Source: Pedobacter changchengzhani (GTDB lineage: Bacteria > Bacteroidota > Bacteroidia > Sphingobacteriales > Sphingobacteriaceae). From it: 64,000 nucleotides of DNA. Of this stretch, positions 1 through 64,000 are shown one piece after another. Numbering within the stretch: position 1 is the first letter of the stretch; each line of letters starts with the position of its first letter. The notes beneath the pieces are model-generated. The model worked only from the letters and a program-made list of their open reading frames with translations. It was not told the DNA's origin and made no database searches. The DNA lies in contig NZ_SJCY01000001.1 in NCBI RefSeq assembly GCF_004354365.1, forward strand, positions 1-64,000, in the 5' to 3' direction. The translations under genes were made by a program, and so were the position numbers.

Positions 1-131
1 CATTCAATTCAAAAATAAAACTATTCAGAGCTAATTTAAGAGGCGTAACCGATCCCAAATTTTTCCTGTTTAGACTTGGAAAATTGTTTGCTTAGAGCCA
101 GCACTCCCCAGCTTTTACGGTTGACCCCATT

Positions 132-240
132 TTTCCCCGCAGATTTAAAGTGATAAATTCCGCAAATTAAGTGGATTTTTTAAATCGCTGAGCGAAAAAA
201 TCATTCGAAATCTGCGTTTCTTTTCTGCGCAATCTGGTTG
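132..240. repeat. Dispersed intergenic hairpin repeat, copy A
   Basis: Contains CGCAGATTT near 138 and, inverted, AAATCTGCGTTTCTT near 208-222, followed by TCTGCGCAATCTG. The same words occur in the same order at 7901-7973 in this window. No coding function is seen. I read it as a REP/MITE-like repeat; copy number elsewhere is unknown. Confidence 0.5.
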
Positions 241-331
241 CAAGTAATTTAAGACCGTTGCAACGCAAATTTCTTCAAAATGCGTGTGAATAATTCTATA
301 ATTATTATTTGATTGGACACCGCCATACATT

Positions 332-632
332 CATAAAATAACCAGCTAAACAAAAAAAAATATCGATATAAACTCAAATATTAAGATTTTTTGTAAGAGA
401 GTTACTTTTTTTTTTGAATAAAATTTAACAATAATAACGCTATAAGGTAGCGAGACAAATAACACTAAGAAAACAGTGAAACTTTCATAAAAGAACCAGC
501 TAAACAAAAAAAATGTCGATATAGACTGAAATATTAGGATTTTTTGTAAGAGAGTTACTTTTCTTTTTGAATAAAATTTAACAATAATAACGCTATAAGG
601 TAGCGAGACAAATAACACTAAGATAACAGTGA
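332..632. repeat. Tandem direct duplication, unit about 153 bp
   Basis: Two head-to-tail copies (about 332-479 and 486-632) share long identical stretches, for example the block with CGCTATAAGGTAGCGAGAC, at offsets of 153-154 bp. They differ by a few substitutions and by homopolymer length. The unit is close to a multiple of three, and a minus-strand frame reads through both copies. Confidence 0.8.
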
Positions 633-796
633 CAACTATAAAAAACTGTGAATCTAACTAACGCAAAAAAATACTCAAGCAATCCTTGATCTCTAAAGAA
701 ATCATTGCCATTTATCAAAATTGTTAGGATGTTTTTATTTGTGAGGGTATGCTGGAAAGCACATCCGAGTCTGAAATTTTTTAAGTAAGGTAACAT
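346..796 (-). pseudogene. Possible decayed small membrane protein gene with internal duplication
   Basis: On the minus strand a frame opening near 796 and another running 618-346 together resemble one very hydrophobic protein broken by a frameshift near 630. The downstream frame contains the segment LFVSLPYSVIIVKFYSK twice, about 51 residues apart, because of the tandem DNA duplication. No family is recognised. The region may simply be AT-rich non-coding DNA that happens to stay open, so confidence is low. Confidence 0.2.
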
Positions 797-849
797 AGGA
801 ATAACGGGATTATATTTATAAATTCGGCAAACTGAACCTTACTATTTTG

Positions 850-1395
850 ATGGACAATGGGGTGTACAATGAATCTACTTTAATTCAAGGACTCAGGGAC
901 GGGGATGAGCAATCGTATGCTGCAATTTATGAGAAATACGCTCCGGATTTAACAAACTATGCGGCCTCCAAACTTCCTTCGCTGGAAGAAGCGAGAGATA
1001 TCATCCAGGATATTTTTGTTTACTTATGGGAAGAAAGATCCGAGCTGAAAATCACACATTCTTTAAACGCTTTTTTATTTACTGTGGCCAAATACAGAAT
1101 TATCGATTTTTTCAGGCATAAGGTCATAATTGAAAAATATGCAGATAAATTAGGGTCCCTGCCGCAGGGAGTAGTAAATGATGTTGAAGATGCAATAACT
1201 ACAAAAGAACTAGATGCCACCCTTCAAAGTGCTGTAAATAAATTGACACCGAAGGTTAAAGAAGTTTATAAGTTAAGCCGCGAAGGCCAACTCTCTATTA
1301 AAGAAATTGCCAATCAGACGAATGTCTCCCCTCAAACTGTAAAAAACCAGCTAACAACTGCACTGAATTTTCTACGTTCCTGTACAGATAAATGA
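850..1395 (+). CDS. ECF-type RNA polymerase sigma-70 factor (FecI-like)
   Basis: A 181-residue sigma factor that should direct RNA polymerase to the SusC/SusD genes downstream. Region 2 spans roughly residues 15-90 (YEKYAPDL, EEARDIIQDIFVYLWEER, VAKYRIIDFFRH). Region 4 spans about 120-175 (LTPKVKEVYKLSREG followed by the helix-turn-helix IANQTNVSPQTVKNQL). Length is normal for ECF sigma factors. I chose ATG at 850; a TTG one codon earlier is also possible. No clear Shine-Dalgarno is present, as is usual in Bacteroidota. It is followed by a FecR-like anti-sigma factor and an STN-bearing SusC, the standard trans-envelope signalling order in which ligand uptake releases the sigma factor. Confidence 0.93.
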   Translation: MDNGVYNESTLIQGLRDGDEQSYAAIYEKYAPDLTNYAASKLPSLEEARDIIQDIFVYLWEERSELKITHSLNAFLFTVAKYRIIDFFRHKVIIEKYADKLGSLPQGVVNDVEDAITTKELDATLQSAVNKLTPKVKEVYKLSREGQLSIKEIANQTNVSPQTVKNQLTTALNFLRSCTDK

Positions 1396-1504
1396 AAAAT
1401 GTATTTGTGGCTGTAATAAAGAGCTGACTATTTTAGTTTTTTTTTCAATTTCAATAGTACTATTTGCTTTCTAAAACGACTTGTATAATATCAAGGCTAT
1501 TTTC

Positions 1505-2680
1505 ATGAATGTAAATGAAATCAAAAATTTATTGGACAAGTACCTCTCTGGTAATTGTAATGAAGAAGAACTCAGGCGCGTAGAAGAGTGGCTGGACAGA
1601 GAAAATCAGAGTGAAAATGAATGGACTAGGCTTAGTCCAGTAAAAAAAGAAGAATGGCTTAGCTCTTTATTTAAAAGTATAAAAACCAAAACTAAACATA
1701 CTACGGTGGTGACAATAGAGCTGGCCAAAGTTCTACCAATATATAAAAAGGTCTGGTTTAAGTGTGCTTCTATTGCTGCAGTATTACTAATAGGACTTAT
1801 CATAGGCTATAATCAGTTTACACAAAAACCTACTCTAATTGTTTTAGGGGTTGAGAAAGTAAACAATCCATCCCTTAGTGATAACAAAGCCATGCTCACC
1901 TTATCGGATGGATCAAGCATCATTTTAGATAGTGCATCAGATGGAAAATTAGCTAGTCAGGGTAATTCCAGCATAACAAAATCGAAGGGTAAACTAACTT
2001 ATTCCGCCGTTGGAAAAAATGGTGGCGTTGTGTTCAATACCATCAGCACCTTACGTGGCGGGCAATACCATTTAGTCTTGCCAGATGGTACTAAAGTTTG
2101 GCTGAATGCCGCTTCCTCTCTGCACTTCCCCACTAGGTTTTCCGGTAAAGAAAGAAACGTAAGGCTTACCGGTGAAGCTTATTTTGAAGTAGCCAAAAAT
2201 GGGGCAATGCCTTTCAAAGTAGATGTTGCCGGTAAAGGAGAAGTGAAAGTTTTGGGTACGCATTTTAATGTGAATGCCTATGCAGATGAACCCACTATCA
2301 ATACTACTTTACTTGAAGGAAGTGTGCAGTTTTCAATCCCCTCTTCTCGCCGAGGAGGGCTGGGAGTGAGGATTACTCCAGGGGAGCAAGTGCAGTTGAC
2401 AAAAGAACGAAAGCTTTCTGTAAATAAAAGGGTAGATGTGGAAACGGTGATGGCTTGGAAGAATGATAAATTTATATTTAACAGTACAGACCTTGAAACA
2501 ATTATGCGGCAGTTGGAAAGATGGTATGATGTAACTGTCTACTACAAAAATGGCATACCAAAAGATGAATTTGTGGGCATAATATCACGGAATGTAAAAA
2601 TATCTGAGATTTTAAAAATGCTGGAAACCACTGGGTCAGTAAAATTTGAAATAAAAGGAAAAACAATTATAGTACAATAA
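1505..2680 (+). CDS. FecR family anti-sigma factor
   Basis: An inner-membrane regulator that holds the upstream sigma factor and receives a signal from the STN domain of the downstream SusC. The N-terminal cytoplasmic part (about 1-75) is followed by a single membrane helix (near AAVLLIGLIIGY, about residues 85-105), the FecR domain in the middle (LRGGQYHLVLPDGTKVWLNA; GEAYFEVAK; VLGTHFNVNAY) and a C-terminal DUF4974-type segment (YDVTVYYKNG to the end). A TTG at 1481 keeps the frame open further upstream, but ATG at 1505 gives the family-typical start MNVNEIKNLLDKYLSG. It lies between the sigma and susC genes on the same strand. Confidence 0.92.
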   Translation: MNVNEIKNLLDKYLSGNCNEEELRRVEEWLDRENQSENEWTRLSPVKKEEWLSSLFKSIKTKTKHTTVVTIELAKVLPIYKKVWFKCASIAAVLLIGLIIGYNQFTQKPTLIVLGVEKVNNPSLSDNKAMLTLSDGSSIILDSASDGKLASQGNSSITKSKGKLTYSAVGKNGGVVFNTISTLRGGQYHLVLPDGTKVWLNAASSLHFPTRFSGKERNVRLTGEAYFEVAKNGAMPFKVDVAGKGEVKVLGTHFNVNAYADEPTINTTLLEGSVQFSIPSSRRGGLGVRITPGEQVQLTKERKLSVNKRVDVETVMAWKNDKFIFNSTDLETIMRQLERWYDVTVYYKNGIPKDEFVGIISRNVKISEILKMLETTGSVKFEIKGKTIIVQ

Positions 2681-2796
2681 AAAAAGCAAACTAACATACC
2701 GGCATTGCCACGAACATTACAGGCGGTTTGTGGCTCAGTAAAATAATTAAAAATCTTCATGTATCATTTATTCTTAAACCAAAACACTAAAAATGT

Positions 2797-5700
2797 ATGA
2801 ACTTACTAATCCTTAATAAGCGAAGTATTTTTGCCCTACCAAAAAGCAAAACTATTTTGAAACTGCGTACTCCTCAACTAGAGAAAGTGATGAAATTGAC
2901 TTTAATTTTACTAATTGCTTTTTTTCTGCCTGTATCAGCTGCTAGTTCGGCACAAAACGTAACTATCTTGGTGAAGAATGCACCAGTAGAAAAAGTATTC
3001 CGGGAAATAGAAAAACAGACGGGTATGGGGTTTTTATATAGTAAGAGAATTTTGTTAGAAGCTGGCAAAGTGAGTATTGATGTAAAAAACGTGCCCATCA
3101 CTGTTGTGTTAAAACAATGTTTTGTAGGTCAACTATTGGATTATGCCATTCAGGAAAATACTATCATAATCACTAAAAAACCTGGGGTTATTTTAAAAGT
3201 GCAGATACCAGATCCTGCAATCCATACAGCCCTGCTCATAAACGTACATGGCAAAGCTGTAAATGAAAACAACGAGCCCATGGAAGGAATTACTATAACA
3301 GTCAAAGGTACACGTAGGGGCACGAGCACGGGCAAAAACGGAGAATTTAGGTTGACAGGTATAGATGGGGATGCTACTTTAGTTTTTACCGGAATAGGTG
3401 TAGAGCAATTGGAAATAAAAGTAAATGGTCGAAGCGAAATACCTGATGTAAGGCTGAAAATCAAAGTAAATTATATGGCAGAAGCTGTAGTGGTAGGGTA
3501 CGGTTCTACAAAGAGGAAAGACTTGACAGGTTCGGTAGTTAGTGTTAATGTAAATGAAATAAAAGACGTACCCTATGCGAGTATAGATCAGGCATTATCC
3601 GGAAAAGCCGCCGGGGTACAGGTTGTACAGGGAGATGGCTCGCCAGGTGGCGTGGCTAGTATTCGTATAAGAGGGGGTACATCTATACTCGGAGGAAACG
3701 ATCCGTTGTATATAATTGATGGAGTGCAGGTAACACCACTAGACCGATATATAACAACCCCCGGCGAAGTAGTGGATCCAATTGCGCAGTCTGCAGGTAA
3801 TTCGTCAGCAAACGGCGCACTATCAGGCTCATTTGCCCGTGGCTTGAATAGCTTGGCTGGTCTTAATATAAATGATATTGCAACTATCGATATCTTGAAA
3901 GATGCATCTGGTACAGCGATTTATGGATCCAAGGCTGCGAATGGCGTGGTGATAATTACAACCAAAAAAGGAAGCTTTAATGAGAAACCAATTTTTGAGT
4001 TTAATAATTATACAGGTGTCTCGAAACCAATTAAAGCAAAACTTCTCAATGCAGATCAATATAGAAGTGTACTTAAAGAAGCCGCTCAAAATTTGGTGGA
4101 TGCTCAAACTGCTGCTGGTGATGATGTAAGTACGATACCTAACAAAATACTAACGGATCCTAATTTTCTAGGAAACGCAAATACAGATTGGCTAGGCCTT
4201 GTTTTGCGTAATGGCATTTCTCAAAACACTGATATTTCTATAAGAGGTGGCAGTAAATCTTCACGATACTATACGTCCTTATCCTATACGAACCAAACAG
4301 GTGTGGTACTCGGAACTGATTTTAAGCGCATTTCAGGGAAAATAAATTTTGATAATGACATTACAGATAAAATTAAGTTTATTACCAATATCAATTATGG
4401 GTTTACCCGTAATAATATTACAAATGGTGCATATTCTCAGGCGCTATATGCGCCGCCGACGAAACAACCTTACAATGATGATGGTACCTTAGCAAGATTA
4501 AATGGAAGCGCCGTTGGAAGTTTAAATGCTTCTGGTTTTCAAAATCCTTTGGCACTATTAAACGGTATTAACGAAGGGAAGAATGGTTCATTTCTTGGTT
4601 CTTTAGCCCTTGAATATAACATCGCCAAAGGCCTTAAATTTAGAAGTCAGGCTTCGATTAATTATAATTCCTATCATCAGCGAAATTTTACACCTTCAAA
4701 TAGTTTAGTTAAAGTAGCGAGCGGAGCTGGAGGAAGTTCCCAGGGTGGCATTGGATCTCAGGGTCAAACTGAATCTACATCCTCTTTGTATGAGAACACA
4801 TTGAATTATATTCATCAATTTAATAGTAACCACCGTTTAGATGCAGTGATTGGTACATCTTGGCAGCTAGATAAAAGTAACACTTTCCAAGCATCTGGGC
4901 AGGGTTATCCGGATGATATAATACTAAATAACATTGGTTCTGCAGTTTTAGCGCTTCCCAATATTTCTGGATCGACTCAAAACTCTCTCTTGAGTTTTTA
5001 TGCGAGGGTAAATTACGCTTACCAAGACAAATACCTTTTAACTGTCACCGGCCGTTCTGATGCATCTTCTAAATTTCCTTCGAATAATCAGGTTGGGTAT
5101 TTCCCATCAGCAGGTATAGGTTGGAGAATTTCGCAAGAAAATTTTTTAAAAAATGTTTCATGGGTGGATGATATCAAGTTAAGAGCAAGTATGGGCTATA
5201 CAGGAACACAAAATATTGGTGATAATTCATTCCGTACCTTATATACCACTGGCTCCTATAATGGCAGCAACGCAACAATACCCACCCAATTAGGAAACAG
5301 TACTATTAAATGGGAATCTACCTTGCAAAAAGATGCCGGAATCGATTTCTCTTTTTTCAAATCTAGGCTTGTAGGAGGTATTGGTATATACGAAAAAAAA
5401 TCGTCTGGTCTGCTATATACAGTACCTTTAGCCCCGAGTTCATCTTATTCTACACTTATAGCTAACCTTGCTGACATAAGAAACAGAGGGTTGGAAATCC
5501 AACTAAATATAGACATCATAAGAGGCAAAACTTTTTCATGGAATACTAGCATCAATACATCTTTTAACAGGAGTCTGGTTACCAATCTAAATTCAATTTT
5601 TGCCGACCCTAACCATGGAAATGTTGTTACTGCCGATGGTGTTAACTATATTTCTGCTAATTCAGTGTTGATTTCTGGCTCTCCGGTAGGACAGTTTGTT

Positions 5701-6360
5701 GGCTTAAATTTTCTTGGGATCATACAATCAAAGGCCCAGTTAGATAGTTATTTATCTACACAACCATATTATACTTACTTCACTCCTTACATAAATATTG
5801 GTGATCCTATGTACAGTTTGATGGGAGATTTTCCAGATAATGGTCAATTTATAGGCACCGCCTCTCCAAAATATTATGGGGGTATCACAAATAATATAAG
5901 TTATAAAAATTTCTCATTATCAGCATTACTCAACTATTCTGTTGGTGGCCATATTTTATACCTTGCTGAAATCAGCAATCATTCCGTAAATGATCTTACG
6001 AATAAAAGTACCGCTATTTTAAATCATTGGACGCCTACAAATACAACGTCTGATCGACCACGTTTGATTTATGGTTATAATGCAAGCGGTACTGCCAATA
6101 ATAATATTTATAGCTCCTCTTATCTAAAACTTAAATCTATTACACTTAATTATCGGTTTCCAAAAGAATTAATAAAAAGAGCGAACATTGAAAATTTATC
6201 TATATATTTTTCTGCAACAAACCTCTTTACTATTACTAGGTATCCGGGGCAAGATCCGGAAGTAAGTAACGATCCTTACAGCCTTGTAGACGGTTATACT
6301 GATTCTAATAATTACCCCACTATTAAGCAGTATGTTTTGGGATTGAGGTTATCTTTTTAA
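2797..6360 (+). CDS. SusC/RagA-family TonB-linked outer membrane protein with STN domain
   Basis: An outer-membrane importer of 1187 residues, expected to form the barrel of a SusCD transporter driven by TonB. After the signal peptide (near LILLIAFFLPVSAASSAQ) comes an STN domain (about 50-115; VEKVFREIEKQTG), a carboxypeptidase-regulatory-like beta domain (about 150-225), the plug with the SusC signature (VVVGYGSTKRKDLTGSV, YIIDGVQV, DILKDASGTAIYGSKAANGVV) and a long beta barrel ending in aromatic LRLSF. The STN domain explains the adjacent sigma/FecR pair: substrate binding is signalled to FecR. The ligand cannot be told from sequence. ATG at 2797 is used; an internal Met at residue 32 would also precede the signal peptide. 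Confidence 0.95.
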   Translation: MNLLILNKRSIFALPKSKTILKLRTPQLEKVMKLTLILLIAFFLPVSAASSAQNVTILVKNAPVEKVFREIEKQTGMGFLYSKRILLEAGKVSIDVKNVPITVVLKQCFVGQLLDYAIQENTIIITKKPGVILKVQIPDPAIHTALLINVHGKAVNENNEPMEGITITVKGTRRGTSTGKNGEFRLTGIDGDATLVFTGIGVEQLEIKVNGRSEIPDVRLKIKVNYMAEAVVVGYGSTKRKDLTGSVVSVNVNEIKDVPYASIDQALSGKAAGVQVVQGDGSPGGVASIRIRGGTSILGGNDPLYIIDGVQVTPLDRYITTPGEVVDPIAQSAGNSSANGALSGSFARGLNSLAGLNINDIATIDILKDASGTAIYGSKAANGVVIITTKKGSFNEKPIFEFNNYTGVSKPIKAKLLNADQYRSVLKEAAQNLVDAQTAAGDDVSTIPNKILTDPNFLGNANTDWLGLVLRNGISQNTDISIRGGSKSSRYYTSLSYTNQTGVVLGTDFKRISGKINFDNDITDKIKFITNINYGFTRNNITNGAYSQALYAPPTKQPYNDDGTLARLNGSAVGSLNASGFQNPLALLNGINEGKNGSFLGSLALEYNIAKGLKFRSQASINYNSYHQRNFTPSNSLVKVASGAGGSSQGGIGSQGQTESTSSLYENTLNYIHQFNSNHRLDAVIGTSWQLDKSNTFQASGQGYPDDIILNNIGSAVLALPNISGSTQNSLLSFYARVNYAYQDKYLLTVTGRSDASSKFPSNNQVGYFPSAGIGWRISQENFLKNVSWVDDIKLRASMGYTGTQNIGDNSFRTLYTTGSYNGSNATIPTQLGNSTIKWESTLQKDAGIDFSFFKSRLVGGIGIYEKKSSGLLYTVPLAPSSSYSTLIANLADIRNRGLEIQLNIDIIRGKTFSWNTSINTSFNRSLVTNLNSIFADPNHGNVVTADGVNYISANSVLISGSPVGQFVGLNFLGIIQSKAQLDSYLSTQPYYTYFTPYINIGDPMYSLMGDFPDNGQFIGTASPKYYGGITNNISYKNFSLSALLNYSVGGHILYLAEISNHSVNDLTNKSTAILNHWTPTNTTSDRPRLIYGYNASGTANNNIYSSSYLKLKSITLNYRFPKELIKRANIENLSIYFSATNLFTITRYPGQDPEVSNDPYSLVDGYTDSNNYPTIKQYVLGLRLSF

Positions 6361-6385
6361 AAAAAGTCAATTAAAAATTTATAAA

Positions 6386-7792
6386 ATGAAAAAATATTTA
6401 AGTTTATTAATCATTACTTTAATTGCAGCGTTGCAATTTGGGTGTAAGAAGCAATTGGATGCCTTACCTAAAGATTCATTGGTGGAAGGGAATGTAATTA
6501 CAAATGAACAAACGGCTAGGACAGCGCTAAACGGCGTCTATTATCGTTTTGCAAATGCATCTCGTACCAATACAGATTGGTTAAAAAATGAAATTTATGC
6601 AGGATTTCTAACCGGTTTTATGGACAATGGATATAATTCCCTTGATGAAACTGAAAATAAATTGGCAAAAAGTTATTTGATCGGTCAGGAATGGAATACA
6701 GATTACGCGATCATCAATAGCGCCAATGGTATTATTGAAGGAGTAAGTAAGGCAAATCCTTCTTCTTTTTCCGCCAATGCTCAAGCCAACATTAAAGCAG
6801 AAGCTAAATTTATGCGGGCATGGGCTACTTATAAATTACTATCATGGTATGGCCAATGGTGGGATATAAACAGTAGCTACGGCGCGCTACTTCGTGACAA
6901 ATTTGTAACTTCAACTAATGTCCTCCAAGCGAGGGCGAGTGTAAAAAGTAGTTACGATTTTATTTTAAATGATATTAATTATGCTATCGATAGCGCAGTT
7001 GTGAGCAGTAGCAATGTGTATGTAAATAAATATACAGCCATGGCGCTAAAAATGAGGGTTTTACTTAATCGTGGCGAAGCCGGGGATTATCCACAAGTAA
7101 TTAGTTTAGCTGATAATATTATAGCTAACAGCCCTTATCTTTTAGAACCTAATCTTAAAGATATATTTTATACAAAGGGCTTAAGTAGTAAAGAAGTAAT
7201 GTTAGGCGTAAAACCACAGGCCGGTCAGGATAAATATTATTATAATATGGGTGGATATTTTGTAGATCCCAGTTATGTAGCCACCTCAGCCCTTAAAAGC
7301 TTGCTAAACAACGATCCACGTCAATCTTGGATTATAGGCCCGGATGGTGATGGCGGTAAGGGATTTTATTTTATAAAATATGTAACGAGTGATTTAATCA
7401 CAACACAAACTTCAGAAGTTAGTTATGCATTTCGTTTAACAGAAGTTTACTTAATGAAAGCTGAAGCCATAGCACGATCAGGCGGCGATTTGAACGCAGC
7501 AAAGAATATTCTAAAAAACATTATGAGCCATGCGGGAGTTACTAATTTCACTACTGTAGATGCTGCAATATCACCGTTGGATGTGCAAAAGCAAATTTAT
7601 TACGAATGGATAAGAAACTTTGTTGGCGAAGATGATATGAATTATTGGGCATTGCTGCGTTTCCCATTGGCTACCGTAACACAATTGAGGCCAACCATTA
7701 CTACCACTGAGCAATATATTTTGCCTATTCCGCATAGTGAATTTTTGAACAATCCATCTATTGGAAAACAAAACCCGGGCTATCCTGAATAA
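6386..7792 (+). CDS. SusD/RagB-family nutrient-binding lipoprotein
   Basis: A surface lipoprotein of 468 residues, partner lid of the SusC just upstream (25 bp gap). A lipoprotein signal ends at the Cys in LQFGCKKQLD. SusD features are the early motif TARTALNGVYYRF, the TPR-like helical middle (AEAKFMRAWATYKLLSWYGQ, AMALKMRVLLNRGEA), and the C-terminal RLTEVYLMKAEAIARSGG and IYYEWIRNFVGEDDMNYWALLRF segments. No polysaccharide-degrading enzyme follows, so the ligand (glycan, peptide or other oligomer) stays open. Confidence 0.93.
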   Translation: MKKYLSLLIITLIAALQFGCKKQLDALPKDSLVEGNVITNEQTARTALNGVYYRFANASRTNTDWLKNEIYAGFLTGFMDNGYNSLDETENKLAKSYLIGQEWNTDYAIINSANGIIEGVSKANPSSFSANAQANIKAEAKFMRAWATYKLLSWYGQWWDINSSYGALLRDKFVTSTNVLQARASVKSSYDFILNDINYAIDSAVVSSSNVYVNKYTAMALKMRVLLNRGEAGDYPQVISLADNIIANSPYLLEPNLKDIFYTKGLSSKEVMLGVKPQAGQDKYYYNMGGYFVDPSYVATSALKSLLNNDPRQSWIIGPDGDGGKGFYFIKYVTSDLITTQTSEVSYAFRLTEVYLMKAEAIARSGGDLNAAKNILKNIMSHAGVTNFTTVDAAISPLDVQKQIYYEWIRNFVGEDDMNYWALLRFPLATVTQLRPTITTTEQYILPIPHSEFLNNPSIGKQNPGYPE

Positions 7793-7900
7793 GAAATATG
7801 TTTACTCAATGGAGGGCACTAAAGCAATAATAGTCTTAGAGAACTACCATCCACAGGGTTTTAATTTCGACTTCGTTCTTTTTTAAATACCGTATATTAA

Positions 7901-7973
7901 CGCAGAATTTGAAATTGTTAGGCAAAAAAATTATTTCAAATCTGCGTTTCTTCTTTGCGTAATCTGCGGGGAA
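7901..7973. repeat. Dispersed intergenic hairpin repeat, copy B
   Basis: CGCAGAATTTGAAAT (7901-7915) is inverted as ATTTCAAATCTGCG (7933-7946), giving an imperfect hairpin, followed by TTTCTTCTTTGCGTAATCTGCGG. The right half closely matches 205-240. It lies in the gap between the convergent susD and ffh genes. Confidence 0.55.
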
Positions 7974-8014
7974 ATTGTATCAACAGCGCAGCTTAAAATA
8001 CATCGCAAAAGAAG

Positions 8015-8047
8015 CAAAAAAAAGTCCCAACCGTAAAGTTGAGACTT
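8015..8047 (-). terminator. Rho-independent terminator of ffh
   Basis: Read on the minus strand, AAGTCTCAAC, a 6-nt loop and GTTGGGACTT form a 10-bp stem with one G-U pair, followed by a run of T residues. It lies 23 bp after the ffh stop codon. Confidence 0.8.
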
Positions 8048-8069
8048 ATATATAAATTAGCGTCGTGAA

Positions 8070-9410
8070 TTATTTTCTGCCCATTGGCATTTTAGGCATA
8101 TTCTTCATCATGGCTGCGGCTGCAGCGGGATTAGAGAACTGTTTCATCACTTTACGCATATCATCAAACTGCTTAATCAGCTTATTTACCTCTTCAATTT
8201 TGCTTCCCGATCCATTTGCAATACGCAACCTTCTACTTTGTTGTATGCTATCTGGATTTGCTTTTTCAAAAGGTGTCATGCTTTGGATTATTGCTTCAAT
8301 TGCTTTAAATGCATCATCTTGAACATCTACATCTTTCATCATTTTGCCCACGCCAGGTATCATGCCCATCAAATCTTTCATGTTACCCATTTTTTTGATC
8401 TGTTGAATCTGATTGTAGAAATCGTTGAAATCAAATTTATTTTTGCGGATTTTCTTCTGTAATTCTGCGGCTTCTTTTTCATCGAACTGCATTTGCGCAC
8501 GTTCTACAAGCGAAACCACATCACCCATACCCAAAATACGCGATGCCATACGATCTGGATAGAAAACATCCAACGCATCCATCTTTTCGCCAGTACCGAT
8601 AAATTTAATAGGCTTATCAACTACCGATTTTATGGAAAGTGCAGCTCCACCTCGCGTATCTCCATCTAACTTAGTTAAAACAACGCCGGTAAAATCTAAG
8701 CGATCGTTAAATATTTTGGCGGTATTTACAGCATCCTGCCCCGTCATCGAATCCACAACAAATAAAATTTCGTGTGGTTGCGTTTTGGCTTTTACTTCAG
8801 ATATTTCATTCATTAACGATTCATCGATGGCCAAACGACCAGCGGTATCGATAATAATTACATTATTGCCATTTTGTTTACCATGTGCTATACCTTCTAA
8901 AGCAATGGCAACAGGATCTTTAGATTCGCGATTTGAATAAACCGAAACCCCAACAGATGTGGCCAAAACCTCCAACTGATCTACTGCTGCGGGGCGGTAC
9001 ATATCGCCAGCAACCAATAATGGGTTTTTGCCTTTTCCTTTTAAATGATTGGCTAATTTACCAGCAAAAGTAGTTTTACCAGCACCGTTTAAACCTGCTA
9101 TTAAAATAATGGTTGGGTTGGCTTTTAAATTTAACTCTGCAGCTTCACCACCCATTAAAATGGCCAGCTCATCGTTCATTATTTTAGTAAGCAATTGGCC
9201 CGGAGAAACTGCTGTTAATACATTTTGACCTAAAGCTTTTTGTCTTACCTCATCAGTAAACGCTTTGGCAGTTTTGTAGTTAACATCGGCATCCAATAAA
9301 GCTTTACGAATTTCTTTCATGGTTTCGGCCACGTTTATTTCCGTAATGTTTCCTTGTCCTTTTAAAACCTTAAATGCCCGGTCTAGCTTGTCCTGTAAAT
9401 TATCAAACAT
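8070..9410 (-). CDS. ffh: Signal recognition particle protein Ffh
   Basis: A GTPase that binds the SRP RNA and signal peptides and delivers ribosomes to FtsY at the membrane. N domain about 1-90; G domain about 95-295 with the P-loop GLNGAGKTT, DTAGRLAIDESLM, TKLDGDTRGGAALS and GTGEKMDALDVFYPDRMASRILGMGD; methionine-rich M domain about 325-446 (MKDLMGMIPGVGKM, IANGSGSKIEEVNKLIKQF, then MMKNMPKMPMGRK). The 446-residue length is normal. The start ATG is the family-typical MFDNLQDKLDRAF. It is monocistronic, with its own terminator at 8015-8047. Confidence 0.98.
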   Translation of the reverse strand: MFDNLQDKLDRAFKVLKGQGNITEINVAETMKEIRKALLDADVNYKTAKAFTDEVRQKALGQNVLTAVSPGQLLTKIMNDELAILMGGEAAELNLKANPTIILIAGLNGAGKTTFAGKLANHLKGKGKNPLLVAGDMYRPAAVDQLEVLATSVGVSVYSNRESKDPVAIALEGIAHGKQNGNNVIIIDTAGRLAIDESLMNEISEVKAKTQPHEILFVVDSMTGQDAVNTAKIFNDRLDFTGVVLTKLDGDTRGGAALSIKSVVDKPIKFIGTGEKMDALDVFYPDRMASRILGMGDVVSLVERAQMQFDEKEAAELQKKIRKNKFDFNDFYNQIQQIKKMGNMKDLMGMIPGVGKMMKDVDVQDDAFKAIEAIIQSMTPFEKANPDSIQQSRRLRIANGSGSKIEEVNKLIKQFDDMRKVMKQFSNPAAAAAMMKNMPKMPMGRK

Positions 9411-9600
9411 GTTTATTTATACTGATAAAAGCCTTGCTCTACGCAAAAGCCTTGTGTTATTACTAAAAATACAAATATATTAAAAATAGACTGTAATTTT
9501 TCTGAACTGAAACTCAAAAAAATTGCGTCGAAAGTATCATCAGTTGAGGGGGCAGAAATATGGATTTGTTACACCGCTATTTTATTGCCGTTAGCTTAAC

Positions 9601-10602
9601 CTATCTCGGAAAAACAAAAGAAAACCCTAGCGCTAATGTTTGACTGGCCTGCACTTTTGCGTCGGTATCCTTATCAAACAGCACAACTCCAGTTAAACTG
9701 GTGTTCATAAATCGATTAATTTTTGCCGTTAAACCCACATCTAAACGATGATCTATTTGTAGCCAGCCGATATTTTCGTACGGAATAAACATGGCATACC
9801 TCGATTTTAGATTAACGTTTTGGAATATTTCTTTTTCGAAGGCACTTACAATCTGGAAAGCCAATTCGTTGCGAAACCGTTTACCTATTGTTACACCAAA
9901 GTTTTTGGCATTGGTTTTATAAAGTGTAGTATCTAAAACAAAAGTTTGCCTGGCCGTACCTGTACCAATTCGTGTAGAGAAATATTTGTTTGGCTTATAC
10001 TCAAAACCGATCGATTCAGTTAAATAACCGGGGTTCATAAACTTCGAAATAATGGTTTCTTGTTCCGACCCGTCGGCATTTTTACTATAAGAAAAACCTT
10101 TATCAAATTGCGATTCGAAATTCACAGAACCAAAGAAATACCAGTTTTTAGACAATTGGAAAGATGCTTTGTTATCCCAATAAATTCTGTCGTTCGTTTT
10201 CTTTTGCAATTGGTCTTTGTTTTTTACTTTACCATATTGTAAAATCACTTCACTTACATAATTGTAACTGTTTTTACTATACTCGGCCTTATAATTTAGT
10301 AAACCACCAACAGCAATTGAGTTCGTACCGCCACCTTTCCAGTTGTCGCTAAATGATGCCTGATTGATATTGAAGCCGACATTGGTTTGCGTTTTCCAGT
10401 AATTTACTTTAGCATTTACAATGGCCGGATTAAGTTTCACAGGCTCGAAAGATAACGGGAGCAAGCGACTCGGCAAAGGACTTCTTTTAAGCTTAATATT
10501 TAATCCTTTTGTATTTATAGGCACGGTATCAATTTCTTGAGCAAATAAACTGGTACAGCAAATACAGGTAATAAATAAAAAATTGACTAAAAACTTGTTC
10601 AT
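9601..10602 (-). CDS. DUF3078 domain-containing protein, probable outer-membrane barrel
   Basis: A 333-residue exported protein with a signal peptide ending near CCTSLFAQE. The segment NINQASFSDNWKGGGTNSIAVGG is typical of the DUF3078 family of Bacteroidota. The rest alternates hydrophobic and polar residues and ends in LALGFSFVFPR, as expected of an outer-membrane beta barrel. Molecular function is unknown. It is followed on the same strand by envelope-related genes but separated by 85 bp or more from each neighbour, so co-transcription is uncertain. Confidence 0.8.
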   Translation of the reverse strand: MNKFLVNFLFITCICCTSLFAQEIDTVPINTKGLNIKLKRSPLPSRLLPLSFEPVKLNPAIVNAKVNYWKTQTNVGFNINQASFSDNWKGGGTNSIAVGGLLNYKAEYSKNSYNYVSEVILQYGKVKNKDQLQKKTNDRIYWDNKASFQLSKNWYFFGSVNFESQFDKGFSYSKNADGSEQETIISKFMNPGYLTESIGFEYKPNKYFSTRIGTGTARQTFVLDTTLYKTNAKNFGVTIGKRFRNELAFQIVSAFEKEIFQNVNLKSRYAMFIPYENIGWLQIDHRLDVGLTAKINRFMNTSLTGVVLFDKDTDAKVQASQTLALGFSFVFPR

Positions 10603-10687
10603 TGCTACAAAGAAAATGAAAATTTGTTAGAGATTAAACTGTTTATCAAAATGTTACACGTAATGAAGGTTTCAAACTCCTTATTTT

Positions 10688-11011
10688 TTATCTATATTTT
10701 AACCAAGCATAACTTTTTCTCGTGGATAAATACTTTAAATTAAAATCATGTTGATACGCTTCTTGCTCAAAAACAATGTGTCTGTATGCTTCATCGTGGC
10801 TGTTATATTTTAATCTGTTAACTAAATAATTAACAATATACAGTACATAAAAAGGTAATATTAACATTTCTAATTGCTGGCGCAGATGAATCTTTTCATG
10901 GTTGATAATAACTTTATCGTTTTTAAGATTCGCATTATTTAATAAAATAAAAGGAAATAAGGCCATGCCCAATGCCGGAAGCTTTTTTACAATTACAATG
11001 GGCGTTTTCAA
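10688..11011 (-). CDS. Small membrane protein with HExxH motif (minimal metallopeptidase-like)
   Basis: 107 residues. The motif HEKIH (H38, E39, H42) matches the zinc-binding HExxH of gluzincins, and FEQEAY (E84) downstream could supply the third ligand. Two hydrophobic stretches (about 10-25 and 49-65) flank the motif, like a stripped-down M48/M56-type core. I do not recognise a named family. The start overlaps the stop of the upstream transthyretin-like gene by 4 nt (ATGA), so the two are probably translationally coupled. Proteolytic activity is inference only. Confidence 0.65.
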   Translation of the reverse strand: MKTPIVIVKKLPALGMALFPFILLNNANLKNDKVIINHEKIHLRQQLEMLILPFYVLYIVNYLVNRLKYNSHDEAYRHIVFEQEAYQHDFNLKYLSTRKSYAWLKYR

Positions 11012-11760
11012 AGTTTATCGAAATTTATGGTAGGCAAAGGTTTTAAACGCAAAGCACTCGGGTTTAGTTTATAACTTTTGTAGGCATTTTTAATAAAAAG
11101 GTTAAAAGCATAATCGGTTGCATCCAACACAAACTGATAGGTTGGCCGATATTGAAGCATAAAATCTTCCAGTTCAGCATCTTTAATTCTCAAAACCTGA
11201 CTTACCAAACTCGGCCTAAAGCGATAATCGATCAAATCTTCCCGGTAATCTTTTTCCAATATTTTTTGCAAATAGCGGGCGTTTTTACCCTGGCGACTTA
11301 GTAGGTTGTAAATCGCATCAATACCTAATCCCGCTCCATTATTGCTTAGGTTTAATAAATCTTTACTGCTTCCTCTTATCGTTGCATATTTAAATTCCTC
11401 TTTAGTTTGCTCATATTTTTCTTTGGGCGTTAGGCGCTTTTGTTGAATCACAACATCTCTTAAACGTATGCCTAAAGATTTTAATTGGAAATAAGCGGCA
11501 GCCTGGCCTTTAAATATAATGGTATCAACGCCATAGCCACTCAATGCGGCAACCAAAGTATCGCCCGGGAGTGCATTAGTGGTGAATTCTCCTTTGGTAT
11601 TGTTATATAAACCATCGCCCGTTCGGGTGTTAAAAATATAAACTTTTGCCAAGCGCTGCTTCGTCTCTTTATCTATAACAAGCCCTTGCACCGGCTGATG
11701 TTGCGCCAAAAGCATTGTGGTTGGTAAAAGAAAAAGAATTATAGCAAAAATAAATTTCAT
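11008..11760 (-). CDS. Exported carboxypeptidase-regulatory-like (transthyretin-like) domain protein
   Basis: 250 residues. A signal peptide (FLLPTTMLLAQ) is followed by a CarboxypepD_reg-like beta sandwich (about 20-95; VQGLVIDKETKQRLAKVYIFN, KGEFTTNALPGDTLV), as found at the N-termini of TonB receptors, but here without plug or barrel. The C-terminal half is mainly helical and of unknown function. It is coupled by a 4-nt overlap to the HExxH protein gene. A role in the periplasm or outer membrane is likely; nothing more specific is visible. Confidence 0.75.
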   Translation of the reverse strand: MKFIFAIILFLLPTTMLLAQHQPVQGLVIDKETKQRLAKVYIFNTRTGDGLYNNTKGEFTTNALPGDTLVAALSGYGVDTIIFKGQAAAYFQLKSLGIRLRDVVIQQKRLTPKEKYEQTKEEFKYATIRGSSKDLLNLSNNGAGLGIDAIYNLLSRQGKNARYLQKILEKDYREDLIDYRFRPSLVSQVLRIKDAELEDFMLQYRPTYQFVLDATDYAFNLFIKNAYKSYKLNPSALRLKPLPTINFDKL

Positions 11761-11808
11761 CGGATAACAAAATTACAATTACGCACTGTTATAAAAAGTG
11801 TGTTAACA

Positions 11809-12651
11809 TTATTTAACCTTAATTACCTGGCCAAGTTTTATGCCATCATCTGCAATATTATTTAAAACCTTTAGTTGATCTACCGTGAGGTTAAAGCGTT
11901 TGGAAATATTGTACAAAGTATCGCCCTTGACAACAGTATAAGTTCCGTCGGCTAAAATAGGTTTTGCGCCAGCAGGGGGCGTTTCGACTGGTTTAAATTT
12001 TTTATTTTCTACTGGGATATTGGCATTAATTTGCGTAAACACACGATCCTCGCGAACTAATTTTTGTTTTTCGGTTTCTGATTGGTCGTATTGATCGAGC
12101 CTATATTTTTCAATCGTGTTGATCAGCATATCTGGATACCGTGGATTAGTGGCATAGCCTGCAGTTTTTAAACCTTGAGCCCAGCTTTTGTAATCGTTTT
12201 TATCCAATTGAAATAGAAAACTGTAACGTTTGCGTTTTAAAAATTCAGAGTGATCTCTAAAAGATTCGCGCGCATCTTTATATACCCTAAAACAATCATT
12301 TTTTTGATCATCGTCTCTAAAGTAGTTTTTGCCTTTCCAATCGGATGTACATTTTATTCCAAAGTGATTATTTGCGTATTTTGCCAAATCACTATTGCCA
12401 CTGCCAGATTCTAAAATGCCCTGCGCAAGGGTAATACTTGCTGGGATTCCAGACGCATTCATTTCTTCTATTGCAACAGCCTTAAATTCATCTATATAAC
12501 TTAAAGTGTTGTAGCTTTTAAAAGTGTTGTTATTGTTTTTGCTGGCTTGCTTTTCTATTTGTTTGTTGTTTTGTGCAAATTTTCGAGTTTTACAAGCACT
12601 AAAAAAAACAACAGAGACGAGCAGAAATATTAAACGGATAGATAAACGCAT
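11809..12651 (-). CDS. Glucosaminidase-LysM lipoprotein (peptidoglycan hydrolase)
   Basis: 280 residues. A lipoprotein signal ends at VVFFSACKTRKF. The glucosaminidase domain (GH73-like, about 55-190) shows ASGIPASITLAQGILESGSG with the catalytic-type Glu, NNHFGIKC, and YRDH-like RESFRDHSEFL. A basic linker leads to a C-terminal LysM domain (about 235-280; YTVVKGDTLYNISKRFNLT) that binds peptidoglycan. It should cleave glycan strands at the cell envelope. Its paralogue lies 24 bp upstream (12676-13353) on the same strand, suggesting tandem duplication and co-transcription. Confidence 0.9.
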   Translation of the reverse strand: MRLSIRLIFLLVSVVFFSACKTRKFAQNNKQIEKQASKNNNNTFKSYNTLSYIDEFKAVAIEEMNASGIPASITLAQGILESGSGNSDLAKYANNHFGIKCTSDWKGKNYFRDDDQKNDCFRVYKDARESFRDHSEFLKRKRYSFLFQLDKNDYKSWAQGLKTAGYATNPRYPDMLINTIEKYRLDQYDQSETEKQKLVREDRVFTQINANIPVENKKFKPVETPPAGAKPILADGTYTVVKGDTLYNISKRFNLTVDQLKVLNNIADDGIKLGQVIKVK

Positions 12652-12675
12652 GGGTTTTTTAAAAATAATTGAAAC

Positions 12676-13353
12676 TTAAAACTTTAATCTTTGGCCGGGT
12701 TTAATGGCTATACTTTTTAAGCCATTTTTTTGCATAATGGCTTTAGCGCTTGTTCCTTTTTTATCGGCTATTTTATTTAGGTTGTCGCCACTTTTTACAG
12801 TATAATAATGCGACGATTTGCGCTTGGCCGATTTTTTATGGTTAACAATTGGCGCATAAACAGGTTCTTCATAATCATCAGGGCGCTCATCGTATTTATA
12901 AAGTTCGTATTTGTTCACAATAGCAATAACTTGGCTCGCCCAAGTTCGGCTGTGTGCATAACCGCAGCGCTGAATTCCTCTGGCCCAGCCTTTATAATCA
13001 AATTGGTCATATTTATCAAAAAGCCCTTTAAATGGCGATCTAGTTTGCATAATTTCTGCAAAATGATTGTAAGATTCATCTGCGCTGGCATAATCCCGAT
13101 AGGCAGAACGGATATCGGTATTGCTATTTGAGCCTTTTACACCAAAATGGTTGTTTAGGTGTTTTGCAATTTTGCTGTTGCCCGCTGCAGACTCGTGTAT
13201 CGCGATAGCTAAAATTAAACTTGCAGGCATTTTGTATTCATGCATCAATTCTTTAGCGATATCTACGTGTTCTGAAATATACGACGCAATGGTTTCGGCT
13301 CGGGTAAATACAGATATCAGCAAGAAAACGATTAAAGTAAATATTTTCTTCAT
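12676..13353 (-). CDS. Secreted glucosaminidase-LysM protein, paralogue of its neighbour
   Basis: 225 residues with a cleavable signal peptide (IVFLLISVFTRAE) rather than a lipobox. The glucosaminidase domain (about 30-155) carries MPASLILAIAIHESAAGNS, NNHFGVKG and GWARGIQRCGYA. One LysM follows at the C-terminus (about 180-225; YTVKSGDNLNKIADKKG). It has the same architecture as the next gene with a shorter linker. One copy periplasmic and one lipid-anchored suggests the two work in different envelope compartments. Confidence 0.88.
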   Translation of the reverse strand: MKKIFTLIVFLLISVFTRAETIASYISEHVDIAKELMHEYKMPASLILAIAIHESAAGNSKIAKHLNNHFGVKGSNSNTDIRSAYRDYASADESYNHFAEIMQTRSPFKGLFDKYDQFDYKGWARGIQRCGYAHSRTWASQVIAIVNKYELYKYDERPDDYEEPVYAPIVNHKKSAKRKSSHYYTVKSGDNLNKIADKKGTSAKAIMQKNGLKSIAIKPGQRLKF

Positions 13354-13422
13354 CTTTTATTTTTTATGTGAGTAATGGTTAGCCCTGTCACTAGCTTAAA
13401 ATTATCAATTTATTTTAAAGTT

Positions 13423-14055
13423 TTATGCTATTTTTCTAATGATGAATAAACCGTCTCTAACCGGTAAAATCAGCTTTTCTACACGGTTATCATGTGCAAT
13501 TTTATGGTTAAAATTGGAAATATTCTGAGTGTCTTTATCTTGTTTTGTTTCGAGCACTTTCCCGCTCCACAGTACATTGTCCACTATAATTAGTCCACCA
13601 GGGCGCACCCGGTCGAAAATTAAATCATAGTAAGTGCCATTATTTTTTTTATCAGCATCAATAAAAACAAGGTCGAAAACTTCATCTAAATCATTAATGG
13701 TTTGTGTGGCATTGCCAATAATATAGTTAATTTTGGCGTTTAACGGAGATTTTTTGAAGTGATTTCTTGCCATATCTTCCAATTCTGCGTTAATATCTAA
13801 GGTATAGATAATGCCATCCTCAGTTAATCCTTCAGCTAAGCACAGTGTGGCATAGCCCGTAAATGTGCCAATCTCTAAAATTCGTTTGGGGGCAATCATT
13901 TTACTGAGCATACTCAAAACTCTGCCTTGGTAATGGCCGGAAAGCATGCGAGGCATCAAAACCTTCAAATTAGTTTCACGATCTATTTCTTGCAATAGTT
14001 CGCTTTCGGGTTCGCAGTAATTTAAGAGTAAGGTTTGTAAATCTTCGCTAATCAT
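13423..14055 (-). CDS. Class I SAM-dependent O-methyltransferase
   Basis: 210 residues, close to the catechol/caffeoyl-CoA O-methyltransferase family size. SAM-binding motif I is ILEIGTFTGYATLCLAEGL; then YTLDINAE, FDLVFIDADKKNNGTYYDL with the metal-binding Asp residues, and GGLIIVDNVLWSGKV. The substrate is unknown. The signatures are complete, so the enzyme should be active. It stands alone between the LysM genes and the MazEF-like pair. Confidence 0.92.
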   Translation of the reverse strand: MISEDLQTLLLNYCEPESELLQEIDRETNLKVLMPRMLSGHYQGRVLSMLSKMIAPKRILEIGTFTGYATLCLAEGLTEDGIIYTLDINAELEDMARNHFKKSPLNAKINYIIGNATQTINDLDEVFDLVFIDADKKNNGTYYDLIFDRVRPGGLIIVDNVLWSGKVLETKQDKDTQNISNFNHKIAHDNRVEKLILPVRDGLFIIRKIA

Positions 14056-14105
14056 TGTGTCTATAAACGGCGGTAATCAATAACTTATTATAAAAATTTT
14101 GCTTT

Positions 14106-14435
14106 TTAGGGTCTCCATCTGTAGGTTTCTACCAATAAATCGCATACTAATTTGCAATAATCTTTATCCATCACTCCCAGTTTTTTAATAAACCTAACTT
14201 TATCTAAACTTCTCATTTGCTCAACCATTAATTGTCCATTTCTCTCTTTAAAAATACAATCTACTCTTGTTGGGTAGGATTTAATGGTGCTTGTTAATGG
14301 TATTACCGAAATGGTGGCTAAATGATTATTTATAACATTTGGTGATATAACCAAACATGGTCTTGCCTTCTTTACTTCGCTTCCTTTCGTGGGGTCTAGC
14401 TCAATCAACCAAACCTCAAATTGTTTAATTACCAT
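14106..14435 (-). CDS. MazF/PemK-family toxin (probable mRNA interferase)
   Basis: 109 residues. The N-terminal FEVWLIELDPTKGSEVKKARPCLVISP matches the MazF/PemK fold's first strands, followed by ISVIPLTSTIKSYPTRV, MVEQMRSLDKVRFIKKLG and a C-terminal helix. These proteins cleave mRNA at short sequences. The gene overlaps the end of the AbrB-like antitoxin gene by 7 nt, giving the antitoxin-first order of type II modules. The pair separates ruvX from the O-methyltransferase gene. Confidence 0.9.
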   Translation of the reverse strand: MVIKQFEVWLIELDPTKGSEVKKARPCLVISPNVINNHLATISVIPLTSTIKSYPTRVDCIFKERNGQLMVEQMRSLDKVRFIKKLGVMDKDYCKLVCDLLVETYRWRP

Positions 14436-14692
14436 GTCCAGTCACTGTCATCAATACTGTTTGCAATTCCTTCAAAAAAGTCGTTTTCAGGCTTTTCATT
14501 ACTTTTTTCGGCTTGTTGAAATAATAATTCCCAAGTTTCTATAGATGGAATACTTGATAGGCTTTTAATTTTAATTCCATCAGTCTCTATTAGAATTTCT
14601 ATTTTGCCTTTATCTAAATCGAATTGTTCTATATAGTTTTTAGGAATTCTAATCCCCTTAGAATTCCCAATTTGAATAAGTTTAGTTTGCAT
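14429..14692 (-). CDS. MazE-like AbrB/SpoVT-domain antitoxin
   Basis: 87 residues. The N-terminal swapped-hairpin domain (about 1-50) reads QIGNSKGIRIPKNYIEQF, the classic MazE/AbrB pattern. The acidic, Trp-containing C-terminal tail (EKPENDFFEGIANSIDDSD) is suited to wrap and neutralise the toxin. It probably autoregulates the pair through DNA binding upstream of 14692. Codon use looks like that of its neighbours. Confidence 0.9.
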   Translation of the reverse strand: MQTKLIQIGNSKGIRIPKNYIEQFDLDKGKIEILIETDGIKIKSLSSIPSIETWELLFQQAEKSNEKPENDFFEGIANSIDDSDWTW

Positions 14693-14729
14693 ATTGTAAT
14701 TATAAAGTAATTACAAATATAGATAATTT

Positions 14730-15146
14730 TTAAGAATGATTCGCTTCCATAAAATATTGTAAAATAATGGTGGCAGCAATGGTATCTACACGGTTTTTAT
14801 CTCTCCTGTCCATTTTTTTTAAACCGCTTTGCATAATCGTTTGATGCGCCATTTTTGAAGTGAAGCGTTCATCAACCCAATGTTGAGGAATGGTAGGAAA
14901 AGATTTTTTTAATAGCGTTGAAAAACCCTTTACATGTTGTTTAGATTCAGAATCTGATCCATCCATTTGTTTTGGATCGCCTAATACGAAGGCTTCAACC
15001 TGCTCGGTTGAAATATATTTCTTGATGTATTCAATAATATCTTTGGGATGAATGGTATCTAATCCCGTTGCAATAATTTGCAATGGGTCGGTAACAGCAA
15101 TGCCGATGCGTTTTGTTCCATAATCAAATGCAAGTATCCTAGCCAT
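14730..15146 (-). CDS. ruvX: RuvX/YqgF-family putative Holliday junction resolvase
   Basis: 138 residues, the usual length. RNase H-like fold motifs: ILAFDYGTKRIGIAVTD with the first catalytic Asp, VLGDPKQMDGSD, VDERFTSKMA with the catalytic Glu, and the terminal RVDTIAATIILQYF with the last Asp. The family acts on Holliday junctions and/or in 16S rRNA 5' maturation. Start ATG at 15146 is unambiguous. Confidence 0.95.
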   Translation of the reverse strand: MARILAFDYGTKRIGIAVTDPLQIIATGLDTIHPKDIIEYIKKYISTEQVEAFVLGDPKQMDGSDSESKQHVKGFSTLLKKSFPTIPQHWVDERFTSKMAHQTIMQSGLKKMDRRDKNRVDTIAATIILQYFMEANHS

Positions 15147-15296
15147 AGAAATTTTAAAGCCTCAAAGATAGGCTTTTTTGATTTTACGGCATCTCGCACA
15201 AATATGAGACGCTAAAACGCATAATTTTTGAATTTATTGTAGGTTAGGAATTTTTTTCGTTATATATTTATTGATTATTCTTTAAAGTTGTAAAAT

Positions 15297-16034
15297 ATGA
15301 ATCTAAATCTCAAAAAATTAGGCTTAACCTTTGTAATTGGTTTAGGTTGCCTTCAAGTTTGTTTAGCGCAAACCAATGAAAACAGTGCTGTTGCCGATGG
15401 AGCGAATTTAATTAAGCTCAATTTGCCATCGTTGGCATTAAAAACATTAAATGTTCAGTATGAAAGAGCCATTTATGGCAAAACGAGCGTTGGGCTTGGC
15501 ATTAGGGTAATGCCAAAAGGATCTTTGCCTTTTAGTTCGTTATTTAATGATATTGATGATCAGCTTGGTAGTTTAGAATTGGGCAACGTAGCCATCACAC
15601 CAGAAATAAAATTTTATTTAGGCAAAGGTGTGTTTAAGGGATTCTACATTGCCCCATATTTAAGGTATGCAAATTATAATGCTTCAATCAATTATGAATT
15701 CACATCTAATAACAAAACTGAAATAATCCCGCTTAGCGGTAAATTGAATACTTACACTGCTGGGGTTTTATTTGGTGCGCAATGGGAAATAGCCAATAAA
15801 TTATACCTCGATTGGTCAATTTTTGGCCCTCAATATGGTATTTCTCAAGGCAGCTTAATTGGTAAGAAGACCTTAGATACACAGGAACAAAAGGATTTGA
15901 GAGATGAGCTGGATGGTATTGATTTGCCAGTTGGTAAAGTTACTTACACAGTTGATGGTAATGGAGCATCTGTTAATTTAAAAGGGCCATGGGCAGGTAT
16001 TCGCGCCAATATTGGTATTGGTTATCGTTTTTAA
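15297..16034 (+). CDS. DUF3575-like exported protein, probable outer-membrane barrel
   Basis: 245 residues with a signal peptide (FVIGLGCLQVCLAQ). The mature part shows amphipathic strands (LNVQYERAIYGKTSVGLGI, ITPEIKFYLG, KGFYIAPYLRYANY, YTAGVLFGAQW) and ends in IRANIGIGYRF with a terminal Phe, characteristic of small outer-membrane barrels. The strand pattern fits DUF3575. Function is unknown. It is monocistronic with a strong terminator. Confidence 0.7.
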   Translation: MNLNLKKLGLTFVIGLGCLQVCLAQTNENSAVADGANLIKLNLPSLALKTLNVQYERAIYGKTSVGLGIRVMPKGSLPFSSLFNDIDDQLGSLELGNVAITPEIKFYLGKGVFKGFYIAPYLRYANYNASINYEFTSNNKTEIIPLSGKLNTYTAGVLFGAQWEIANKLYLDWSIFGPQYGISQGSLIGKKTLDTQEQKDLRDELDGIDLPVGKVTYTVDGNGASVNLKGPWAGIRANIGIGYRF

Positions 16035-16048
16035 TGTTTTTGCTTTTG

Positions 16049-16085
16049 AAGAAGTCAAGTTTTTAAAAACTTGACTTCTTTTGTT
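16049..16085 (+). terminator. Rho-independent terminator
   Basis: A perfect 16-bp inverted repeat (16049-16064 and 16065-16080; AAGAAGTCAAGTTTTT and its complement) followed by TTGTT, 15 bp after the stop of the DUF3575-like gene. Because the arms end in A and T runs it could work in either direction. Confidence 0.8.
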
Positions 16086-16239
16086 AACAACCTGAGTGTA
16101 ATATAAAAGCCCAAAAACTTCACTTTTTTACAAATTTTGATTTAAAATAAACCAACAAATTTTCCCTTTTAAGCTCAATAATTCTAATTTCTTAGCTCAC
16201 ATATCTTACATCTCGTATCTATTTCTTATTTTGCACAAA

Positions 16240-17388
16240 ATGCAGTTTAAAGAAATCATCGGACAAGAAAAGATAAAGCAACAGTTGATTCAAACGGTTA
16301 AGGAAAACCGTTTGAGCCATGCGCAATTGTTTTTATCTCCAACAGGTTCGGGCGCTTTAGCACTTGCTATTGCCTATGCACAGTATATAAATTGTGTTGA
16401 TAAATTGGAAAATGAAAGTTGTGGCATTTGTTCCAGTTGCCGTAAATACGAGCGTTATATCCATCCAGATTTACACTTTTCTTATCCGTTTTTTCCAAAA
16501 GGGAAGGAAGATGTTGCGCAAAATTACATCGAAGAATGGCGTAATATGTTGTTGCACGATCCGTATTTCGACATGGATATTTGGCGATCAAAACTTGATG
16601 CAGGAAACAAACAGCCTAATTTACCGATTGCAGAATGCCACGATATTATAAAAAAGTTAAGCTATAAAGCCTTTGAAGGTGGCACAAAAGTTTTAATTAT
16701 GTGGTTGCCCGAATACTTGGATAAAGCGGGCAATGCCTTGTTGAAATTGATCGAAGAACCGCCAGAAAATACACTTTTTATTTTAGTTTCTCAAAATCAA
16801 GAACAGATTTTAACCACCATCATCTCTCGGACGCAAATTGTTAAAATACCAAAATTGAGTAATGTTGAGGTTTCGAACTATTTATTAGCGCATGGAGACT
16901 TGAACGAGGAACAAGCGGTTGAATATTCGTTTTTAGCAGATGGAAATTTGATTGAGGCGAAGGCTTTGGCAAATGATAAACAGACGGATGGTTCTGGTAC
17001 ATTTACCAACTGGCTTAGGTTAGGTTTTGGAAATAAAGTGCCCGATTTAATTACTTTTACAGATGAGGCAGCGAAGTGGGGGCGAGAAAATCAAAAGAAT
17101 TTTTTGCGGTATGGCATAAATTATCTCAGAGCATGTTGCCTAATAATAAGCGGTGCAGATGAGTTGGTTAAATTACCTCCCCTAACATTGGAAACGGCAA
17201 AAAAGTTGAGCGAAAAAGTACTTAGTTTGCCAATGGCTGAGGCGATAATTGCAGAGTTGGAGAAAGCACATTACCATATAGAACGTAATGCGAATCCAAA
17301 AATTCTGTTTTTAGATGTATCTTTACAATTGGTTAAAATTATAAAGTTTAAAACACTCCCCGCGGGGATTCAATATATATACAATTAA
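16240..17388 (+). CDS. holB: DNA polymerase III subunit delta'
   Basis: 382 residues from ATG 16240 (a TTG at 16231 is in frame but less likely). Part of the clamp-loader complex that loads the beta clamp. The family opening FKEIIGQEKIKQQLIQ is followed by a degenerate P-loop (SPTGSGALALA, no GKT, normal for delta'), a zinc-finger-like CVDKLENESCGICSSC, then LIMWLPEYLDKAGNALLKLIEEPP and ISRTQIVKIPKLS (sensor regions). It lies 2 bp before ricT and should be co-transcribed with ricT and gldH. Confidence 0.93.
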   Translation: MQFKEIIGQEKIKQQLIQTVKENRLSHAQLFLSPTGSGALALAIAYAQYINCVDKLENESCGICSSCRKYERYIHPDLHFSYPFFPKGKEDVAQNYIEEWRNMLLHDPYFDMDIWRSKLDAGNKQPNLPIAECHDIIKKLSYKAFEGGTKVLIMWLPEYLDKAGNALLKLIEEPPENTLFILVSQNQEQILTTIISRTQIVKIPKLSNVEVSNYLLAHGDLNEEQAVEYSFLADGNLIEAKALANDKQTDGSGTFTNWLRLGFGNKVPDLITFTDEAAKWGRENQKNFLRYGINYLRACCLIISGADELVKLPPLTLETAKKLSEKVLSLPMAEAIIAELEKAHYHIERNANPKILFLDVSLQLVKIIKFKTLPAGIQYIYN

Positions 17389-17390
17389 TT

Positions 17391-18788
17391 ATGGGATGTG
17401 GAAGTTGTTCGACAGGTGGTGGTTGCACCCCTAATGGATGCAAAAGTAATGGCTCATGTGGCACCGGTGGTTGCCAAACAATGGAAGTTCATGATTGGTT
17501 AGCCAATTTGGATATGCCTTCAAATTATAAACCTTTTCAGGTTACAGAAATAAAATTTAAAGGTTCTAGAAAGGAATTCTTTTTAAATAGTGATAATATT
17601 TACTTAGAAATTGGCGAGCTTGTTGCCGTTGAAGGGCCAACAGGTGGCTTTGATGTAGGGCATGTATCACTAACTGGTGAGTTGGTTCGTATCCAAATGA
17701 AACGGAGAAAAACCAGCTTAGACCAAGTAACTAAGAAAATATATCGTAAGGCATCAGAGGCTGATGTAGAAAAGTGGAATTCGGCAAAAGAGATGGAGTG
17801 GGAAACCATGCATAAAGCCCGTAAAATGGCTTTGGATTTGCGTTTGTCGATGAAAATTAGCGATGTAGATTACCAAGCTGATAAAACCAAAGCCACATTT
17901 TTTTATACTGCAGAAGGTCGGGTAGATTTTAGAGAGCTGATTAAAAAAATGGCCGAAAATTTTAGGGTGCGGATCGAAATGCGCCAAATTGGGATGCGTC
18001 AAGAAGCTGGCCGTTTAGGCGGAATAGGCTCTTGTGGTAGAGAACTTTGCTGCTCCACGTGGTTAACAAATTTTAAAACCGTTTCTACAGCTGCGGCCAG
18101 ATATCAAAACTTATCATTAAACACTTTAAAGTTAGCAGGCCAGTGTGGTAAGCTAAAATGTTGTTTAAATTATGAATTGGATACTTATTTAGATGCTTTA
18201 AAAGATATTCCGGATCGCATTGAAAGTTTGGATACTGAGATTGGGTACGCCCGTCATCAAAAAACGGATATTTTTAAGAAAATTATGTGGTTCAGCTATC
18301 CGAATGATGAAAATTGGATTCCGATTGCGGCTGCCCGTGTAAAAGAAATTATGGCTATGAATAAGGCCGGCAAAAAGGCACCTAATTTAAAAGAAGAAGC
18401 TATAAAAGTGGCAACTCCGCTTGTTGTAGAAAAAACTTTCGATTACGAAAATGTAGTTGGGCAGGATAGTTTAACCCGTTTAGATGAGCGTAAAAACAAG
18501 AATAATAATCAAAATCGTAATCCAAACCAAAAAGCAAATCCAAACCGCAATCAAAATAGAAATAGGCCAGCGCCGGGAGATAAACCTTTAGCGCAAAAAC
18601 CTACGCAAAAACCACAATCGGCAAAGCCACAAAGCGCACCAGTTGCTAAGTTAAATCCAAATCAAGAGGGAACTGCCGAAGGTGGGCAATTGCCCGAGCA
18701 GAACCGCAACAGAAATAGAAATAATAGAAAGAAAAACAATAACCGCCTAAACAACAATGGTTCAGAAATTAAGCCTTCTGGCGAGTAA
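17391..18788 (+). CDS. ricT: PSP1-domain protein, RicT-like, with Asn-rich tail
   Basis: 465 residues. A Cys/Gly-rich N-terminus (GCGSCSTGGGC, CGTGGC) precedes the PSP1 C-terminal domain (about 90-290), with conserved cysteines in GSCGRELCCSTWL and GQCGKLKCCLNYELD. In Bacillus the homologue YaaT/RicT is part of an Fe-S RNA-processing regulatory complex; the role here is unproven. The tail from about residue 360 is low complexity, rich in Asn, Arg, Lys and Pro, and may bind RNA. It follows holB by 2 bp, and its last 32 nt overlap gldH. Confidence 0.88.
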   Translation: MGCGSCSTGGGCTPNGCKSNGSCGTGGCQTMEVHDWLANLDMPSNYKPFQVTEIKFKGSRKEFFLNSDNIYLEIGELVAVEGPTGGFDVGHVSLTGELVRIQMKRRKTSLDQVTKKIYRKASEADVEKWNSAKEMEWETMHKARKMALDLRLSMKISDVDYQADKTKATFFYTAEGRVDFRELIKKMAENFRVRIEMRQIGMRQEAGRLGGIGSCGRELCCSTWLTNFKTVSTAAARYQNLSLNTLKLAGQCGKLKCCLNYELDTYLDALKDIPDRIESLDTEIGYARHQKTDIFKKIMWFSYPNDENWIPIAAARVKEIMAMNKAGKKAPNLKEEAIKVATPLVVEKTFDYENVVGQDSLTRLDERKNKNNNQNRNPNQKANPNRNQNRNRPAPGDKPLAQKPTQKPQSAKPQSAPVAKLNPNQEGTAEGGQLPEQNRNRNRNNRKKNNNRLNNNGSEIKPSGE

Positions 18789-19248
18789 AAAAGCGGCTTT
18801 ATTAGTCGGGATATTTTTTGCAATTTCCCTTCTATCAAGTTGTGCGAGCAATATTGCTGATGTGAATGTGGAAATTCCTGACCATGCTTGGAGTTACAGA
18901 AATCATATTAAAGCCAGTTTCGAGATAAAAGACTATACAAAAGCCTACAACATCTATTTTAAATTAAGGCATACTGCCGATTATAGGTATGCCAATATTT
19001 TTATTCTCGCGCATTTTAAAAATGATAAATCAACGGCAACAAAACGCTTTGAATTTAAATTGGCTAAAAACGATGGAGAATGGTTGGGCAGTGGATCGGG
19101 CAATCTTTTTACCTACAACTTGCCTTTACTTAGCAATTATCACTTCGAAAAAAATGGTAAACATGAAATTGATTTGGAGCAAAACATGAGGGATAATCCA
19201 TTGATGGAAATAAGTGACGTTGGTATTTTGGTTGAGGAAGTAAAGTAG
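18757..19248 (+). CDS. gldH: GldH-family gliding motility lipoprotein
   Basis: 163 residues. A lipoprotein signal ends at LLSSCASN. The body (IPDHAWSYRNHIKASFEI, IYFKLRHTADYRYANIFIL, GEWLGSGSGNLFTYNLPLL, ISDVGILVEEVK) matches GldH. In Flavobacterium GldH is needed for gliding; in non-gliding relatives it is kept with unclear function. The ATG at 18757 lies inside ricT (32-nt overlap, different frame), and this start is needed to keep the signal peptide. Confidence 0.88.
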   Translation: MVQKLSLLASKKAALLVGIFFAISLLSSCASNIADVNVEIPDHAWSYRNHIKASFEIKDYTKAYNIYFKLRHTADYRYANIFILAHFKNDKSTATKRFEFKLAKNDGEWLGSGSGNLFTYNLPLLSNYHFEKNGKHEIDLEQNMRDNPLMEISDVGILVEEVK

Positions 19249-19360
19249 TAATGGTTAATCATCTTGGTTAGGTAAAGTATTGAGCGTTACGCTAAAATAA
19301 TTTGCTAAAAGCTTTTCTTTGTAAAATATTTGTTATAATTGTGAAACTAAATTAACAATT

Positions 19361-22219
19361 ATGATAAAAAAATTACTCAAATTATTTCTAGTATTTGCTT
19401 TTTTTGTATGCTCAAATCAAGTAGTTGCACAAAGTTTACAAGGAAAAGTTGCTGACTCTTCAGGAGTTGTAATTCCTGGTGCAAGCGTACAAATTGTAGG
19501 GCAGAAGTTGGGTACATCAACTAATGCCAACGGTGTGTATTCGATAAAATTACCTGCTGCAGGTTCTTATAAGGTTAGGGTAACTTTTACAGGTTATGTT
19601 AACAATGAGCAGGCTGTTGCGGTAGGCAAAACAGTAACTACATTAGATTTTAGATTAGACGAAACGAAAGCCGATTTGGGCGATGTTGTTGTGATCGGAT
19701 CAAGATCTACACCAAGAACGAACATTGAAAGTGTAGTTCCTGTAGATTTAATTTCTACTAAAGATATTAAAGTTTTTGCTCAAACAGATTTAACGCAAAT
19801 TTTAAATTTCGTTGCACCATCTTTCAGTTCTAATAGGCAAACCGTTGCCGATGGTACGGATCATATAGATCCTGCATCTTTGCGTGGGTTAGGTCCTGAT
19901 CAAGTATTAGTTTTGGTAAATGGAAAACGCCGACACACTACTGCTTTAGTTAATATTAATGGTACTTTCGGGCGTGGTTCGGTAGGTACGGATTTAAATT
20001 CTATTCCCGTTGCTGCAATTGAGCGTATCGAGGTTTTGCGTGATGGCGCTGCAGCCCAATACGGTTCTGACGCGATTGCTGGTGTAATTAACATCGTACT
20101 TAAAAAAGTAACACCTTATAGCTTCTCAACTTCATTCGGTCAATCAAACTCTAAAGCTTTAGGTCGCGAGTTTTTGGATGGACGTACTTTCCAAGCAGAC
20201 TTTAGTAAAGGATGGGCTTTTAATAACGATAAAGGATTTATAAATTTTGCAGTACAATATCTAAAAAGAGACAACACCAATCGTGGTGGATTAGATACCC
20301 GTCCGCTTTTGTATGCTGCAAACCCAACCAAAGGCGCATTAGAAAGTGAAGCAGCTTTCCAAGCACGTTTTGCGGGCATAAAGGCTGCAGATGACGCTAG
20401 GGCGGCTGCCAATGGATTAGACAGAAACAACATGCAAGTTGGTCAGTCAGATTCTCAAAATGCTGGCGGTTTTTTAAACGGACAATTTAATTTAGGTAAA
20501 ACTGCAGAATTGTATTTTGCGGGTGGTATAACACATAAAACAGGTAGCGCCGCTGGTTTCTACCGCTTGCCAACCCAAACTACTCAGGTAGATTTAAGTA
20601 TCTATCCGAATGGATTTTTACCTTTAATCGATACGAAAATTAACGATTACTCTTTCTCTTTAGGTTTAAGAGGTAAATTAGGTACTTGGGATTATGATTT
20701 GAGTAATACAAGTGGCGAAAACACCATTAAGTTTAATATTAACAATACTGTAAATGCATCTCTGCCAACAGGAACAAGCCCTACTTCGTTTTACGCAGGC
20801 GAACTGTTGTTTAGACAAAATACTAGTAATTTCGATTTGAATAAAAAACACACTTTTGACGGTGGTTTTTTAACCTCCTTAAATACTGCTTTTGGTGCTG
20901 AGTTTAGAATAGACAATTATCAAATTAAGCAAGGTGAGCCATTGTCTTATTCAAATGGTGGAAGAATGATTGGTACCTCGCCAACAGCTTCAGGATCGCA
21001 AGTTTTTCCGGGATTTAAACCTGCTAATGCTTTAGATAAATCGAGAAATAACGTTGGTGCTTATGCAGATTTTGAAGCAGAATTTGGCAAACGTTTAACT
21101 TTGGAGGCTGCGGGTCGTTATGAGAACTTTAGTGATTTTGGTTCTAACTTTTCTTATAAATTTACAGGTAAGGTTAAGCTTTTTGGCGATGTATCTTTAC
21201 GTGGTGCTTATGCAACTGGATTTAGAGCACCGTCTTTACACCAACAATATTTTAACAATGAGAGCACGCAATTTGTAGGCACTAATGCCACACAGGTATT
21301 AACCGTAAACAATGCAAACCCAATTGTTGCTCAATTTGGTGTTGGTGCTTTAAAACCAGAAATTTCTAAATCTGGTAGTTTAGGTTTGGCTGGCAGAATT
21401 GCTAAAACATTTACGTTTACAATTGATGCGTATAATATTGATATAAAAGACCGTATCGTTTTCTCAAGTCAATATGCTCGAGAACGTTCGGGAGGCGTTT
21501 TGGTTCCAACAGGTGTTGTAAATCAGATTTTAAATACAGTTGATCCAACGGCACAAGTTAATAGTGTGCAGTTTTTTACCAATGCAATTACTACAAATAC
21601 TGCTGGTATTGATGTTGTGTTAACCAACAAATTTACGTTTAGCAGCAAAAGCAATTTAATTTTAAGCGTTGCGGGTAATGTAAATAAAACTGTGGTAAGA
21701 AGCATTCAAGGGTCGCCAAAAATTGAAAGTGATCCAAACCTAAAAGCAAAGTTGTTCGATCGTTTAGAGCGCTCTCGATTTGAAAGCTCAGTACCTAAAA
21801 ATAAATTAAACCTTACTGCTACTTTAAATATCGAAAAATTATCATTTGTTGCTAGAACGGTGCGTTTTGGGGAAGTAACTTTTTTAAACGCAGTTGATCC
21901 AAATATTCCTGCAAATGGCTTACCTGTTCAGTTAGATCAAACATTTTCTCCTAAATGGGTGAGTGATTTTTCTGTAAGTTACCAAGCAAGCAAAGTGTGG
22001 TCGGTTACTGTTGGTGCAAACAATATTTTTGATGTTTATCCAGATAAGTTATATATCGATCCTCGAGACAATGCAAATAATTTGAGCGGAACGCCAGGAA
22101 ATACTTATTCCGGTAGCCTTGATAATACTTCAAACGGAAGATTTTTATATCCTAGAGCGGTTAGCCAATTTGGATTTAACGGCCGTTACGTTTATGGAAA
22201 AATTGCTTGTACATTTTAA
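19361..22219 (+). CDS. TonB-dependent outer-membrane receptor (not SusC type)
   Basis: 952 residues. A signal peptide ([13 protein letters not shown]) is followed by a carboxypeptidase-regulatory-like domain (about 25-110), a plug (about 120-235; [71 protein letters not shown]) and a barrel ending in GKIACTF. The plug resembles siderophore/cobalamin-type receptors rather than SusC, and no susD follows. The substrate is unknown. It is monocistronic with a terminator at 22237. Confidence 0.93.
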
Positions 22220-22236
22220 AGAACAAAGCAATTCAT

Positions 22237-22277
22237 AAAAAAAGCGCTGTATGTTATGTACAGCGCTTTTTTTTTAT
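22237..22277. terminator. Bidirectional terminator between TonB receptor and murF
   Basis: AGCGCTGTA pairs with TACAGCGCT across a 7-nt loop. The stem is extended by an A run on the left and a T run on the right, so it can end transcription from both sides. It lies between two convergent genes. Confidence 0.88.
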
Positions 22278-22313
22278 AATAGTAATTTTTCTGGCTTCAC
22301 TTCAAAAACGATG

Positions 22314-23615
22314 TTACAAATACTGCAATAAGTTTTCCAATTTCATCCCCCGGGATCCTTTTAGCAATATTAAATGGTCTTTTATAGGGTTTTGTTGAAG
22401 ATAAGTTACTGCTTCTGCAGGGGTTTTAAAAAAAATGGCGTTAAAATCATCCTTAAAAAGGTAGAAACTATTGCCAATTAAAATAATTTTTTCTGGGTCA
22501 CTTTTTACAGCTTGCATGGCAATTAAACGATGTTGTGCTTCAGATTCATCCCCAAGCTCAAACATATCACCTAAAATAACAATTTTTTTATCGGCAGTTA
22601 AAACAGAAATATTATCAATTGCAGCGCTCATACTGCTCGGGTTTGCGTTATAGAAATCGCAGATTACGGTATTATGTTCAGTTTTTGTCAATTGCGAACG
22701 GTTATTTTTCGGTACATAATTAGCTAAACCGCAATTTATTTCCGCTGGTGATAAATCAAAAAAATCGCCGATACAAATTGCTGATAGAATGTTCTCGAAA
22801 TTATAACTTCCCGTTAAGTTTGTTTTTACCGAAGTACTTTCTTCATGATTTGTCCAGTCGATTTCAATGAATGGATCGCTTGTTTTTAAAGTGCCTTTGA
22901 TGGTATTGCCGTTTTCGGAGCCATAATAAATGAGTTTATTTAAGTGCTTAGACGCGCACATTTCCATCAAAAAAGCATTATCTCTATTGATAAAAACATA
23001 GCCATTGGCTACCTTTAAATAGGCATATAATTCTGCTTTGCCTTTTTTTACGCCTTCAAAACCGCCAAATCCTTCTAAATGTGCCATGCCAACATTTGTA
23101 ATTATGCCATGAGTGGGCTGCACAATACTGCAAAGAAATTCGATTTCTTTTTGATGGTTCGCACCCATTTCAATAACCGCAATTTCTACATCGCTTTTAA
23201 TTGCCAAAATGGATAATGGAACACCAATGTGATTATTTAAATTGCCAAAAGTAGCAAAGGTTTTAAATCGCTCGGATAAAACAGCATTAATTAATTCCTT
23301 GCTTGTTGTTTTGCCATTGCTGCCAGTTAAGCCCACCACTGGAATATTTAGTTGCATTCGGTGGTGGCGTGCTAAATCTTGTAGCGTGGTTAGCACATCA
23401 TCAACCAATAAACAACGCTCATTTATCGAATGAGCCACTTCATCTACTATCGAATATGACGCACCTTTTTCTATGGCTTGCACTGCAAATTCGTTGGCAT
23501 TAAAATTATCGCCCTTTAATGCAAAGAAAATACAACCCGGAGTAATGTTTCGGGTATCGGTAGAGATTTGGCTATTTCCTAAATAATAATTATAAAGTTC
23601 TTCTATCGCAATCAT
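22314..23615 (-). CDS. murF: UDP-N-acetylmuramoyl-tripeptide--D-alanyl-D-alanine ligase
   Basis: 433 residues. Adds D-Ala-D-Ala to the peptidoglycan precursor in the cytoplasm. The N-terminal domain (about 1-90; STDTRNITPGCIFFALKGDNFNAN) binds UDP. The central ATPase domain has VGLTGSNGKTTSKELI, IEMGANHQKEIEFL and the HxGxxGG-like MAHLEGFGGFEGVKKGKAEL. The C-terminal domain has CDFYNANPSSMSAAI and ILGDMFELG. All key Mur-ligase motifs are present. It stands alone here, not in the dcw cluster. Confidence 0.95.
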   Translation of the reverse strand: MIAIEELYNYYLGNSQISTDTRNITPGCIFFALKGDNFNANEFAVQAIEKGASYSIVDEVAHSINERCLLVDDVLTTLQDLARHHRMQLNIPVVGLTGSNGKTTSKELINAVLSERFKTFATFGNLNNHIGVPLSILAIKSDVEIAVIEMGANHQKEIEFLCSIVQPTHGIITNVGMAHLEGFGGFEGVKKGKAELYAYLKVANGYVFINRDNAFLMEMCASKHLNKLIYYGSENGNTIKGTLKTSDPFIEIDWTNHEESTSVKTNLTGSYNFENILSAICIGDFFDLSPAEINCGLANYVPKNNRSQLTKTEHNTVICDFYNANPSSMSAAIDNISVLTADKKIVILGDMFELGDESEAQHRLIAMQAVKSDPEKIILIGNSFYLFKDDFNAIFFKTPAEAVTYLQQNPIKDHLILLKGSRGMKLENLLQYL

Positions 23616-23759
23616 GTTTTGGTATTATTTCTATTGTAAAATTAAGCTTTAGCTCCAATAAAAAACAAAATTAGTACATTAGATGAAAAATTTGCTTTAA
23701 AAAGTTTTCTAACGAAGCCGAACTGAAATTCATATCTCTTACCAACAAGATCATTATAA

Positions 23760-26255
23760 ATGAAAAAGACATTTACCTTCTTGATAGCCATCTTATTTAC
23801 ATCCTTACTGGTTCGTGGCCAAGTCCAATCTCCCGATCAATTTTTGGGATATGAATTGGGTAGTCATTTTACCCCTCATTACAAAGTGGTTGATTATTTT
23901 AGGCAGACCGCTTCGGTTGCATCGAAAAATGTAAAGCTTATTGAATATGGTAAAACCAATGAGGGCAGGCCATTAATGGTGGCGGTAGTTTCATCTGCAG
24001 ATAACATTGCTAAAATTGAACAAATAAGAAAAAATAATTTAGCGTTAACTTCTGGAAAAGCTACTCAAGTAGATTTAGCAAGTCAACCTGTTATTGTTTG
24101 GCTAAGTTATAATGTACATGGAAATGAAGCGAATTCGACAGAAACCTCAATGAAAACCCTGTACACATTGGCTTCTGGCTTAAATAACGAGGCAAATCAA
24201 TGGCTAAAAAATACAGTTGTTGTGATCGATCCATGTCTTAATCCAGATGGTAGAGATCGATATGTGAATTATTTTAATAGCGTGGTGGGTAATAAGCCAA
24301 ATTCAAACCCTCAATCTAGAGAACATATAGAACCTTGGCCCGGGGGAAGACCTAATCATTATTATTTCGATTTGAATAGAGATTGGGCATGGCAAACGCA
24401 AATTGAAAGTACACAAAGGTTAGCGTTGTATAACAATTGGATGCCAGAAGTGCACGTAGATTTTCATGAGCAAGGCTATAACGAACCTTATTACTTCGCG
24501 CCAGCAGCAGAGCCTGTGCACCAAAACATTACGGCATGGCAAAAGAGTTTTCAAGTGGTGGTGGGTAAAAATAATGCCAAATACTTTGATGCAGAAGGTT
24601 GGCAATACTTTACAAAAGAAAGGTTCGATTTACTCTATCCATCGTATGGAGATACCTACCCTTTATATAACGGCGCCATTGGGATGACTTATGAGCAAGG
24701 TGGCATAAGAGCAGGGCTATCTGTGGTAACTAAAGATGGTGATACGCTAACCTTAAAAGATAGAATTGCGCATCATTTCGCTACGAGCATGTCAACCATC
24801 GAAGTAAGTTCGTTAAACCATAACCAGTTGCTTCAAGAATTTAAAAAATACTTTCAGCAAGAAATTAATGCTTCACCAGGGATTTATAAAAGCTATGTAA
24901 TTAAGCCAACCAACCTATCACGGTTAAAAAAACTTGCCGAATTACTTACTAAAAATAAAATTGAATTTGCTTACGGCGGGGAAAAAACAGCTCGAGGCTA
25001 CAATTATGATACCCAGAAAGAAGAAAACTTCAGTATTGGCCGTAACGATTTAATTGTGAATGTACAACAATCAAAAGCGGTGTTGGCTAACGTTCTTTTC
25101 GAACCTCAAACCTTTGTAACCGATTCTAACACTTACGACATTACCGCTTGGGCTTTACCCTATGTATATGGATTAGCAGCCTACGCAAGTAAGGAAAGTA
25201 TCAGTGGAAAATTTTCAACCTTGGAGGAAATTAAACAACCCGGTAATGATGTCGATAAACCGCTAGCATGGATTTTTAATTGGGGGAGTAGTAATAATGT
25301 ACAAGTATTAATCGCCTTACAAAATCAAAATATTAAAGTTAGGCAAGCCGATCAGCCGTTTACCGTTAATGGAAAGGATTTCGCATCGGGCACTTTAATT
25401 GTGTTAAGAAACGAGAATGAACGATTGGTAAAGGATTTAAAAACGAAAGTTGTGAACATTGCTGCACAACTAAATCAACCTATCCAAACTACTATGATTG
25501 GTTTTGTAGAGAAGGGTAAAGACTTTGGATCGAATGTTTACCCAATTTTAAAAGCACCAAAAATTGCCATCGTCTCCGGTTCCGAAACTTCTTCGTTGGC
25601 TTTTGGCGAAGTTTGGTTTTATTTGGAGCACGACCTCAATCTTTCTCCAGTAATCATCAACCAAAACGATTTAAATAGATTGGATTACGATAAAATTAAT
25701 ACGCTAATTCTGCCTAATGGCGATTACAGCTCCTTTATTGGCGATGGACTTACCGCGTGGATTAATAAAGGCGGGAAGTTAATTTTAATGGAAGATGCCA
25801 TTGAGAGTGTGTTGGATAAGAAAGGCTTTGAAATTAAGAAAAAAGATTTCGCCATAAAAAAAGACGAAAAGCTGGAACCCAACAAATTACTTTTTAAGAA
25901 CAAGGATAAAGATGATTACGATGTTTCCATTCCCGGCGCAATCTATCGCATTAATTTAGACGATTCACATCCATTTTCTTATGGTTTGGGCAAAGCTTAT
26001 TATAGCTTAAAAACCGATAGAAAAATTTACGAACCTTTTGTTAATGGCTGGAATATTGGCGCTGTTAATGATAAAAGTTTAATTGCAGGTGTTGTGGGCA
26101 AAAAAGCTAGAGAAGAACTCAAATCAGGATTGCTAATCGGTACGCAAGACTTTGGCAGAGGCCAAGTAGTTTACCTCGCAATCGACCCACTTTTTAGAAA
26201 TTTTTGGGAAGGCGGAAAAACCTTATTTAGTAATGTTATTTTTTGCAGTTATTAG
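23760..26255 (+). CDS. Exported M14-family zinc carboxypeptidase
   Basis: 831 residues with a signal peptide (LFTSLLVRGQ). The zinc motif HGNE (H120, E123) is followed by NPDGRDRYV and FDLNRDW, then HVDFHEQGY with the third zinc His and IGMTYEQGG. The C-terminal half (about 430-831) is a large accessory region including IFNWGSSNNVQVLIAL and an amidotransferase-like PNGDYSSFIGDGL segment, and ends FWEGGKTLF, as in many Bacteroidota M14 proteins of this length. A role in extracellular peptide degradation is likely. It precedes a SusCD locus by 292 bp. Confidence 0.9.
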   Translation: MKKTFTFLIAILFTSLLVRGQVQSPDQFLGYELGSHFTPHYKVVDYFRQTASVASKNVKLIEYGKTNEGRPLMVAVVSSADNIAKIEQIRKNNLALTSGKATQVDLASQPVIVWLSYNVHGNEANSTETSMKTLYTLASGLNNEANQWLKNTVVVIDPCLNPDGRDRYVNYFNSVVGNKPNSNPQSREHIEPWPGGRPNHYYFDLNRDWAWQTQIESTQRLALYNNWMPEVHVDFHEQGYNEPYYFAPAAEPVHQNITAWQKSFQVVVGKNNAKYFDAEGWQYFTKERFDLLYPSYGDTYPLYNGAIGMTYEQGGIRAGLSVVTKDGDTLTLKDRIAHHFATSMSTIEVSSLNHNQLLQEFKKYFQQEINASPGIYKSYVIKPTNLSRLKKLAELLTKNKIEFAYGGEKTARGYNYDTQKEENFSIGRNDLIVNVQQSKAVLANVLFEPQTFVTDSNTYDITAWALPYVYGLAAYASKESISGKFSTLEEIKQPGNDVDKPLAWIFNWGSSNNVQVLIALQNQNIKVRQADQPFTVNGKDFASGTLIVLRNENERLVKDLKTKVVNIAAQLNQPIQTTMIGFVEKGKDFGSNVYPILKAPKIAIVSGSETSSLAFGEVWFYLEHDLNLSPVIINQNDLNRLDYDKINTLILPNGDYSSFIGDGLTAWINKGGKLILMEDAIESVLDKKGFEIKKKDFAIKKDEKLEPNKLLFKNKDKDDYDVSIPGAIYRINLDDSHPFSYGLGKAYYSLKTDRKIYEPFVNGWNIGAVNDKSLIAGVVGKKAREELKSGLLIGTQDFGRGQVVYLAIDPLFRNFWEGGKTLFSNVIFCSY

Positions 26256-26504
26256 CCCAAAAATTTAACAAAAGAAAAGGCCGCGAAACCTAAAAAAAGT
26301 GTTAGGTGCTCCTTTTTAAGAAGAATACTATGTTCGCATAACAACCAAAATAGGCCAAAGTGTATCAAATACACCAGTTAATTATACCAAAATTCGATCC
26401 TAATTTGTGCCTAAATATCTATAAATCAATAATATAAGATGTTTTACAGTTTTATGTTAAAAAATGTTAAATAAAATTTGCGCGTTAAAATTTCTACAGT
26501 TACT

Positions 26505-26640
26505 TTAGAAGATTATTATAAATTATTAACTAACCTATTTTTTAATTATGAAAAAACTTCTACAAAGTTTGTTCATTTTGTTGTTTGTTGCAAGTGCTGC
26601 AATGGCTCAAGATAGAACAATTACTGGTACGGTAACATCA
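26505..26640 (+). repeat. Shared leader/signal-peptide block of SusC genes, copy 1
   Basis: The 43 bp before the ATG and the first 31 codons of the SusC gene at 26548 are almost identical to 33619-33752. In the coding part I count four mismatches over 93 nt; in the leader there are a few substitutions and a 2-bp length difference. Downstream the two genes diverge strongly. Confidence 0.85.
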
Positions 26641-29600
26641 CAAGAAGATGGATTACCTATTCCGGGTGCTACAGTGCGGGTAAAAGAAATCCCTAATTTA
26701 GGCGCTCAAACAAGTGCTAATGGTAAATTTTCGCTGAAAGTGCCAGCAATTGGTAAGACTTTAGTCATATCGTTTTTGGGATACGATGCTAAAGAAATTG
26801 CTATTCCTGCAAGCAACGTTGTTACTGTTGCGCTAAAATCTAATTCAAATAATTTAGATGAAGTTGTTATCACAGCTGGTGGTGTAAGTATTAAACGTAG
26901 GCAACAAGGTAATCAAGCAACTACTGTTAAAGCAGAGGAATTAACGCAAGGGAAAGCATTTAATGTGGCAAGTGCCTTAACTGGTAAAGTTGCAGGTTTG
27001 CAAGTAAATGCTGTTGGTTCGGGTGTAAACCCAGATGTTCGTTTGGTGCTTCGTGGTAACAGATCATTAACGGGAAATAACCAGGCTTTAGTTGTGGTTG
27101 ATAACGTTATTGTTCCTACAGCTGTTTTGGGAAATTTGAATCCTGAAGATATCGAAAATGTTGAGGTTTTGAATGGAGCCGGCGCGGCAGCACTTTATGG
27201 TTCTGATGCATCTAACGGTGCGATTATCGTTACAACTAAGAAAGGAAAAGCTGGTGTACCTGTTATTAAGGTTGGGCAAACTACAACCTTTGAAACCATT
27301 GCTTTTTTGCCTAAACTTCAAAAAAGGTTTGGTTCGGGAACATCACCCGATGATGTGCCGAGCTATACGCCTTTCGAGAATCAACAATATGGCCCTGCAT
27401 TTGACGGTGTGCCAAGAATTATTGGTAAGCCTACAGTGGATGGTTCTATTCAAACAGTTCCTTATTCATTTGACGAAAAGACGGGTAAAAATAATTTCTG
27501 GGATACAGGATTAAATAATCAGACAGATTTTAGTGTATCTTCTGGAGATGAAAAAAGTAGATATTTCCTATCGTCTCAATATTTTGACCAAAAGGGAACT
27601 GTTCCCGGAGACAAATACAATCGCTTCTCAATCCGTATAAATGGAAGCAGACAGTTTACAGATAAGTTTGATTTTGATTTTAACGCCAATTATGTTCAAA
27701 ACAGATATAACTTAGGTAATGCAGGCCAAGCGTTTTTTACAGTTTTGCAAACTCCAGGTCAGATTCCTTTAGCAACTTACGCAAATTATAAAACAGATAA
27801 ATTTTCCACTCCTGATGGTTACTACAACGAGTACTTTGATAACCCGTATTTCGTTTTAGGCAACGAAAGAAATTTAACGAGAAACGATTACTTAACAGGT
27901 AGTGCACAGTTAAGATATAAGCCAATTACAGATTTAACTATTTTATTTAGGGTTAGCATTGCGACCAGAAATGGATCTAATAAATCTCATGTTGATAAAT
28001 ACACTTATTCTGCTTACAGAAAAGGTTTAAGTGGTACATCTATTGCGGTTGATAGACCGGGGAGCGTTGGCGACGGTGCTTTTTACACCACGCAATTAAA
28101 TCCTGAATTTCAAGTTCAATATATTAAAAAAATTAGCAAAGATTTTTCTTTAAATGCCCTTTTAGGCGCGAGTTCAAGAGACAATATAGGGAAAAATATA
28201 AACGCGTCATCTTCTGTATTTGTAATACCCGGATTATATAATGTGTCCAACACAACGGGGAACACTTTTGGATCTGAAAACAATTATAGAGTTCGCCAAT
28301 ATGGTATTTATGGAGATGTGCGTTTAGGTTTTAGAGATTATTTATACTTACACGTAACTGGACGAAATGATTGGCGATCTATATTGCCTGTTCAAAATCA
28401 GTCTTTATTCTATCCTGCAGCAGATATTTCATTTATTGCTTCTGATGCGATTTCTTTTCTAAAAGAATCTAAAACAATTTCTAGTTTAAAAATCAGAGCA
28501 GGTATATCTCAAGTAGGACAGATCAATCTTGGGGATTTTAATTTGGGTGCTTATGCACTTACTCCTACTTTCAATCAGCAATACGGCTATCCTTATGCAG
28601 GTGTACCAAGTTTTGGTGTTGGTAATACAGTAGTTGCACCAAACATAAAGCCAGAAATTACAAAACAAGTTGAAGGTGGTTTTGATTTAGAAATGTATAA
28701 ATCTAGAGTGACACTTAGCTTTACAATGTATCAATCAAATACCGTTGATCAGACTATCCCGGTTCAAGTATCGCAAACCTCAGGCTTTACCAGATATATT
28801 ACAAATACTGGTGAAGTTAGAAATAGAGGCGTAGAGACATCTTTAAGATTGGTCCCAGTTAAAACTGACGATTGGGAAGTAAGCGTTGGGGGTAATTTTA
28901 CGTATAATAAAAATAAGGTATTGTCTCTTGGCAATAATTCCGACGAACTGAGATTAGGAACTTTTGGTAATGCTTCCTTATTTGCTAAGATTGGCGAATC
29001 TTTCCCATTACTAACAGGAACTACATATAAAACAGATGATAAAGGAAGGATTATTGTTGATGCAATCACAGGATATCCAAGCGCAACTGAAAGTCAAAGT
29101 GCACTTGGTGTTACTGAGCCTAAGTATCGTTTAGGATTAGATATGTCTGCAACTTATAAAGGATTCAGATTTTCTACAGTGTTCGAATACCGTTCTGGTA
29201 ACGTGATTTATGCAGGTACTGGACCTGATTTTGATTTTTCTGGAACTGGTATCAGAACTACTTATTTTAATAGGGAGCGTTTCGTAGTGCCAAATTCATC
29301 ATATCTAGATCCTATTACAAATACGTACGTGGCTAATACGAACATCACTACACGTAGTGGTGGAACAGAATTTTACACGAACGATCGCAATAGTGGCGTG
29401 GCAGCTAATTACGTTTATTCGGCAGCTTTTTGGAAATTGAGGGAAGTTGCGTTGTCTTATAATTTGCCACAAAATCTGATCAATAGAGTTAAATATATAA
29501 AAGGAGCAACAATTAGTGCTCAAGGTAGAAATCTATTCCTTTTTGTACCAAAGTCTAATGTATATACAGATCCAGAATATAGTGCATTTTCTTCAACGAG

Positions 29601-29679
29601 TAATGCAATAGGTTTTAACGGTTTGAGCCAAACGCCTCCAGGAAGATATTATGGTTTAAGTTTAACAGTTACTTTATAA
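26548..29679 (+). CDS. SusC/RagA-family TonB-linked outer membrane protein
   Basis: 1043 residues without an STN domain, so not wired to a sigma/FecR pair. The signal peptide (LFILLFVASAAMAQ) is followed by a carboxypeptidase-regulatory-like domain (about 22-105), a plug (VVITAGGVSIKRRQQGNQ, LRGNRSLTGNNQALVVVDN, VEVLNGAGAAALYGSDASNGAIIVTTKKG) and a barrel ending YYGLSLTVTL. The plug deviates from the usual VVVGYG signature. A susD-like gene follows 7 bp later and a DUF1735 lipoprotein after that, forming an uptake locus of unknown ligand. Confidence 0.94.
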   Translation: MKKLLQSLFILLFVASAAMAQDRTITGTVTSQEDGLPIPGATVRVKEIPNLGAQTSANGKFSLKVPAIGKTLVISFLGYDAKEIAIPASNVVTVALKSNSNNLDEVVITAGGVSIKRRQQGNQATTVKAEELTQGKAFNVASALTGKVAGLQVNAVGSGVNPDVRLVLRGNRSLTGNNQALVVVDNVIVPTAVLGNLNPEDIENVEVLNGAGAAALYGSDASNGAIIVTTKKGKAGVPVIKVGQTTTFETIAFLPKLQKRFGSGTSPDDVPSYTPFENQQYGPAFDGVPRIIGKPTVDGSIQTVPYSFDEKTGKNNFWDTGLNNQTDFSVSSGDEKSRYFLSSQYFDQKGTVPGDKYNRFSIRINGSRQFTDKFDFDFNANYVQNRYNLGNAGQAFFTVLQTPGQIPLATYANYKTDKFSTPDGYYNEYFDNPYFVLGNERNLTRNDYLTGSAQLRYKPITDLTILFRVSIATRNGSNKSHVDKYTYSAYRKGLSGTSIAVDRPGSVGDGAFYTTQLNPEFQVQYIKKISKDFSLNALLGASSRDNIGKNINASSSVFVIPGLYNVSNTTGNTFGSENNYRVRQYGIYGDVRLGFRDYLYLHVTGRNDWRSILPVQNQSLFYPAADISFIASDAISFLKESKTISSLKIRAGISQVGQINLGDFNLGAYALTPTFNQQYGYPYAGVPSFGVGNTVVAPNIKPEITKQVEGGFDLEMYKSRVTLSFTMYQSNTVDQTIPVQVSQTSGFTRYITNTGEVRNRGVETSLRLVPVKTDDWEVSVGGNFTYNKNKVLSLGNNSDELRLGTFGNASLFAKIGESFPLLTGTTYKTDDKGRIIVDAITGYPSATESQSALGVTEPKYRLGLDMSATYKGFRFSTVFEYRSGNVIYAGTGPDFDFSGTGIRTTYFNRERFVVPNSSYLDPITNTYVANTNITTRSGGTEFYTNDRNSGVAANYVYSAAFWKLREVALSYNLPQNLINRVKYIKGATISAQGRNLFLFVPKSNVYTDPEYSAFSSTSNAIGFNGLSQTPPGRYYGLSLTVTL

Positions 29680-29686
29680 CAACAAT

Positions 29687-31264
29687 ATGAAAAAACATTT
29701 TAAATATATAGTGTTAAGTGTTTTGGTTATTGGCGCAAGTTCTTGTAAAAAGTACTTGGACGTTAATACCAATCCAAACAGCTTAACAGCAGCAACACCT
29801 AATTTAGTGTTGCCACAAGCCATTGTAGGCGCAGCGACTATTGCGAGTAATACGAACATAAATTTTGCAGATTTTTCTGGAGCGAGAGCAAACGCAGGAG
29901 GATTTGGAGGATTTGGCGTTACGGTAACTTATGATTTTGGTAATCTCGCTTATCAAGGTGTTTGGTTGGATAGTTACGATAACGCAAATGATTTTCAATA
30001 CGTAATCGACAATACCTCTGCAGATGCGACTTTGATTTTTTCAACGTCAATTGGTCGTATTATGAAATCCCTAACTTTTGAGCGGTTGGTTAATCAATTT
30101 AATGATGTGCCTTATAGCGAAGCATTAAAGGGCGCGGGTAATTTTACGCCGAAGTATGATAAGGGAGAAGATGTTTATAAGGGTTGTATTGCCGACTTGG
30201 ATAAAGCTATAAAAGACATCCAAACGGGAATTAGCGCTGCAACTACAATTGCAATAACTAAAGCTGGTGATCCATTATTCGGTGGCGATATGAACCGTTG
30301 GTTAAAGTTTGCAAATACCGTTCGATTACGTATGTTAATTAAAATGGCTGGCGTGCCTGCTTTGCAAGCTTATACTACTACCGCTTTTGCAGCAACCGTA
30401 AATTCTATTGGTTTTTTAGTAGACGATGCACTTGTAAATCCTGGTTATGAGAAAGTGAATAAGCCTAGTCCGATATATAACAGTATTGGATTCGGAACAG
30501 ATGGTAGCAATACCACTACAAGTAGAATTCCAACTAGATGGATTTACAGTTTTTACAGTGGATCTAAATTAACTGATCCAGGTCGTGGGGAAGTTATTTA
30601 TAGAGGTTTTCCTTCTTCAATAATTAACCAATTAGGCGATGAATCAGCAGGTGTGGCTCCCGCATCGGCAGACGGCTCTGCTTGGATTACTGGAGATAAG
30701 AACGGCACCTACCTTGGTGTAGTGAAAGGTCCTACTCAAGGAACAGTATTAATTTTAGCGGCGGAGAGTAATTTCTTACAGGCGGAAGCCTATGCGCGTG
30801 GATATCTTACCGGTGTTGCCTCTACGGCTTTTAATGAAGGAATTAAACAATCATTTAAATATCTGTATAAAACGGTAGATAATACAGTAGATCCAACTAA
30901 AGATGTGGATGCAGATGTAGCCACTTATTTATCTGATAATTCTGGTTCTTATTTGGTTAATTTTGCTTTGGCAGCTACTCCAGATCAAAAAATTGAAGCA
31001 ATTATTACTCAAAAATACATAGCTTTAAACATGATCAATAACGATGAGGCATTTAGCGAATTTAGACGTACAACCTATCCGAAAATAGTAAACGGGTCTT
31101 CTGACCCTATTCAAACATTTGCTTCAAAGCAATCTGCTTCCACCCATATTGATAAATTACCTACACGGGTCCTTTATCCAGCGCAAGAGTTTAGTTTGAA
31201 CAAAGCAAATGTGCCTACCGGGATCAATAAATTTGGTTCACTAATTTTTTGGGACTTAAATTAA
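29687..31264 (+). CDS. SusD-like outer-membrane lipoprotein
   Basis: 525 residues. The lipobox Cys is in GASSCKKYLDVNTNPN. The opening NTNPNSLTAATPNLVLPQAIV and later FERLVNQFNDVPYSEALKG, MNRWLKFANTVRLRMLIKM and AESNFLQAEAYARGYL match the SusD-like family found in peptide/glycan uptake loci rather than classic RagB. It is the partner of the SusC 7 bp upstream, with an 10-bp gap to the next lipoprotein gene, so one operon is likely. Confidence 0.9.
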   Translation: MKKHFKYIVLSVLVIGASSCKKYLDVNTNPNSLTAATPNLVLPQAIVGAATIASNTNINFADFSGARANAGGFGGFGVTVTYDFGNLAYQGVWLDSYDNANDFQYVIDNTSADATLIFSTSIGRIMKSLTFERLVNQFNDVPYSEALKGAGNFTPKYDKGEDVYKGCIADLDKAIKDIQTGISAATTIAITKAGDPLFGGDMNRWLKFANTVRLRMLIKMAGVPALQAYTTTAFAATVNSIGFLVDDALVNPGYEKVNKPSPIYNSIGFGTDGSNTTTSRIPTRWIYSFYSGSKLTDPGRGEVIYRGFPSSIINQLGDESAGVAPASADGSAWITGDKNGTYLGVVKGPTQGTVLILAAESNFLQAEAYARGYLTGVASTAFNEGIKQSFKYLYKTVDNTVDPTKDVDADVATYLSDNSGSYLVNFALAATPDQKIEAIITQKYIALNMINNDEAFSEFRRTTYPKIVNGSSDPIQTFASKQSASTHIDKLPTRVLYPAQEFSLNKANVPTGINKFGSLIFWDLN

Positions 31265-31274
31265 AAAAGAAAAA

Positions 31275-32261
31275 ATGAAAAATATTTTTAAAATTGTAGC
31301 ACTTTTGCTCATTATAGTATCCTTTAGTTCATGTTTGAAAGACAATAGCGTAAAATTGGATCCTGACAAAGGTGTTAACGTAATCGAGTTTAGCAATCCT
31401 TCAGACATTGTTGCAAGTGGAACGCCACATCCTCTTTACTCTTTTTCTTACGCGGCAACTTCCACACCCTCAATTCCAATAACAATTAGTTATTCTGGGC
31501 CACAAGCTACAGCACCACAAGATATTATTGTGAAGTTTGCTGTTGGCGATGTGAGTAATATTAATGAGTATAATACAGCTACTAGTAATAGTTTTGTACT
31601 GTTAAACCCAGCGGGATATACGTTGCCAGTTACTGAGGTTGTGATTAAAGCGGGCACAAGTAAAGCGACATTTAACGTAATGCTAAAACCATCTGCCTTT
31701 GATTTTTCTAAATCTGAGGTCTTACCCCTTACAATTAAATCTGTATCTTTCGGTACTATAAGCGGAAATTTTAATACTATTCTACTTAGTGTATCTGCTA
31801 AGAATAAGTATGACGGCACTTATTCGGTTACAGGTACAATGGTTGACATAATAAATCCAGCACTCACTCACATTAATGATGCTTTAGGGAGCGATGGCCC
31901 TGTGCATTATCAGCTAAGAACAGTATCTGCAACTAAGTGTGCAGTATATGACGCTGATGTTTTTGGGGGTTTTTACGCATTGATCTCAAATGGTGGCGCA
32001 CTCTCAAATTACGGTGGTTTTTCTGCTATTTTTGAGTTTGACCCTGCTACGGATAAAGTTATTGGTGTAACAAATAGAGCTGGTCAGCCGAATCCTGCTA
32101 ATACAAGAGGTGGAAGATTAGATCCCTCAGGTGCAAATGCAAGAGTTAGTGCAACTGTTTTTAACGTGAAGTATAACTTGACTCAACCAAGTGTAGTACC
32201 TGCTGCACCTAATGTAAGAACAACGTTCGACGAGGTTTGGACTCGTATCGGAGATAGATAA
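31275..32261 (+). CDS. DUF1735-type lipoprotein, probable surface binding protein
   Basis: 328 residues. The lipobox Cys is in IVSFSSCLKDN. A DUF1735-like beta domain occupies about 40-180 (VKFAVGDVSNINEYN, FVLLNPAGYTLP, VVIKAGTSKATFNVML, LPLTIKSVSFG), followed by a lipocalin-like or unrelated C-terminal domain (YDGTYSVTGTMVDI to the end). Proteins in this position often act like SusE/SusF surface binding proteins. It is the last gene before a strong terminator, so it belongs to the SusCD operon. Confidence 0.8.
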   Translation: MKNIFKIVALLLIIVSFSSCLKDNSVKLDPDKGVNVIEFSNPSDIVASGTPHPLYSFSYAATSTPSIPITISYSGPQATAPQDIIVKFAVGDVSNINEYNTATSNSFVLLNPAGYTLPVTEVVIKAGTSKATFNVMLKPSAFDFSKSEVLPLTIKSVSFGTISGNFNTILLSVSAKNKYDGTYSVTGTMVDIINPALTHINDALGSDGPVHYQLRTVSATKCAVYDADVFGGFYALISNGGALSNYGGFSAIFEFDPATDKVIGVTNRAGQPNPANTRGGRLDPSGANARVSATVFNVKYNLTQPSVVPAAPNVRTTFDEVWTRIGDR

Positions 32262-32278
32262 TTATCTGAATATATTAC

Positions 32279-32314
32279 AGGCCTTTCAGAATTATCTGGA
32301 AGGCCTTTTTTGTA
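32279..32314 (+). terminator. Rho-independent terminator of SusCD operon 2
   Basis: AGGCCTTTCAGA pairs with TCTGGAAGGCCT (one G-U pair) across a short loop, followed by a T run. It lies 18 bp after the stop of the DUF1735 gene. Confidence 0.88.
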
Positions 32315-32377
32315 AAAGAAGCATTGTTAATTTCTCCATTTTAAGTTATCTTTACAAGCAGATATAAAGTTTAAAGT

Positions 32378-33085
32378 ATGAAAAATATTAAAATGCCTTT
32401 CCTTTTATTGTTACTTACATTTTGTTGCGCATTTAGAGGTGTAGCACAAACTCAAAAAACAGGTAACCTTAGTGATGATTCTAAAGTTGTTTACAACTTA
32501 AATGAAGCAAAAAAGTTAAATGGTGCTTACATAATTACAAGATCTGGAGATGAAAAGATAACCTTGCGCGGATCTTATAAAGATGGTAATCGTATTGGAA
32601 ATTGGTACGCTTTTAATGATGATGGTAATTTATTTTTACGTTACAATTATGATCAAAAAAAGTTGTTGTTTTTGGATACAATGAGTATAAATCGTTTAAG
32701 TGTAGAGGTTATTACTAAAAACCAAGATAATAAGGAGAAAGCAACTATTCCTGTTCCTATTGTGTCTATAGATGAATATATATCTTTACTTGGAACAGAA
32801 GCTAGACGACTGATATTGGCGGAGAATAAAAATGCTGAAGGGATTTTAGATGTAGACCTTAATTCTAAGATCGATGCGAAAGGTAATGTTAGTTACGAGG
32901 TTGCTTATAAAGCAGATGGTATTCCGGTCAAAAAAAGATTAATAATTTCAGAAAAAAACTTTGATATAGATTGGATTCCAGCAAATTATAAAGGTGAAAC
33001 CTACCCATCTGTATTTAGTGTAAAGGCAAAAATAAATTTTAGTGAAAGAGCGTCTGGAGAAAAGCGTTTTACTTGGATGTTCTAA
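32378..33085 (+). CDS. Exported protein with MORN/YwqK-like repeat
   Basis: 235 residues with a signal peptide (LTFCCAFRGVAQ). Residues about 45-90 (GAYIITRSGDEKITLRGSY, GNRIGNWYAFNDDGNLFLRYNYD) resemble the YwqK/MORN-like antitoxin-repeat fold often found in exported Bacteroidota proteins. The second half is a separate alpha/beta region ending RASGEKRFTWMF. Function is unknown. It sits alone between two SusCD loci. Confidence 0.6.
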   Translation: MKNIKMPFLLLLLTFCCAFRGVAQTQKTGNLSDDSKVVYNLNEAKKLNGAYIITRSGDEKITLRGSYKDGNRIGNWYAFNDDGNLFLRYNYDQKKLLFLDTMSINRLSVEVITKNQDNKEKATIPVPIVSIDEYISLLGTEARRLILAENKNAEGILDVDLNSKIDAKGNVSYEVAYKADGIPVKKRLIISEKNFDIDWIPANYKGETYPSVFSVKAKINFSERASGEKRFTWMF

Positions 33086-33659
33086 ATTAACCATCTTCAG
33101 AATTTTAATCTATTCAGTTATTCAATTTTTTGGTAACGTCTTTGCCCCATAATTTTTAATAATTACCCCATTATCCTTAAAAATGGAAATATTTGAATGG
33201 TAAATAATTGCTTGTTGCCGAATATTCACTCTCTATTGGTAACAATTTATATTATTTTCGCGTTCAACTTCGATATTTGGCTAAAAAAGGCACAGAATTA
33301 GCCTTTTTACTAATACCATCTTTTATTTCTTTTTTATTGCCCCATAAATACTTAAAGTAAACAAAGCTTCAAGTAAAAAAGAACAATATTTTACTGTAAT
33401 TAAATTCAACAAAATATAGTGAAATGTAAATTTTACGCGTAAAATCGAAGTTATCGGCTGTGTATGGTACCCTTAGCGTATTATGTACGCCACTATTTCC
33501 CCCTCTAAACGGCTTTTATTTATTGCCAAATTATTGGTAATGAGACTATTAAGTCATTTGTAATATCTTTGATATATTATTTTGAAAATTATTTTTATTA
33601 TGCTGCCATAACATTATATTAGCAGATTATTATAAACCATTAACAAACCTATTTTAATT
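33086..33659. other. 574-bp intergenic leader region before SusC locus 3
   Basis: No ORF with coding character. It holds a TATCTTTG box at 33564-33571, a possible Bacteroidota -7 element without a convincing -33 partner, and the shared SusC leader from 33619 onward. No riboswitch or transposon is recognised. Confidence 0.5.
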
Positions 33660-33752
33660 ATGAAAAAACTTCTACAAAGTTTGTTCATTTTGTTGTTCGT
33701 TGCAGGTGCTGCAATGGCTCAAGATAGAACAATTACTGGTAAGGTAACGTCG
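33619..33752 (+). repeat. Shared leader/signal-peptide block of SusC genes, copy 2
   Basis: Matches 26505-26640: 41 bp of leader (AGATTATTATAAA..TTAAC..AACCTATTTT) plus codons 1-31 of the SusC gene, with the signal peptide differing only Ser/Gly and the mature start only Thr/Lys. Similarity drops right after codon 31. Confidence 0.85.
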
Positions 33753-36700
33753 AATGATGGCTTACCAATTCCAGGTGTATCAATTAAACCTGTTGGTTCT
33801 ACAGGCGGCACTAGTTCAGGAGCCGATGGACGGTACACTTTAAAAATCTCTAGTCAGGCGAAAACGATACAGTTTTCATCGATTGGATATTTAACTCAAA
33901 CATTAACTGCCCCTAGTTCGGGTAATTTAAATGTGATGTTAATCGGCGATGCAAAATCTTTAACAGATGTTGTTGTTGTTGGATACGGATCGGTTCAAAG
34001 AAAAGACGTAACGGGATCCGTTGGTAGTGTTTCTGGTGCTGAGTTGGCAAATCTTCCTGTTCCGAGTTTCGATCAAGCATTGGCTGGTCGGGTTACTGGG
34101 GTACAAGTTACGGTTTCTAACGGAATTTTGGGTTCGCCTCCAAGGATAAGAATTAGAGGTACTAATAGTATTTCTAATGGTTCGGATCCACTTTATGTGG
34201 TTGATGGTTTGCCAATTGTTACTGGAAATCAGAGTGGTGTTACAGCTACCAATCCACTGGGCGATATCAATCCAAACGATATTCAAAGCGTTGATGTATT
34301 AAAAGATGGTGCCGCTACTGCAATTTATGGTTCAAGGGCATCTGGTGGTGTAATAATCATCACAACGAAAAAAGGTGTTGCGGGTAAACCTAAGGTTAAT
34401 TATAATTCTTGGTTCAGTTCTTCTAACGCTGCAAAACGTTTTAATCTATTGTCATCATCAGAATTTGTAACCATTGCAAATGAAAAGCTGACAAATTCTT
34501 CGGCTGCGATTGGAGCAGTAGATGACGGTACTAATACAAATTGGCAAGATGTAGTTTTTAGAAAAGATGCCTTTCAGCATAATCAAGCGCTTTCGTATAG
34601 CGGAGCTACAGAACAATCTAATTACTATTTCTCGTTAAACTATGCAGATTACGATGGTATTTTAAAGGCGAATAACCAAACTAAATATCAGTTTTTTTCT
34701 AAGTTAGAGCAAAAGACGTTGAACAATCACCTTACCTTTGGTGCAAGCGCAAACATTACTTATACACGTAATTTTGGCTTAAACGTAAATACAAATGGTT
34801 TATCTGGCAATGTTGGAAATGTGATAAGAGCATTACCAAACTCTACACCATTTAACCCAGATGGAAGTTACAATTTTAGCGCCGACTTAAGTAGGTTAGG
34901 TAAAGGACCAAACATTAGAGACATTGATGACGGTTATACCAATGTTCAGTTCATTCTAGATAATAATATATTTAGGAATCAAACCTTAAACTTAATTGGT
35001 GGCGCTTTTATTAATATCAACATATTATCAGGGTTAGACGTAAAATCGCAATTGTCAACCAACGCAAATTACGGTGAAGATTATCAGTACTACAGCCCGT
35101 TACATGGAGATGGACGTGGTAATGGTGGATATTCTTTTCAGCAATATCTTCCCACTTTCAGATACGTGTGGACAAATACCGCCTCATATAACAAAACCTT
35201 TGGCGAACATAAAATTGGCTTAATCGGGGGTTTAGAATTTCAAAAGTCTAAGTATCGTTCATTTTATGCTGAAGGCACAAAAATTTCTAGTACATTTTTT
35301 GGTGGTGAAAATATCATCTCAAGTTCATTCCCTCAAGCTACATTTGGCTTAGGTGGTGGTGTTTCTGAAAATGCTTACAAATCTTACTTCGCAAGGGCTA
35401 CTTATGGATATATGGATAAGTACTTGTTAAGTGCAACTTTTAGGTCAGATAAGATATCATCTTTACCTATTGGTAATCAAACGGCTAATTTACCAGGTGC
35501 ATCAATTGCATGGAGATTATCTAAAGAGGCATTTTTTGCAAATGCTTCGGGTTTAAAGTTTATAAATGATTTGAAAATTAGAGGCGGTTATGCAAAAGTT
35601 GGTAATACGGATATTGGAAATTATCCTTTCGCTGGTACTTTTGGGGCATCAACCTATGGCAGTCAGAGTGGATTAATTTACAATCAGGCGGGTAACTCTT
35701 CATTGAAATTCGAAACCAGCAAGAAATATAATGTAGGTATCGATTTGGCAATGTTTGATAGTAGAGTAACTTTTACTGCAGACTATTTTAAAAACAATAT
35801 TGATAATTTAATCCTTTTTGCGCCAACCGCACCTTCATTGGGTGTACCAGGAAATGGTATCAACCAAAACGTAGGTAAGATGACTAACAAAGGTTTTGAA
35901 TTTTCTGTAAATACAGTCAATATTAAAAATAAAAATTTTACTTGGACATCTGATGTTAATTTAACATTGGTGAAGAACAAAATAACTCAATTAGCTAACA
36001 ATAATGCAGATGTACTTCAGGCATTAGGTTACAATATCAACAGAGTAGGAGAATCTATCGGATCATTGTACGGATTCCAATTTGCAGGCGTTAATCCTGC
36101 CAATGGAAACCCACTATATGAGCGAGGTAATGGACAGATTATTCAAGGAAATATTGCCAGTCAGTCTTATTTTGCATACGACCCGGCAAACCCTTTGCCA
36201 ACAGTTGCAGTATCACCGTTAGGTGCATCTGATAAGCGACTTTTGGGTGGTGTAAATCCAACCTATTATGGTGGATTAAACAATACGGTAAGTTACAAAG
36301 ATTTCGACTTCAGTATTTATTTAGTATTTTCTGGGGGTAATAAAATTCTTAACCTTACACGTCAAGAAAGCTTGCTTAATCAAAAATTCTTAAATAACGG
36401 TACAGAGATACTACAGAGATGGACACCTACAAATACAGTAACTGATGTTCCAAAAGTTTACTATGGTAGAGAAGGTTTTATCAACTTAACTGCAAATGCT
36501 GTGTCTAGATTTGTGGAGGATGGTAAATTTATTCGTGGTCAGAACATGACTTTAGGTTATACCCTTAAAGACAATTTAGTAAGTAAAGTAAACTTAAGCA
36601 GAGTTAGGGTTTATGCACAAGTGCAGAACGCCTTTGTAATTACAAATTATTCTGGTTTAGATCCAGAATTGAATCAATCCGTTACCACAAATAGTCAAGC

Positions 36701-36767
36701 AGGTTTAGATTTTAATACAAATCCTAAATCACGCACTTTTGTTGTCGGTATAAATGTTGGATTTTAA
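33660..36767 (+). CDS. SusC/RagA-family TonB-linked outer membrane protein
   Basis: 1035 residues, no STN domain. A signal peptide (LFILLFVAGAAMAQ), a regulatory-like domain (about 22-100), then the canonical SusC plug (VVVVGYGSVQRKDVTGSVGSV, RIRGTNSISNGSDPLYVVDG, VDVLKDGAATAIYGSRASGGVIIITTKKG) and a barrel ending TFVVGINVGF. It is followed 11 bp later by its susD. No sigma, anti-sigma or degradative enzyme is next to it, so the ligand and regulator are unknown. Confidence 0.95.
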   Translation: MKKLLQSLFILLFVAGAAMAQDRTITGKVTSNDGLPIPGVSIKPVGSTGGTSSGADGRYTLKISSQAKTIQFSSIGYLTQTLTAPSSGNLNVMLIGDAKSLTDVVVVGYGSVQRKDVTGSVGSVSGAELANLPVPSFDQALAGRVTGVQVTVSNGILGSPPRIRIRGTNSISNGSDPLYVVDGLPIVTGNQSGVTATNPLGDINPNDIQSVDVLKDGAATAIYGSRASGGVIIITTKKGVAGKPKVNYNSWFSSSNAAKRFNLLSSSEFVTIANEKLTNSSAAIGAVDDGTNTNWQDVVFRKDAFQHNQALSYSGATEQSNYYFSLNYADYDGILKANNQTKYQFFSKLEQKTLNNHLTFGASANITYTRNFGLNVNTNGLSGNVGNVIRALPNSTPFNPDGSYNFSADLSRLGKGPNIRDIDDGYTNVQFILDNNIFRNQTLNLIGGAFININILSGLDVKSQLSTNANYGEDYQYYSPLHGDGRGNGGYSFQQYLPTFRYVWTNTASYNKTFGEHKIGLIGGLEFQKSKYRSFYAEGTKISSTFFGGENIISSSFPQATFGLGGGVSENAYKSYFARATYGYMDKYLLSATFRSDKISSLPIGNQTANLPGASIAWRLSKEAFFANASGLKFINDLKIRGGYAKVGNTDIGNYPFAGTFGASTYGSQSGLIYNQAGNSSLKFETSKKYNVGIDLAMFDSRVTFTADYFKNNIDNLILFAPTAPSLGVPGNGINQNVGKMTNKGFEFSVNTVNIKNKNFTWTSDVNLTLVKNKITQLANNNADVLQALGYNINRVGESIGSLYGFQFAGVNPANGNPLYERGNGQIIQGNIASQSYFAYDPANPLPTVAVSPLGASDKRLLGGVNPTYYGGLNNTVSYKDFDFSIYLVFSGGNKILNLTRQESLLNQKFLNNGTEILQRWTPTNTVTDVPKVYYGREGFINLTANAVSRFVEDGKFIRGQNMTLGYTLKDNLVSKVNLSRVRVYAQVQNAFVITNYSGLDPELNQSVTTNSQAGLDFNTNPKSRTFVVGINVGF

Positions 36768-36778
36768 TAGCTACAGAT

Positions 36779-38413
36779 ATGAAAATGATAAATAATAATA
36801 TTTTAAGGAGCGGGGCAGTTGCTGTATGCATTTTTTCTCTGTTAACGATTTCTTCATGCCAAAAGTACACAGAATTAAACCCGAGAAGTTCACTATCAGA
36901 ATCTACAGCATTTTCTACAGCGGCGAACATTGAGCTTGCTATGGTTGGCGTTTACAATGCCGCAACTGTAGGCACGTACAACGGTGGTGCAGGTCGCGGC
37001 TATCCTTTTGGAGCGGCTTCAATTGAGCAGTCAGAAATGCGTGGAGAAGATATGGTAAACATTGCTACATTTTATCAGCTGACTTATGAGAGCATTATAA
37101 CCTCATCATCAGCAAATAATGTAAACATGTGGACCAATCTTTATGCTGTAGTTAATCAATGCAATATTGTAATTGATGGTGTTTCTAAAGCACTTGCATC
37201 AGGTACTTTAGCGCCGGCAGTTGCGAATAGGTATATTGGCGAATCTAGATTTTTAAGAGCACTTGCTTATCACGAATTGGTGATAGATTTTTGCAGACCT
37301 TATGTTGATGGAAGCGGTTCTAATCCTGGTGTGCCTTTGAGGTTAGTGGCAGTTAATTCTGCTGACGCGGTGGCGACGCAGTTGGCCGTTCCTCGTGGTA
37401 CTGTTGCACAAGATTATACTCAAATATTAGCCGATTTGGACTTTGCAGAAGCAAACCTGCCAGTTAACATTTCATCTAAAGGTTTTACAAGAGCTACAAA
37501 AGGTGCGGCAATTGCATTAAAAACACGTGTAAAACTGCACATGAATGATTTTCCAGGTGTTATAGCCGAAGGTACAAAATTAGGCACATCTGCTGCAGCT
37601 AGCCCATATACTGGCGCACCTGCAAATGGCAATTATATGTTAACTAGTAGTGTTGATGGCCCTTTCGCATCATTTGCAAATAACACCGAATCGATTTTTT
37701 CTATAGAAAATGGATCGGCTTCAAACGGTGGCACTAACGGTGCATTGCCTTCTATGTTTGGCCCAGCAGCAAATGCCCTAACTGCCGAAGTAGGAAGGAA
37801 TCTTGTGGCTACAAACCCTAACCTGTACAACGCTGCTTTTTGGGTTACTGGAGATACACGTAGATCTTTGCTACAAATTCAACAAACCACTTCTACAGCC
37901 AAGTATTTTTTCAATTATAAGTATAGAGACGTAACGACAAAGACTGATTTTGCACCAATCATTAGATATGCAGAGGTTCTTCTAAACGTTGCTGAAGCGT
38001 ATTCAAGAACTTCAGCTTTAGATACTAAAGCTTTAAGTTTATTGAATGCAGTTAGAAACAGAGCTGTGCCAGTTTCCAATCAATTTACAATTGCGAATTT
38101 CTTAACTCAAAATTCTTTAACACAAGCTATTTTAGATGAACGTAGAATTGAATTTGCTGGTGAAGGAAGAAGATGGCCAGACATCACTCGATTATCTCAA
38201 GATCCTGTTTTCAAGGTTTTGGGAGGTGGTGTGCCAGCAAAAGTTTTAAATACTTCGCTTGCTGCAAATGGTTCTAATTATGATGTAGTTCTCAGACCAG
38301 TTACGCCAGCTAATAAAGCTGCCGTACCTTATACAGACCCACGTTACATTTGGCCAATAGCTCAGGATGAAATTAATTCTAATCCGAACATTACGCAAAA
38401 CCCAGGTTACTAA
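36779..38413 (+). CDS. RagB/SusD-family nutrient-binding lipoprotein
   Basis: 544 residues; ATG at 36779 (a second Met is three codons later). The lipobox Cys is in LTISSCQKYTELNPRSSL. SusD features are ANIELAMVGVYNAA, GESRFLRALAYHELVIDFCRPY, FTRATKGAAIALKTRVKLHMND, RYAEVLLNVAEAYSRT, ILDERRIEFAGEGRRWPDITRL and the final YIWPIAQDEINSNPNITQNPGY-type ending. Partner of the SusC 11 bp upstream; the operon ends at 38432. Confidence 0.94.
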   Translation: MKMINNNILRSGAVAVCIFSLLTISSCQKYTELNPRSSLSESTAFSTAANIELAMVGVYNAATVGTYNGGAGRGYPFGAASIEQSEMRGEDMVNIATFYQLTYESIITSSSANNVNMWTNLYAVVNQCNIVIDGVSKALASGTLAPAVANRYIGESRFLRALAYHELVIDFCRPYVDGSGSNPGVPLRLVAVNSADAVATQLAVPRGTVAQDYTQILADLDFAEANLPVNISSKGFTRATKGAAIALKTRVKLHMNDFPGVIAEGTKLGTSAAASPYTGAPANGNYMLTSSVDGPFASFANNTESIFSIENGSASNGGTNGALPSMFGPAANALTAEVGRNLVATNPNLYNAAFWVTGDTRRSLLQIQQTTSTAKYFFNYKYRDVTTKTDFAPIIRYAEVLLNVAEAYSRTSALDTKALSLLNAVRNRAVPVSNQFTIANFLTQNSLTQAILDERRIEFAGEGRRWPDITRLSQDPVFKVLGGGVPAKVLNTSLAANGSNYDVVLRPVTPANKAAVPYTDPRYIWPIAQDEINSNPNITQNPGY

Positions 38414-38431
38414 CGCATAATTTTTAACAAT

Positions 38432-38464
38432 AAAAAAAGTCGGGTATTGTGCCCGACTTTTTTT
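38432..38464. terminator. Bidirectional terminator after SusD (locus 3) and DoxX
   Basis: AAAGTCGGG pairs with CCCGACTTT across a 7-nt loop, with A residues before and T residues after. It lies between the convergent susD and DoxX genes and should stop both. Confidence 0.88.
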
Positions 38465-38482
38465 ATTTATTGAAAGCTATAC

Positions 38483-38890
38483 CTACTTCCCATCCACACT
38501 GTACTTCCCAGGCCCAATTAAAACTAAACTAAAAAATAATATCCCCAATTCAATAGGGTGAGTGGCTACCAACAAACCATCGCCATTTTTAAGGTGATGC
38601 AAGGTTGCAATTACCATCGTAAAAAGAAGCATCAAATTTACCGGCCTAAATAAAAAACCGATTACCAATAAAGACCCACCAAAAGTTTCAGTTGCGGCAG
38701 CCATAAAGCCCCAAAACGCAGGTAAAAAATCGATTCCCAAAACTTTCATATCTCCGCCAATGGCAGTCCATGTTTTTACGCCACCTGCAATTTTTGGTAA
38801 ACCATGTACAATCATCATCGCACCAATGCCTACTCTTAAAATAAGTAAACCAGTATTGCGGTATTTGTTCAATCGCTCTAATAATGCCAT
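38483..38890 (-). CDS. DoxX-family membrane protein
   Basis: 135 residues with about four membrane helices. The N-terminal GLLILRVGIGAMMIVHGLPKI is the DoxX signature, followed by LPAFWGFMAAATETFGGSLLVIGFL and MLLFTMVIATLHHL. DoxX proteins have been linked to redox/thiol stress, but the specific function is unknown. It starts 2 bp after the stop of the LD-carboxypeptidase gene, so the two are co-transcribed. Confidence 0.9.
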   Translation of the reverse strand: MALLERLNKYRNTGLLILRVGIGAMMIVHGLPKIAGGVKTWTAIGGDMKVLGIDFLPAFWGFMAAATETFGGSLLVIGFLFRPVNLMLLFTMVIATLHHLKNGDGLLVATHPIELGILFFSLVLIGPGKYSVDGK

Positions 38891-38891
38891 T

Positions 38892-39794
38892 TTAAATATA
38901 TTTTAAGTTTACGTTATGTGTTTCAATTTGTAATTTTACGTTAGCGCCAACAATCATGGTTAGGTTGTTATCGATATGTCCGGTTGGGAAGTTAAAACAA
39001 ATAGGATAATTATATGCTTTAACGATATCAAAAATGACTTCTTCGGCAGTTTGTCCAAAAGGAATTTTTTCTTCGCTTATATCGCTGAAAGCACCAATAA
39101 TTAATCCACTCAAATTCTTAAGTTTACCAGCTCTTTTCAGCATTCGTAACATTCTATCAATTGAATATTCATGTTCGCCAACATCCTCTAAAAATAAAAT
39201 TCTATCCGTAAAATCCATTTCCGAAACCGAACCCTGCAGCATGCACAATAAAGTAAGGTTTCCGCCAATTAATATGCCGGAGCAGTTGCCAGCTTTATTT
39301 TCAAATTTGCTTTTGTAACTATATTCTTGTTTGGTGCCAAAAAGTGCTTTTTGTAGAGACAATAGCGATTCGGGCGTTGCATCATCAAAAGTATAGGGCA
39401 TTTGCGCATGGAGGCACTGTGTATTTAATTGCGCTATGGCATGAGATAAAAGTACTGTAACATCGCTAAAACCGACGATCCATTTAGGGTTTTTTTCAAA
39501 ATGGCTGAAATCCAAATCGTCAATAATTCTAACGGTTCCATAACCTCCACGACCACAAATTATCGCTTTTATAGAAGGATTATCTAAATATTGTTGTAAA
39601 TCTGCAGCACGAAGTTCATCGCTTCCGGCAAATTGATTGTAGCTTGCAGTTACACTTTTACCGATTACAACTTCCAATCCCCAATCTTTTAAAACGGTTA
39701 TGGCATGGTCAATCGGTTTTAATAGCTTCTTCGCCGGACAAACAATTGCAATTTTGTCGCCTTTTTTTAAATATGGTGGTTGTGTTGTGTTCAT
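38892..39794 (-). CDS. LD-carboxypeptidase (peptidase family S66)
   Basis: 300 residues. Cytosolic enzyme of murein recycling that removes the terminal D-Ala from tetrapeptides. Motifs: KKGDKIAIVCPAKKL at the N-terminus, IICGRGGYGTVRIIDDLD, WIVGFSDVTVLLSH with the nucleophile Ser, GGNLTLLCMLQGS, LFLEDVGEHEYSIDRML with the Glu, and FPTGHIDNNLTMIVGANVKL with the catalytic His. All three catalytic residues are present. First gene of a two-gene operon with DoxX. Confidence 0.93.
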   Translation of the reverse strand: MNTTQPPYLKKGDKIAIVCPAKKLLKPIDHAITVLKDWGLEVVIGKSVTASYNQFAGSDELRAADLQQYLDNPSIKAIICGRGGYGTVRIIDDLDFSHFEKNPKWIVGFSDVTVLLSHAIAQLNTQCLHAQMPYTFDDATPESLLSLQKALFGTKQEYSYKSKFENKAGNCSGILIGGNLTLLCMLQGSVSEMDFTDRILFLEDVGEHEYSIDRMLRMLKRAGKLKNLSGLIIGAFSDISEEKIPFGQTAEEVIFDIVKAYNYPICFNFPTGHIDNNLTMIVGANVKLQIETHNVNLKYI

Positions 39795-39897
39795 GTCTTT
39801 ATTGGTTGTTTAGCTTTTATCCCCAAACCCCAAAGGGGCTTTTTATTACGGCACAAATAGCTTTGGTCTTTTCGCTTTAGTCTTTATTCTTTATTCC

Positions 39898-39924
39898 TTG
39901 CTCTTTATTCTTTTCTTATATTTG
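39898..39924 (+). promoter_or_regulatory. Candidate Bacteroidota promoter for metG
   Basis: TTG at 39898-39900 and TATATTTG (fits TAnnTTTG) at 39917-39924, spaced 16 bp, slightly short for the class. Transcription would start near 39930, giving a very short leader before the TTG start codon at 39943. Confidence 0.4.
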
Positions 39925-39942
39925 ACAAAATAATTAAATGTT

Positions 39943-42048
39943 TTGGATAATAGTAAAATAAAAAGATATACCGTTACGGCGGCGCTTCCATACACCAACG
40001 GGCCAGTGCATATTGGCCATTTGGCTGGCGTTTACATACCTGCAGATATTTACGCACGCTTTTTACGCTCGAATAGAAGAGATGTGAAATTTGTTTGTGG
40101 ATCTGACGAGAATGGCGTGCCCATCACTTTAAAGGCCAAGCGCGAAGGCATTACGCCACAAGAAGTGGTAGATAAATACCATAAAATAATAGGCGATTCT
40201 TTTAAAGAGTTCGGGGTTTCTTTCGATATTTATCACCGTACATCGTCATTAACACACCACCAAACAGCTTCAGATTTTTTCGAAAACCTTTACGATAAAG
40301 GCGTTTTTACCGAAGAAGTAACTGAACAATATTACGATGAAGAGGCAAAGCAATTTTTGGCAGATCGCTATATTACAGGCACTTGCCCAAAATGCGGTAA
40401 CGAAAATGCGTACGGCGATCAATGCGAAAATTGTGGCTCTACTTTAAATGCAACAGATTTAATCAATCCAAAATCTACATTATCAGGTAATAAGCCCATT
40501 CTAAAAGAGACCAAAAACTGGTTTTTACCTTTAGATAAATACGAAGATCAGTTAAGAACGTATATCGAAAGCCATAAAGAGTGGCGTCCAAATGTTTACG
40601 GCCAATGCCAAAGTTGGCTAAACGCAGGTTTACAGCCTAGGGCAATGACGAGAGATTTAGATTGGGGCATTAAAGTTCCGGTTAAAGGTGCAGAAGGCAA
40701 GGTTTTATACGTTTGGTTTGATGCGCCAATAGGTTATATTTCTGCCACCAAAGAGCTTTGTAATTACGCAAAGCTTGATGTTTGGAATCCGATGGCAGAG
40801 GAATATTACATTCGTACTGTAGAATCTGATAAATGCGGTTGGGAAGAGTATTGGAAAGAAGAAGACACCAAATTGGTGCATTTTATCGGGAAAGATAACA
40901 TTGTATTCCACTGTATTATTTTTCCAGCGGTGCTGATGGCGCATGGCGGTTATATACTTCCTGATAATGTACCCGCGAACGAATTTTTGAATTTAGAGGG
41001 ACAAAAAATATCTACATCGAAAAACTGGGCGGTTTGGTTAAATGAATACCTGCGAGATTTTGAGGGGAAACAAGATGTTTTACGTTATGTGTTAACGGCT
41101 ACAGCACCCGAAACCAAAGACAATGATTTTACTTGGAAAGATTTTCAGGCGAGAAATAACAATGAGCTGGTTGCAATATTGGGCAACTTTGTAAATAGGG
41201 TAATGGTGCTTACCCATAAGTATTTTAATGGTGTGGTGCCAACCTGTATGGAAATTACAGCCCAAGATCAATCGGTGATTGACGAGTTGGCATTGTTCCC
41301 CGATAAGATTGCATTTTCGATAGAGAATTACCGTTTTAGAGAAGCTTTAAGTGAGGTAATGAATGTTGCCCGCTTGGGAAATAAATATTTGGCAGAAACC
41401 GAACCTTGGAAACTGATTAAAACAGATGAAGATAGAGTGCGGACCATTTTATTTGTTTCTTTACAAATTTGCGTAAACCTGCAAATTTTGATGGAACCAT
41501 TTATGCCGTTTACTTCAGAGAAATTGATGAATATGCTACAAAGTGGCGGACATATTTGGGAGGAAGCAGGATCGGCAAAATTAATTAAGCGTGGTCATAA
41601 AATTTGCGAAGCCGCTTTGCTTTTCGATAAAATTGAAGACGCAGCAATTGATTTCCAAATAGAAAAATTAAACCAAAGTAAAGCCACGAATGCGCTGGTA
41701 ACCGAGGTTGTGCCAGCAAAAGAAAATATAAATTTCGATCAATTTGGCGAAATGGATATTCGGGTGGCAACTATAACTGCTGCCGTAAAAGTTGAAAAAA
41801 CAAAGAAGCTGCTAAAACTTACCGTAAATACCGGATTGGATGAAAGAACGGTTGTTTCTGGCATTGCCGAGCATTACAAGCCCGAAGATATAATTGGGCA
41901 ACAAGTAAGTTTATTGGTTAATTTGGCACCAAGAGAAATTAAAGGAATTGTATCGCAAGGAATGATTTTAATGGCCGAAAATGCAGCAGGAAAATTGGTT
42001 TTTGTGGCACCAACTACAAATTTCGATAATGGAAGTGTAGTGAGGTAG
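39943..42048 (+). CDS. metG: Methionine--tRNA ligase
   Basis: 701 residues. Charges tRNA-Met. The catalytic core has the HIGH motif ([12 protein letters not shown]), a zinc knuckle ([18 protein letters not shown]) and the KMSKS-equivalent [12 protein letters not shown]; an anticodon-binding helical domain follows, and a C-terminal Trbp111-like tRNA-binding domain covers about 590-701 ([20 protein letters not shown]). The start must be TTG at 39943: an in-frame TAA lies at 39931 and there is no in-frame ATG before the catalytic core. An ATG at 39938 is out of frame. Confidence 0.97.
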
Positions 42049-42093
42049 GTGATGAGCTTTTTATCATTTCTTTTGTATTAATCTTAACACAAC

Positions 42094-42386
42094 TATTAAA
42101 TCTGTCTTTGTCATTCCGGCTTTGGAGGAATCTATTTAGCTTTAGTTCGATATTTGTTTTGTTGGAGATTATGCTCAATTGGTGTTAAACTTAGGCTCAT
42201 CGTCATGCTGTCCCGATTTTCGGGATCAGCATCTTTCTTTCAATAAAGACCCTGAACTGAATTCAGGGTGACGCCCAAGCTGACCAAAACGTTCTTTAGC
42301 CCATTAAAAATGAATATTAATAATCGAACTCAGGTTATTAAATCTGACTTTGTCTTTGTCATTCCGACTTTGGAGGAATCGATTAA
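42094..42386. repeat. Repeat-rich intergenic region with hairpin elements
   Basis: Two direct copies of a segment with GTCATTCCG-C/A-CTTTGGAGGAAT (about 42094-42140 and 42336-42386) flank two hairpins: CTGTCCCGA-TTTT-CGGGATCAG (about 42208-42231) and ACCCTGAA-CTGAA-TTCAGGGT (about 42249-42270). The pattern resembles dispersed non-coding repeats common in Sphingobacteriaceae. No coding potential is seen in the 42049-42474 gap. Confidence 0.6.
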
Positions 42387-42448
42387 GGAAAAGGTTTTCA
42401 AAATAGATTCTTCTCTATGCGCTGCCTGAGAAAATTTTTAGTAAATAT

Positions 42449-42484
42449 TAGCCTTTAGGAAAATCTCCTAAAGGCTATTTTTTT
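42449..42484. terminator. Hairpin terminator between metG and a minus-strand gene
   Basis: TAGCCTTTAGGA (42449-42460) pairs with TCCTAAAGGCTA (42466-42477), followed by a T run on the plus strand. The right arm includes the stop codon of the minus-strand gene. The T run favours plus-strand termination. Confidence 0.7.
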
Positions 42485-43320
42485 ACGTATTTAGCTAAAA
42501 TGTATTTTGTTACTGGTTTCAAAACCTTATTGGTATCTAATGGATATTCTCCCCTCGAAGTATAAAATTCTGCACTATCCACATTCACTTTTACATACCA
42601 AACTTTGCCCAAAGCGTTTTCTGTCAACGTATCTGGTTGAGTAATTTTTTTTAAGTGCTTTGCTTTAAAGTGATCGATTTCCAAAATAGGCGTATCGCCA
42701 ACCTTTTTGTAAAAAGCCATGGTTTCGTAACGGTCAACTTTCCAATACATGTATTTTGGTTTAGCAATAAAATAAATAATAATGCCCATAATAGTTATTG
42801 AGACCAAAGCCAAAATAAGCTTGTTAAACTTAATTTTAGGCCTGGCATTCGCTTCAGGTTCAGTGATAAAATTATTACCACCTAGCTTTTTTTCTTCTCC
42901 GCTATGTACAGGTAAATTGGGCTTTTCTGATTGATTGGAGGTTAAAGATTTTTCGCCAACCGATGAAACTGCATAAGCATCTTTTAGTTGATAAGGGCGA
43001 GGTTGAAAATCAATTAGCCATGCCAAAAGTTCGATATATTTGGATCCAATTTTAATATCTTTCCCATTTAAAACTTTAACAAGTTGTTTAAATCCGTCGA
43101 TACCATAATGCTCAATCCCTTTGGTATAATCTTTATCCCGAACGGTAAAAAATAATCTCAGTATTTCATCATCTTTTATGGATGGTCTTTCGCTATAAAC
43201 GATAGCACATTCTGCCTTTAATTTAGCACCTGTCGGCGAGGTTAAATTTGGCGATAATTTACCTGATATTTTTCTGTTTTGATAGGCTTGGAGAACTTCT
43301 TTTCTATATGCTTCAGACAT
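42475..43320 (-). CDS. Hypothetical single-pass membrane protein
   Basis: 281 residues, no recognised family. The N-terminal cytoplasmic part (1-120) has a helical segment with KISGKLSPNLTSPTGAKLKAECAIVY. A polar linker leads to one membrane helix (about 167-186; LILALVSITIMGIIIYFIA). The C-terminal part (190-281) is predicted extracytoplasmic: YWKVDRYETMAFYKKVGDTP, GKVWYVKVNVDSAEFYTSRGEYP. A Lys/Asn-rich composition and normal codon pattern support a real gene. Function unknown. Confidence 0.7.
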   Translation of the reverse strand: MSEAYRKEVLQAYQNRKISGKLSPNLTSPTGAKLKAECAIVYSERPSIKDDEILRLFFTVRDKDYTKGIEHYGIDGFKQLVKVLNGKDIKIGSKYIELLAWLIDFQPRPYQLKDAYAVSSVGEKSLTSNQSEKPNLPVHSGEEKKLGGNNFITEPEANARPKIKFNKLILALVSITIMGIIIYFIAKPKYMYWKVDRYETMAFYKKVGDTPILEIDHFKAKHLKKITQPDTLTENALGKVWYVKVNVDSAEFYTSRGEYPLDTNKVLKPVTKYILAKYVKK

Positions 43321-43502
43321 TTGAGCGTATTAATTTTTTCATATTTAATGGAATTTCCAGAACACTAAAAGGAATTACTGGAATCATCGGAATTTCCGGA
43401 ATTCATGCTTTATTAATCCTGTAAGCCCCTATACATTTGTTTCGCAATCAGTAATTAAGCCAATCGCGATTTGGGTTAAATGTACAAAAAACTGATTTCA
43501 AA

Positions 43503-43676
43503 ATGAGTAACGGATGTGGCTGTTCATCATTGATTTGGGATTTAATTTTTAGCGCCCATATTCGACAACTCAAAAAAATCCCAAAAATTTCAGAAGGCCT
43601 TCTGATTTACAAATGTAGCAAGCGCTGTGAAACGGTTCGCGGTGCCCTACCATGTATTTCTATTCTAAATTTTTAA
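43503..43676 (+). CDS. Possible small Cys-containing protein (57 aa)
   Basis: An ATG frame of 57 codons starting MSNGCGCSSLIWD, with further cysteines in YKCSKRCETVRG, ending at TAA 43674-43676. It overlaps the next small ORF in another frame. No ribosome-binding site or family support; it could be chance. It occupies part of an otherwise empty 330-bp gap (43321-43651), which also holds repeated GGAATT..CC words of unknown meaning. Confidence 0.2.
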   Translation: MSNGCGCSSLIWDLIFSAHIRQLKKIPKISEGLLIYKCSKRCETVRGALPCISILNF

Positions 43677-43852
43677 CGATGTTTTTTCAAATCTTTTTTG
43701 CGCTTTTGTTAACTTTTTCAAGTCCGAAACAAACCAATATTAACAACAACACAGCCACAGCTAATCGCAGTAATGTGGATGAATCAGATAACGGGCCAAA
43801 ACCTGTTAGTGGTGAAAATGGACAAATTAATCCGCCAAGGCGACAAGATTAA
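43652..43852 (+). CDS. Small exported peptide, hypothetical
   Basis: 66 codons from ATG 43652, or 57 from ATG 43679. A hydrophobic segment (MFFQIFFALLLTFSS) resembling a signal peptide is followed by a short polar Asn/Pro-rich tail (TNINNNTATANRSNVDESDN). A perfect-stem terminator directly after the stop supports a transcribed unit. No family recognised. Confidence 0.4.
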   Translation: MYFYSKFLTMFFQIFFALLLTFSSPKQTNINNNTATANRSNVDESDNGPKPVSGENGQINPPRRQD

Positions 43853-43868
43853 ATTTTCCTTATTTTAT

Positions 43869-43906
43869 AAAGCGGTAATTCTAAAACAAAGAATTACCGC
43901 TTTAAT
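43869..43906. terminator. Hairpin terminator
   Basis: AAAGCGGTAATTCT (43869-43882) is perfectly complementary to AGAATTACCGCTTT (43890-43903), with a 7-nt loop and terminal T residues. It separates the small peptide gene from the histidine kinase gene. Confidence 0.8.
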
Positions 43907-43953
43907 TGGCCAATAATGTTGTAATAATTTTTAACTTAGTTTAAAAATTCAAC

Positions 43954-45618
43954 GTGAATCGTCTCACTCCATTAATAGCCTTATTGTTTTTAATAGCCTG
44001 TAAAAAAACCTCGGTTGTTGCTTGGAGAAGTGACGGTGATATTTATAATAAAGCATTTGATTTTAAAGATGAGAACAAAATGGATAGTGCTTTTTTTTAC
44101 TTCGATAAGGCCAAAATTGGATTTATAAAAGCGAAAGATAGTTTAGGCACGGCTAAATGCCTCCTTAATATGGGCATTATTTCTACAGAAAATGGCGATT
44201 ATTTTGGTGGGCAGGAGTCGGCACTAAATGCAATCCAATATTTCAATGCCTCTAAGAAGGAACAGTATCCCTATATTGAGAGTAATTATAACAACCTGGG
44301 CCTCGCCTCGCACTATTTAACCAATTATAGCAAGGCAATTTATTTTTACGAAAAATCGCTTTTATATGCGTCAAATGAGGAAGCCAAATGCGTTGTAAAA
44401 AATAATATCGCAAACATATACCGAGGCCAGCTTGCTTATAACAAAGCAATAGCGATATATGAACCTTTGCTAAAACAACCAATAAACAAGGTAGAATTTG
44501 CCAGAATATTATCCAATTTGGCTTTTACAAAGTGGCTGCAAAAGCCAGGATATAACGCGCTACCACAATTGCAAATTGCCCTTAAAATGCGGGTTAATGC
44601 GAAAGATTTATCGGGACAGAACGCCAGTTTTGCCCACTTGGCAGATTACTACGCTAATAAAAATCCAGATTCCGCCTTGCGGTATGCACGAAAAATGTAT
44701 GCTACATCGAAGAGGTTAAAAAGTGCCAACGATCAAATTCAAGCTTTGCAAAAAATGATTAGGCTTGGTAAGTTGGATGAGATAAAGCCCTATTTTATAC
44801 TTTACGCCAAGTTAGATGATAGCGTGCAAAATGCGCATACGAAAGCGAAAAATCAGTTTGCCGTAATCCGCTATGAAACAGAAAAACACAAAGCAGAATT
44901 TTTAAAATCGGAGGCAGAAAATGCAGAGAAGCAAAGCAGTATATTTATGCAATGGTTTATGCTGGCTATTTTAGCAATCGGTATTATTTTTACGGTGTTG
45001 TGGTTTAAGAAGAGAAATAAGCTATTGAAGCAACAGAAAGACCTCGAGGTAAAAGATACGGAGTTAAAATATGTGAAGAAAATTCATGACCGTGTTGCCA
45101 ATAAAGTTTATCAGGTGATGACGGAAGTTGAAAATGTGCCACACCTTACTAAAGATGATATTTTAGATAAGTTGGAAGTGATTTACGATATTTCGCGTGA
45201 TATTTCTTATGAAACCATTGAAGCAGGAACGCAAGATATTTTTTCCGAACAACTTAATGTAATGCTAAAATCTTACGCTTCGGCAACCACCAAAGTAGTA
45301 GTAAAGGATAACGAAGAAACGATTTGGAAAGGTGTAAACTTAGTTTGCAAATTGGAGATATTTTGTGTTTTGCAAGAGCTAATGACCAACATGAATAAGC
45401 ACAGCCATGCCAAAGAAGTGGAAATAAATTTTAAAAGAGAAAATAATAATATAAAAATTAACTATAAAGATGACGGTGTAGGCATCGCCAAGGCACTTCA
45501 GTGTAAAAATGGACTTACCAATACGGGAACCCGTATAAATACTATTAATGGTACAATTACCTTTGATACCGAAATAGAGAAAGGACTAAAGATTAATATT
45601 TCTTTCCCTGTTTTATAA
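43954..45618 (+). CDS. TPR-containing sensor histidine kinase
   Basis: 554 residues from GTG 43954. The lipobox-like start LLFLIACKKTS is followed by TPR repeats (about 30-290; DSAFFYFDKAKIGFIKAKD, NYSKAIYFYEKSLLYA), a membrane helix (about 332-350; FMLAILAIGIIFTVLWF), a short coiled coil and the kinase region. The likely phosphoacceptor is H378 in KKIHDRVANK. The HATPase has an N box (ELMTNMNKHSHAKEV) and a G1-like DDGVGI. Topology: periplasmic TPR sensor, cytoplasmic kinase. Its response regulator follows 11 bp downstream. Confidence 0.88.
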   Translation: MNRLTPLIALLFLIACKKTSVVAWRSDGDIYNKAFDFKDENKMDSAFFYFDKAKIGFIKAKDSLGTAKCLLNMGIISTENGDYFGGQESALNAIQYFNASKKEQYPYIESNYNNLGLASHYLTNYSKAIYFYEKSLLYASNEEAKCVVKNNIANIYRGQLAYNKAIAIYEPLLKQPINKVEFARILSNLAFTKWLQKPGYNALPQLQIALKMRVNAKDLSGQNASFAHLADYYANKNPDSALRYARKMYATSKRLKSANDQIQALQKMIRLGKLDEIKPYFILYAKLDDSVQNAHTKAKNQFAVIRYETEKHKAEFLKSEAENAEKQSSIFMQWFMLAILAIGIIFTVLWFKKRNKLLKQQKDLEVKDTELKYVKKIHDRVANKVYQVMTEVENVPHLTKDDILDKLEVIYDISRDISYETIEAGTQDIFSEQLNVMLKSYASATTKVVVKDNEETIWKGVNLVCKLEIFCVLQELMTNMNKHSHAKEVEINFKRENNNIKINYKDDGVGIAKALQCKNGLTNTGTRINTINGTITFDTEIEKGLKINISFPVL

Positions 45619-45629
45619 ATTAAAGGAAC

Positions 45630-46298
45630 ATGTTTAAAAAAGTATTAATTGTAGAAGACCACGAAAGCGTAAGTATTTCTGTACAAAAATCGTTAACAGA
45701 TTTAGGTATTCCTTACGACAGTAGGGATTATGTTTACTATTGTGATGATGCCATAAAACGTATTGAAAAAGCAATAGCCGAGAACGAACCGTACGAATTA
45801 TTGATAACTGATTTATCATTTGAAGAAGATACACCACAATTGCTAAAAACCGGTGTAGATTTAATTAAAGCCGTGAAGGAAATTCAGCCAAAAATGAAAA
45901 CTTTGGTATTTTCGATAGAAAACAGAGCGCATGTTGCACAATTACTGTTGAAGGAGTTAGATATTGATGCATTTATACCCAAAGCCAGGCACGATGCAAA
46001 GGATCTTAAATTAGCTATTGAAGCTTTGGCCAATGGCAAGAAATATTTTTCTAATAACTTGAAACAAACGGTAAAAGACGAAACCCCTTTTAAATTTACC
46101 GATTACGATACGGTATTGCTGAAACTGCTTGCTAACGGAACCGCGCAAAAAGATATTCCTATTTATTTTAAAAAGCACAATGTTGTGCCCGCCGGCTTAA
46201 GTAGTATAGAGAAACGCTTAAGTCAAATTAAAACGACCCTAAATCTATCTAGCAACGAGCATTTAATTGCTTATGTTAAGGATAGAAAAGTAATCTGA
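45630..46298 (+). CDS. Response regulator, partner of the TPR kinase
   Basis: 222 residues. REC domain (1-125) with acidic pair E9/D10, phosphoacceptor D61 (LLITDLSF), the switch Ser in LVFSIENRAH and Lys in FIPKARH. The C-terminal part (about 150-222; DYDTVLLKLLANGTAQKDIPIYF, SSIEKRLSQIKTTLNLSSNEHLIAYV) is a LuxR-like helix-turn-helix, somewhat degenerate. Probably a DNA-binding transcription factor. Two TACGG-N4-CCGTA promoters lie immediately downstream and are candidate targets. Confidence 0.88.
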   Translation: MFKKVLIVEDHESVSISVQKSLTDLGIPYDSRDYVYYCDDAIKRIEKAIAENEPYELLITDLSFEEDTPQLLKTGVDLIKAVKEIQPKMKTLVFSIENRAHVAQLLLKELDIDAFIPKARHDAKDLKLAIEALANGKKYFSNNLKQTVKDETPFKFTDYDTVLLKLLANGTAQKDIPIYFKKHNVVPAGLSSIEKRLSQIKTTLNLSSNEHLIAYVKDRKVI

Positions 46299-46425
46299 TT
46301 TAAAAAACTATCATTATTCGCCCCACTTTGAAAGGGGAAAATTAAAATTTTAGAAAGAATTTAGGTTTCGCTTGCAAGGGCGCGCTTAAGCAAAAAGGCA
46401 ATATTTGGCAGAATATCCCCGACAT

Positions 46426-46469
46426 TACGGTTTCCCGTAACGTTTAGGGTTTTTGATGTATTATCTTTG
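46426..46469 (+). promoter_or_regulatory. Inverted-repeat promoter, site 1
   Basis: TACGG-TTTC-CCGTA (46426-46439), then exactly 22 nt, then TATCTTTG (46462-46469), a Bacteroidota -7 box. The inverted repeat sits over the -33 position, as for a site bound by an activator that replaces the -33 contact. The gene starting at 46544 is downstream. Same architecture as 47015 and 61006. Confidence 0.7.
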
Positions 46470-46543
46470 GTTTTGTACATCGAAACAGGTCATATTAATG
46501 CTAAAACTCATATCAATTTAAAATAATTTTAACCCTTTAAAAA

Positions 46544-46948
46544 ATGAAAACTATAATACTTTCCGTTTTATTAACTTTAGCTTACATCATTTCATTTGGG
46601 CAGGCCCATTTAGGTTTAAGTGAATCTGAAATAAAAAGCTTGCACCCTGATAATGTTTGGACTAGAAATAGCACAAATAAGGGTATAAAATATATAGTCT
46701 CCGATTTTTTTTATGGAACCTTTGCATATTATTTTGATAGTGAATCATCGCTTTCGGATTGGGTGATACAGATACCATTTAACAATATTAAATTAAATGG
46801 ACAGGTAGAAGAGTACAATAAGAAGTATGTAATTACTTCAGACACCACTTGGACTGCTTATTTGGATGGAGGAACGAGACTGTACATCAGTTTACTTTAT
46901 GATGAGGACAATAAGAATTCCTATTTTTCATATTCGGATACAAAATAG
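46544..46948 (+). CDS. Small exported protein, hypothetical
   Basis: 134 residues with a signal peptide (LTLAYIISFGQ). The mature part (HLGLSESEIKSLHPDNVWTR, GTFAYYFDSESSLSDWVIQIPF, ISLLYDEDNKNSYFSYSD) looks like a small alpha/beta domain. No family named. It is driven by the inverted-repeat promoter at 46426 and lies next to the two-component genes, so it may be a regulon member. Confidence 0.65.
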   Translation: MKTIILSVLLTLAYIISFGQAHLGLSESEIKSLHPDNVWTRNSTNKGIKYIVSDFFYGTFAYYFDSESSLSDWVIQIPFNNIKLNGQVEEYNKKYVITSDTTWTAYLDGGTRLYISLLYDEDNKNSYFSYSDTK

Positions 46949-47014
46949 ATTCGGCAAGCTAAAGCGTTGTTAACCTTACGTCTGAATATTTTAAAATAAA
47001 AATAATTTCAATAG

Positions 47015-47058
47015 TACGGTTTCCCGTAAGTTTTGTATTTTTTGATGTGTTATCTTTG
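47015..47058 (+). promoter_or_regulatory. Inverted-repeat promoter, site 2
   Basis: TACGG-TTTC-CCGTA (47015-47028), 22 nt, then TATCTTTG (47051-47058). Sequence similarity to site 1 extends through the spacer (TTTTTGATGT). No good gene begins within the next 480 bp, so it may drive a long leader into the Hsp70 cluster at 47557 or an unrecognised small gene. Confidence 0.68.
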
Positions 47059-47556
47059 GTTATTATTAAGATATGAGGGTATTTTAAGTAATTATTGAGG
47101 TGTTATGCGGATGAGAATACGTGTGTATGCTTCCTAAAAATATTTAAATAGAAAAGAAAACTAATTAGATCAAAAAAAATATACTGTTAACGCTTGCTCT
47201 CAATTTAAAATGTGGGGATTGTTCCTATTCTTGGGATGGAGGAGGGCAATCTCCCGTTTTTGAGGAAAAACTAAAAAATTTTATTAGATTCGTTTATTAG
47301 ATAATTTCCTGGTAAATATAAAAAACACGTCACTAATACTGAATATGATTAAAAAATTAAGGCTCCTCAAATTTTGGATATTTATTCCATGTACTTTCGC
47401 TAAACCAAAAATTCAAGATTTTGATCATGTTTCGTTTCGTAAAAGAGAAAAGAGCAGACACTTCTTTTTGGGAAATTAGGACACTTAAACAGCAACTTCG
47501 GCATAGTGAAATATGTAATTGCTTATACTTAATTCAATTTATTAAAATGAATAAAA
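47059..47556. other. Approximately 500-bp region between promoter site 2 and the Hsp70 cluster
   Basis: No convincing gene. The longest ATG frame noticed runs 47345-47479 (44 codons, MIKKLRLLKFWIF start) and has no family support. A stretch near 47218-47265 is G-rich and could fold. If transcription starts at about 47065 this would be a long 5' leader. Confidence 0.4.
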
Positions 47557-49293
47557 ATGCTCACAATTTTAAATAACCCATATCGAACAGTTGGTCTGCT
47601 TGTTGGAGCGACAGCAAGAGAACAGGAACGGCAAACGAAGCGACTGAAACAATTTATGGAAGCAGAACAAGAGCCAGAAGATGACTTTAGTTTCCCTGCA
47701 CTTGGCAAAATAGTTAGAACAGCTGAGAGTGTAACAGATGCAGCGTCTAAACTAAATCTTGATGGCGACAAAATGAACGCAGCACTTTTTTGGTTTTATA
47801 ATGGTAATTCTATTACAGATGAGCCTGCGTTTGATGCGTTGAAAGATGGGCTGATAAAAGAAGCTGCTCAAATTTGGGGTAAACATGTAGAAAATAAAGA
47901 AATAGCTAAAAAAAATGCTTCTGCTTTTTTTAACTGGTCGACTTTGTTTCTAAATTCTGCTTTCTCTAAAAATTTAGTTGTTGATGGTCATTTGGAAAAA
48001 GGCATTTCACTAAAACTAAAATTTCTTGAGAGTGATTTTATAAAGGACTTCAAAGAGCTAGCAACTTACGAAACTTATAAAACAACCAAAAAAGAATTAC
48101 AAGTTATTTTTTTAAATCAAATACTAGTAGAAATTGAAAAAAGCAATAAAATAAACATCGATCAATTTCTAAAAATAATTATTAAGCAAGTATTTTCTGC
48201 AAAAGAAGATTTTCTAAAAGATTTTGTTGAAAAACCCATTGCACAAATTGAAAAGCTAATTGAAGAGACAAGGAAAAAACAAAATGCAAACCCAGCAAAA
48301 GCAGGAGATTATGGGAATGAATTGTATAACAATATAGAGCCTTTATTAACTTCAATCGTTTCAATTCTTGGCAAAACTAACATTAAGGTAATTTCAGTAT
48401 CAGACAAAGTTGCAAATGAAGTTTTGCAATGTAGTATTAATCTTTTTAATCATTTTCACGAGACAGGAACAGAGGTTGGAGAAATTGCTTTAGACTTAAA
48501 TAAAAAAGCAAAAATTATTGTGCTCGGAAGCGTTGTAAAGGAGAGAATTAATGAAAGCACACCGATTGTTGAACGATATATTAGAGAAAGACCGGAAAGA
48601 GAAAAGTTAAATAAAATTAAAGAAGAATTTGAATTTATTGGAAATAGACTTGAAAACTTTCAATCCTCGAATGATACAGTAAATAATGCCAATTCATTAA
48701 TTACAATATGCAAACCCAAGCTTTTAAAAATAAAACAGGCAATTGGAGCAAGTGATGATTTTTACATTAATTTAAGTAGCTCTGTTGTTCAAAATTCACA
48801 AAATATGCTTGTAGCTGCTGTAAACAAAAAACTAGAAGAACATTCAGCAAGTGCATCACTTGAAAGTTTAATTACAGAAGCATTAGATGTGTCCTTTAAA
48901 CTTGGCACTTTCGATATGAATGCTGCCTTAAAAATCCATTATCAAAAAAATTTAGATGGAATTAAATCAATAGCAAATCAAATTGGAATTTCTACGTTAT
49001 CTCCAAAAGAAAAACTACAAAATGATTTACGAAGAGCAGAAATTAATTTAAAGGACACCCAAAATACAACTTTTTTTAAATCTGAAATATCAAATGCAAA
49101 AACTGAAATGGATCGGATAAAAGAATGGCAATTTTTAAGAAGTGATTCTGATAGAGAAAAGCAAATAAATGCCCAGCAACAGAAAATCACTACTATAGAA
49201 AGAAGAAGTGGTACAGAGAAGATTTCGCAATTAAATAATAAGCAGAAGATAGTAAATGACATAAAATTGAAAATACAAAATGCAGAATACTAA
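47557..49293 (+). CDS. Helical protein with J-like N-terminus, Hsp70-cluster component
   Basis: 578 residues, no named family. The N-terminus LNNPYRTVGLLVGATAREQE has the opening pattern of J-domain-like proteins (NPYxxLG followed by a Lys/Arg-rich helix), but the HPD motif that stimulates Hsp70 is absent. The region up to about 110 (FPALGKIVRTAESVTDAASKL, NAALFWFYNGN) is of a type I associate with uncharacterised Hsp70-linked proteins. Residues 110-578 are almost wholly helical with coiled coils near the end (DLRRAEINLKDTQNT, NAQQQKITTIERRSG). It is followed after 1 bp by the GrpE-like gene and then hsp70. Role as co-chaperone is inference. Confidence 0.65.
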   Translation: MLTILNNPYRTVGLLVGATAREQERQTKRLKQFMEAEQEPEDDFSFPALGKIVRTAESVTDAASKLNLDGDKMNAALFWFYNGNSITDEPAFDALKDGLIKEAAQIWGKHVENKEIAKKNASAFFNWSTLFLNSAFSKNLVVDGHLEKGISLKLKFLESDFIKDFKELATYETYKTTKKELQVIFLNQILVEIEKSNKINIDQFLKIIIKQVFSAKEDFLKDFVEKPIAQIEKLIEETRKKQNANPAKAGDYGNELYNNIEPLLTSIVSILGKTNIKVISVSDKVANEVLQCSINLFNHFHETGTEVGEIALDLNKKAKIIVLGSVVKERINESTPIVERYIRERPEREKLNKIKEEFEFIGNRLENFQSSNDTVNNANSLITICKPKLLKIKQAIGASDDFYINLSSSVVQNSQNMLVAAVNKKLEEHSASASLESLITEALDVSFKLGTFDMNAALKIHYQKNLDGIKSIANQIGISTLSPKEKLQNDLRRAEINLKDTQNTTFFKSEISNAKTEMDRIKEWQFLRSDSDREKQINAQQQKITTIERRSGTEKISQLNNKQKIVNDIKLKIQNAEY

Positions 49294-49294
49294 T

Positions 49295-50242
49295 ATGAAA
49301 ATCAAAATAACACTCACAATACTCTTGTTTTCTTCGATTAGTGCATTTGCACAGATAACGAAAGAAGATTTAGATAAAGAAATTAAGCCTTTAAATGAAA
49401 AGCTTAAAATACTTCAATTGGAAAATAATAAACTAAAGATTCAGTTAGAGACAACAAATATTAAACTAAAAACTGTCAATAAAAATATTGATAGTTTGAG
49501 AAATGAAACTAAAACCAATGGCGATGCAATAACTCAAACTGCAAATGAATTAGGATTAAAAATAAAAGAAACAGGTGACCAAAATGCTGGAAACATTTCT
49601 AAAATTTCTAAATCCTTAAGTAAAAACTCACTCTTTGGAATTATTGGTGTTCTTTTAGCCATTCTTCTTTCATGTGTGTTGTATTGGTTTTTAAGTAAAA
49701 AACAAAAAATAGATAAAATTGAAGTTGAAGAAAAATTTGCTGATAATAAAGCCTCATTAAAAATAGATGTTGTTTCTGAAATAGAAAAATCAAAAAAAGA
49801 ACAGCAAGAAGTGAATGTAAAATTGGAACAGAAACTTATTGAAATTTTAGAAAATCAAATCAAAAGAATAGAAAGTACAGACATCAACATTGGCGAAATT
49901 GATGTAAAGCCCATTGATCATACTATGCCACTGAAAGTAGCTGATGAAATCACACGAATTAATGCTTATGCCAATTCGCTCGATCCCAATAGTCAAGATT
50001 CAAAAGCACTAAAAAGCTCAGTAAAACGACTTGTAAGTACATTTAGAGCTGAACAGTACGAAATTGTAGACTTACTTGGACAAAAATATGATGATGGGAT
50101 GAAAGTTACAGTTGTTGGCTATGTCCCTAATGCAAAACTATCCAAAGGTGAAGAGATAATTTCAAGAATTATAAAACCACAAGTTAAGTTCAAAGGCGAG
50201 CAAATACAAGCAGCGCAGGTAGATGTTTCAATTGGAGAATAA
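49295..50242 (+). CDS. Single-pass membrane protein with GrpE-like cytoplasmic domain
   Basis: 315 residues from ATG 49295, chosen over ATG 49280 because it gives a clean signal peptide (MKIKITLTILLFSSISAFAQ) and a 1-bp gap instead of an overlap. Order: signal peptide, extracytoplasmic coiled coil (about 21-105), membrane helix (about 113-134; IIGVLLAILLSCVLYWFL), cytoplasmic coiled coil (135-195), then a C-terminal domain (about 215-315) resembling the GrpE head and beta wing: EQYEIVDLLGQKYDDGM, VVGYVPNAKLSKGEEII and IIKPQVKFKGEQIQAAQVDV. GrpE is the Hsp70 nucleotide-exchange factor, and the next gene encodes an Hsp70. The assignment rests on pattern and context. Confidence 0.68.
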   Translation: MKIKITLTILLFSSISAFAQITKEDLDKEIKPLNEKLKILQLENNKLKIQLETTNIKLKTVNKNIDSLRNETKTNGDAITQTANELGLKIKETGDQNAGNISKISKSLSKNSLFGIIGVLLAILLSCVLYWFLSKKQKIDKIEVEEKFADNKASLKIDVVSEIEKSKKEQQEVNVKLEQKLIEILENQIKRIESTDINIGEIDVKPIDHTMPLKVADEITRINAYANSLDPNSQDSKALKSSVKRLVSTFRAEQYEIVDLLGQKYDDGMKVTVVGYVPNAKLSKGEEIISRIIKPQVKFKGEQIQAAQVDVSIGE

Positions 50243-50265
50243 TAAATCATAAAATAGAATTACAA

Positions 50266-52827
50266 ATGAGAAATAAAATAGATTATGGTATTGATTTGGG
50301 TACAACCAATTCGGCAATTGCCAGAATGGAAAATGGCAAACCAAAAATTATTCAAACTGATTTACAAAAAGATACAATGCCTTCAAGCGTAGCAGTTAAT
50401 CCAAGGAAAAATATCATCGTCGGAGACGCGGCCTATGCAGCAAACATTAAAGATAAACTTCGATTATTGAAGACATTTGGTAAGGATGATTCAAGTAGTT
50501 ATATAGAGTTTAAAAGAACAATGGGTAAAGATGTAAAATACCGTAGTTCTTTACTCGATAAAGATTTTACTTCTGAAGAACTGTCAGCAGAAGTACTTAA
50601 AAAACTAAAATCATTTGTAACTGATGAGCAAATTAAATCAATTGTAATTACTGTTCCTGCAATGTTTACAATGGCACAAAACGAAGCTACGATGAATGCT
50701 GCTCGTTTAGCTGGTTTTGAAGTTATTGAACTATTGCAAGAACCAATAGCCGCATCTATTGCCTACGGATTAGATTCTAAAGAAAAAAATGGTAAATGGT
50801 TGGTTTTTGACTTTGGCGGTGGCACTTTTGATGCTGCACTTGTAACTGTTGATGAAGGTATAATGAAGGTGTTAGACACGGATGGCAACAATGAACTAGG
50901 TGGTAAAGACTTAGATTTAGCCATTGTGGACGCAATAATTTTACCATATTTAAAAGAAAATTATTCTATAGAAGGTATACTTGCAGATAAAGACAAAAGA
51001 GAAATTTTGAGAAATGCAATGAAATCATTTGCAGAAAAGGCAAAAATTGATTTGTCTTTTAATTCTTCAACAGATATCACTTGTTTTCCGGATGAGATAG
51101 GTGCCAATGACGAAGATGGTAATGAATTGGCTTTGAGCATAGATATTAATCAAGAAGATTTAGAACCGGTTTTTCAACCTATTTTTCAAAAAGCAATAGA
51201 CATAACAAAAGAAGTATTATTAAAGAAAAATCTAAAAGGTAAAGATATTGATTGTATAATATTGGTTGGTGGGCCAACTTATTCGCCAATATTGCAACAA
51301 ATGTTAAAAGATCAAATTACAGACAAAGTAATTGCTAAAAATCAAATGACTTCAGTGGCTACAGGAGCAGCAATTTATGCTTCTACAAAAGATATTGGTA
51401 TGGCACAACCGGCACCACCTTCTGGAACCATAGCATTAGATTTAAAATATGAGTCTGCAACTGTAGATGAAGATACCTTAATCAATATTAAAATTAATTC
51501 AGCATTAACTACTTTTAATATCCCCGAAAAAGTATTTGCAACCATAGAAAGAGGAGACAAAGCATATTCAAGTAACAAAACACTTATTAGCGATAAAAAA
51601 GCAACGTTAATTGAGGTTTTGTTAAATCAAAACGATTCAAATTATTTTTCAATTATTTTAACTGACGAAAAAGGTGATAGAATACCTTGTGAACCAAATA
51701 ATTTAACTATAACAGATATTCACATTCCTTCTGCACCTCTACCTTACCATATTGGCGTGCAGGTTTGGGATAGTAAAAAGGAAATAACTGTATTTAAAGG
51801 CTTGAAAGGTCTTGAAAAAAATCAAATTTTAAAAGGAGCAGTCGGCATTACGCCACAAGGTTTAAAAACACCAAAGCAACTCACAGCAGGTAAAGTTTCC
51901 GACGTGTTGAGAATACCAATTTTTCAAGGATCAGACGGTGCAGAAGGTAAAAATTCATTTCAGAGTAACTTTGTTACTGAGGTGGTAATTACAGGCGAAT
52001 CAATACCGAGAGTTGTTCCTGCAAATTCAGATGTAGAAATTACTTTGACATTTGACTCATCTGGCGCAAAGCCAATTTGTTCAGTATTTTTTCCAGTTAT
52101 TGATTATACTGAGGAGGTCGATGTAGAATTTACAGTTGAACAAAAAGTGGCCGAGAAATGGCTTCATTCTGAGATTAATTCAGATATTAAAAGAGCGGAA
52201 GTACTTCTAGGGGATAATCATATTGCAGAATTAGACAAATGTTTATCAGATTTAGAATTGCTAAAAGCAGATCTAAAAAATGAGAGTGGTAGTGAAGACG
52301 GTAAAATGAAGATATTAAATAGTTTAAGGAAAATACGTAATATTTTAGATAATTATGAAGCTGACATTGAATGGCCAAAAGCTGAGTCTGAATTGAAGAC
52401 AGCCTATTATGATGCTGAAGAATTAATTGAAAAAATTGATGAAGGTAATTTATGGGGAAATATAAACGAAGACAGGGTTAGAAGGCAGTTAAATGAATTT
52501 AAAGTTTATATCGAAACGATTCTAAAAGAAAAAGATATTAAATTAGCTAATGAAGTAAAAGAAAATATCAACAATTTAATGATTGTTCTATTTGACCAAT
52601 TTAGAGATGAGGGTGATAGAGAGAAAGGATATATTGAATATATCGATGAGAATTTTTCGGACCTTCCTTGGAAGGATGCTAATAAAGCGAGGCAATTAAC
52701 CAATCAAGCATTAACAAATATTAATACTGGTGGCAGTTTATCGCAATTAGAACAATTATGTGTTCAAATCAACAATATACGAGATCGGAACAATCCAAAT
52801 CAGCCTGACGGGATACCAAAAATTTAA
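50266..52827 (+). CDS. Divergent Hsp70-family chaperone, 853 residues
   Basis: The ATPase domain (1-380) is well conserved: phosphate-1 IDYGIDLGTTNSAIAR, connect-1 EPIAASIAYGLD, phosphate-2 LVFDFGGGTFDAALV, adenosine motif IILVGGPTYSPILQQML. DnaK is about 640 residues; here about 110 extra residues (385-490) with beta-strand character separate the ATPase domain from a DnaK-SBD-like segment (about 490-570; LPYHIGVQVWD, LRIPIFQGSDGAEGKN), followed by a second beta region and a long helical C-terminus (630-853). It probably has its own clients. It sits between the GrpE-like gene and a small secreted protein gene. Confidence 0.93.
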   Translation: MRNKIDYGIDLGTTNSAIARMENGKPKIIQTDLQKDTMPSSVAVNPRKNIIVGDAAYAANIKDKLRLLKTFGKDDSSSYIEFKRTMGKDVKYRSSLLDKDFTSEELSAEVLKKLKSFVTDEQIKSIVITVPAMFTMAQNEATMNAARLAGFEVIELLQEPIAASIAYGLDSKEKNGKWLVFDFGGGTFDAALVTVDEGIMKVLDTDGNNELGGKDLDLAIVDAIILPYLKENYSIEGILADKDKREILRNAMKSFAEKAKIDLSFNSSTDITCFPDEIGANDEDGNELALSIDINQEDLEPVFQPIFQKAIDITKEVLLKKNLKGKDIDCIILVGGPTYSPILQQMLKDQITDKVIAKNQMTSVATGAAIYASTKDIGMAQPAPPSGTIALDLKYESATVDEDTLINIKINSALTTFNIPEKVFATIERGDKAYSSNKTLISDKKATLIEVLLNQNDSNYFSIILTDEKGDRIPCEPNNLTITDIHIPSAPLPYHIGVQVWDSKKEITVFKGLKGLEKNQILKGAVGITPQGLKTPKQLTAGKVSDVLRIPIFQGSDGAEGKNSFQSNFVTEVVITGESIPRVVPANSDVEITLTFDSSGAKPICSVFFPVIDYTEEVDVEFTVEQKVAEKWLHSEINSDIKRAEVLLGDNHIAELDKCLSDLELLKADLKNESGSEDGKMKILNSLRKIRNILDNYEADIEWPKAESELKTAYYDAEELIEKIDEGNLWGNINEDRVRRQLNEFKVYIETILKEKDIKLANEVKENINNLMIVLFDQFRDEGDREKGYIEYIDENFSDLPWKDANKARQLTNQALTNINTGGSLSQLEQLCVQINNIRDRNNPNQPDGIPKI

Positions 52828-52887
52828 AAAGTCATTGGTGCCGCCGATTGATATCGAATAATTAAAACTAAATAAGACAGTTAGCTA

Positions 52888-53298
52888 ATGAAACTTAAAT
52901 TAAATATGAAATATATATTGGCAATAGTACTACTACTTTTTCTGTCTGCCGGAGTTAATGCTCAGGCAAGGCTCACAATTGAAAATAACTCAATGCGTTC
53001 TATGACTGTAAAAGTGATGAAGTCGTTTGGGACAACAGGAACGTTGCACGAGACTGTCACTATCGGCCCTTATGATACTCAAGTAGTAGGCTTTTCGGAA
53101 AGTGGATATTATTTTACAAAAACAAAAGCTGTATTGAATGGAAAAGATCCAGTTTACAGAAAAGGCCAATCCTTTGAGGTTACAAATAACGCAAGATCCT
53201 ATTCGGTATTGAAATTGACTTTCTCTATTAAAGAATCTAGAATTCCGCAAGCTACCGGCGGGAAACAGATTTCCAAGACAGAGTTTGATCAAAATTAA
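52888..53298 (+). CDS. Small secreted protein within the Hsp70 cluster
   Basis: 136 residues (ATG at 52888; ATG at 52906 would give a tighter signal peptide). Signal sequence LLLFLSAGVNAQA. The mature domain (LTIENNSMRSMTVKVMK, VTIGPYDTQVVGFSESGYYFTKT, YSVLKLTFSIKES) looks like a small beta sandwich. No family named. As an exported member of a chaperone cluster whose GrpE-like protein has an extracytoplasmic coiled coil, it is a candidate ligand or sensor; this is speculation. Confidence 0.7.
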   Translation: MKLKLNMKYILAIVLLLFLSAGVNAQARLTIENNSMRSMTVKVMKSFGTTGTLHETVTIGPYDTQVVGFSESGYYFTKTKAVLNGKDPVYRKGQSFEVTNNARSYSVLKLTFSIKESRIPQATGGKQISKTEFDQN

Positions 53299-53345
53299 AT
53301 CGAGGCTATCATCTCAGACATTATTACATCGTTTATTTATACTAA

Positions 53346-54095
53346 ATGAGTAAGGCAAAGAAAATGCAAGTAGAGGGGAAAGAAATAACAATTCTTGTTC
53401 AAAATGAACAAGAATATATTTCTATTACTGACATGCTGAAAGCTAAAGATGGCGATTTTTTTGTTTCGGACTGGCTTCGTAATAGGAATACAGTTGAATA
53501 TTTAGGAATTTGGGAATCAATTTATAATCCTGATTTTAATTATGGCGAATTCGCCACAATTAAAAGTCAAGTGGGTTTAAATAGTTATAAATTAAGCATT
53601 AAAGATTGGGTTGAAAATACAAATGCCATTGGCTTAAAAGCCACAGCTGGCCGTTACGGTGGCACTTATGCTCATCCCGATATTGCTTTTGAATTTGGCA
53701 TGTGGATAAGCCCGAAATTTAAGATTTATTTGGTTAAAGAATTCCAACGCTTAAAAGCCGATGAGAACAGCCGTTTACAATTAGAATGGAATTTACAACG
53801 CACCATTTCTAAAATAAACTATCGAATTCATACCGATGCTATCAAAGAAAATTTGATACCCAAAGAAATTACAAACCAACAATCGAGTTTGGTTTACGCC
53901 AATGAAGCCGACTTATTAAATGTAGCATTTTTTGGAATAACTGCAAAAGAATGGAGATATACCAACCGTGCCAAAGCGGGTAACATAAGAGATGATGCGA
54001 GTTTGGAACAATTGGTAGTATTGAGTAATATGGAAAGTATAAACGCCTTACTAATTCAACAAGGTTTATCACAAGTGAAGGCTTTTTTCAGCTAA
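53346..54095 (+). CDS. KilA-N domain protein, intact copy
   Basis: 249 residues. The KilA-N DNA-binding domain (about 10-135) shows EYISITDMLKAK, WLRNRNTVEYLGIWES, RYGGTYAHPDIAFEFGMWIS and FKIYLVKEFQRLK. The C-terminal region (about 190-249; AFFGITAKEWRYTNRAKAGN, LVVLSNMESINALLI) is conserved with the decayed paralogue at 57296. KilA-N domains occur in phage and mobile-element regulators. It may be a transcriptional regulator of the cluster or a passenger. Confidence 0.92.
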   Translation: MSKAKKMQVEGKEITILVQNEQEYISITDMLKAKDGDFFVSDWLRNRNTVEYLGIWESIYNPDFNYGEFATIKSQVGLNSYKLSIKDWVENTNAIGLKATAGRYGGTYAHPDIAFEFGMWISPKFKIYLVKEFQRLKADENSRLQLEWNLQRTISKINYRIHTDAIKENLIPKEITNQQSSLVYANEADLLNVAFFGITAKEWRYTNRAKAGNIRDDASLEQLVVLSNMESINALLIQQGLSQVKAFFS

Positions 54096-54159
54096 ACAAA
54101 GTTGCAATTACTCTAATGAGATCGTTGGTTGAAAGTAGCGCAATAAAAAAAATGAAGTA

Positions 54160-55971
54160 ATGGACGTAAATTACAAAGGCATATTACCAAAGAACTTTTT
54201 AGTAAATGAAAGGTATTCTGTTATGTTCTTTATAAAGCAAGGTAGTAATGCTGAAACCTATCGGGTGAAAGGGAAAGATGGAAAATTGTATTTTCTAAAA
54301 TTGTTTAATTATGCGAAATTGCATCGCTCTGCATTTGATAGCGAACAAAATTTATTAGAAATCGAGTTTTTAAAATCTATCGATAATCAGAACATTGTCA
54401 ACTACGAGGATAATGGAGAACTGATATATGAAGGGAAAAAATCTGGTTACTTAGTGCTTAATTTTATTACTGGAGAAACTTTAGCAGAAAGAATTATAAG
54501 AGAACCAATTTCATCATTATATGATTTAAGGCAAATTGTTTTAGGGATATTGAACGGATTAAATTATTTACATAGTTTACCCGATCCAATAATTCATAAT
54601 GAGATTACGCCTCAAAATATTATGCTTGATTTATCAGAAGATATTGTACAAGCAAAAATCATAGACTTTGGCTATGCTCGTTCATTTCATCAATCTTCTA
54701 AATCGTTTTCAAAAGAAGGTTTAAATTTGAACTATGTGGCTTCAGAATGTTTCAATAATTTTTATTCACCACAGTCTGATTTATTTTCTTTAGGTGCAGT
54801 AATTTATCATTTGCTTTTTGGAACACCACCTTGGTTTAAGGATATATCGAGGTTTAAAGCTGATAGAACAAAAGCTGAAGATGTAATTTTAGAAGAACGT
54901 CAAAAAAAGCTTCCGTTTCCTAACGTCTCAAAAAATATTGTTGATTTTGAAGAATCGTTTTTGAATATCATAAAAAAGGCTTTGCAAGATGACCCTGAAG
55001 ATCGGTTTCAATCTGCCAAAGAATTCATTCGAGCTTTAAATGGAGAGATAGAAGTTGAAGATGTAGACACCGTTCAAAAAGTAAAATCAGACGATAAACC
55101 ACTAAATAAAATACAAAACCAAAAAGCCAAAGGAAAAGGGTTTGACGCTATCGCTGGTTTGGACGATTTGAAGAGCGAGATGAGGAGGTCTGTAATTGAT
55201 ATTCTTCAGAATCCTGAAAAAGCAGAGAGATACGGCGCCAAGTTGCCAAATGGAATGGTTTTATATGGTCCCCCTGGTTGTGGTAAAACTTATTTTGCAA
55301 AATGTTTTGCGGAAGAAGTAGGGTTCAATTTTATCATGGCAACCCCATCAACTCTGAAAAGCCGGTATGTAAATGCTACTCAAGAAAACATTGCAACGAT
55401 GTTTGAAGATGCAGAGAAAAATGCACCTACCATCATATTTATAGATGAAATTAACGAACTACTTCCAAATCGCGATAGTGATTCTCATGAAATGGCTAAA
55501 AGTGCAGTAAATGAGATGCTAGCTCAAATGGATCGAACTGGTGAAAAAGGAATTTTTATCATCGGCGCAACAAATTATCCCAATATGATAGACCCAGCCA
55601 TGCTTAGGTCAGGACGATTAGAAAAAAAGTTTTATTTGCCTCCGCCTGATTCTAAGCTTAGAAAATCTCTTTTTGAAATGAGCTTAAGTGCTAGAAAAAA
55701 GGTTTTAGATTTTGGAATTGATTATGGCATTTTATCTAAACTAACAGAAAATTATGTTAGCTCCGACATTGAATCCATAGTTAACGAAACTACTTCAATA
55801 GCTATGGCAGAGAACACTAGGATAACGATGGCTTTGCTAGAAAAAGTAATTAAATCATTCCAACCATTTCCAAAAAGCGAATTAGAGAAATATGAAGTTA
55901 TAAAGGCTAAAATGGACGGAGAAAATACTGTACGAAAGAATAGCCGAAATAGCATCGGTTTCAAAATTTAA
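54160..55971 (+). CDS. Protein kinase-AAA ATPase fusion with degenerate kinase motif
   Basis: 603 residues. Kinase-like domain (about 20-290): glycine-loop region IKQGSNAETYRV, Lys in FLKLF (K47), catalytic-loop equivalent HNEITPQN (146-153) instead of HRDxKPxN, DFG intact (169-171), and SLGAVIYHLLFGTPPW. The catalytic Asp is replaced by Glu and the loop Lys by Thr, so kinase activity is doubtful. AAA domain (about 325-590): Walker A GPPGCGKT (370-377), Walker B IIFIDE, sensor IGATN, arginine-finger region MLRSGRLEKKF. The AAA part resembles Cdc48/FtsH-class remodellers. It is followed 11 bp later by the TerB-like gene. Confidence 0.93.
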   Translation: MDVNYKGILPKNFLVNERYSVMFFIKQGSNAETYRVKGKDGKLYFLKLFNYAKLHRSAFDSEQNLLEIEFLKSIDNQNIVNYEDNGELIYEGKKSGYLVLNFITGETLAERIIREPISSLYDLRQIVLGILNGLNYLHSLPDPIIHNEITPQNIMLDLSEDIVQAKIIDFGYARSFHQSSKSFSKEGLNLNYVASECFNNFYSPQSDLFSLGAVIYHLLFGTPPWFKDISRFKADRTKAEDVILEERQKKLPFPNVSKNIVDFEESFLNIIKKALQDDPEDRFQSAKEFIRALNGEIEVEDVDTVQKVKSDDKPLNKIQNQKAKGKGFDAIAGLDDLKSEMRRSVIDILQNPEKAERYGAKLPNGMVLYGPPGCGKTYFAKCFAEEVGFNFIMATPSTLKSRYVNATQENIATMFEDAEKNAPTIIFIDEINELLPNRDSDSHEMAKSAVNEMLAQMDRTGEKGIFIIGATNYPNMIDPAMLRSGRLEKKFYLPPPDSKLRKSLFEMSLSARKKVLDFGIDYGILSKLTENYVSSDIESIVNETTSIAMAENTRITMALLEKVIKSFQPFPKSELEKYEVIKAKMDGENTVRKNSRNSIGFKI

Positions 55972-55982
55972 AAGAAAAAAAA

Positions 55983-56498
55983 ATGGAAACAATTACATTC
56001 GACAAACTTTTACTTAACACAGCTTTTTGCTGTATGGCTTCTGATGGGAATATTGATAAAAAAGAAATTGCTTTGATAAAGTCAATGTGTGAAAATTCAC
56101 CATTGTTTAAAGAGTTTAACTTCCAAGAAGAAATCAATTTACTTGTAAATGAAATAAACTTAAGAGGAAAGGAATTTATTTCGAGCTATTTTAACTTATT
56201 AGACAAAACCTCACTAACCGAAGAAGAAGAACTAATTTTAATCGCCTTTGCAATTCAGACTATCAAAGCTGATGATCACATTGAGTATTCTGAAATAAAG
56301 TTTTTCAAAAATATTAGGCATAGATTACAAATAAACGATGAAAATATTTTGACAGTTTATCCAGACATTGAACAGTTTCTAGAAAAAGATATTATTACAG
56401 AATCATTCCTTGATAAAATCACTAATCAATACCTCGAAACTGCCGATTTGCCACAATTTGAGTTAATTAACGTTGATAAAAATTCATTGCTCGATTGA
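55983..56498 (+). CDS. TerB-like acidic helical protein
   Basis: 171 residues, all helical. Two metal-binding-like motifs in the TerB style: ASDGNIDKKE (about 19-28) and KADDHIEYSE (about 95-104), with the pattern D-x-x-I-x-x-x-E. TerB proteins belong to tellurite-resistance/stress systems and are thought to act at the membrane with kinases, ATPases and chaperones. Here the partner is the kinase-AAA protein just upstream, so the two probably form one functional unit. Confidence 0.85.
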   Translation: METITFDKLLLNTAFCCMASDGNIDKKEIALIKSMCENSPLFKEFNFQEEINLLVNEINLRGKEFISSYFNLLDKTSLTEEEELILIAFAIQTIKADDHIEYSEIKFFKNIRHRLQINDENILTVYPDIEQFLEKDIITESFLDKITNQYLETADLPQFELINVDKNSLLD

Positions 56499-56610
56499 AA
56501 AAAGATGAATAACCTCATTTAAATTTTCATTAAAATTCTTGAATTTTAAAAATGCTTTATGATGACTATAAATTGCTGTAGTTGCCAAAAAGCAAAAGCC
56601 TTCGCCATCA

Positions 56611-57000
56611 ATGCAAACAACTTTCAGAAACATTCTAATCATAATCGCTCCTTTTCTGATCATGATTTTGGTTAACGAAATATCTAGAAAGTATATTAGC
56701 GCTAAAGGAGATACAAAAAACGGTATTACAGCAATCAACTCCTCAACTACATTTGCAAACAAGTGTTCTTGGCAATGCCATAACAATACTGCTTATTGTA
56801 TGCAGCATCATGTAAAATCACCAAAATACTTGGTCAACATAATTAAGCCGTTTTATTTTGGAATGATATCGGCATTAGGCGCAACAGGGGGATATGCTTT
56901 GGCTAATATTGTATTTTTAGTTCTACTTTGGCCTATTTTTATGTTTGTATTGTTTATAAAAGTTTTGGATAATCGTAAAAAATTAAGTCGGTTACGATGA
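56611..57000 (+). CDS. Membrane protein with Cys/His cluster
   Basis: 129 residues. One N-terminal membrane helix (about 8-22), a loop with C52, C56, H57, C63, H66 and H67 (KCSWQCHNNTAYCMQHH) that could bind a metal or heme, and a long hydrophobic C-terminal region (about 80-117). No family recognised. The next gene starts inside its stop codon (ATGA overlap at 56997), so the two are coupled. A 112-bp gap precedes it. Confidence 0.7.
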   Translation: MQTTFRNILIIIAPFLIMILVNEISRKYISAKGDTKNGITAINSSTTFANKCSWQCHNNTAYCMQHHVKSPKYLVNIIKPFYFGMISALGATGGYALANIVFLVLLWPIFMFVLFIKVLDNRKKLSRLR

Positions 57001-57191
57001 GGTATATATTGGAAATAGTCAATTGGATGTACGTCTATTGTACAGATTTTGTTATTAACGTGGCGAACCTTACAAAACTCTCGTATTTCGAAATCAATGC
57101 ATTTTTATTTTGTGTGCTGTGGCCAGCAACTACTGTTATTTTAATCCTTATTTACATCAAGCAGAATATAAAATTAAAAAAGAAACTGTAA
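56997..57191 (+). CDS. Small two-helix membrane protein
   Basis: 64 residues: hydrophobic segments near MYVYCTDFVINVANL and in LFCVLWPATTVILILIYI, then a basic tail (KQNIKLKKKL) that should face the cytoplasm. The 4-nt overlap with the preceding Cys/His membrane protein suggests the two act together. Function unknown. Confidence 0.6.
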   Translation: MRYILEIVNWMYVYCTDFVINVANLTKLSYFEINAFLFCVLWPATTVILILIYIKQNIKLKKKL

Positions 57192-57295
57192 TTTAAAATG
57201 ATGATTAGCATTATTATTTCAGCCATTTTTTAAAATTAATTATGAAAAGCATCTCTTATTATGCTAATTAGTGTGTTTCTCAATTATGTAAAACT

Positions 57296-57890
57296 ATGGC
57301 AAAAATCAACGTAAACGACAAAGAAATTACGATTATAACAATTGAGGAGCGAGATTACATATCGCTTACCGACATGGCAAACGCAAAAGAAAACGAAAGC
57401 CGTGCGGCAGACATTATTAAAAATTGGATAAGAACCCGTTATACGCTTGAATTTTTGGGGACTTGGGAGCAAATTAATAATCCTAATTTTAAAGTGGTCG
57501 AATTTGACCACTTTAAAATGCAGGACGGTTTACCAAGCTTCGTGCTAAGTATTTCAGAATGGATTGAGAAAACCGAAGCCATTGGAATAATTGTTAAGAA
57601 AGGTAAATACGGTGGAACTTATGCTCACAAAGACATTGCTTTTGAGTTTGGTTCGGCTATTCGGAATTACAGCTAAACAATGGCGAGAAGGCAATCCAGA
57701 TCTAAAAGGAAATGTTCGAGATTATGCAAATATGAACGAACTGATTTGTCTTTCAAATATGGAAAGTCTAAACTCAGTTTTCATTAACGAAACGATGTCA
57801 CAATCAGAGCAACTCATTAAGTTGAATAAAATAGCCATTCACCAAATGAGTATATTACAGGAAATTGAAAAACGTAAATTATTGAAATAG
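57296..57890 (+). pseudogene. KilA-N domain gene, disrupted by internal deletion and frameshift
   Basis: 57296-57676 encodes the N-terminal KilA-N part (DYISLTDMANAK, YTLEFLGTWEQI, KYGGTYAHKDIAFEFG) and then runs into a false end. From about 57665 to 57890 another frame continues with RLFGITAKQWREGN and CLSNMESLNSVFIN, matching the C-terminus of the intact copy at 53346-54095. Compared with that copy about 75 codons are missing between FEFG and FGITA and the join is out of frame. A nonfunctional remnant, or at most a free KilA-N domain. Confidence 0.85.
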
Positions 57891-57909
57891 TAATTATTCT
57901 TAACGCTAC

Positions 57910-58233
57910 ATGCCCAAGCTCGTCAAAACCATTCTTGCAATCCTCCTATTCCTTTGCCTATTAAACATGCCTTACGGTTATTATGAATTAGTAAGGTTTG
58001 TGGCGATGATTGCCTTCGCCTATTTGGCTTATGAAGCGAATAGAGGAAAGAAGCAAACAGAAGTAATCGTATATATTGGTTTAGCCTTATTGTTCCAGCC
58101 GTTTTTTAAAATTGCTTTGGGCCGAGGTTTGTGGAATGTTTTAGATGTAATTGTAGGGGTGGGATTAGTCACTTCACTTTTTATAAAGCCAAAGCAACAG
58201 GATGACCTTAAAAATAATTCAGACCATTTATAA
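57910..58233 (+). CDS. Small multi-pass membrane protein, DUF6804-like
   Basis: 107 residues with three to four hydrophobic segments: TILAILLFLCLLNMPYGYY, FVAMIAFAYLAYEANRG, VIVYIGLALLFQPFFKIALG and VLDVIVGVGLVTSLFIKP. The YGYY..VRFVAM and QPFFKIALGR words fit the DUF6804 family as I remember it. It ends 3 bp before the GH25 lysozyme gene, so a holin-like role is possible but unproven. Confidence 0.7.
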   Translation: MPKLVKTILAILLFLCLLNMPYGYYELVRFVAMIAFAYLAYEANRGKKQTEVIVYIGLALLFQPFFKIALGRGLWNVLDVIVGVGLVTSLFIKPKQQDDLKNNSDHL

Positions 58234-58236
58234 GAT

Positions 58237-58866
58237 ATGACAACCAAAATAATCGACGTATCATCGCATAATGGCATCATTGATTGGAAAAAAGTTGCCA
58301 ATTACGGCGTTTCTGACGTGATTATTCGATTATCGTTAGGTTATGGAGATAAAGATGTGATGGCTCGTAGATATGCTATAGAAGCAAGCGAAGCTGGACT
58401 AAATGTAAGTTATTATCATTTAGCATTTCCCGATACTAGAGAAGGAACTATTTCTGTTGATGCAACTCAAGAAGCCAATTATTTCACGAGTCTATTTCAG
58501 GAAGGGAAAATGCCAACTCCTAAATGGCTTGCTGTAGATTTAGAACAAATGAATAATGGCTGGGATACGCCATTGAATAAAACTGAGTATTTGAGCTGGG
58601 TTAAGATTTTTATTCGTCAGGTTTATTCAAATACAGGATTAATTTGTTTCATATATTCAAACCAACCATATTTGGATGCCCATCTACCCGCAGACCATGG
58701 GCTTGGATCTATCCCGTTATGGATAGCGAACTACAATAATGTATCTTCGCCACGTTTACCCAAAGGGTGGTCTCAATATTTTTTATGGCAATATGCTGAA
58801 ACAGGCGCTGTTAAAGGTATAAAAGGTCATGTCGATTTGAATATTGTTAGGCGGAAGGATAATTAA
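58237..58866 (+). CDS. GH25-family lysozyme (muramidase), no signal peptide
   Basis: 209 residues. Cleaves peptidoglycan glycan strands. GH25 signatures: IDVSSHNGIIDWKKV at the N-terminus, VSYYHLAFPD, the catalytic LAVDLEQ (D-x-E), IPLWIANYN, and YFLWQYAETGAVKGIKGHVDLNIV. There is no export signal, which is usual for phage endolysins and implies a holin or lysis-dependent release. The preceding small membrane protein is 3 bp away. Confidence 0.94.
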   Translation: MTTKIIDVSSHNGIIDWKKVANYGVSDVIIRLSLGYGDKDVMARRYAIEASEAGLNVSYYHLAFPDTREGTISVDATQEANYFTSLFQEGKMPTPKWLAVDLEQMNNGWDTPLNKTEYLSWVKIFIRQVYSNTGLICFIYSNQPYLDAHLPADHGLGSIPLWIANYNNVSSPRLPKGWSQYFLWQYAETGAVKGIKGHVDLNIVRRKDN

Positions 58867-58921
58867 AACCTCTATTACTAATCCTTAAATAAATCAATAC
58901 TCAAATAACTTAATCCAAAAA

Positions 58922-59125
58922 ATGAAATCCCTCACCACACTTTTCTTCTTTTTGATAACCTCTACTGCAACTACTAAAGTTTATATTTGCAAAAGTAATG
59001 GTGCAACGAAATACCACCTCAAAACTAATTGTAGGGGTTTGAGCAGTTGCAATTATAAAACGATGGAAATCACTTTAGAAAAAGCAAAAAAGGAGGGCAA
59101 GAAATTATGCGCATGGGAAGATTAA
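58922..59125 (+). CDS. Small exported Cys-motif protein
   Basis: 67 residues: signal peptide (TLFFFLITSTATTK), then a compact domain VYICKSNGATKYHLKTNCRG followed by LSSCNYKTMEI and LCAWED. The spacing of His and four Cys (C-x-x-x..YHxxxNCxGLxxC..C) suggests a small metal- or disulfide-stabilised fold seen alone or next to nucleases in Bacteroidota. Its last 19 nt overlap the nuclease gene, arguing for co-translation. Confidence 0.75.
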   Translation: MKSLTTLFFFLITSTATTKVYICKSNGATKYHLKTNCRGLSSCNYKTMEITLEKAKKEGKKLCAWED

Positions 59126-59640
59126 CAATACTTTTTTTATATTTTTTCTTCAATTTAAGCGAAGCTAAAACCGCAGTTTTCGATTTTCAAGTGCAAGTAA
59201 ATTTGAAAAATCAAACGTTTACGGCAAAGGTAATTCGAATTTTAGACGGCGATACAATGGAAGTACTTTACCAAAATACACCTATTAAAATTCGTTTGGC
59301 ACATATCGATTGTCCGGAGAAACGCGGTTCGCAACCTTTTGGTAACAATGCAAAAATTGCCTTATCAGATTTATGTTTCGGACAAATCGTAACCGTGCAG
59401 GGCGAAAAGTACGACCGTTATAAACGATTAATTGCGGTAATCATAAACGTTAAAAAGCAGGTGGTGAATCAAGAAATGATTAAGCAAGGCATGGCTTGGC
59501 ATTTTAAAAAATATTCTACCAACCAAGTTTATGCCAATTTAGAAATAGAAGCGAGGCGTAAGAAGATCGGTCTTTGGCAAGATTCAAATGCGGTAGCACC
59601 TTGGGCGTGGCGCAAAGTGAAGCATAAAAAGAAATTTTAA
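59107..59640 (+). CDS. Exported thermonuclease (SNase family)
   Basis: 177 residues. Signal-like start LTILFLYFFFNLSEA, then the SNase OB fold: AKVIRILDGDTMEVLY, IRLAHIDCPEKRG (catalytic Arg and Asp), EKYDRYKRLIAVI (Glu and Arg), EARRKKIGLWQ and APWAWRK at the end. All active-site motifs are present, so a secreted or periplasmic Ca-dependent nuclease is expected. Start ATG 59107 lies inside the preceding small Cys protein gene. Confidence 0.93.
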   Translation: MRMGRLTILFLYFFFNLSEAKTAVFDFQVQVNLKNQTFTAKVIRILDGDTMEVLYQNTPIKIRLAHIDCPEKRGSQPFGNNAKIALSDLCFGQIVTVQGEKYDRYKRLIAVIINVKKQVVNQEMIKQGMAWHFKKYSTNQVYANLEIEARRKKIGLWQDSNAVAPWAWRKVKHKKKF

Positions 59641-59871
59641 TTTGGTTATCCGAAGCTCTAAAGAGTTGGTAGTGTTCACTACATTTCTCGGTTGATCGAC
59701 TAGAAAAATAAAATATTCAAATCAGCATAATCAAAAACATCAAAAACCTTTCTTTATTTTAGTGATAACCGTCACTAATTACTTTCTGGCATTTCGCTAT
59801 ATTTATGCTTTAGATAGCCTATTTACAAACCATAAATAGTATTTAAAGTTGAACCCATAATTAATATTGAA

Positions 59872-60309
59872 ATGCTTGGAGATTTAAGTAAAAGAGAAAT
59901 AATCGATTTATTAACCAAACAAGTTATTGGTAGAATAGGATGCAGTGCTGACGGAGAAACCTATATTGTGCCAATAAATTATGTGTATAAAGACAACGCC
60001 ATTTATGGTCATTCTGCTTTAGGTAAAAAGATAGAAATGATGCGTGCCAATCCTACTGTTTGCTTTCAGGTTGATGAAATTACAGACACATTTAGGTGGA
60101 AAAGTGTGATCATATCTGGTAAATATTCTGAACTGAGCGAGGAAGTTAGGCAACAGGCCATGCAAGGAATTATCCACAGAATTATGCCTTTAACAGATAA
60201 ACCAACAGAGGATCCATCGCACGGAATAAAGCCAGAAGAGCGTGATCATATTATCGTGTTTAAGATTGAACTTACCGATGTTTCGGGGAAGTTTGAGGAT
60301 CACGATTAA
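59872..60309 (+). CDS. Pyridoxamine 5'-phosphate oxidase-family flavin-binding protein
   Basis: 145 residues, split-barrel FMN-binding fold: IGRIGCSADGETYIVPINYVY, AIYGHSALGKKIEMMRANPTVCFQVDE, WKSVIISGKYSEL, DHIIVFKIELTDVSGKFE. The family includes nitroimidazole-reductase-like and heme-related proteins; substrate is unknown here. Monocistronic, with a terminator at 60399. Confidence 0.88.
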   Translation: MLGDLSKREIIDLLTKQVIGRIGCSADGETYIVPINYVYKDNAIYGHSALGKKIEMMRANPTVCFQVDEITDTFRWKSVIISGKYSELSEEVRQQAMQGIIHRIMPLTDKPTEDPSHGIKPEERDHIIVFKIELTDVSGKFEDHD

Positions 60310-60398
60310 TGGTTTCTATTTTTGAACAATAAGGATAGATATAAAAAACGTAATTTATTTAGCTAAAATATAGGCTGTTTTAGCCACCTACGAAATAG

Positions 60399-60436
60399 AA
60401 AACCCCAACAAACAAATTGTTTGCTGGGGTTTTTGT
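60399..60436 (+). terminator. Rho-independent terminator
   Basis: AACCCCAACAAACAA pairs with TTGTTTGCTGGGGTT (one G-U pair) with almost no loop, followed by a T run. It ends the PPOX-family gene 90 bp upstream. Confidence 0.82.
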
Positions 60437-60445
60437 ATTTAAGCC

Positions 60446-60704
60446 GTGGTCCCGGTGAGAATCCCTGTCCGCCGTTAGGCAGAGAACTCGTATCTAAAAA
60501 TTAAAAAGGCCAACATATTGCTGGCCTTTCTGTGGTCCCGGTGAGAATCCCTGTCCGCCGTTAGGCAGAGAACTCGTATCTAAAAATTAAAAAGGCCAAC
60601 ATATTGCTGGCCTTTCTGTGGTCCCGGTGAGAATCCCTGTCCGCCGTTAGGCAGAGAACTCGTATCTAAAAATTAAAAAAGGCCAACATATTGCTGGCCT
60701 TTCT
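60446..60704 (-). repeat. Three tandem 86-87 bp repeats derived from tRNA-Arg 3' half plus terminator
   Basis: Units start at 60446, 60532 and 60618, immediately followed by the true tRNA. Read on the minus strand each unit has the tRNA's T-arm and acceptor 3' strand, with a 20-nt insertion in the T loop (TCTGCCTAACGGCGGACAGG), then a terminator hairpin. The T-arm-flanking bases (TTTTTAGATACGAG) differ from the intact tRNA (ACTTTAGATGCGAG). The units are otherwise identical apart from one A. Not CRISPR: no variable spacers. Confidence 0.9.
60675..60703 (-). terminator. Terminator of tRNA-Arg
   Basis: On the minus strand AAAGGCCAGC..GTTGGCCTTTTTT forms a stable hairpin ending in T residues, just after the tRNA 3' end. 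The same hairpin recurs in each upstream repeat unit. Confidence 0.8.
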
Positions 60705-60705
60705 G

Positions 60706-60777
60706 TGGTCCCGGTGAGAATCGAACTCGCATCTAAAGTTTAGGAAACTTCTATTCTATCCGTTGAACTACGGGACC
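60706..60777 (-). tRNA. tRNA-Arg (anticodon CCU)
   Basis: On the minus strand the gene starts GGTCCCG and its acceptor partner is CGGGACC, a perfect 7-bp stem with discriminator A. D arm GTTCAACGGATAGAAT, anticodon stem-loop GAAGT-TTCCTAA-ACTTT with anticodon CCT, T arm containing GTTCGATTC. CCA is not encoded. It reads AGG codons. Its 3' side is followed by three degenerate tandem copies of its own 3' half. Confidence 0.95.
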
Positions 60778-61005
60778 AATGTGCGCTTTAACTAAATAAA
60801 ATCGTTTGTTAAAGACTTATTATCAATTAATTATAGGCTCAGTAAAAATATTTTTTAAAAAAAGACAAATAATTATTTGTGCAAATATAATAAAAGTTTC
60901 CACCTCGAAAGGGTTAATTAAAGCAAGTAGATGCACATTTTTTATTATTCAGCGCTAAAGTAAGCACCTAGAAACTCCTCGCTAACTGATTAAAAATCCC
61001 CTCAC

Positions 61006-61049
61006 TACGGTTACCCGTAATGCAAAGTGCCAACAAACTCATAAATTTG
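61006..61049 (+). promoter_or_regulatory. Inverted-repeat promoter, site 3
   Basis: TACGG-TTAC-CCGTA (61006-61019), 22 nt, then TAAATTTG (61042-61049). Same spacing as sites 1 and 2 but with an unrelated spacer sequence, which argues that the two boxes rather than common descent are conserved. It precedes the small membrane peptide at 61133 by 84 bp. Confidence 0.68.
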
Positions 61050-61132
61050 TACTATTGAATTATTTCTTTATGCTGATTGGAGCATAAGGAATTTATTTAC
61101 TGTGGTTTTACTATTTATAAAAAAGAATAATA

Positions 61133-61240
61133 ATGGATGATCGTTTAAAAGTTTTGCTTCTTTCTTTCATCATATCTTTATTATTTGCCGTAGTAAACCT
61201 GCTCGACAAAAAAAGTAGGCAAAAATATAATGAGGATTAA
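61133..61240 (+). CDS. Small single-pass membrane peptide (35 aa)
   Basis: MDDRLKVLLLSFIISLLF, then AVVNLLDKKSRQKYNED. One hydrophobic helix of about 16-18 residues with a basic cytoplasmic tail. It lies downstream of inverted-repeat promoter site 3. Short length makes it uncertain, but promoter, ATG and helix agree. No family known. Confidence 0.5.
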   Translation: MDDRLKVLLLSFIISLLFAVVNLLDKKSRQKYNED

Positions 61241-61319
61241 ACCGTGTTTTTAAAGATTTGATTGCTACTTTTATTTTATACTTAAAACAAGTAAATTACG
61301 TCTTTACAATTACGCAAAC

Positions 61320-61931
61320 ATGACTTTTTCAGATTATCCCATATTAATTGCACTCTTATTATTGTTGTTTTATCTTTTTGGGAGGAAGAAAAAGGAAACA
61401 AAGGAAGTTGCATCGCCAGAAATACCGTTTAGTAATACCGGAATTAATTATGCTGTTGAAACAGATTTAGAATTTACAGATCGATGCTATAATTTTTTAA
61501 CGGAATGGTTTGCGCAAAATAACATCGTTGTTTATATTTCACCAAATAGAAAGGTATTTCGAATAACTTTTCAGTATGAAGATGGTTTTAACACAGATTA
61601 TTTTGTTGAATCGTGTTATGCGCCGAACAAAAAGGTGCTCATTTTCTGCACCAACCTAAGCGGGCAAATACCCGACCATAAACTCAGTGAAATTTCTGAA
61701 CTTATTAATCGGATGAACGAGTTTTTACTAGTCGGTTGTTTATATCTCAATTACGAAAAAAGAAGAGTGGAAAGCCAGCTTTTGTATTACGTTGGTACTG
61801 CTGACCTAAATGCCGAGTACCTTGCTTTTAATTACGGGATGATGGTTGGTTTAGAAATTAGAAATGCCGTTCATAAAATAGTCGAATACAATGAGCTTCC
61901 TGCAATTGTTGCTATGGATTGGCCCAATTAA
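61320..61931 (+). CDS. Membrane-anchored YbjN-like protein, hypothetical
   Basis: 203 residues. N-terminal membrane helix (about 7-20; ILIALLLLLFYLFG) and basic stop-transfer. The soluble part (about 45-203) has the alternating pattern of the YbjN / type III secretion chaperone-like fold: FLTEWFAQNNIVVYISPN, LSEISELINRMNEFLLVGCL, YYVGTADLNAEYLAFN. Function unknown. It may be in the same transcript as the 35-aa peptide (79-bp gap). Confidence 0.6.
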   Translation: MTFSDYPILIALLLLLFYLFGRKKKETKEVASPEIPFSNTGINYAVETDLEFTDRCYNFLTEWFAQNNIVVYISPNRKVFRITFQYEDGFNTDYFVESCYAPNKKVLIFCTNLSGQIPDHKLSEISELINRMNEFLLVGCLYLNYEKRRVESQLLYYVGTADLNAEYLAFNYGMMVGLEIRNAVHKIVEYNELPAIVAMDWPN

Positions 61932-61961
61932 CGTTAAATTATTTCAGCAAACTGCCGATTA

Positions 61962-62828
61962 TTAAAAGCATTCTACTTCCCAATATCTTTCCCAATTGCA
62001 ACTTGTTGCGAGTTTGTTTATGCCCTCTTTAACATTTAGTTGTTGGTTATGATTTATTGAGTCTGCAATACCACACCATGGCTCTAAACATATAAATGAT
62101 GCATCTTTTGCTGCCCAAATACCGAAGTACGGAAAATCTTCGAAATGAAAATGTAAACCGAAATCATTTTTTGTGTTCAACAAGCTAATGCAATTGCTTT
62201 GCATCGTTTTAAAAACCAAAGCGTCGTCATAAAACAAATCGTGCTTTAGCTTTAATTTATGCCTACTCAAATTCAAAGTTTCGCGCTCATTGGTTATTAA
62301 GCCATTCTCTAATTTCCAATGAATAAGCTTTTCATCTTCATTAAAGGCCAAAAAGTAATCGCTATAATTTGTGTCGGCCGTATTTGGAACTGCAAATGCA
62401 GGATGTGCACCCAACGAAAATAGGAGTTCTTGTTCGCCAGTATTTTTAACTTTGTAAGTTACGTTTAACTTATGTTCAATTAATTTATATCGAAGTTGCA
62501 ATTCGAAACAAAATGGATAACTTTTTAAAGTTTCATCGTTTTCAGTTAAAGTAAAAACGGCTTCGTGAGCGCTAATCTGCTCAACTTTAAAATCATAATC
62601 CCTCGCAAAACCATGCCTACTCATTTTATAGGTTTTATCTTGGTAGATATATTCATCATTTTTTAAAGCTCCAACAATCGGAAAAAGCACTGGGCTATGC
62701 TTGCCCCAGTAATTTTTATCACCATTCCACAAATATGAAATATTGGTATCTTTGCTAAAAAGAGCTTGTAATTCTGCTCCTTTTGTAGCAATTTCGGCCT
62801 TTATAAAATTATTCTCGAGCGCTATCAT
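61962..62828 (-). CDS. Aldose 1-epimerase family protein
   Basis: 288 residues. Galactose-mutarotase-like beta-sandwich: IKAEIATKGAELQALFSK, KYW-like GDKNYWGKHSPVLFPIVGAL, MSRHGFARDYDF with the conserved His-Gly-Phe-Ala, FSLGAHPAFAVP with the second His, and FICLEPWCGIADS with the catalytic Glu. This is the subfamily acting on hexose-6-phosphates or unknown sugars. Intact motifs suggest activity. Lies 60 bp downstream of pepT on the same strand. Confidence 0.9.
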   Translation of the reverse strand: MIALENNFIKAEIATKGAELQALFSKDTNISYLWNGDKNYWGKHSPVLFPIVGALKNDEYIYQDKTYKMSRHGFARDYDFKVEQISAHEAVFTLTENDETLKSYPFCFELQLRYKLIEHKLNVTYKVKNTGEQELLFSLGAHPAFAVPNTADTNYSDYFLAFNEDEKLIHWKLENGLITNERETLNLSRHKLKLKHDLFYDDALVFKTMQSNCISLLNTKNDFGLHFHFEDFPYFGIWAAKDASFICLEPWCGIADSINHNQQLNVKEGINKLATSCNWERYWEVECF

Positions 62829-62887
62829 TTCAATTTAAATGTAAAGGATTTAAGTGATTTTATTGTTTTTTTTAAGAATTATTTTTG

Positions 62888-64000
62888 TTAGCTATTTTCT
62901 TCCCAAATACAAGCAATGTTCACGATCGTTTCAACTGCTTTTTCCATATCCTGTACACTTACCCATTCTTTTTTACTATGAAAAGCATGTTCACCTGCGA
63001 AAATATTTGGGCAGGGTAAGCCCATAAATGATAGCCTCGAACCATCTGTTCCGCCTCTAATACTTTGTGGCTTAGCTACAATTCCAGCTCGTTCAATCGC
63101 CTCAATACCGTATTTAACTATTTTAGGGTATTTATCCAACACCTCTTTCATATTTCGGTATTGTGGTTTAATGGTAAGTTTATAAGTAGAGTTGGGGTAT
63201 TTGGTTAATATACTTTTTACGGTCGATTCTAATAATTCGCCATGTGCTTTAAGTTTTTCATTGTTAAAATCACGGATAATAAACTGCGCTTCGGCGTGCT
63301 CCACCTGTCCTTTAATGCCTACCGGATGAATAAATCCTTCCTTTTGTTGTGTGGTTTCTGGGGATAGTTTATCTTTAGGAAGTTGCTCTATTATTTCTGA
63401 AACGATTTTAATTGCATTTTCCATTTTACCTTTTGCAAAACCTGGGTGTGTACTTACGCCGTTAATAGTTAGGGTGGCTCCATCTGCAGAAAATGTTTCA
63501 TCTTCTATTGATCCCAACGTTTCCCCATCTATCGTGTAAGCGAAATCGGCACCTAATTTTGTTAAATTTGCTTTATCAACACCCCTGCCAATCTCTTCAT
63601 CTGGCGTAAACAGAATTTTGATTTCGCCGTGCTTAATTTCGCTGTTTTTTATTAAGAAATTGGCAGCCTCCATAATCTCTGCAACGCCAGCTTTATTATC
63701 GGCACCAAGCAAAGTAGTACCGCTAGCTGTAATCACATCGTTGCCAATTTGATGCTCTAAATCTCTATGTTCATTCATTTTTAAGATGACAGCATGATCA
63801 TCTGGTAAGATTAAATCTTCACCTTGATAGTTTTTATGAATGATGGGTTTTACATTTTCGCCACTACAATCTGGCGAAGTATCCATGTGTGAGCAAAAGC
63901 AAATAACTGGCACTTTTTTGAGCGTCGTTGCGGGTATGGTACCGTAAATATAGCCGTTATCGTCCATTTCAGCATCAGCAATGCCCATTTCCAACAGTTC
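62888..64000 (-). CDS. pepT: Peptidase T (tripeptidase), truncated by window edge
   Basis: The open frame runs to the last base of the window; the visible part is about 371 residues of a family near 410. M20 di-zinc aminotripeptidase: CFCSHMDTSPD (zinc His and Asp), GTTLLGADNKAGVAEIM (bridging Asp), FTPDEEIGRGVDKAN (catalytic Glu, zinc Glu), YTIDGETLGSIEDETF, INGVSTHPGFAKGKMENAI in the lid domain, RGGTDGSRLSFMGLPCPN and AGEHAFHSKKEWV with the final zinc His. The missing part is the N-terminus; the true start lies beyond 64000. Confidence 0.95.
   Translation of the reverse strand, partial: ELLEMGIADAEMDDNGYIYGTIPATTLKKVPVICFCSHMDTSPDCSGENVKPIIHKNYQGEDLILPDDHAVILKMNEHRDLEHQIGNDVITASGTTLLGADNKAGVAEIMEAANFLIKNSEIKHGEIKILFTPDEEIGRGVDKANLTKLGADFAYTIDGETLGSIEDETFSADGATLTINGVSTHPGFAKGKMENAIKIVSEIIEQLPKDKLSPETTQQKEGFIHPVGIKGQVEHAEAQFIIRDFNNEKLKAHGELLESTVKSILTKYPNSTYKLTIKPQYRNMKEVLDKYPKIVKYGIEAIERAGIVAKPQSIRGGTDGSRLSFMGLPCPNIFAGEHAFHSKKEWVSVQDMEKAVETIVNIACIWEENS

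What the first reader, a model, noticed from the sequence alone, without database searches (positions are those of the whole stretch)
47557..56498. Candidate undescribed Hsp70-AAA-TerB system with its own co-chaperones
Seven same-strand genes encode, in order, a J-like helical protein, a membrane GrpE-like protein, a divergent Hsp70, a small secreted protein, a KilA-N protein, a kinase-AAA fusion and a TerB-like protein. This pairs a full Hsp70 cycle (J, NEF, Hsp70) with an AAA unfoldase and a TerB stress module. Known: Hsp70 needs J and NEF partners, and TerB proteins accompany stress ATPases. Inferred: a membrane-connected protein-remodelling machine for stress or phage defence.
Basis: partly seen in the sequence, partly recalled or inferred. 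Interest (0 to 1): 0.9.

Follow-up and report, generated by a model that had tools for sequence, protein, structure and literature searches.

The report
Membrane-wired bacterial Hsp70 remodelling operon
A mobile-looking gene set in Bacteroidota bacteria appears to build its own Hsp70 chaperone machine whose GrpE-like nucleotide-exchange factor is anchored across the cell membrane and is paired with a p97-like ATPase, which suggests that a signal from outside the cell could directly switch a protein-remodelling machine inside it.

Summary
The seven genes are real and in the stated order. Five form a conserved operon: J-like, membrane GrpE-like, Hsp70, kinase-AAA, TerB. Among 80 loci fetched with the membrane protein alone, wherever the contig left room, J-like is present in 73 of 73, Hsp70 in 74 of 74, kinase-AAA in 55 of 57 and TerB in 47 of 57. 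TerB is fused to kinase-AAA in two loci. The secreted protein and KilA-N are exchangeable cargo of a variable slot. The membrane protein is GrpE-like: the top 12 PDB matches of its model are all GrpE. The J-like protein is weakly supported; none of 77 located N-termini has HPD, and the partner Hsp70 differs from DnaK at R167 and N170. The kinase catalytic Asp is Glu or lost in 42 of 71; AAA motifs are intact in 70 or 71 of 71. Patchy distribution, a variable site and some defence neighbours favour immunity or envelope defence; nothing tests function. Best reading: a trans-membrane exchange factor couples envelope sensing to an Hsp70 and p97-like remodelling machine. Nine paper searches found no description.

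The parts
47557..49293 (+). J-like helical-repeat protein (578 aa): N-terminal J-like helices (about residues 7-76), helical-repeat body (about 84-480), long C-terminal helix (530-577)
   Evidence: AlphaFold model mean pLDDT 93.7, almost all helical; helical-repeat matches only; in-register profile match to DnaJ helices I-II E=0.0011 but hhalign probability 20%, 11 other profiles 0.069 or worse
47575..47784 (+). J-like region, NPYRxxG...AT.RE motif, loop without HPD
49280..50242 (+). Trans-membrane GrpE-like protein (320 aa): signal-like N-terminus, long predicted extracytoplasmic coil, one TM segment, cytoplasmic coil and C-terminal GrpE-like domain
   Evidence: orientation inferred from the signal-like N-terminus
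49631..49681 (+). Predicted TM segment, residues 118-134
   Evidence: hydropathy; central TM in 81 of 81 members
49907..50239 (+). GrpE-like C-terminal domain, residues 210-320 (two helices and a beta part, pLDDT about 96 from residue 211)
   Evidence: model; Foldseek top 12 PDB hits all GrpE or GrpEL1, best E 2.7e-6
50266..52827 (+). Divergent Hsp70 (853 aa)
   Evidence: PF00012 3.3e-72 over residues 8-373
51391..51735 (+). About 115 residues between the nucleotide-binding domain and the substrate-binding-like region of Hsp70, without a DnaK counterpart
   Evidence: DnaK C-terminal profile aligns only from residue 491 on
52888..53298 (+). Small secreted protein (136 aa), slot cargo
   Evidence: signal-like N-terminus; same cluster in the slot in L051 and L064
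53346..54095 (+). KilA-N protein (PADLOC candidate PDC-S22), slot cargo
   Evidence: KilA-N 5.4e-25, PDC-S22 4.2e-121; in the slot in window, L031 and L043
54160..55971 (+). Kinase-AAA fusion (603 aa): kinase domain with HNE in place of HRD, p97/CDC48-like AAA module
54595..54603 (+). Codons of His-Asn-Glu at the kinase catalytic loop (Asp replaced by Glu)
55983..56498 (+). TerB-like protein (171 aa), two acidic repeats (DG.I...E and AD......E)
   Evidence: PF05099 24.3 bits, cut-off 24.4; conserved positions in 6 of 6; TerB fused to kinase-AAA in L060 and L081
57910..58233 (+). DUF6804 small membrane protein, frequent sixth member
   Evidence: PF20619 1.3e-35; 33 of 57 loci with room
46300..58900 (.). 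Variable interval between conserved response-regulator genes and an SNase-like gene
   Evidence: 3.8 and 6.5 kb of other genes instead in G094 and G561

Best explanation
A horizontally spread, membrane-coupled protein-remodelling machine. The GrpE-like protein spans the inner membrane: its extracytoplasmic coiled coil, probably helped by the exported slot proteins (lipoprotein, SH3 or small secreted protein), senses damage or attack at the envelope, and its cytoplasmic GrpE-like domain then changes ADP release by the dedicated Hsp70. The J-like helical-repeat protein recruits the target or holds the Hsp70 by a non-HPD contact. Hsp70 passes the loosened target to the p97-like AAA ring, which the kinase or pseudokinase domain and TerB regulate or dock. 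Shown here by computation: operon conservation, GrpE-like fold and predicted membrane topology, intact AAA motifs and Hsp70 nucleotide-site residues, absence of HPD together with changed Hsp70 residues, kinase-AAA-TerB fusion, exchange of cargo at the slot. Inferred: all binding and hand-over steps, the sensing, and a role in defence against phage or envelope attack.
For: Synteny: J-like 73 of 73 (72 adjacent), Hsp70 74 of 74 (72 adjacent), kinase-AAA 55 of 57, TerB 47 of 57. GrpE: Foldseek top 12 hits all GrpE/GrpEL1, best E 2.7e-6; last 115 residues of 11 of 81 members hit a GrpE profile at E up to 0.01 against 0 of 285 control tails; PF01025 in 19 of 77, best 7.4e-7 (part of the protein matched not shown). 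Topology. AAA motif positions 70-71 of 71 intact, best solved relatives p97/CDC48. Fusion in L060 and L081. Slot proteins with export-like N-termini: a cluster of 17 (mostly lipobox), 6 SH3, 3 small secreted. Modules: identities of Hsp70 and membrane protein correlate 0.92 over 2145 pairs, Hsp70 and kinase-AAA 0.77; the window is at most 50% like any other in J, membrane protein and Hsp70 but 83% in kinase-AAA. Mobility and setting: 2 of 151 family genomes, 9 of 395 phylum genomes; other genes at the same site in G094 and G561; beside BREX brxL/pglZ on plasmid pHALHY02; strong PADLOC hits among neighbours, none at 1e-50 or better in 120 control genes.
Against: No functional data and no modelled complex. 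A canonical J contact is not supported: no HPD, and with a DnaJ profile no J-like protein reached E 0.1 while one coiled-coil control did (0.03). GrpE TM-scores are low (at most 0.48 by target, rmsd 11-28 A over the long helices), no GrpE tail hit is below 0.001, and a PDB sequence search with the whole membrane protein gave no GrpE at E up to 0.01. The side of the membrane on which the coil lies is inferred. At the looser threshold of 1e-15 the control genes also have PADLOC hits (mad3 in 4 of 120, five other candidates), so the defence enrichment is modest. Cargo at the same site in two relatives gave only one weak PADLOC match. No copies in phage records or viral contigs.
Confidence: 0.48

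Rival explanations
1. Envelope proteostasis system without a defence role: the same machine clears or extracts damaged inner-membrane or mislocalised exported proteins under envelope stress.
For: Membrane GrpE-like protein, TM segment after residue 250 in 47 of 79 J-like proteins, p97-like AAA (extraction role of p97 recalled), exported accessory proteins; no PADLOC family is found in more than 3 of 116 downstream or 1 of 115 upstream neighbours.
Against: A housekeeping system should be common within a genus; in the samples it was in 2 of 151 family genomes, and the window's was the only same-genus copy. It sits in a variable site.
Confidence: 0.3
2. Ter-like chemical-stress or metal-signalling module in which TerB senses a ligand and the kinase-AAA protein is the output; Hsp70 is a scaffold.
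For: TerB-like gene in 47 of 57 and fused to kinase-AAA in two loci; kinase region present in the 71 aligned proteins; TerY-P kinases accompany CoCoNuT systems, some of which have Hsp70-like proteins (PMC11090510 passages).
Against: None of the window's seven proteins has a TerC, TerD, TelA or vWA Pfam match; TerB is missing in 10 of 57 loci with room, while Hsp70 was never missing; the TerB score is just under the Pfam cut-off.
Confidence: 0.12
3. The first protein is not a J co-chaperone at all but a helical-repeat target adaptor whose N-terminal likeness to DnaJ is convergent; the real cycle is Hsp70 plus membrane GrpE only. (Compatible with the best explanation as a whole.)
For: No HPD in 77 of 77; no J-like protein reaches E 0.1 with a DnaJ profile; L188 has a 97 aa protein with a weak match to the GrpE-like profile next to a related Hsp70, without a J-like gene in the 14 kb seen.
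Against: Best profile match is DnaJ helices I-II in the right register, E 0.0011 against 0.069 or worse for 11 other profiles; helix positions in the model follow J-domain order as I recall it; the DnaK R167 and N170 positions are changed consistently, as expected for a rewired contact.
Confidence: 0.4

Closest known systems
DnaK/DnaJ/GrpE with ClpB (bi-chaperone disaggregase; recalled)
   Same: Hsp70 with a GrpE-fold protein, a J-like protein and an AAA ATPase as likely partner
   Different: Exchange factor spans the membrane; J-like protein lacks HPD; AAA is p97/CDC48-like and fused to a kinase domain instead of ClpB; TerB partner; the genome has ordinary DnaK, DnaJ and GrpE elsewhere
Snl1 of yeast (membrane-anchored BAG-type Hsp70 exchange factor; recalled, no call)
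   Same: An Hsp70 exchange factor tied to a membrane
   Different: BAG domain, not GrpE; eukaryotic; no operon with Hsp70, AAA and TerB; no long extracytoplasmic coil that I know of
Shango anti-phage system (TerB, ATPase, helicase; PMC10250203 passages)
   Same: TerB-like protein with an ATPase, in defence hotspots
   Different: No Hsp70, GrpE or J-like protein named there; has a helicase, none of the window's seven has; the only PADLOC match of the window TerB was BnzA at E 0.0067
CoCoNuT and related McrBC-type systems with Hsp70-like proteins and TerY-P kinases (PMC11090510 passages)
   Same: Hsp70-like protein, kinase and Ter-related parts in a conflict system
   Different: There Hsp70 is fused to an McrB-type GTPase in one group, its Walker A-like motif is degenerate, and HEPN RNases are present in types II and III-A; here the nucleotide-site residues checked are kept and no nuclease is in the core
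RAC (Zuotin and Ssz1)
   Same: A non-canonical extra Hsp70 accompanies an active one (five longer slot copies lack the phosphate-loop motif)
   Different: Eukaryotic, ribosome-bound; analogy only, RAC seen as a title and abstract start in a search listing
Small GrpE-like plus Hsp70 pairs in relatives (L188, L189)
   Same: Related 828-829 aa Hsp70 next to a 97 aa protein with a weak match to the GrpE-like profile (L188) or a 109 aa protein in the same place without a match (L189)
   Different: No membrane anchor, J-like, kinase-AAA or TerB in the 14 kb seen

Membership tests
GrpE family (PF01025) | GrpE fold: helices plus C-terminal beta domain | tested here: met
   Top 12 Foldseek PDB hits are GrpE/GrpEL1, best E 2.7e-6; TM-scores low because of the long helices
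GrpE family (PF01025) | Sequence similarity | tested here: met
   PF01025 in 19 of 77 members, best 7.4e-7; tails 11 of 81 at E up to 0.01, 0 of 81 at 0.001, against 0 of 285 controls. The window copy itself has no Pfam GrpE hit, and the PDB sequence profile found none
GrpE family (PF01025) | Accelerates ADP release from its Hsp70 | not testable with these tools
   needs biochemistry
J-domain proteins (PF00226) | HPD motif | tested here: not met
   absent in 77 of 77 located N-termini; L052 and L018 could not be judged; 29 of 30 DnaJ rows fetched have it
J-domain proteins (PF00226) | J-domain sequence or fold | tested here: inconclusive
   hhalign E 0.0011, probability 20%, 22 columns in register; no DnaJ among the 25 commonest Pfam families of 57 members; hmmsearch 0 of 79 at E up to 0.1, 11 of 79 at 1 against 4 of 287 controls; fold search dominated by the helical body
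Hsp70 (PF00012) | Nucleotide-binding domain | tested here: met
   3.3e-72; D8, T11 and E171 equivalents 76 of 76
Hsp70 (PF00012) | Substrate-binding domain | tested here: inconclusive
   DnaK C-terminal profile aligned over 95 and 177 columns, E 7.4e-4 and 1.6e-4, probability 26% and 50%; 8 other profiles 0.1 or worse
DnaK (TIGR02350) | Curated DnaK cut-off 822.55 bits | tested here: not met
   246.8 bits
AAA p97/CDC48-like | Walker A, Walker B, sensor 1, arginine fingers | tested here: met
   70 or 71 of 71 at each position; p97/CDC48-type chains best in PDB
Active Ser/Thr kinase | Catalytic Lys, HRD Asp, Asn, DFG Asp | tested here: not met
   window has Glu at the HRD Asp; all four present in 28 of 71, Glu there with the other three in 31 of 71
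TerB (PF05099) | Pfam gathering score 24.4 | tested here: inconclusive
   24.3 bits over residues 85-150; acidic positions conserved in 6 of 6
Known anti-phage systems in PADLOC | Core proteins match one known system's own models | tested here: not met
   J-like and Hsp70 no match; membrane protein PbeC and DndD 1e-6, likely coiled coil; TerB BnzA 0.0067; kinase-AAA matches single domains of several systems
Known anti-phage systems in PADLOC | Protection from phage | not testable with these tools
   needs an assay

The most novel reading that the evidence does not exclude
A receptor-type Hsp70 machine: a membrane-spanning GrpE works as the signal transducer, so that an event outside the inner membrane (phage adsorption or DNA entry, contact toxin, envelope breach) is turned directly into nucleotide exchange on a cytoplasmic Hsp70, which feeds a kinase-gated p97-like unfoldase that takes apart the invader's or a host suicide target. 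Sensor half (J, GrpE, Hsp70) and effector half (AAA, TerB) recombine as modules at the slot, which swaps envelope sensors.
Probability: 0.3. Interest if true: 0.92.

Novelty: new variant of a known kind. Interest (0 to 1): 0.72.

Why it matters
GrpE-type exchange factors are soluble in the cases I know (recalled; the membrane-anchored Snl1 of yeast is of another family). A GrpE-like protein that spans the membrane, with its own Hsp70 and AAA partner in a mobile-looking operon, would be a new way to pass a signal across a bacterial membrane and would tie chaperones to immunity or envelope defence. It also gives a natural case in which a J-like protein lacks HPD and its Hsp70 differs from DnaK at the matching residues, which makes the question of how else J-like proteins can work with Hsp70 directly testable.

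Tried and rejected
KilA-N as a core member: rejected, 3 loci carry it in the slot. TerB search in viral contigs: 16 stretches, none a relative. Membrane protein in viral contigs and phage records: none; in plasmids 1 record. PDB sequence searches: whole membrane-protein profile gave mostly coiled coils and no GrpE at E up to 0.01; J-like profile gave no J-domain chain at E up to 5; TerB profile gave three weak hits, best 0.0058. Fold search of the whole J-like model: helical repeats, J domain not among the rows shown, which excludes nothing. A tally with a contaminated TerB profile undercounted kinase-AAA; the cause was two KAAA-TerB fusions, and the tally was redone. Clean empty site: not found. 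G094 and G561 share a 110-111 aa gene and an HSDR_N gene beside the response regulator and then differ; in G563 the response-regulator and SNase genes were not found between metG and pepT. That cargo gave one weak PADLOC match (DrmC 1.9e-7) plus HSDR_N and PLD by Pfam, so the site is not proved to be a defence site. Horizontal transfer from the Hsp70 tree: order labels need 18 changes (least possible 9, shuffled mean 27.2), so they are clustered but not clean.

Of the 9 phylum hits, G478 is a fragment with stops and G322 a diverged J-like protein in another operon. Only 80 of 164 genome matches were returned. Some profile rows were picked as the longest ORF and are doubtful: L103 and L123 of 25 GrpE rows, L126 of 30 DnaJ rows. 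Literature: nine searches listed no paper that I recognised as describing this operon; the library holds only open-licence papers, so this is no proof.
Full report
Observation. The seven ORFs are present on the + strand at the stated coordinates with 578, 320, 853, 136, 249, 603 and 171 aa. They are spaced by -14, 23, 60, 47, 64 and 11 bases. The interval is AT-rich (GC 0.283 to 0.337 from 48 to 56 kb, against mostly 0.34 to 0.39 elsewhere in the window). Pfam gives Hsp70, KilA-N, kinase plus AAA, and TerB just under the cut-off. The other three have no Pfam match over its cut-off.

What is conserved. A search with the first protein found it in 2 of 151 family genomes and 9 of 395 phylum genomes, the window's own genome included in both; one of the nine is a broken fragment and one belongs to a different operon. 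In four relatives (L011 to L014) J-like, membrane protein, Hsp70, kinase-AAA and TerB follow in this order, without the secreted protein and KilA-N; L016 lacks TerB, in L017 the J-like gene comes after TerB, and L015 ends in the J-like gene. A scan of genome contigs (by its description one genome for each of 84,980 species) with an alignment of the membrane protein gave 164 relatives, 80 of them returned. Since only the membrane protein was used to fetch them, the other genes are independent evidence. Where the contig leaves room, J-like is present in 73 of 73 (72 directly upstream), Hsp70 in 74 of 74 (72 directly downstream), kinase-AAA in 55 of 57, TerB in 47 of 57 and DUF6804 in 33 of 57; all of J-like, Hsp70, kinase-AAA and TerB in 46 of 57. 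In 54 of all 80 loci the five follow in this order, other genes in the slot allowed. In L060 and L081 TerB is fused to the C-terminus of the kinase-AAA protein (232 and 237 bits), which suggests that the two work together.

The slot. Between Hsp70 and kinase-AAA lies a variable slot, filled in 32 of the 72 loci that have both genes. It holds a coiled-coil protein, mostly with a lipobox (cluster of 17, of which L075 and L096 are looser), a secreted SH3 protein (6; PF08239 4.3e-8 and 8.6e-9 in the two scanned), the small secreted protein of the window (3), a second Hsp70 (6 places, of which L060 looks like a piece of a broken first Hsp70), KilA-N (3) or DUF6804 (6). Most of the first three kinds have export-like N-termini. 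The five longer second Hsp70 copies (506 to 871 aa) all lack the phosphate-loop motif. Pairwise identities over 2145 locus pairs correlate 0.92 for Hsp70 and membrane protein but 0.77 for Hsp70 and kinase-AAA. The window is the extreme case: at most 50% identical to any other locus in J-like, membrane protein and Hsp70, but 83% in kinase-AAA and 78% in TerB. The slot is therefore also a likely joint between two modules.

Membrane GrpE. The 320 aa protein has a hydrophobic, signal-like N-terminus (76 of 81 members) and a central TM segment (81 of 81). Its predicted structure (mean pLDDT 84.3, pTM 0.40, residues 211-320 about 96) matches GrpE or GrpEL1 in all of the top 12 PDB hits, best E 2.7e-6, nine of them at E up to 0.001; TM-scores are low (up to 0.48 by target) because the long helices differ. 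Restricted to the last 115 residues, a profile of 25 GrpE rows hits 11 of 81 members at E up to 0.01 and 21 of 81 at 0.1, none at 0.001, and 0 of 285 tails of the other components at 0.1. The profile-profile match is in register, E 0.0035, probability 9%; the best of ten other profiles is 0.021. PF01025 matches 19 of 77 members, best 7.4e-7, part of the protein not shown. The genome has ordinary GrpE, DnaJ and DnaK elsewhere. A PDB sequence search with the whole protein found no GrpE, as may be expected for a protein dominated by a coiled coil.

J-like protein and Hsp70. The first protein is almost all helical with a helical-repeat body. Its N-terminus has a conserved NP[FY]R..G..AT.RE pattern. 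In none of 77 members in which this N-terminus could be located is there an HPD; L052 is cut off and L018 too different. The best profile match is DnaJ helices I-II in the right register, E 0.0011, probability 20%, against 0.069 or worse for 11 other profiles, but single-sequence searches fail: no J-like protein reaches E 0.1, and one coiled-coil control does better than all of them. J-domain membership is open. In the partner Hsp70 the positions of DnaK R167 and N170, which I recall as J-domain contacts, are Glu in 62 of 76 (Gln in 9, Arg in 2) and Gln in 72 of 76, while three nucleotide-site residues checked are kept in 76 of 76. The two changes fit a rewired contact. Hsp70 also carries about 115 extra residues before a region weakly like the DnaK substrate-binding domain. 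In 47 of 79 J-like proteins there is a TM segment after residue 250, often at the very end.

Kinase-AAA. Walker A, Walker B, sensor and arginine-finger positions are intact in 70 or 71 of 71, and the closest solved structures are p97/CDC48. The kinase has all four catalytic residues in 28 of 71; in 31 of 71, the window included, the catalytic Asp is Glu. On the Hsp70 tree these states need only 3 changes, so they mark lineages. Whether the Glu form is active is unknown.

Setting. In two same-genus genomes the response-regulator genes left of the operon and the SNase-like gene right of it are conserved but separated by 3.8 and 6.5 kb of other genes, among them an HSDR_N-domain protein in both and a PLD protein in one. 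Flanks of the 80 loci show strong PADLOC matches: type I and III restriction genes, GajA, PDC-S69 and PDC-S22 downstream (116 proteins) and PDC-S27, Cas1, SspB and BrxB upstream (115 proteins). By my reading of the tallies at least 11 of 231 proteins reach 1e-50, the KilA-N of L020 not counted; only the first 25 families are listed, and the tallies do not name the proteins, so overlaps cannot be fully excluded. None of 120 genes from 14 other Bacteroidota regions reached 1e-50; the best was 1.8e-46, and at 1e-15 the control has nine families, mad3 in 4 of 120. No statistical test was run. On plasmid pHALHY02, the one plasmid record with a match, the operon lies directly beside BREX brxL and pglZ, with a SIR2 gene some way upstream. 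No copy was found in phage records or viral contigs.

Comparison with print. Passages of PMC11090510 describe Hsp70-like proteins in and near CoCoNuT systems and TerY-P kinases; passages of PMC10250203 describe Shango with TerB; the abstract and outline of PMC12169576 describe DnaJ in phage sensing by bNACHT25; passages of PMC7824862 discuss Ter parts in conflicts; one passage of PMC12813430 lists PDC-S22 among co-occurring defence subtypes. None of what I saw describes this operon. Five phrases for a membrane GrpE found no paper.

Verdict. A real, conserved operon, undescribed as far as the searches reach. The strongest and most surprising point is the trans-membrane GrpE-like protein with a dedicated Hsp70 and p97-like ATPase. 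The defence role is plausible but unproved.

Noticed in passing
window 57296-57676 and 57591-57890: A second KilA-N gene (PDC-S22 184.8 bits for the first part) split over two overlapping reading frames, both matched by the slot KilA-N, so probably a broken copy.
   Followed up: partly
L188 6765-7058 with 4272-6758; L189 5560-5889 with 5911-8400: Pairs of a small protein and an 828-829 aa Hsp70 in other genomes of the class; the 97 aa one of L188 matches the GrpE-like profile weakly (16.1 bits), the 109 aa one of L189 was judged by position only. Possible soluble ancestor of the membrane system.
   Followed up: partly
L018 5974-12042: A 941 aa J-like protein, a 216 aa protein and a related Hsp70 in a different operon, which hints at a wider family of J-like plus Hsp70 operons.
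   Followed up: no
L031, L062, L080, L081, L083 (slot): Second Hsp70 copies without the GIDLGTTNS phosphate-loop motif, next to an intact Hsp70.
   Followed up: partly
L191 732-20465 (plasmid pHALHY02): The five-gene operon lies between SIR2/WD40 genes and BREX brxL/pglZ; the membrane GrpE is annotated there as septum formation initiator.
   Followed up: yes
J-like proteins of 21 of 79 loci: A C[YF]IA[TS].[ALV]YG motif (the J-like protein of L191 is annotated CFI-box-CTERM), meaning unknown.
   Followed up: no
window 58237-58866: A GH25 lysozyme-like gene inside the variable interval, not found in the three relatives' regions compared.
   Followed up: no
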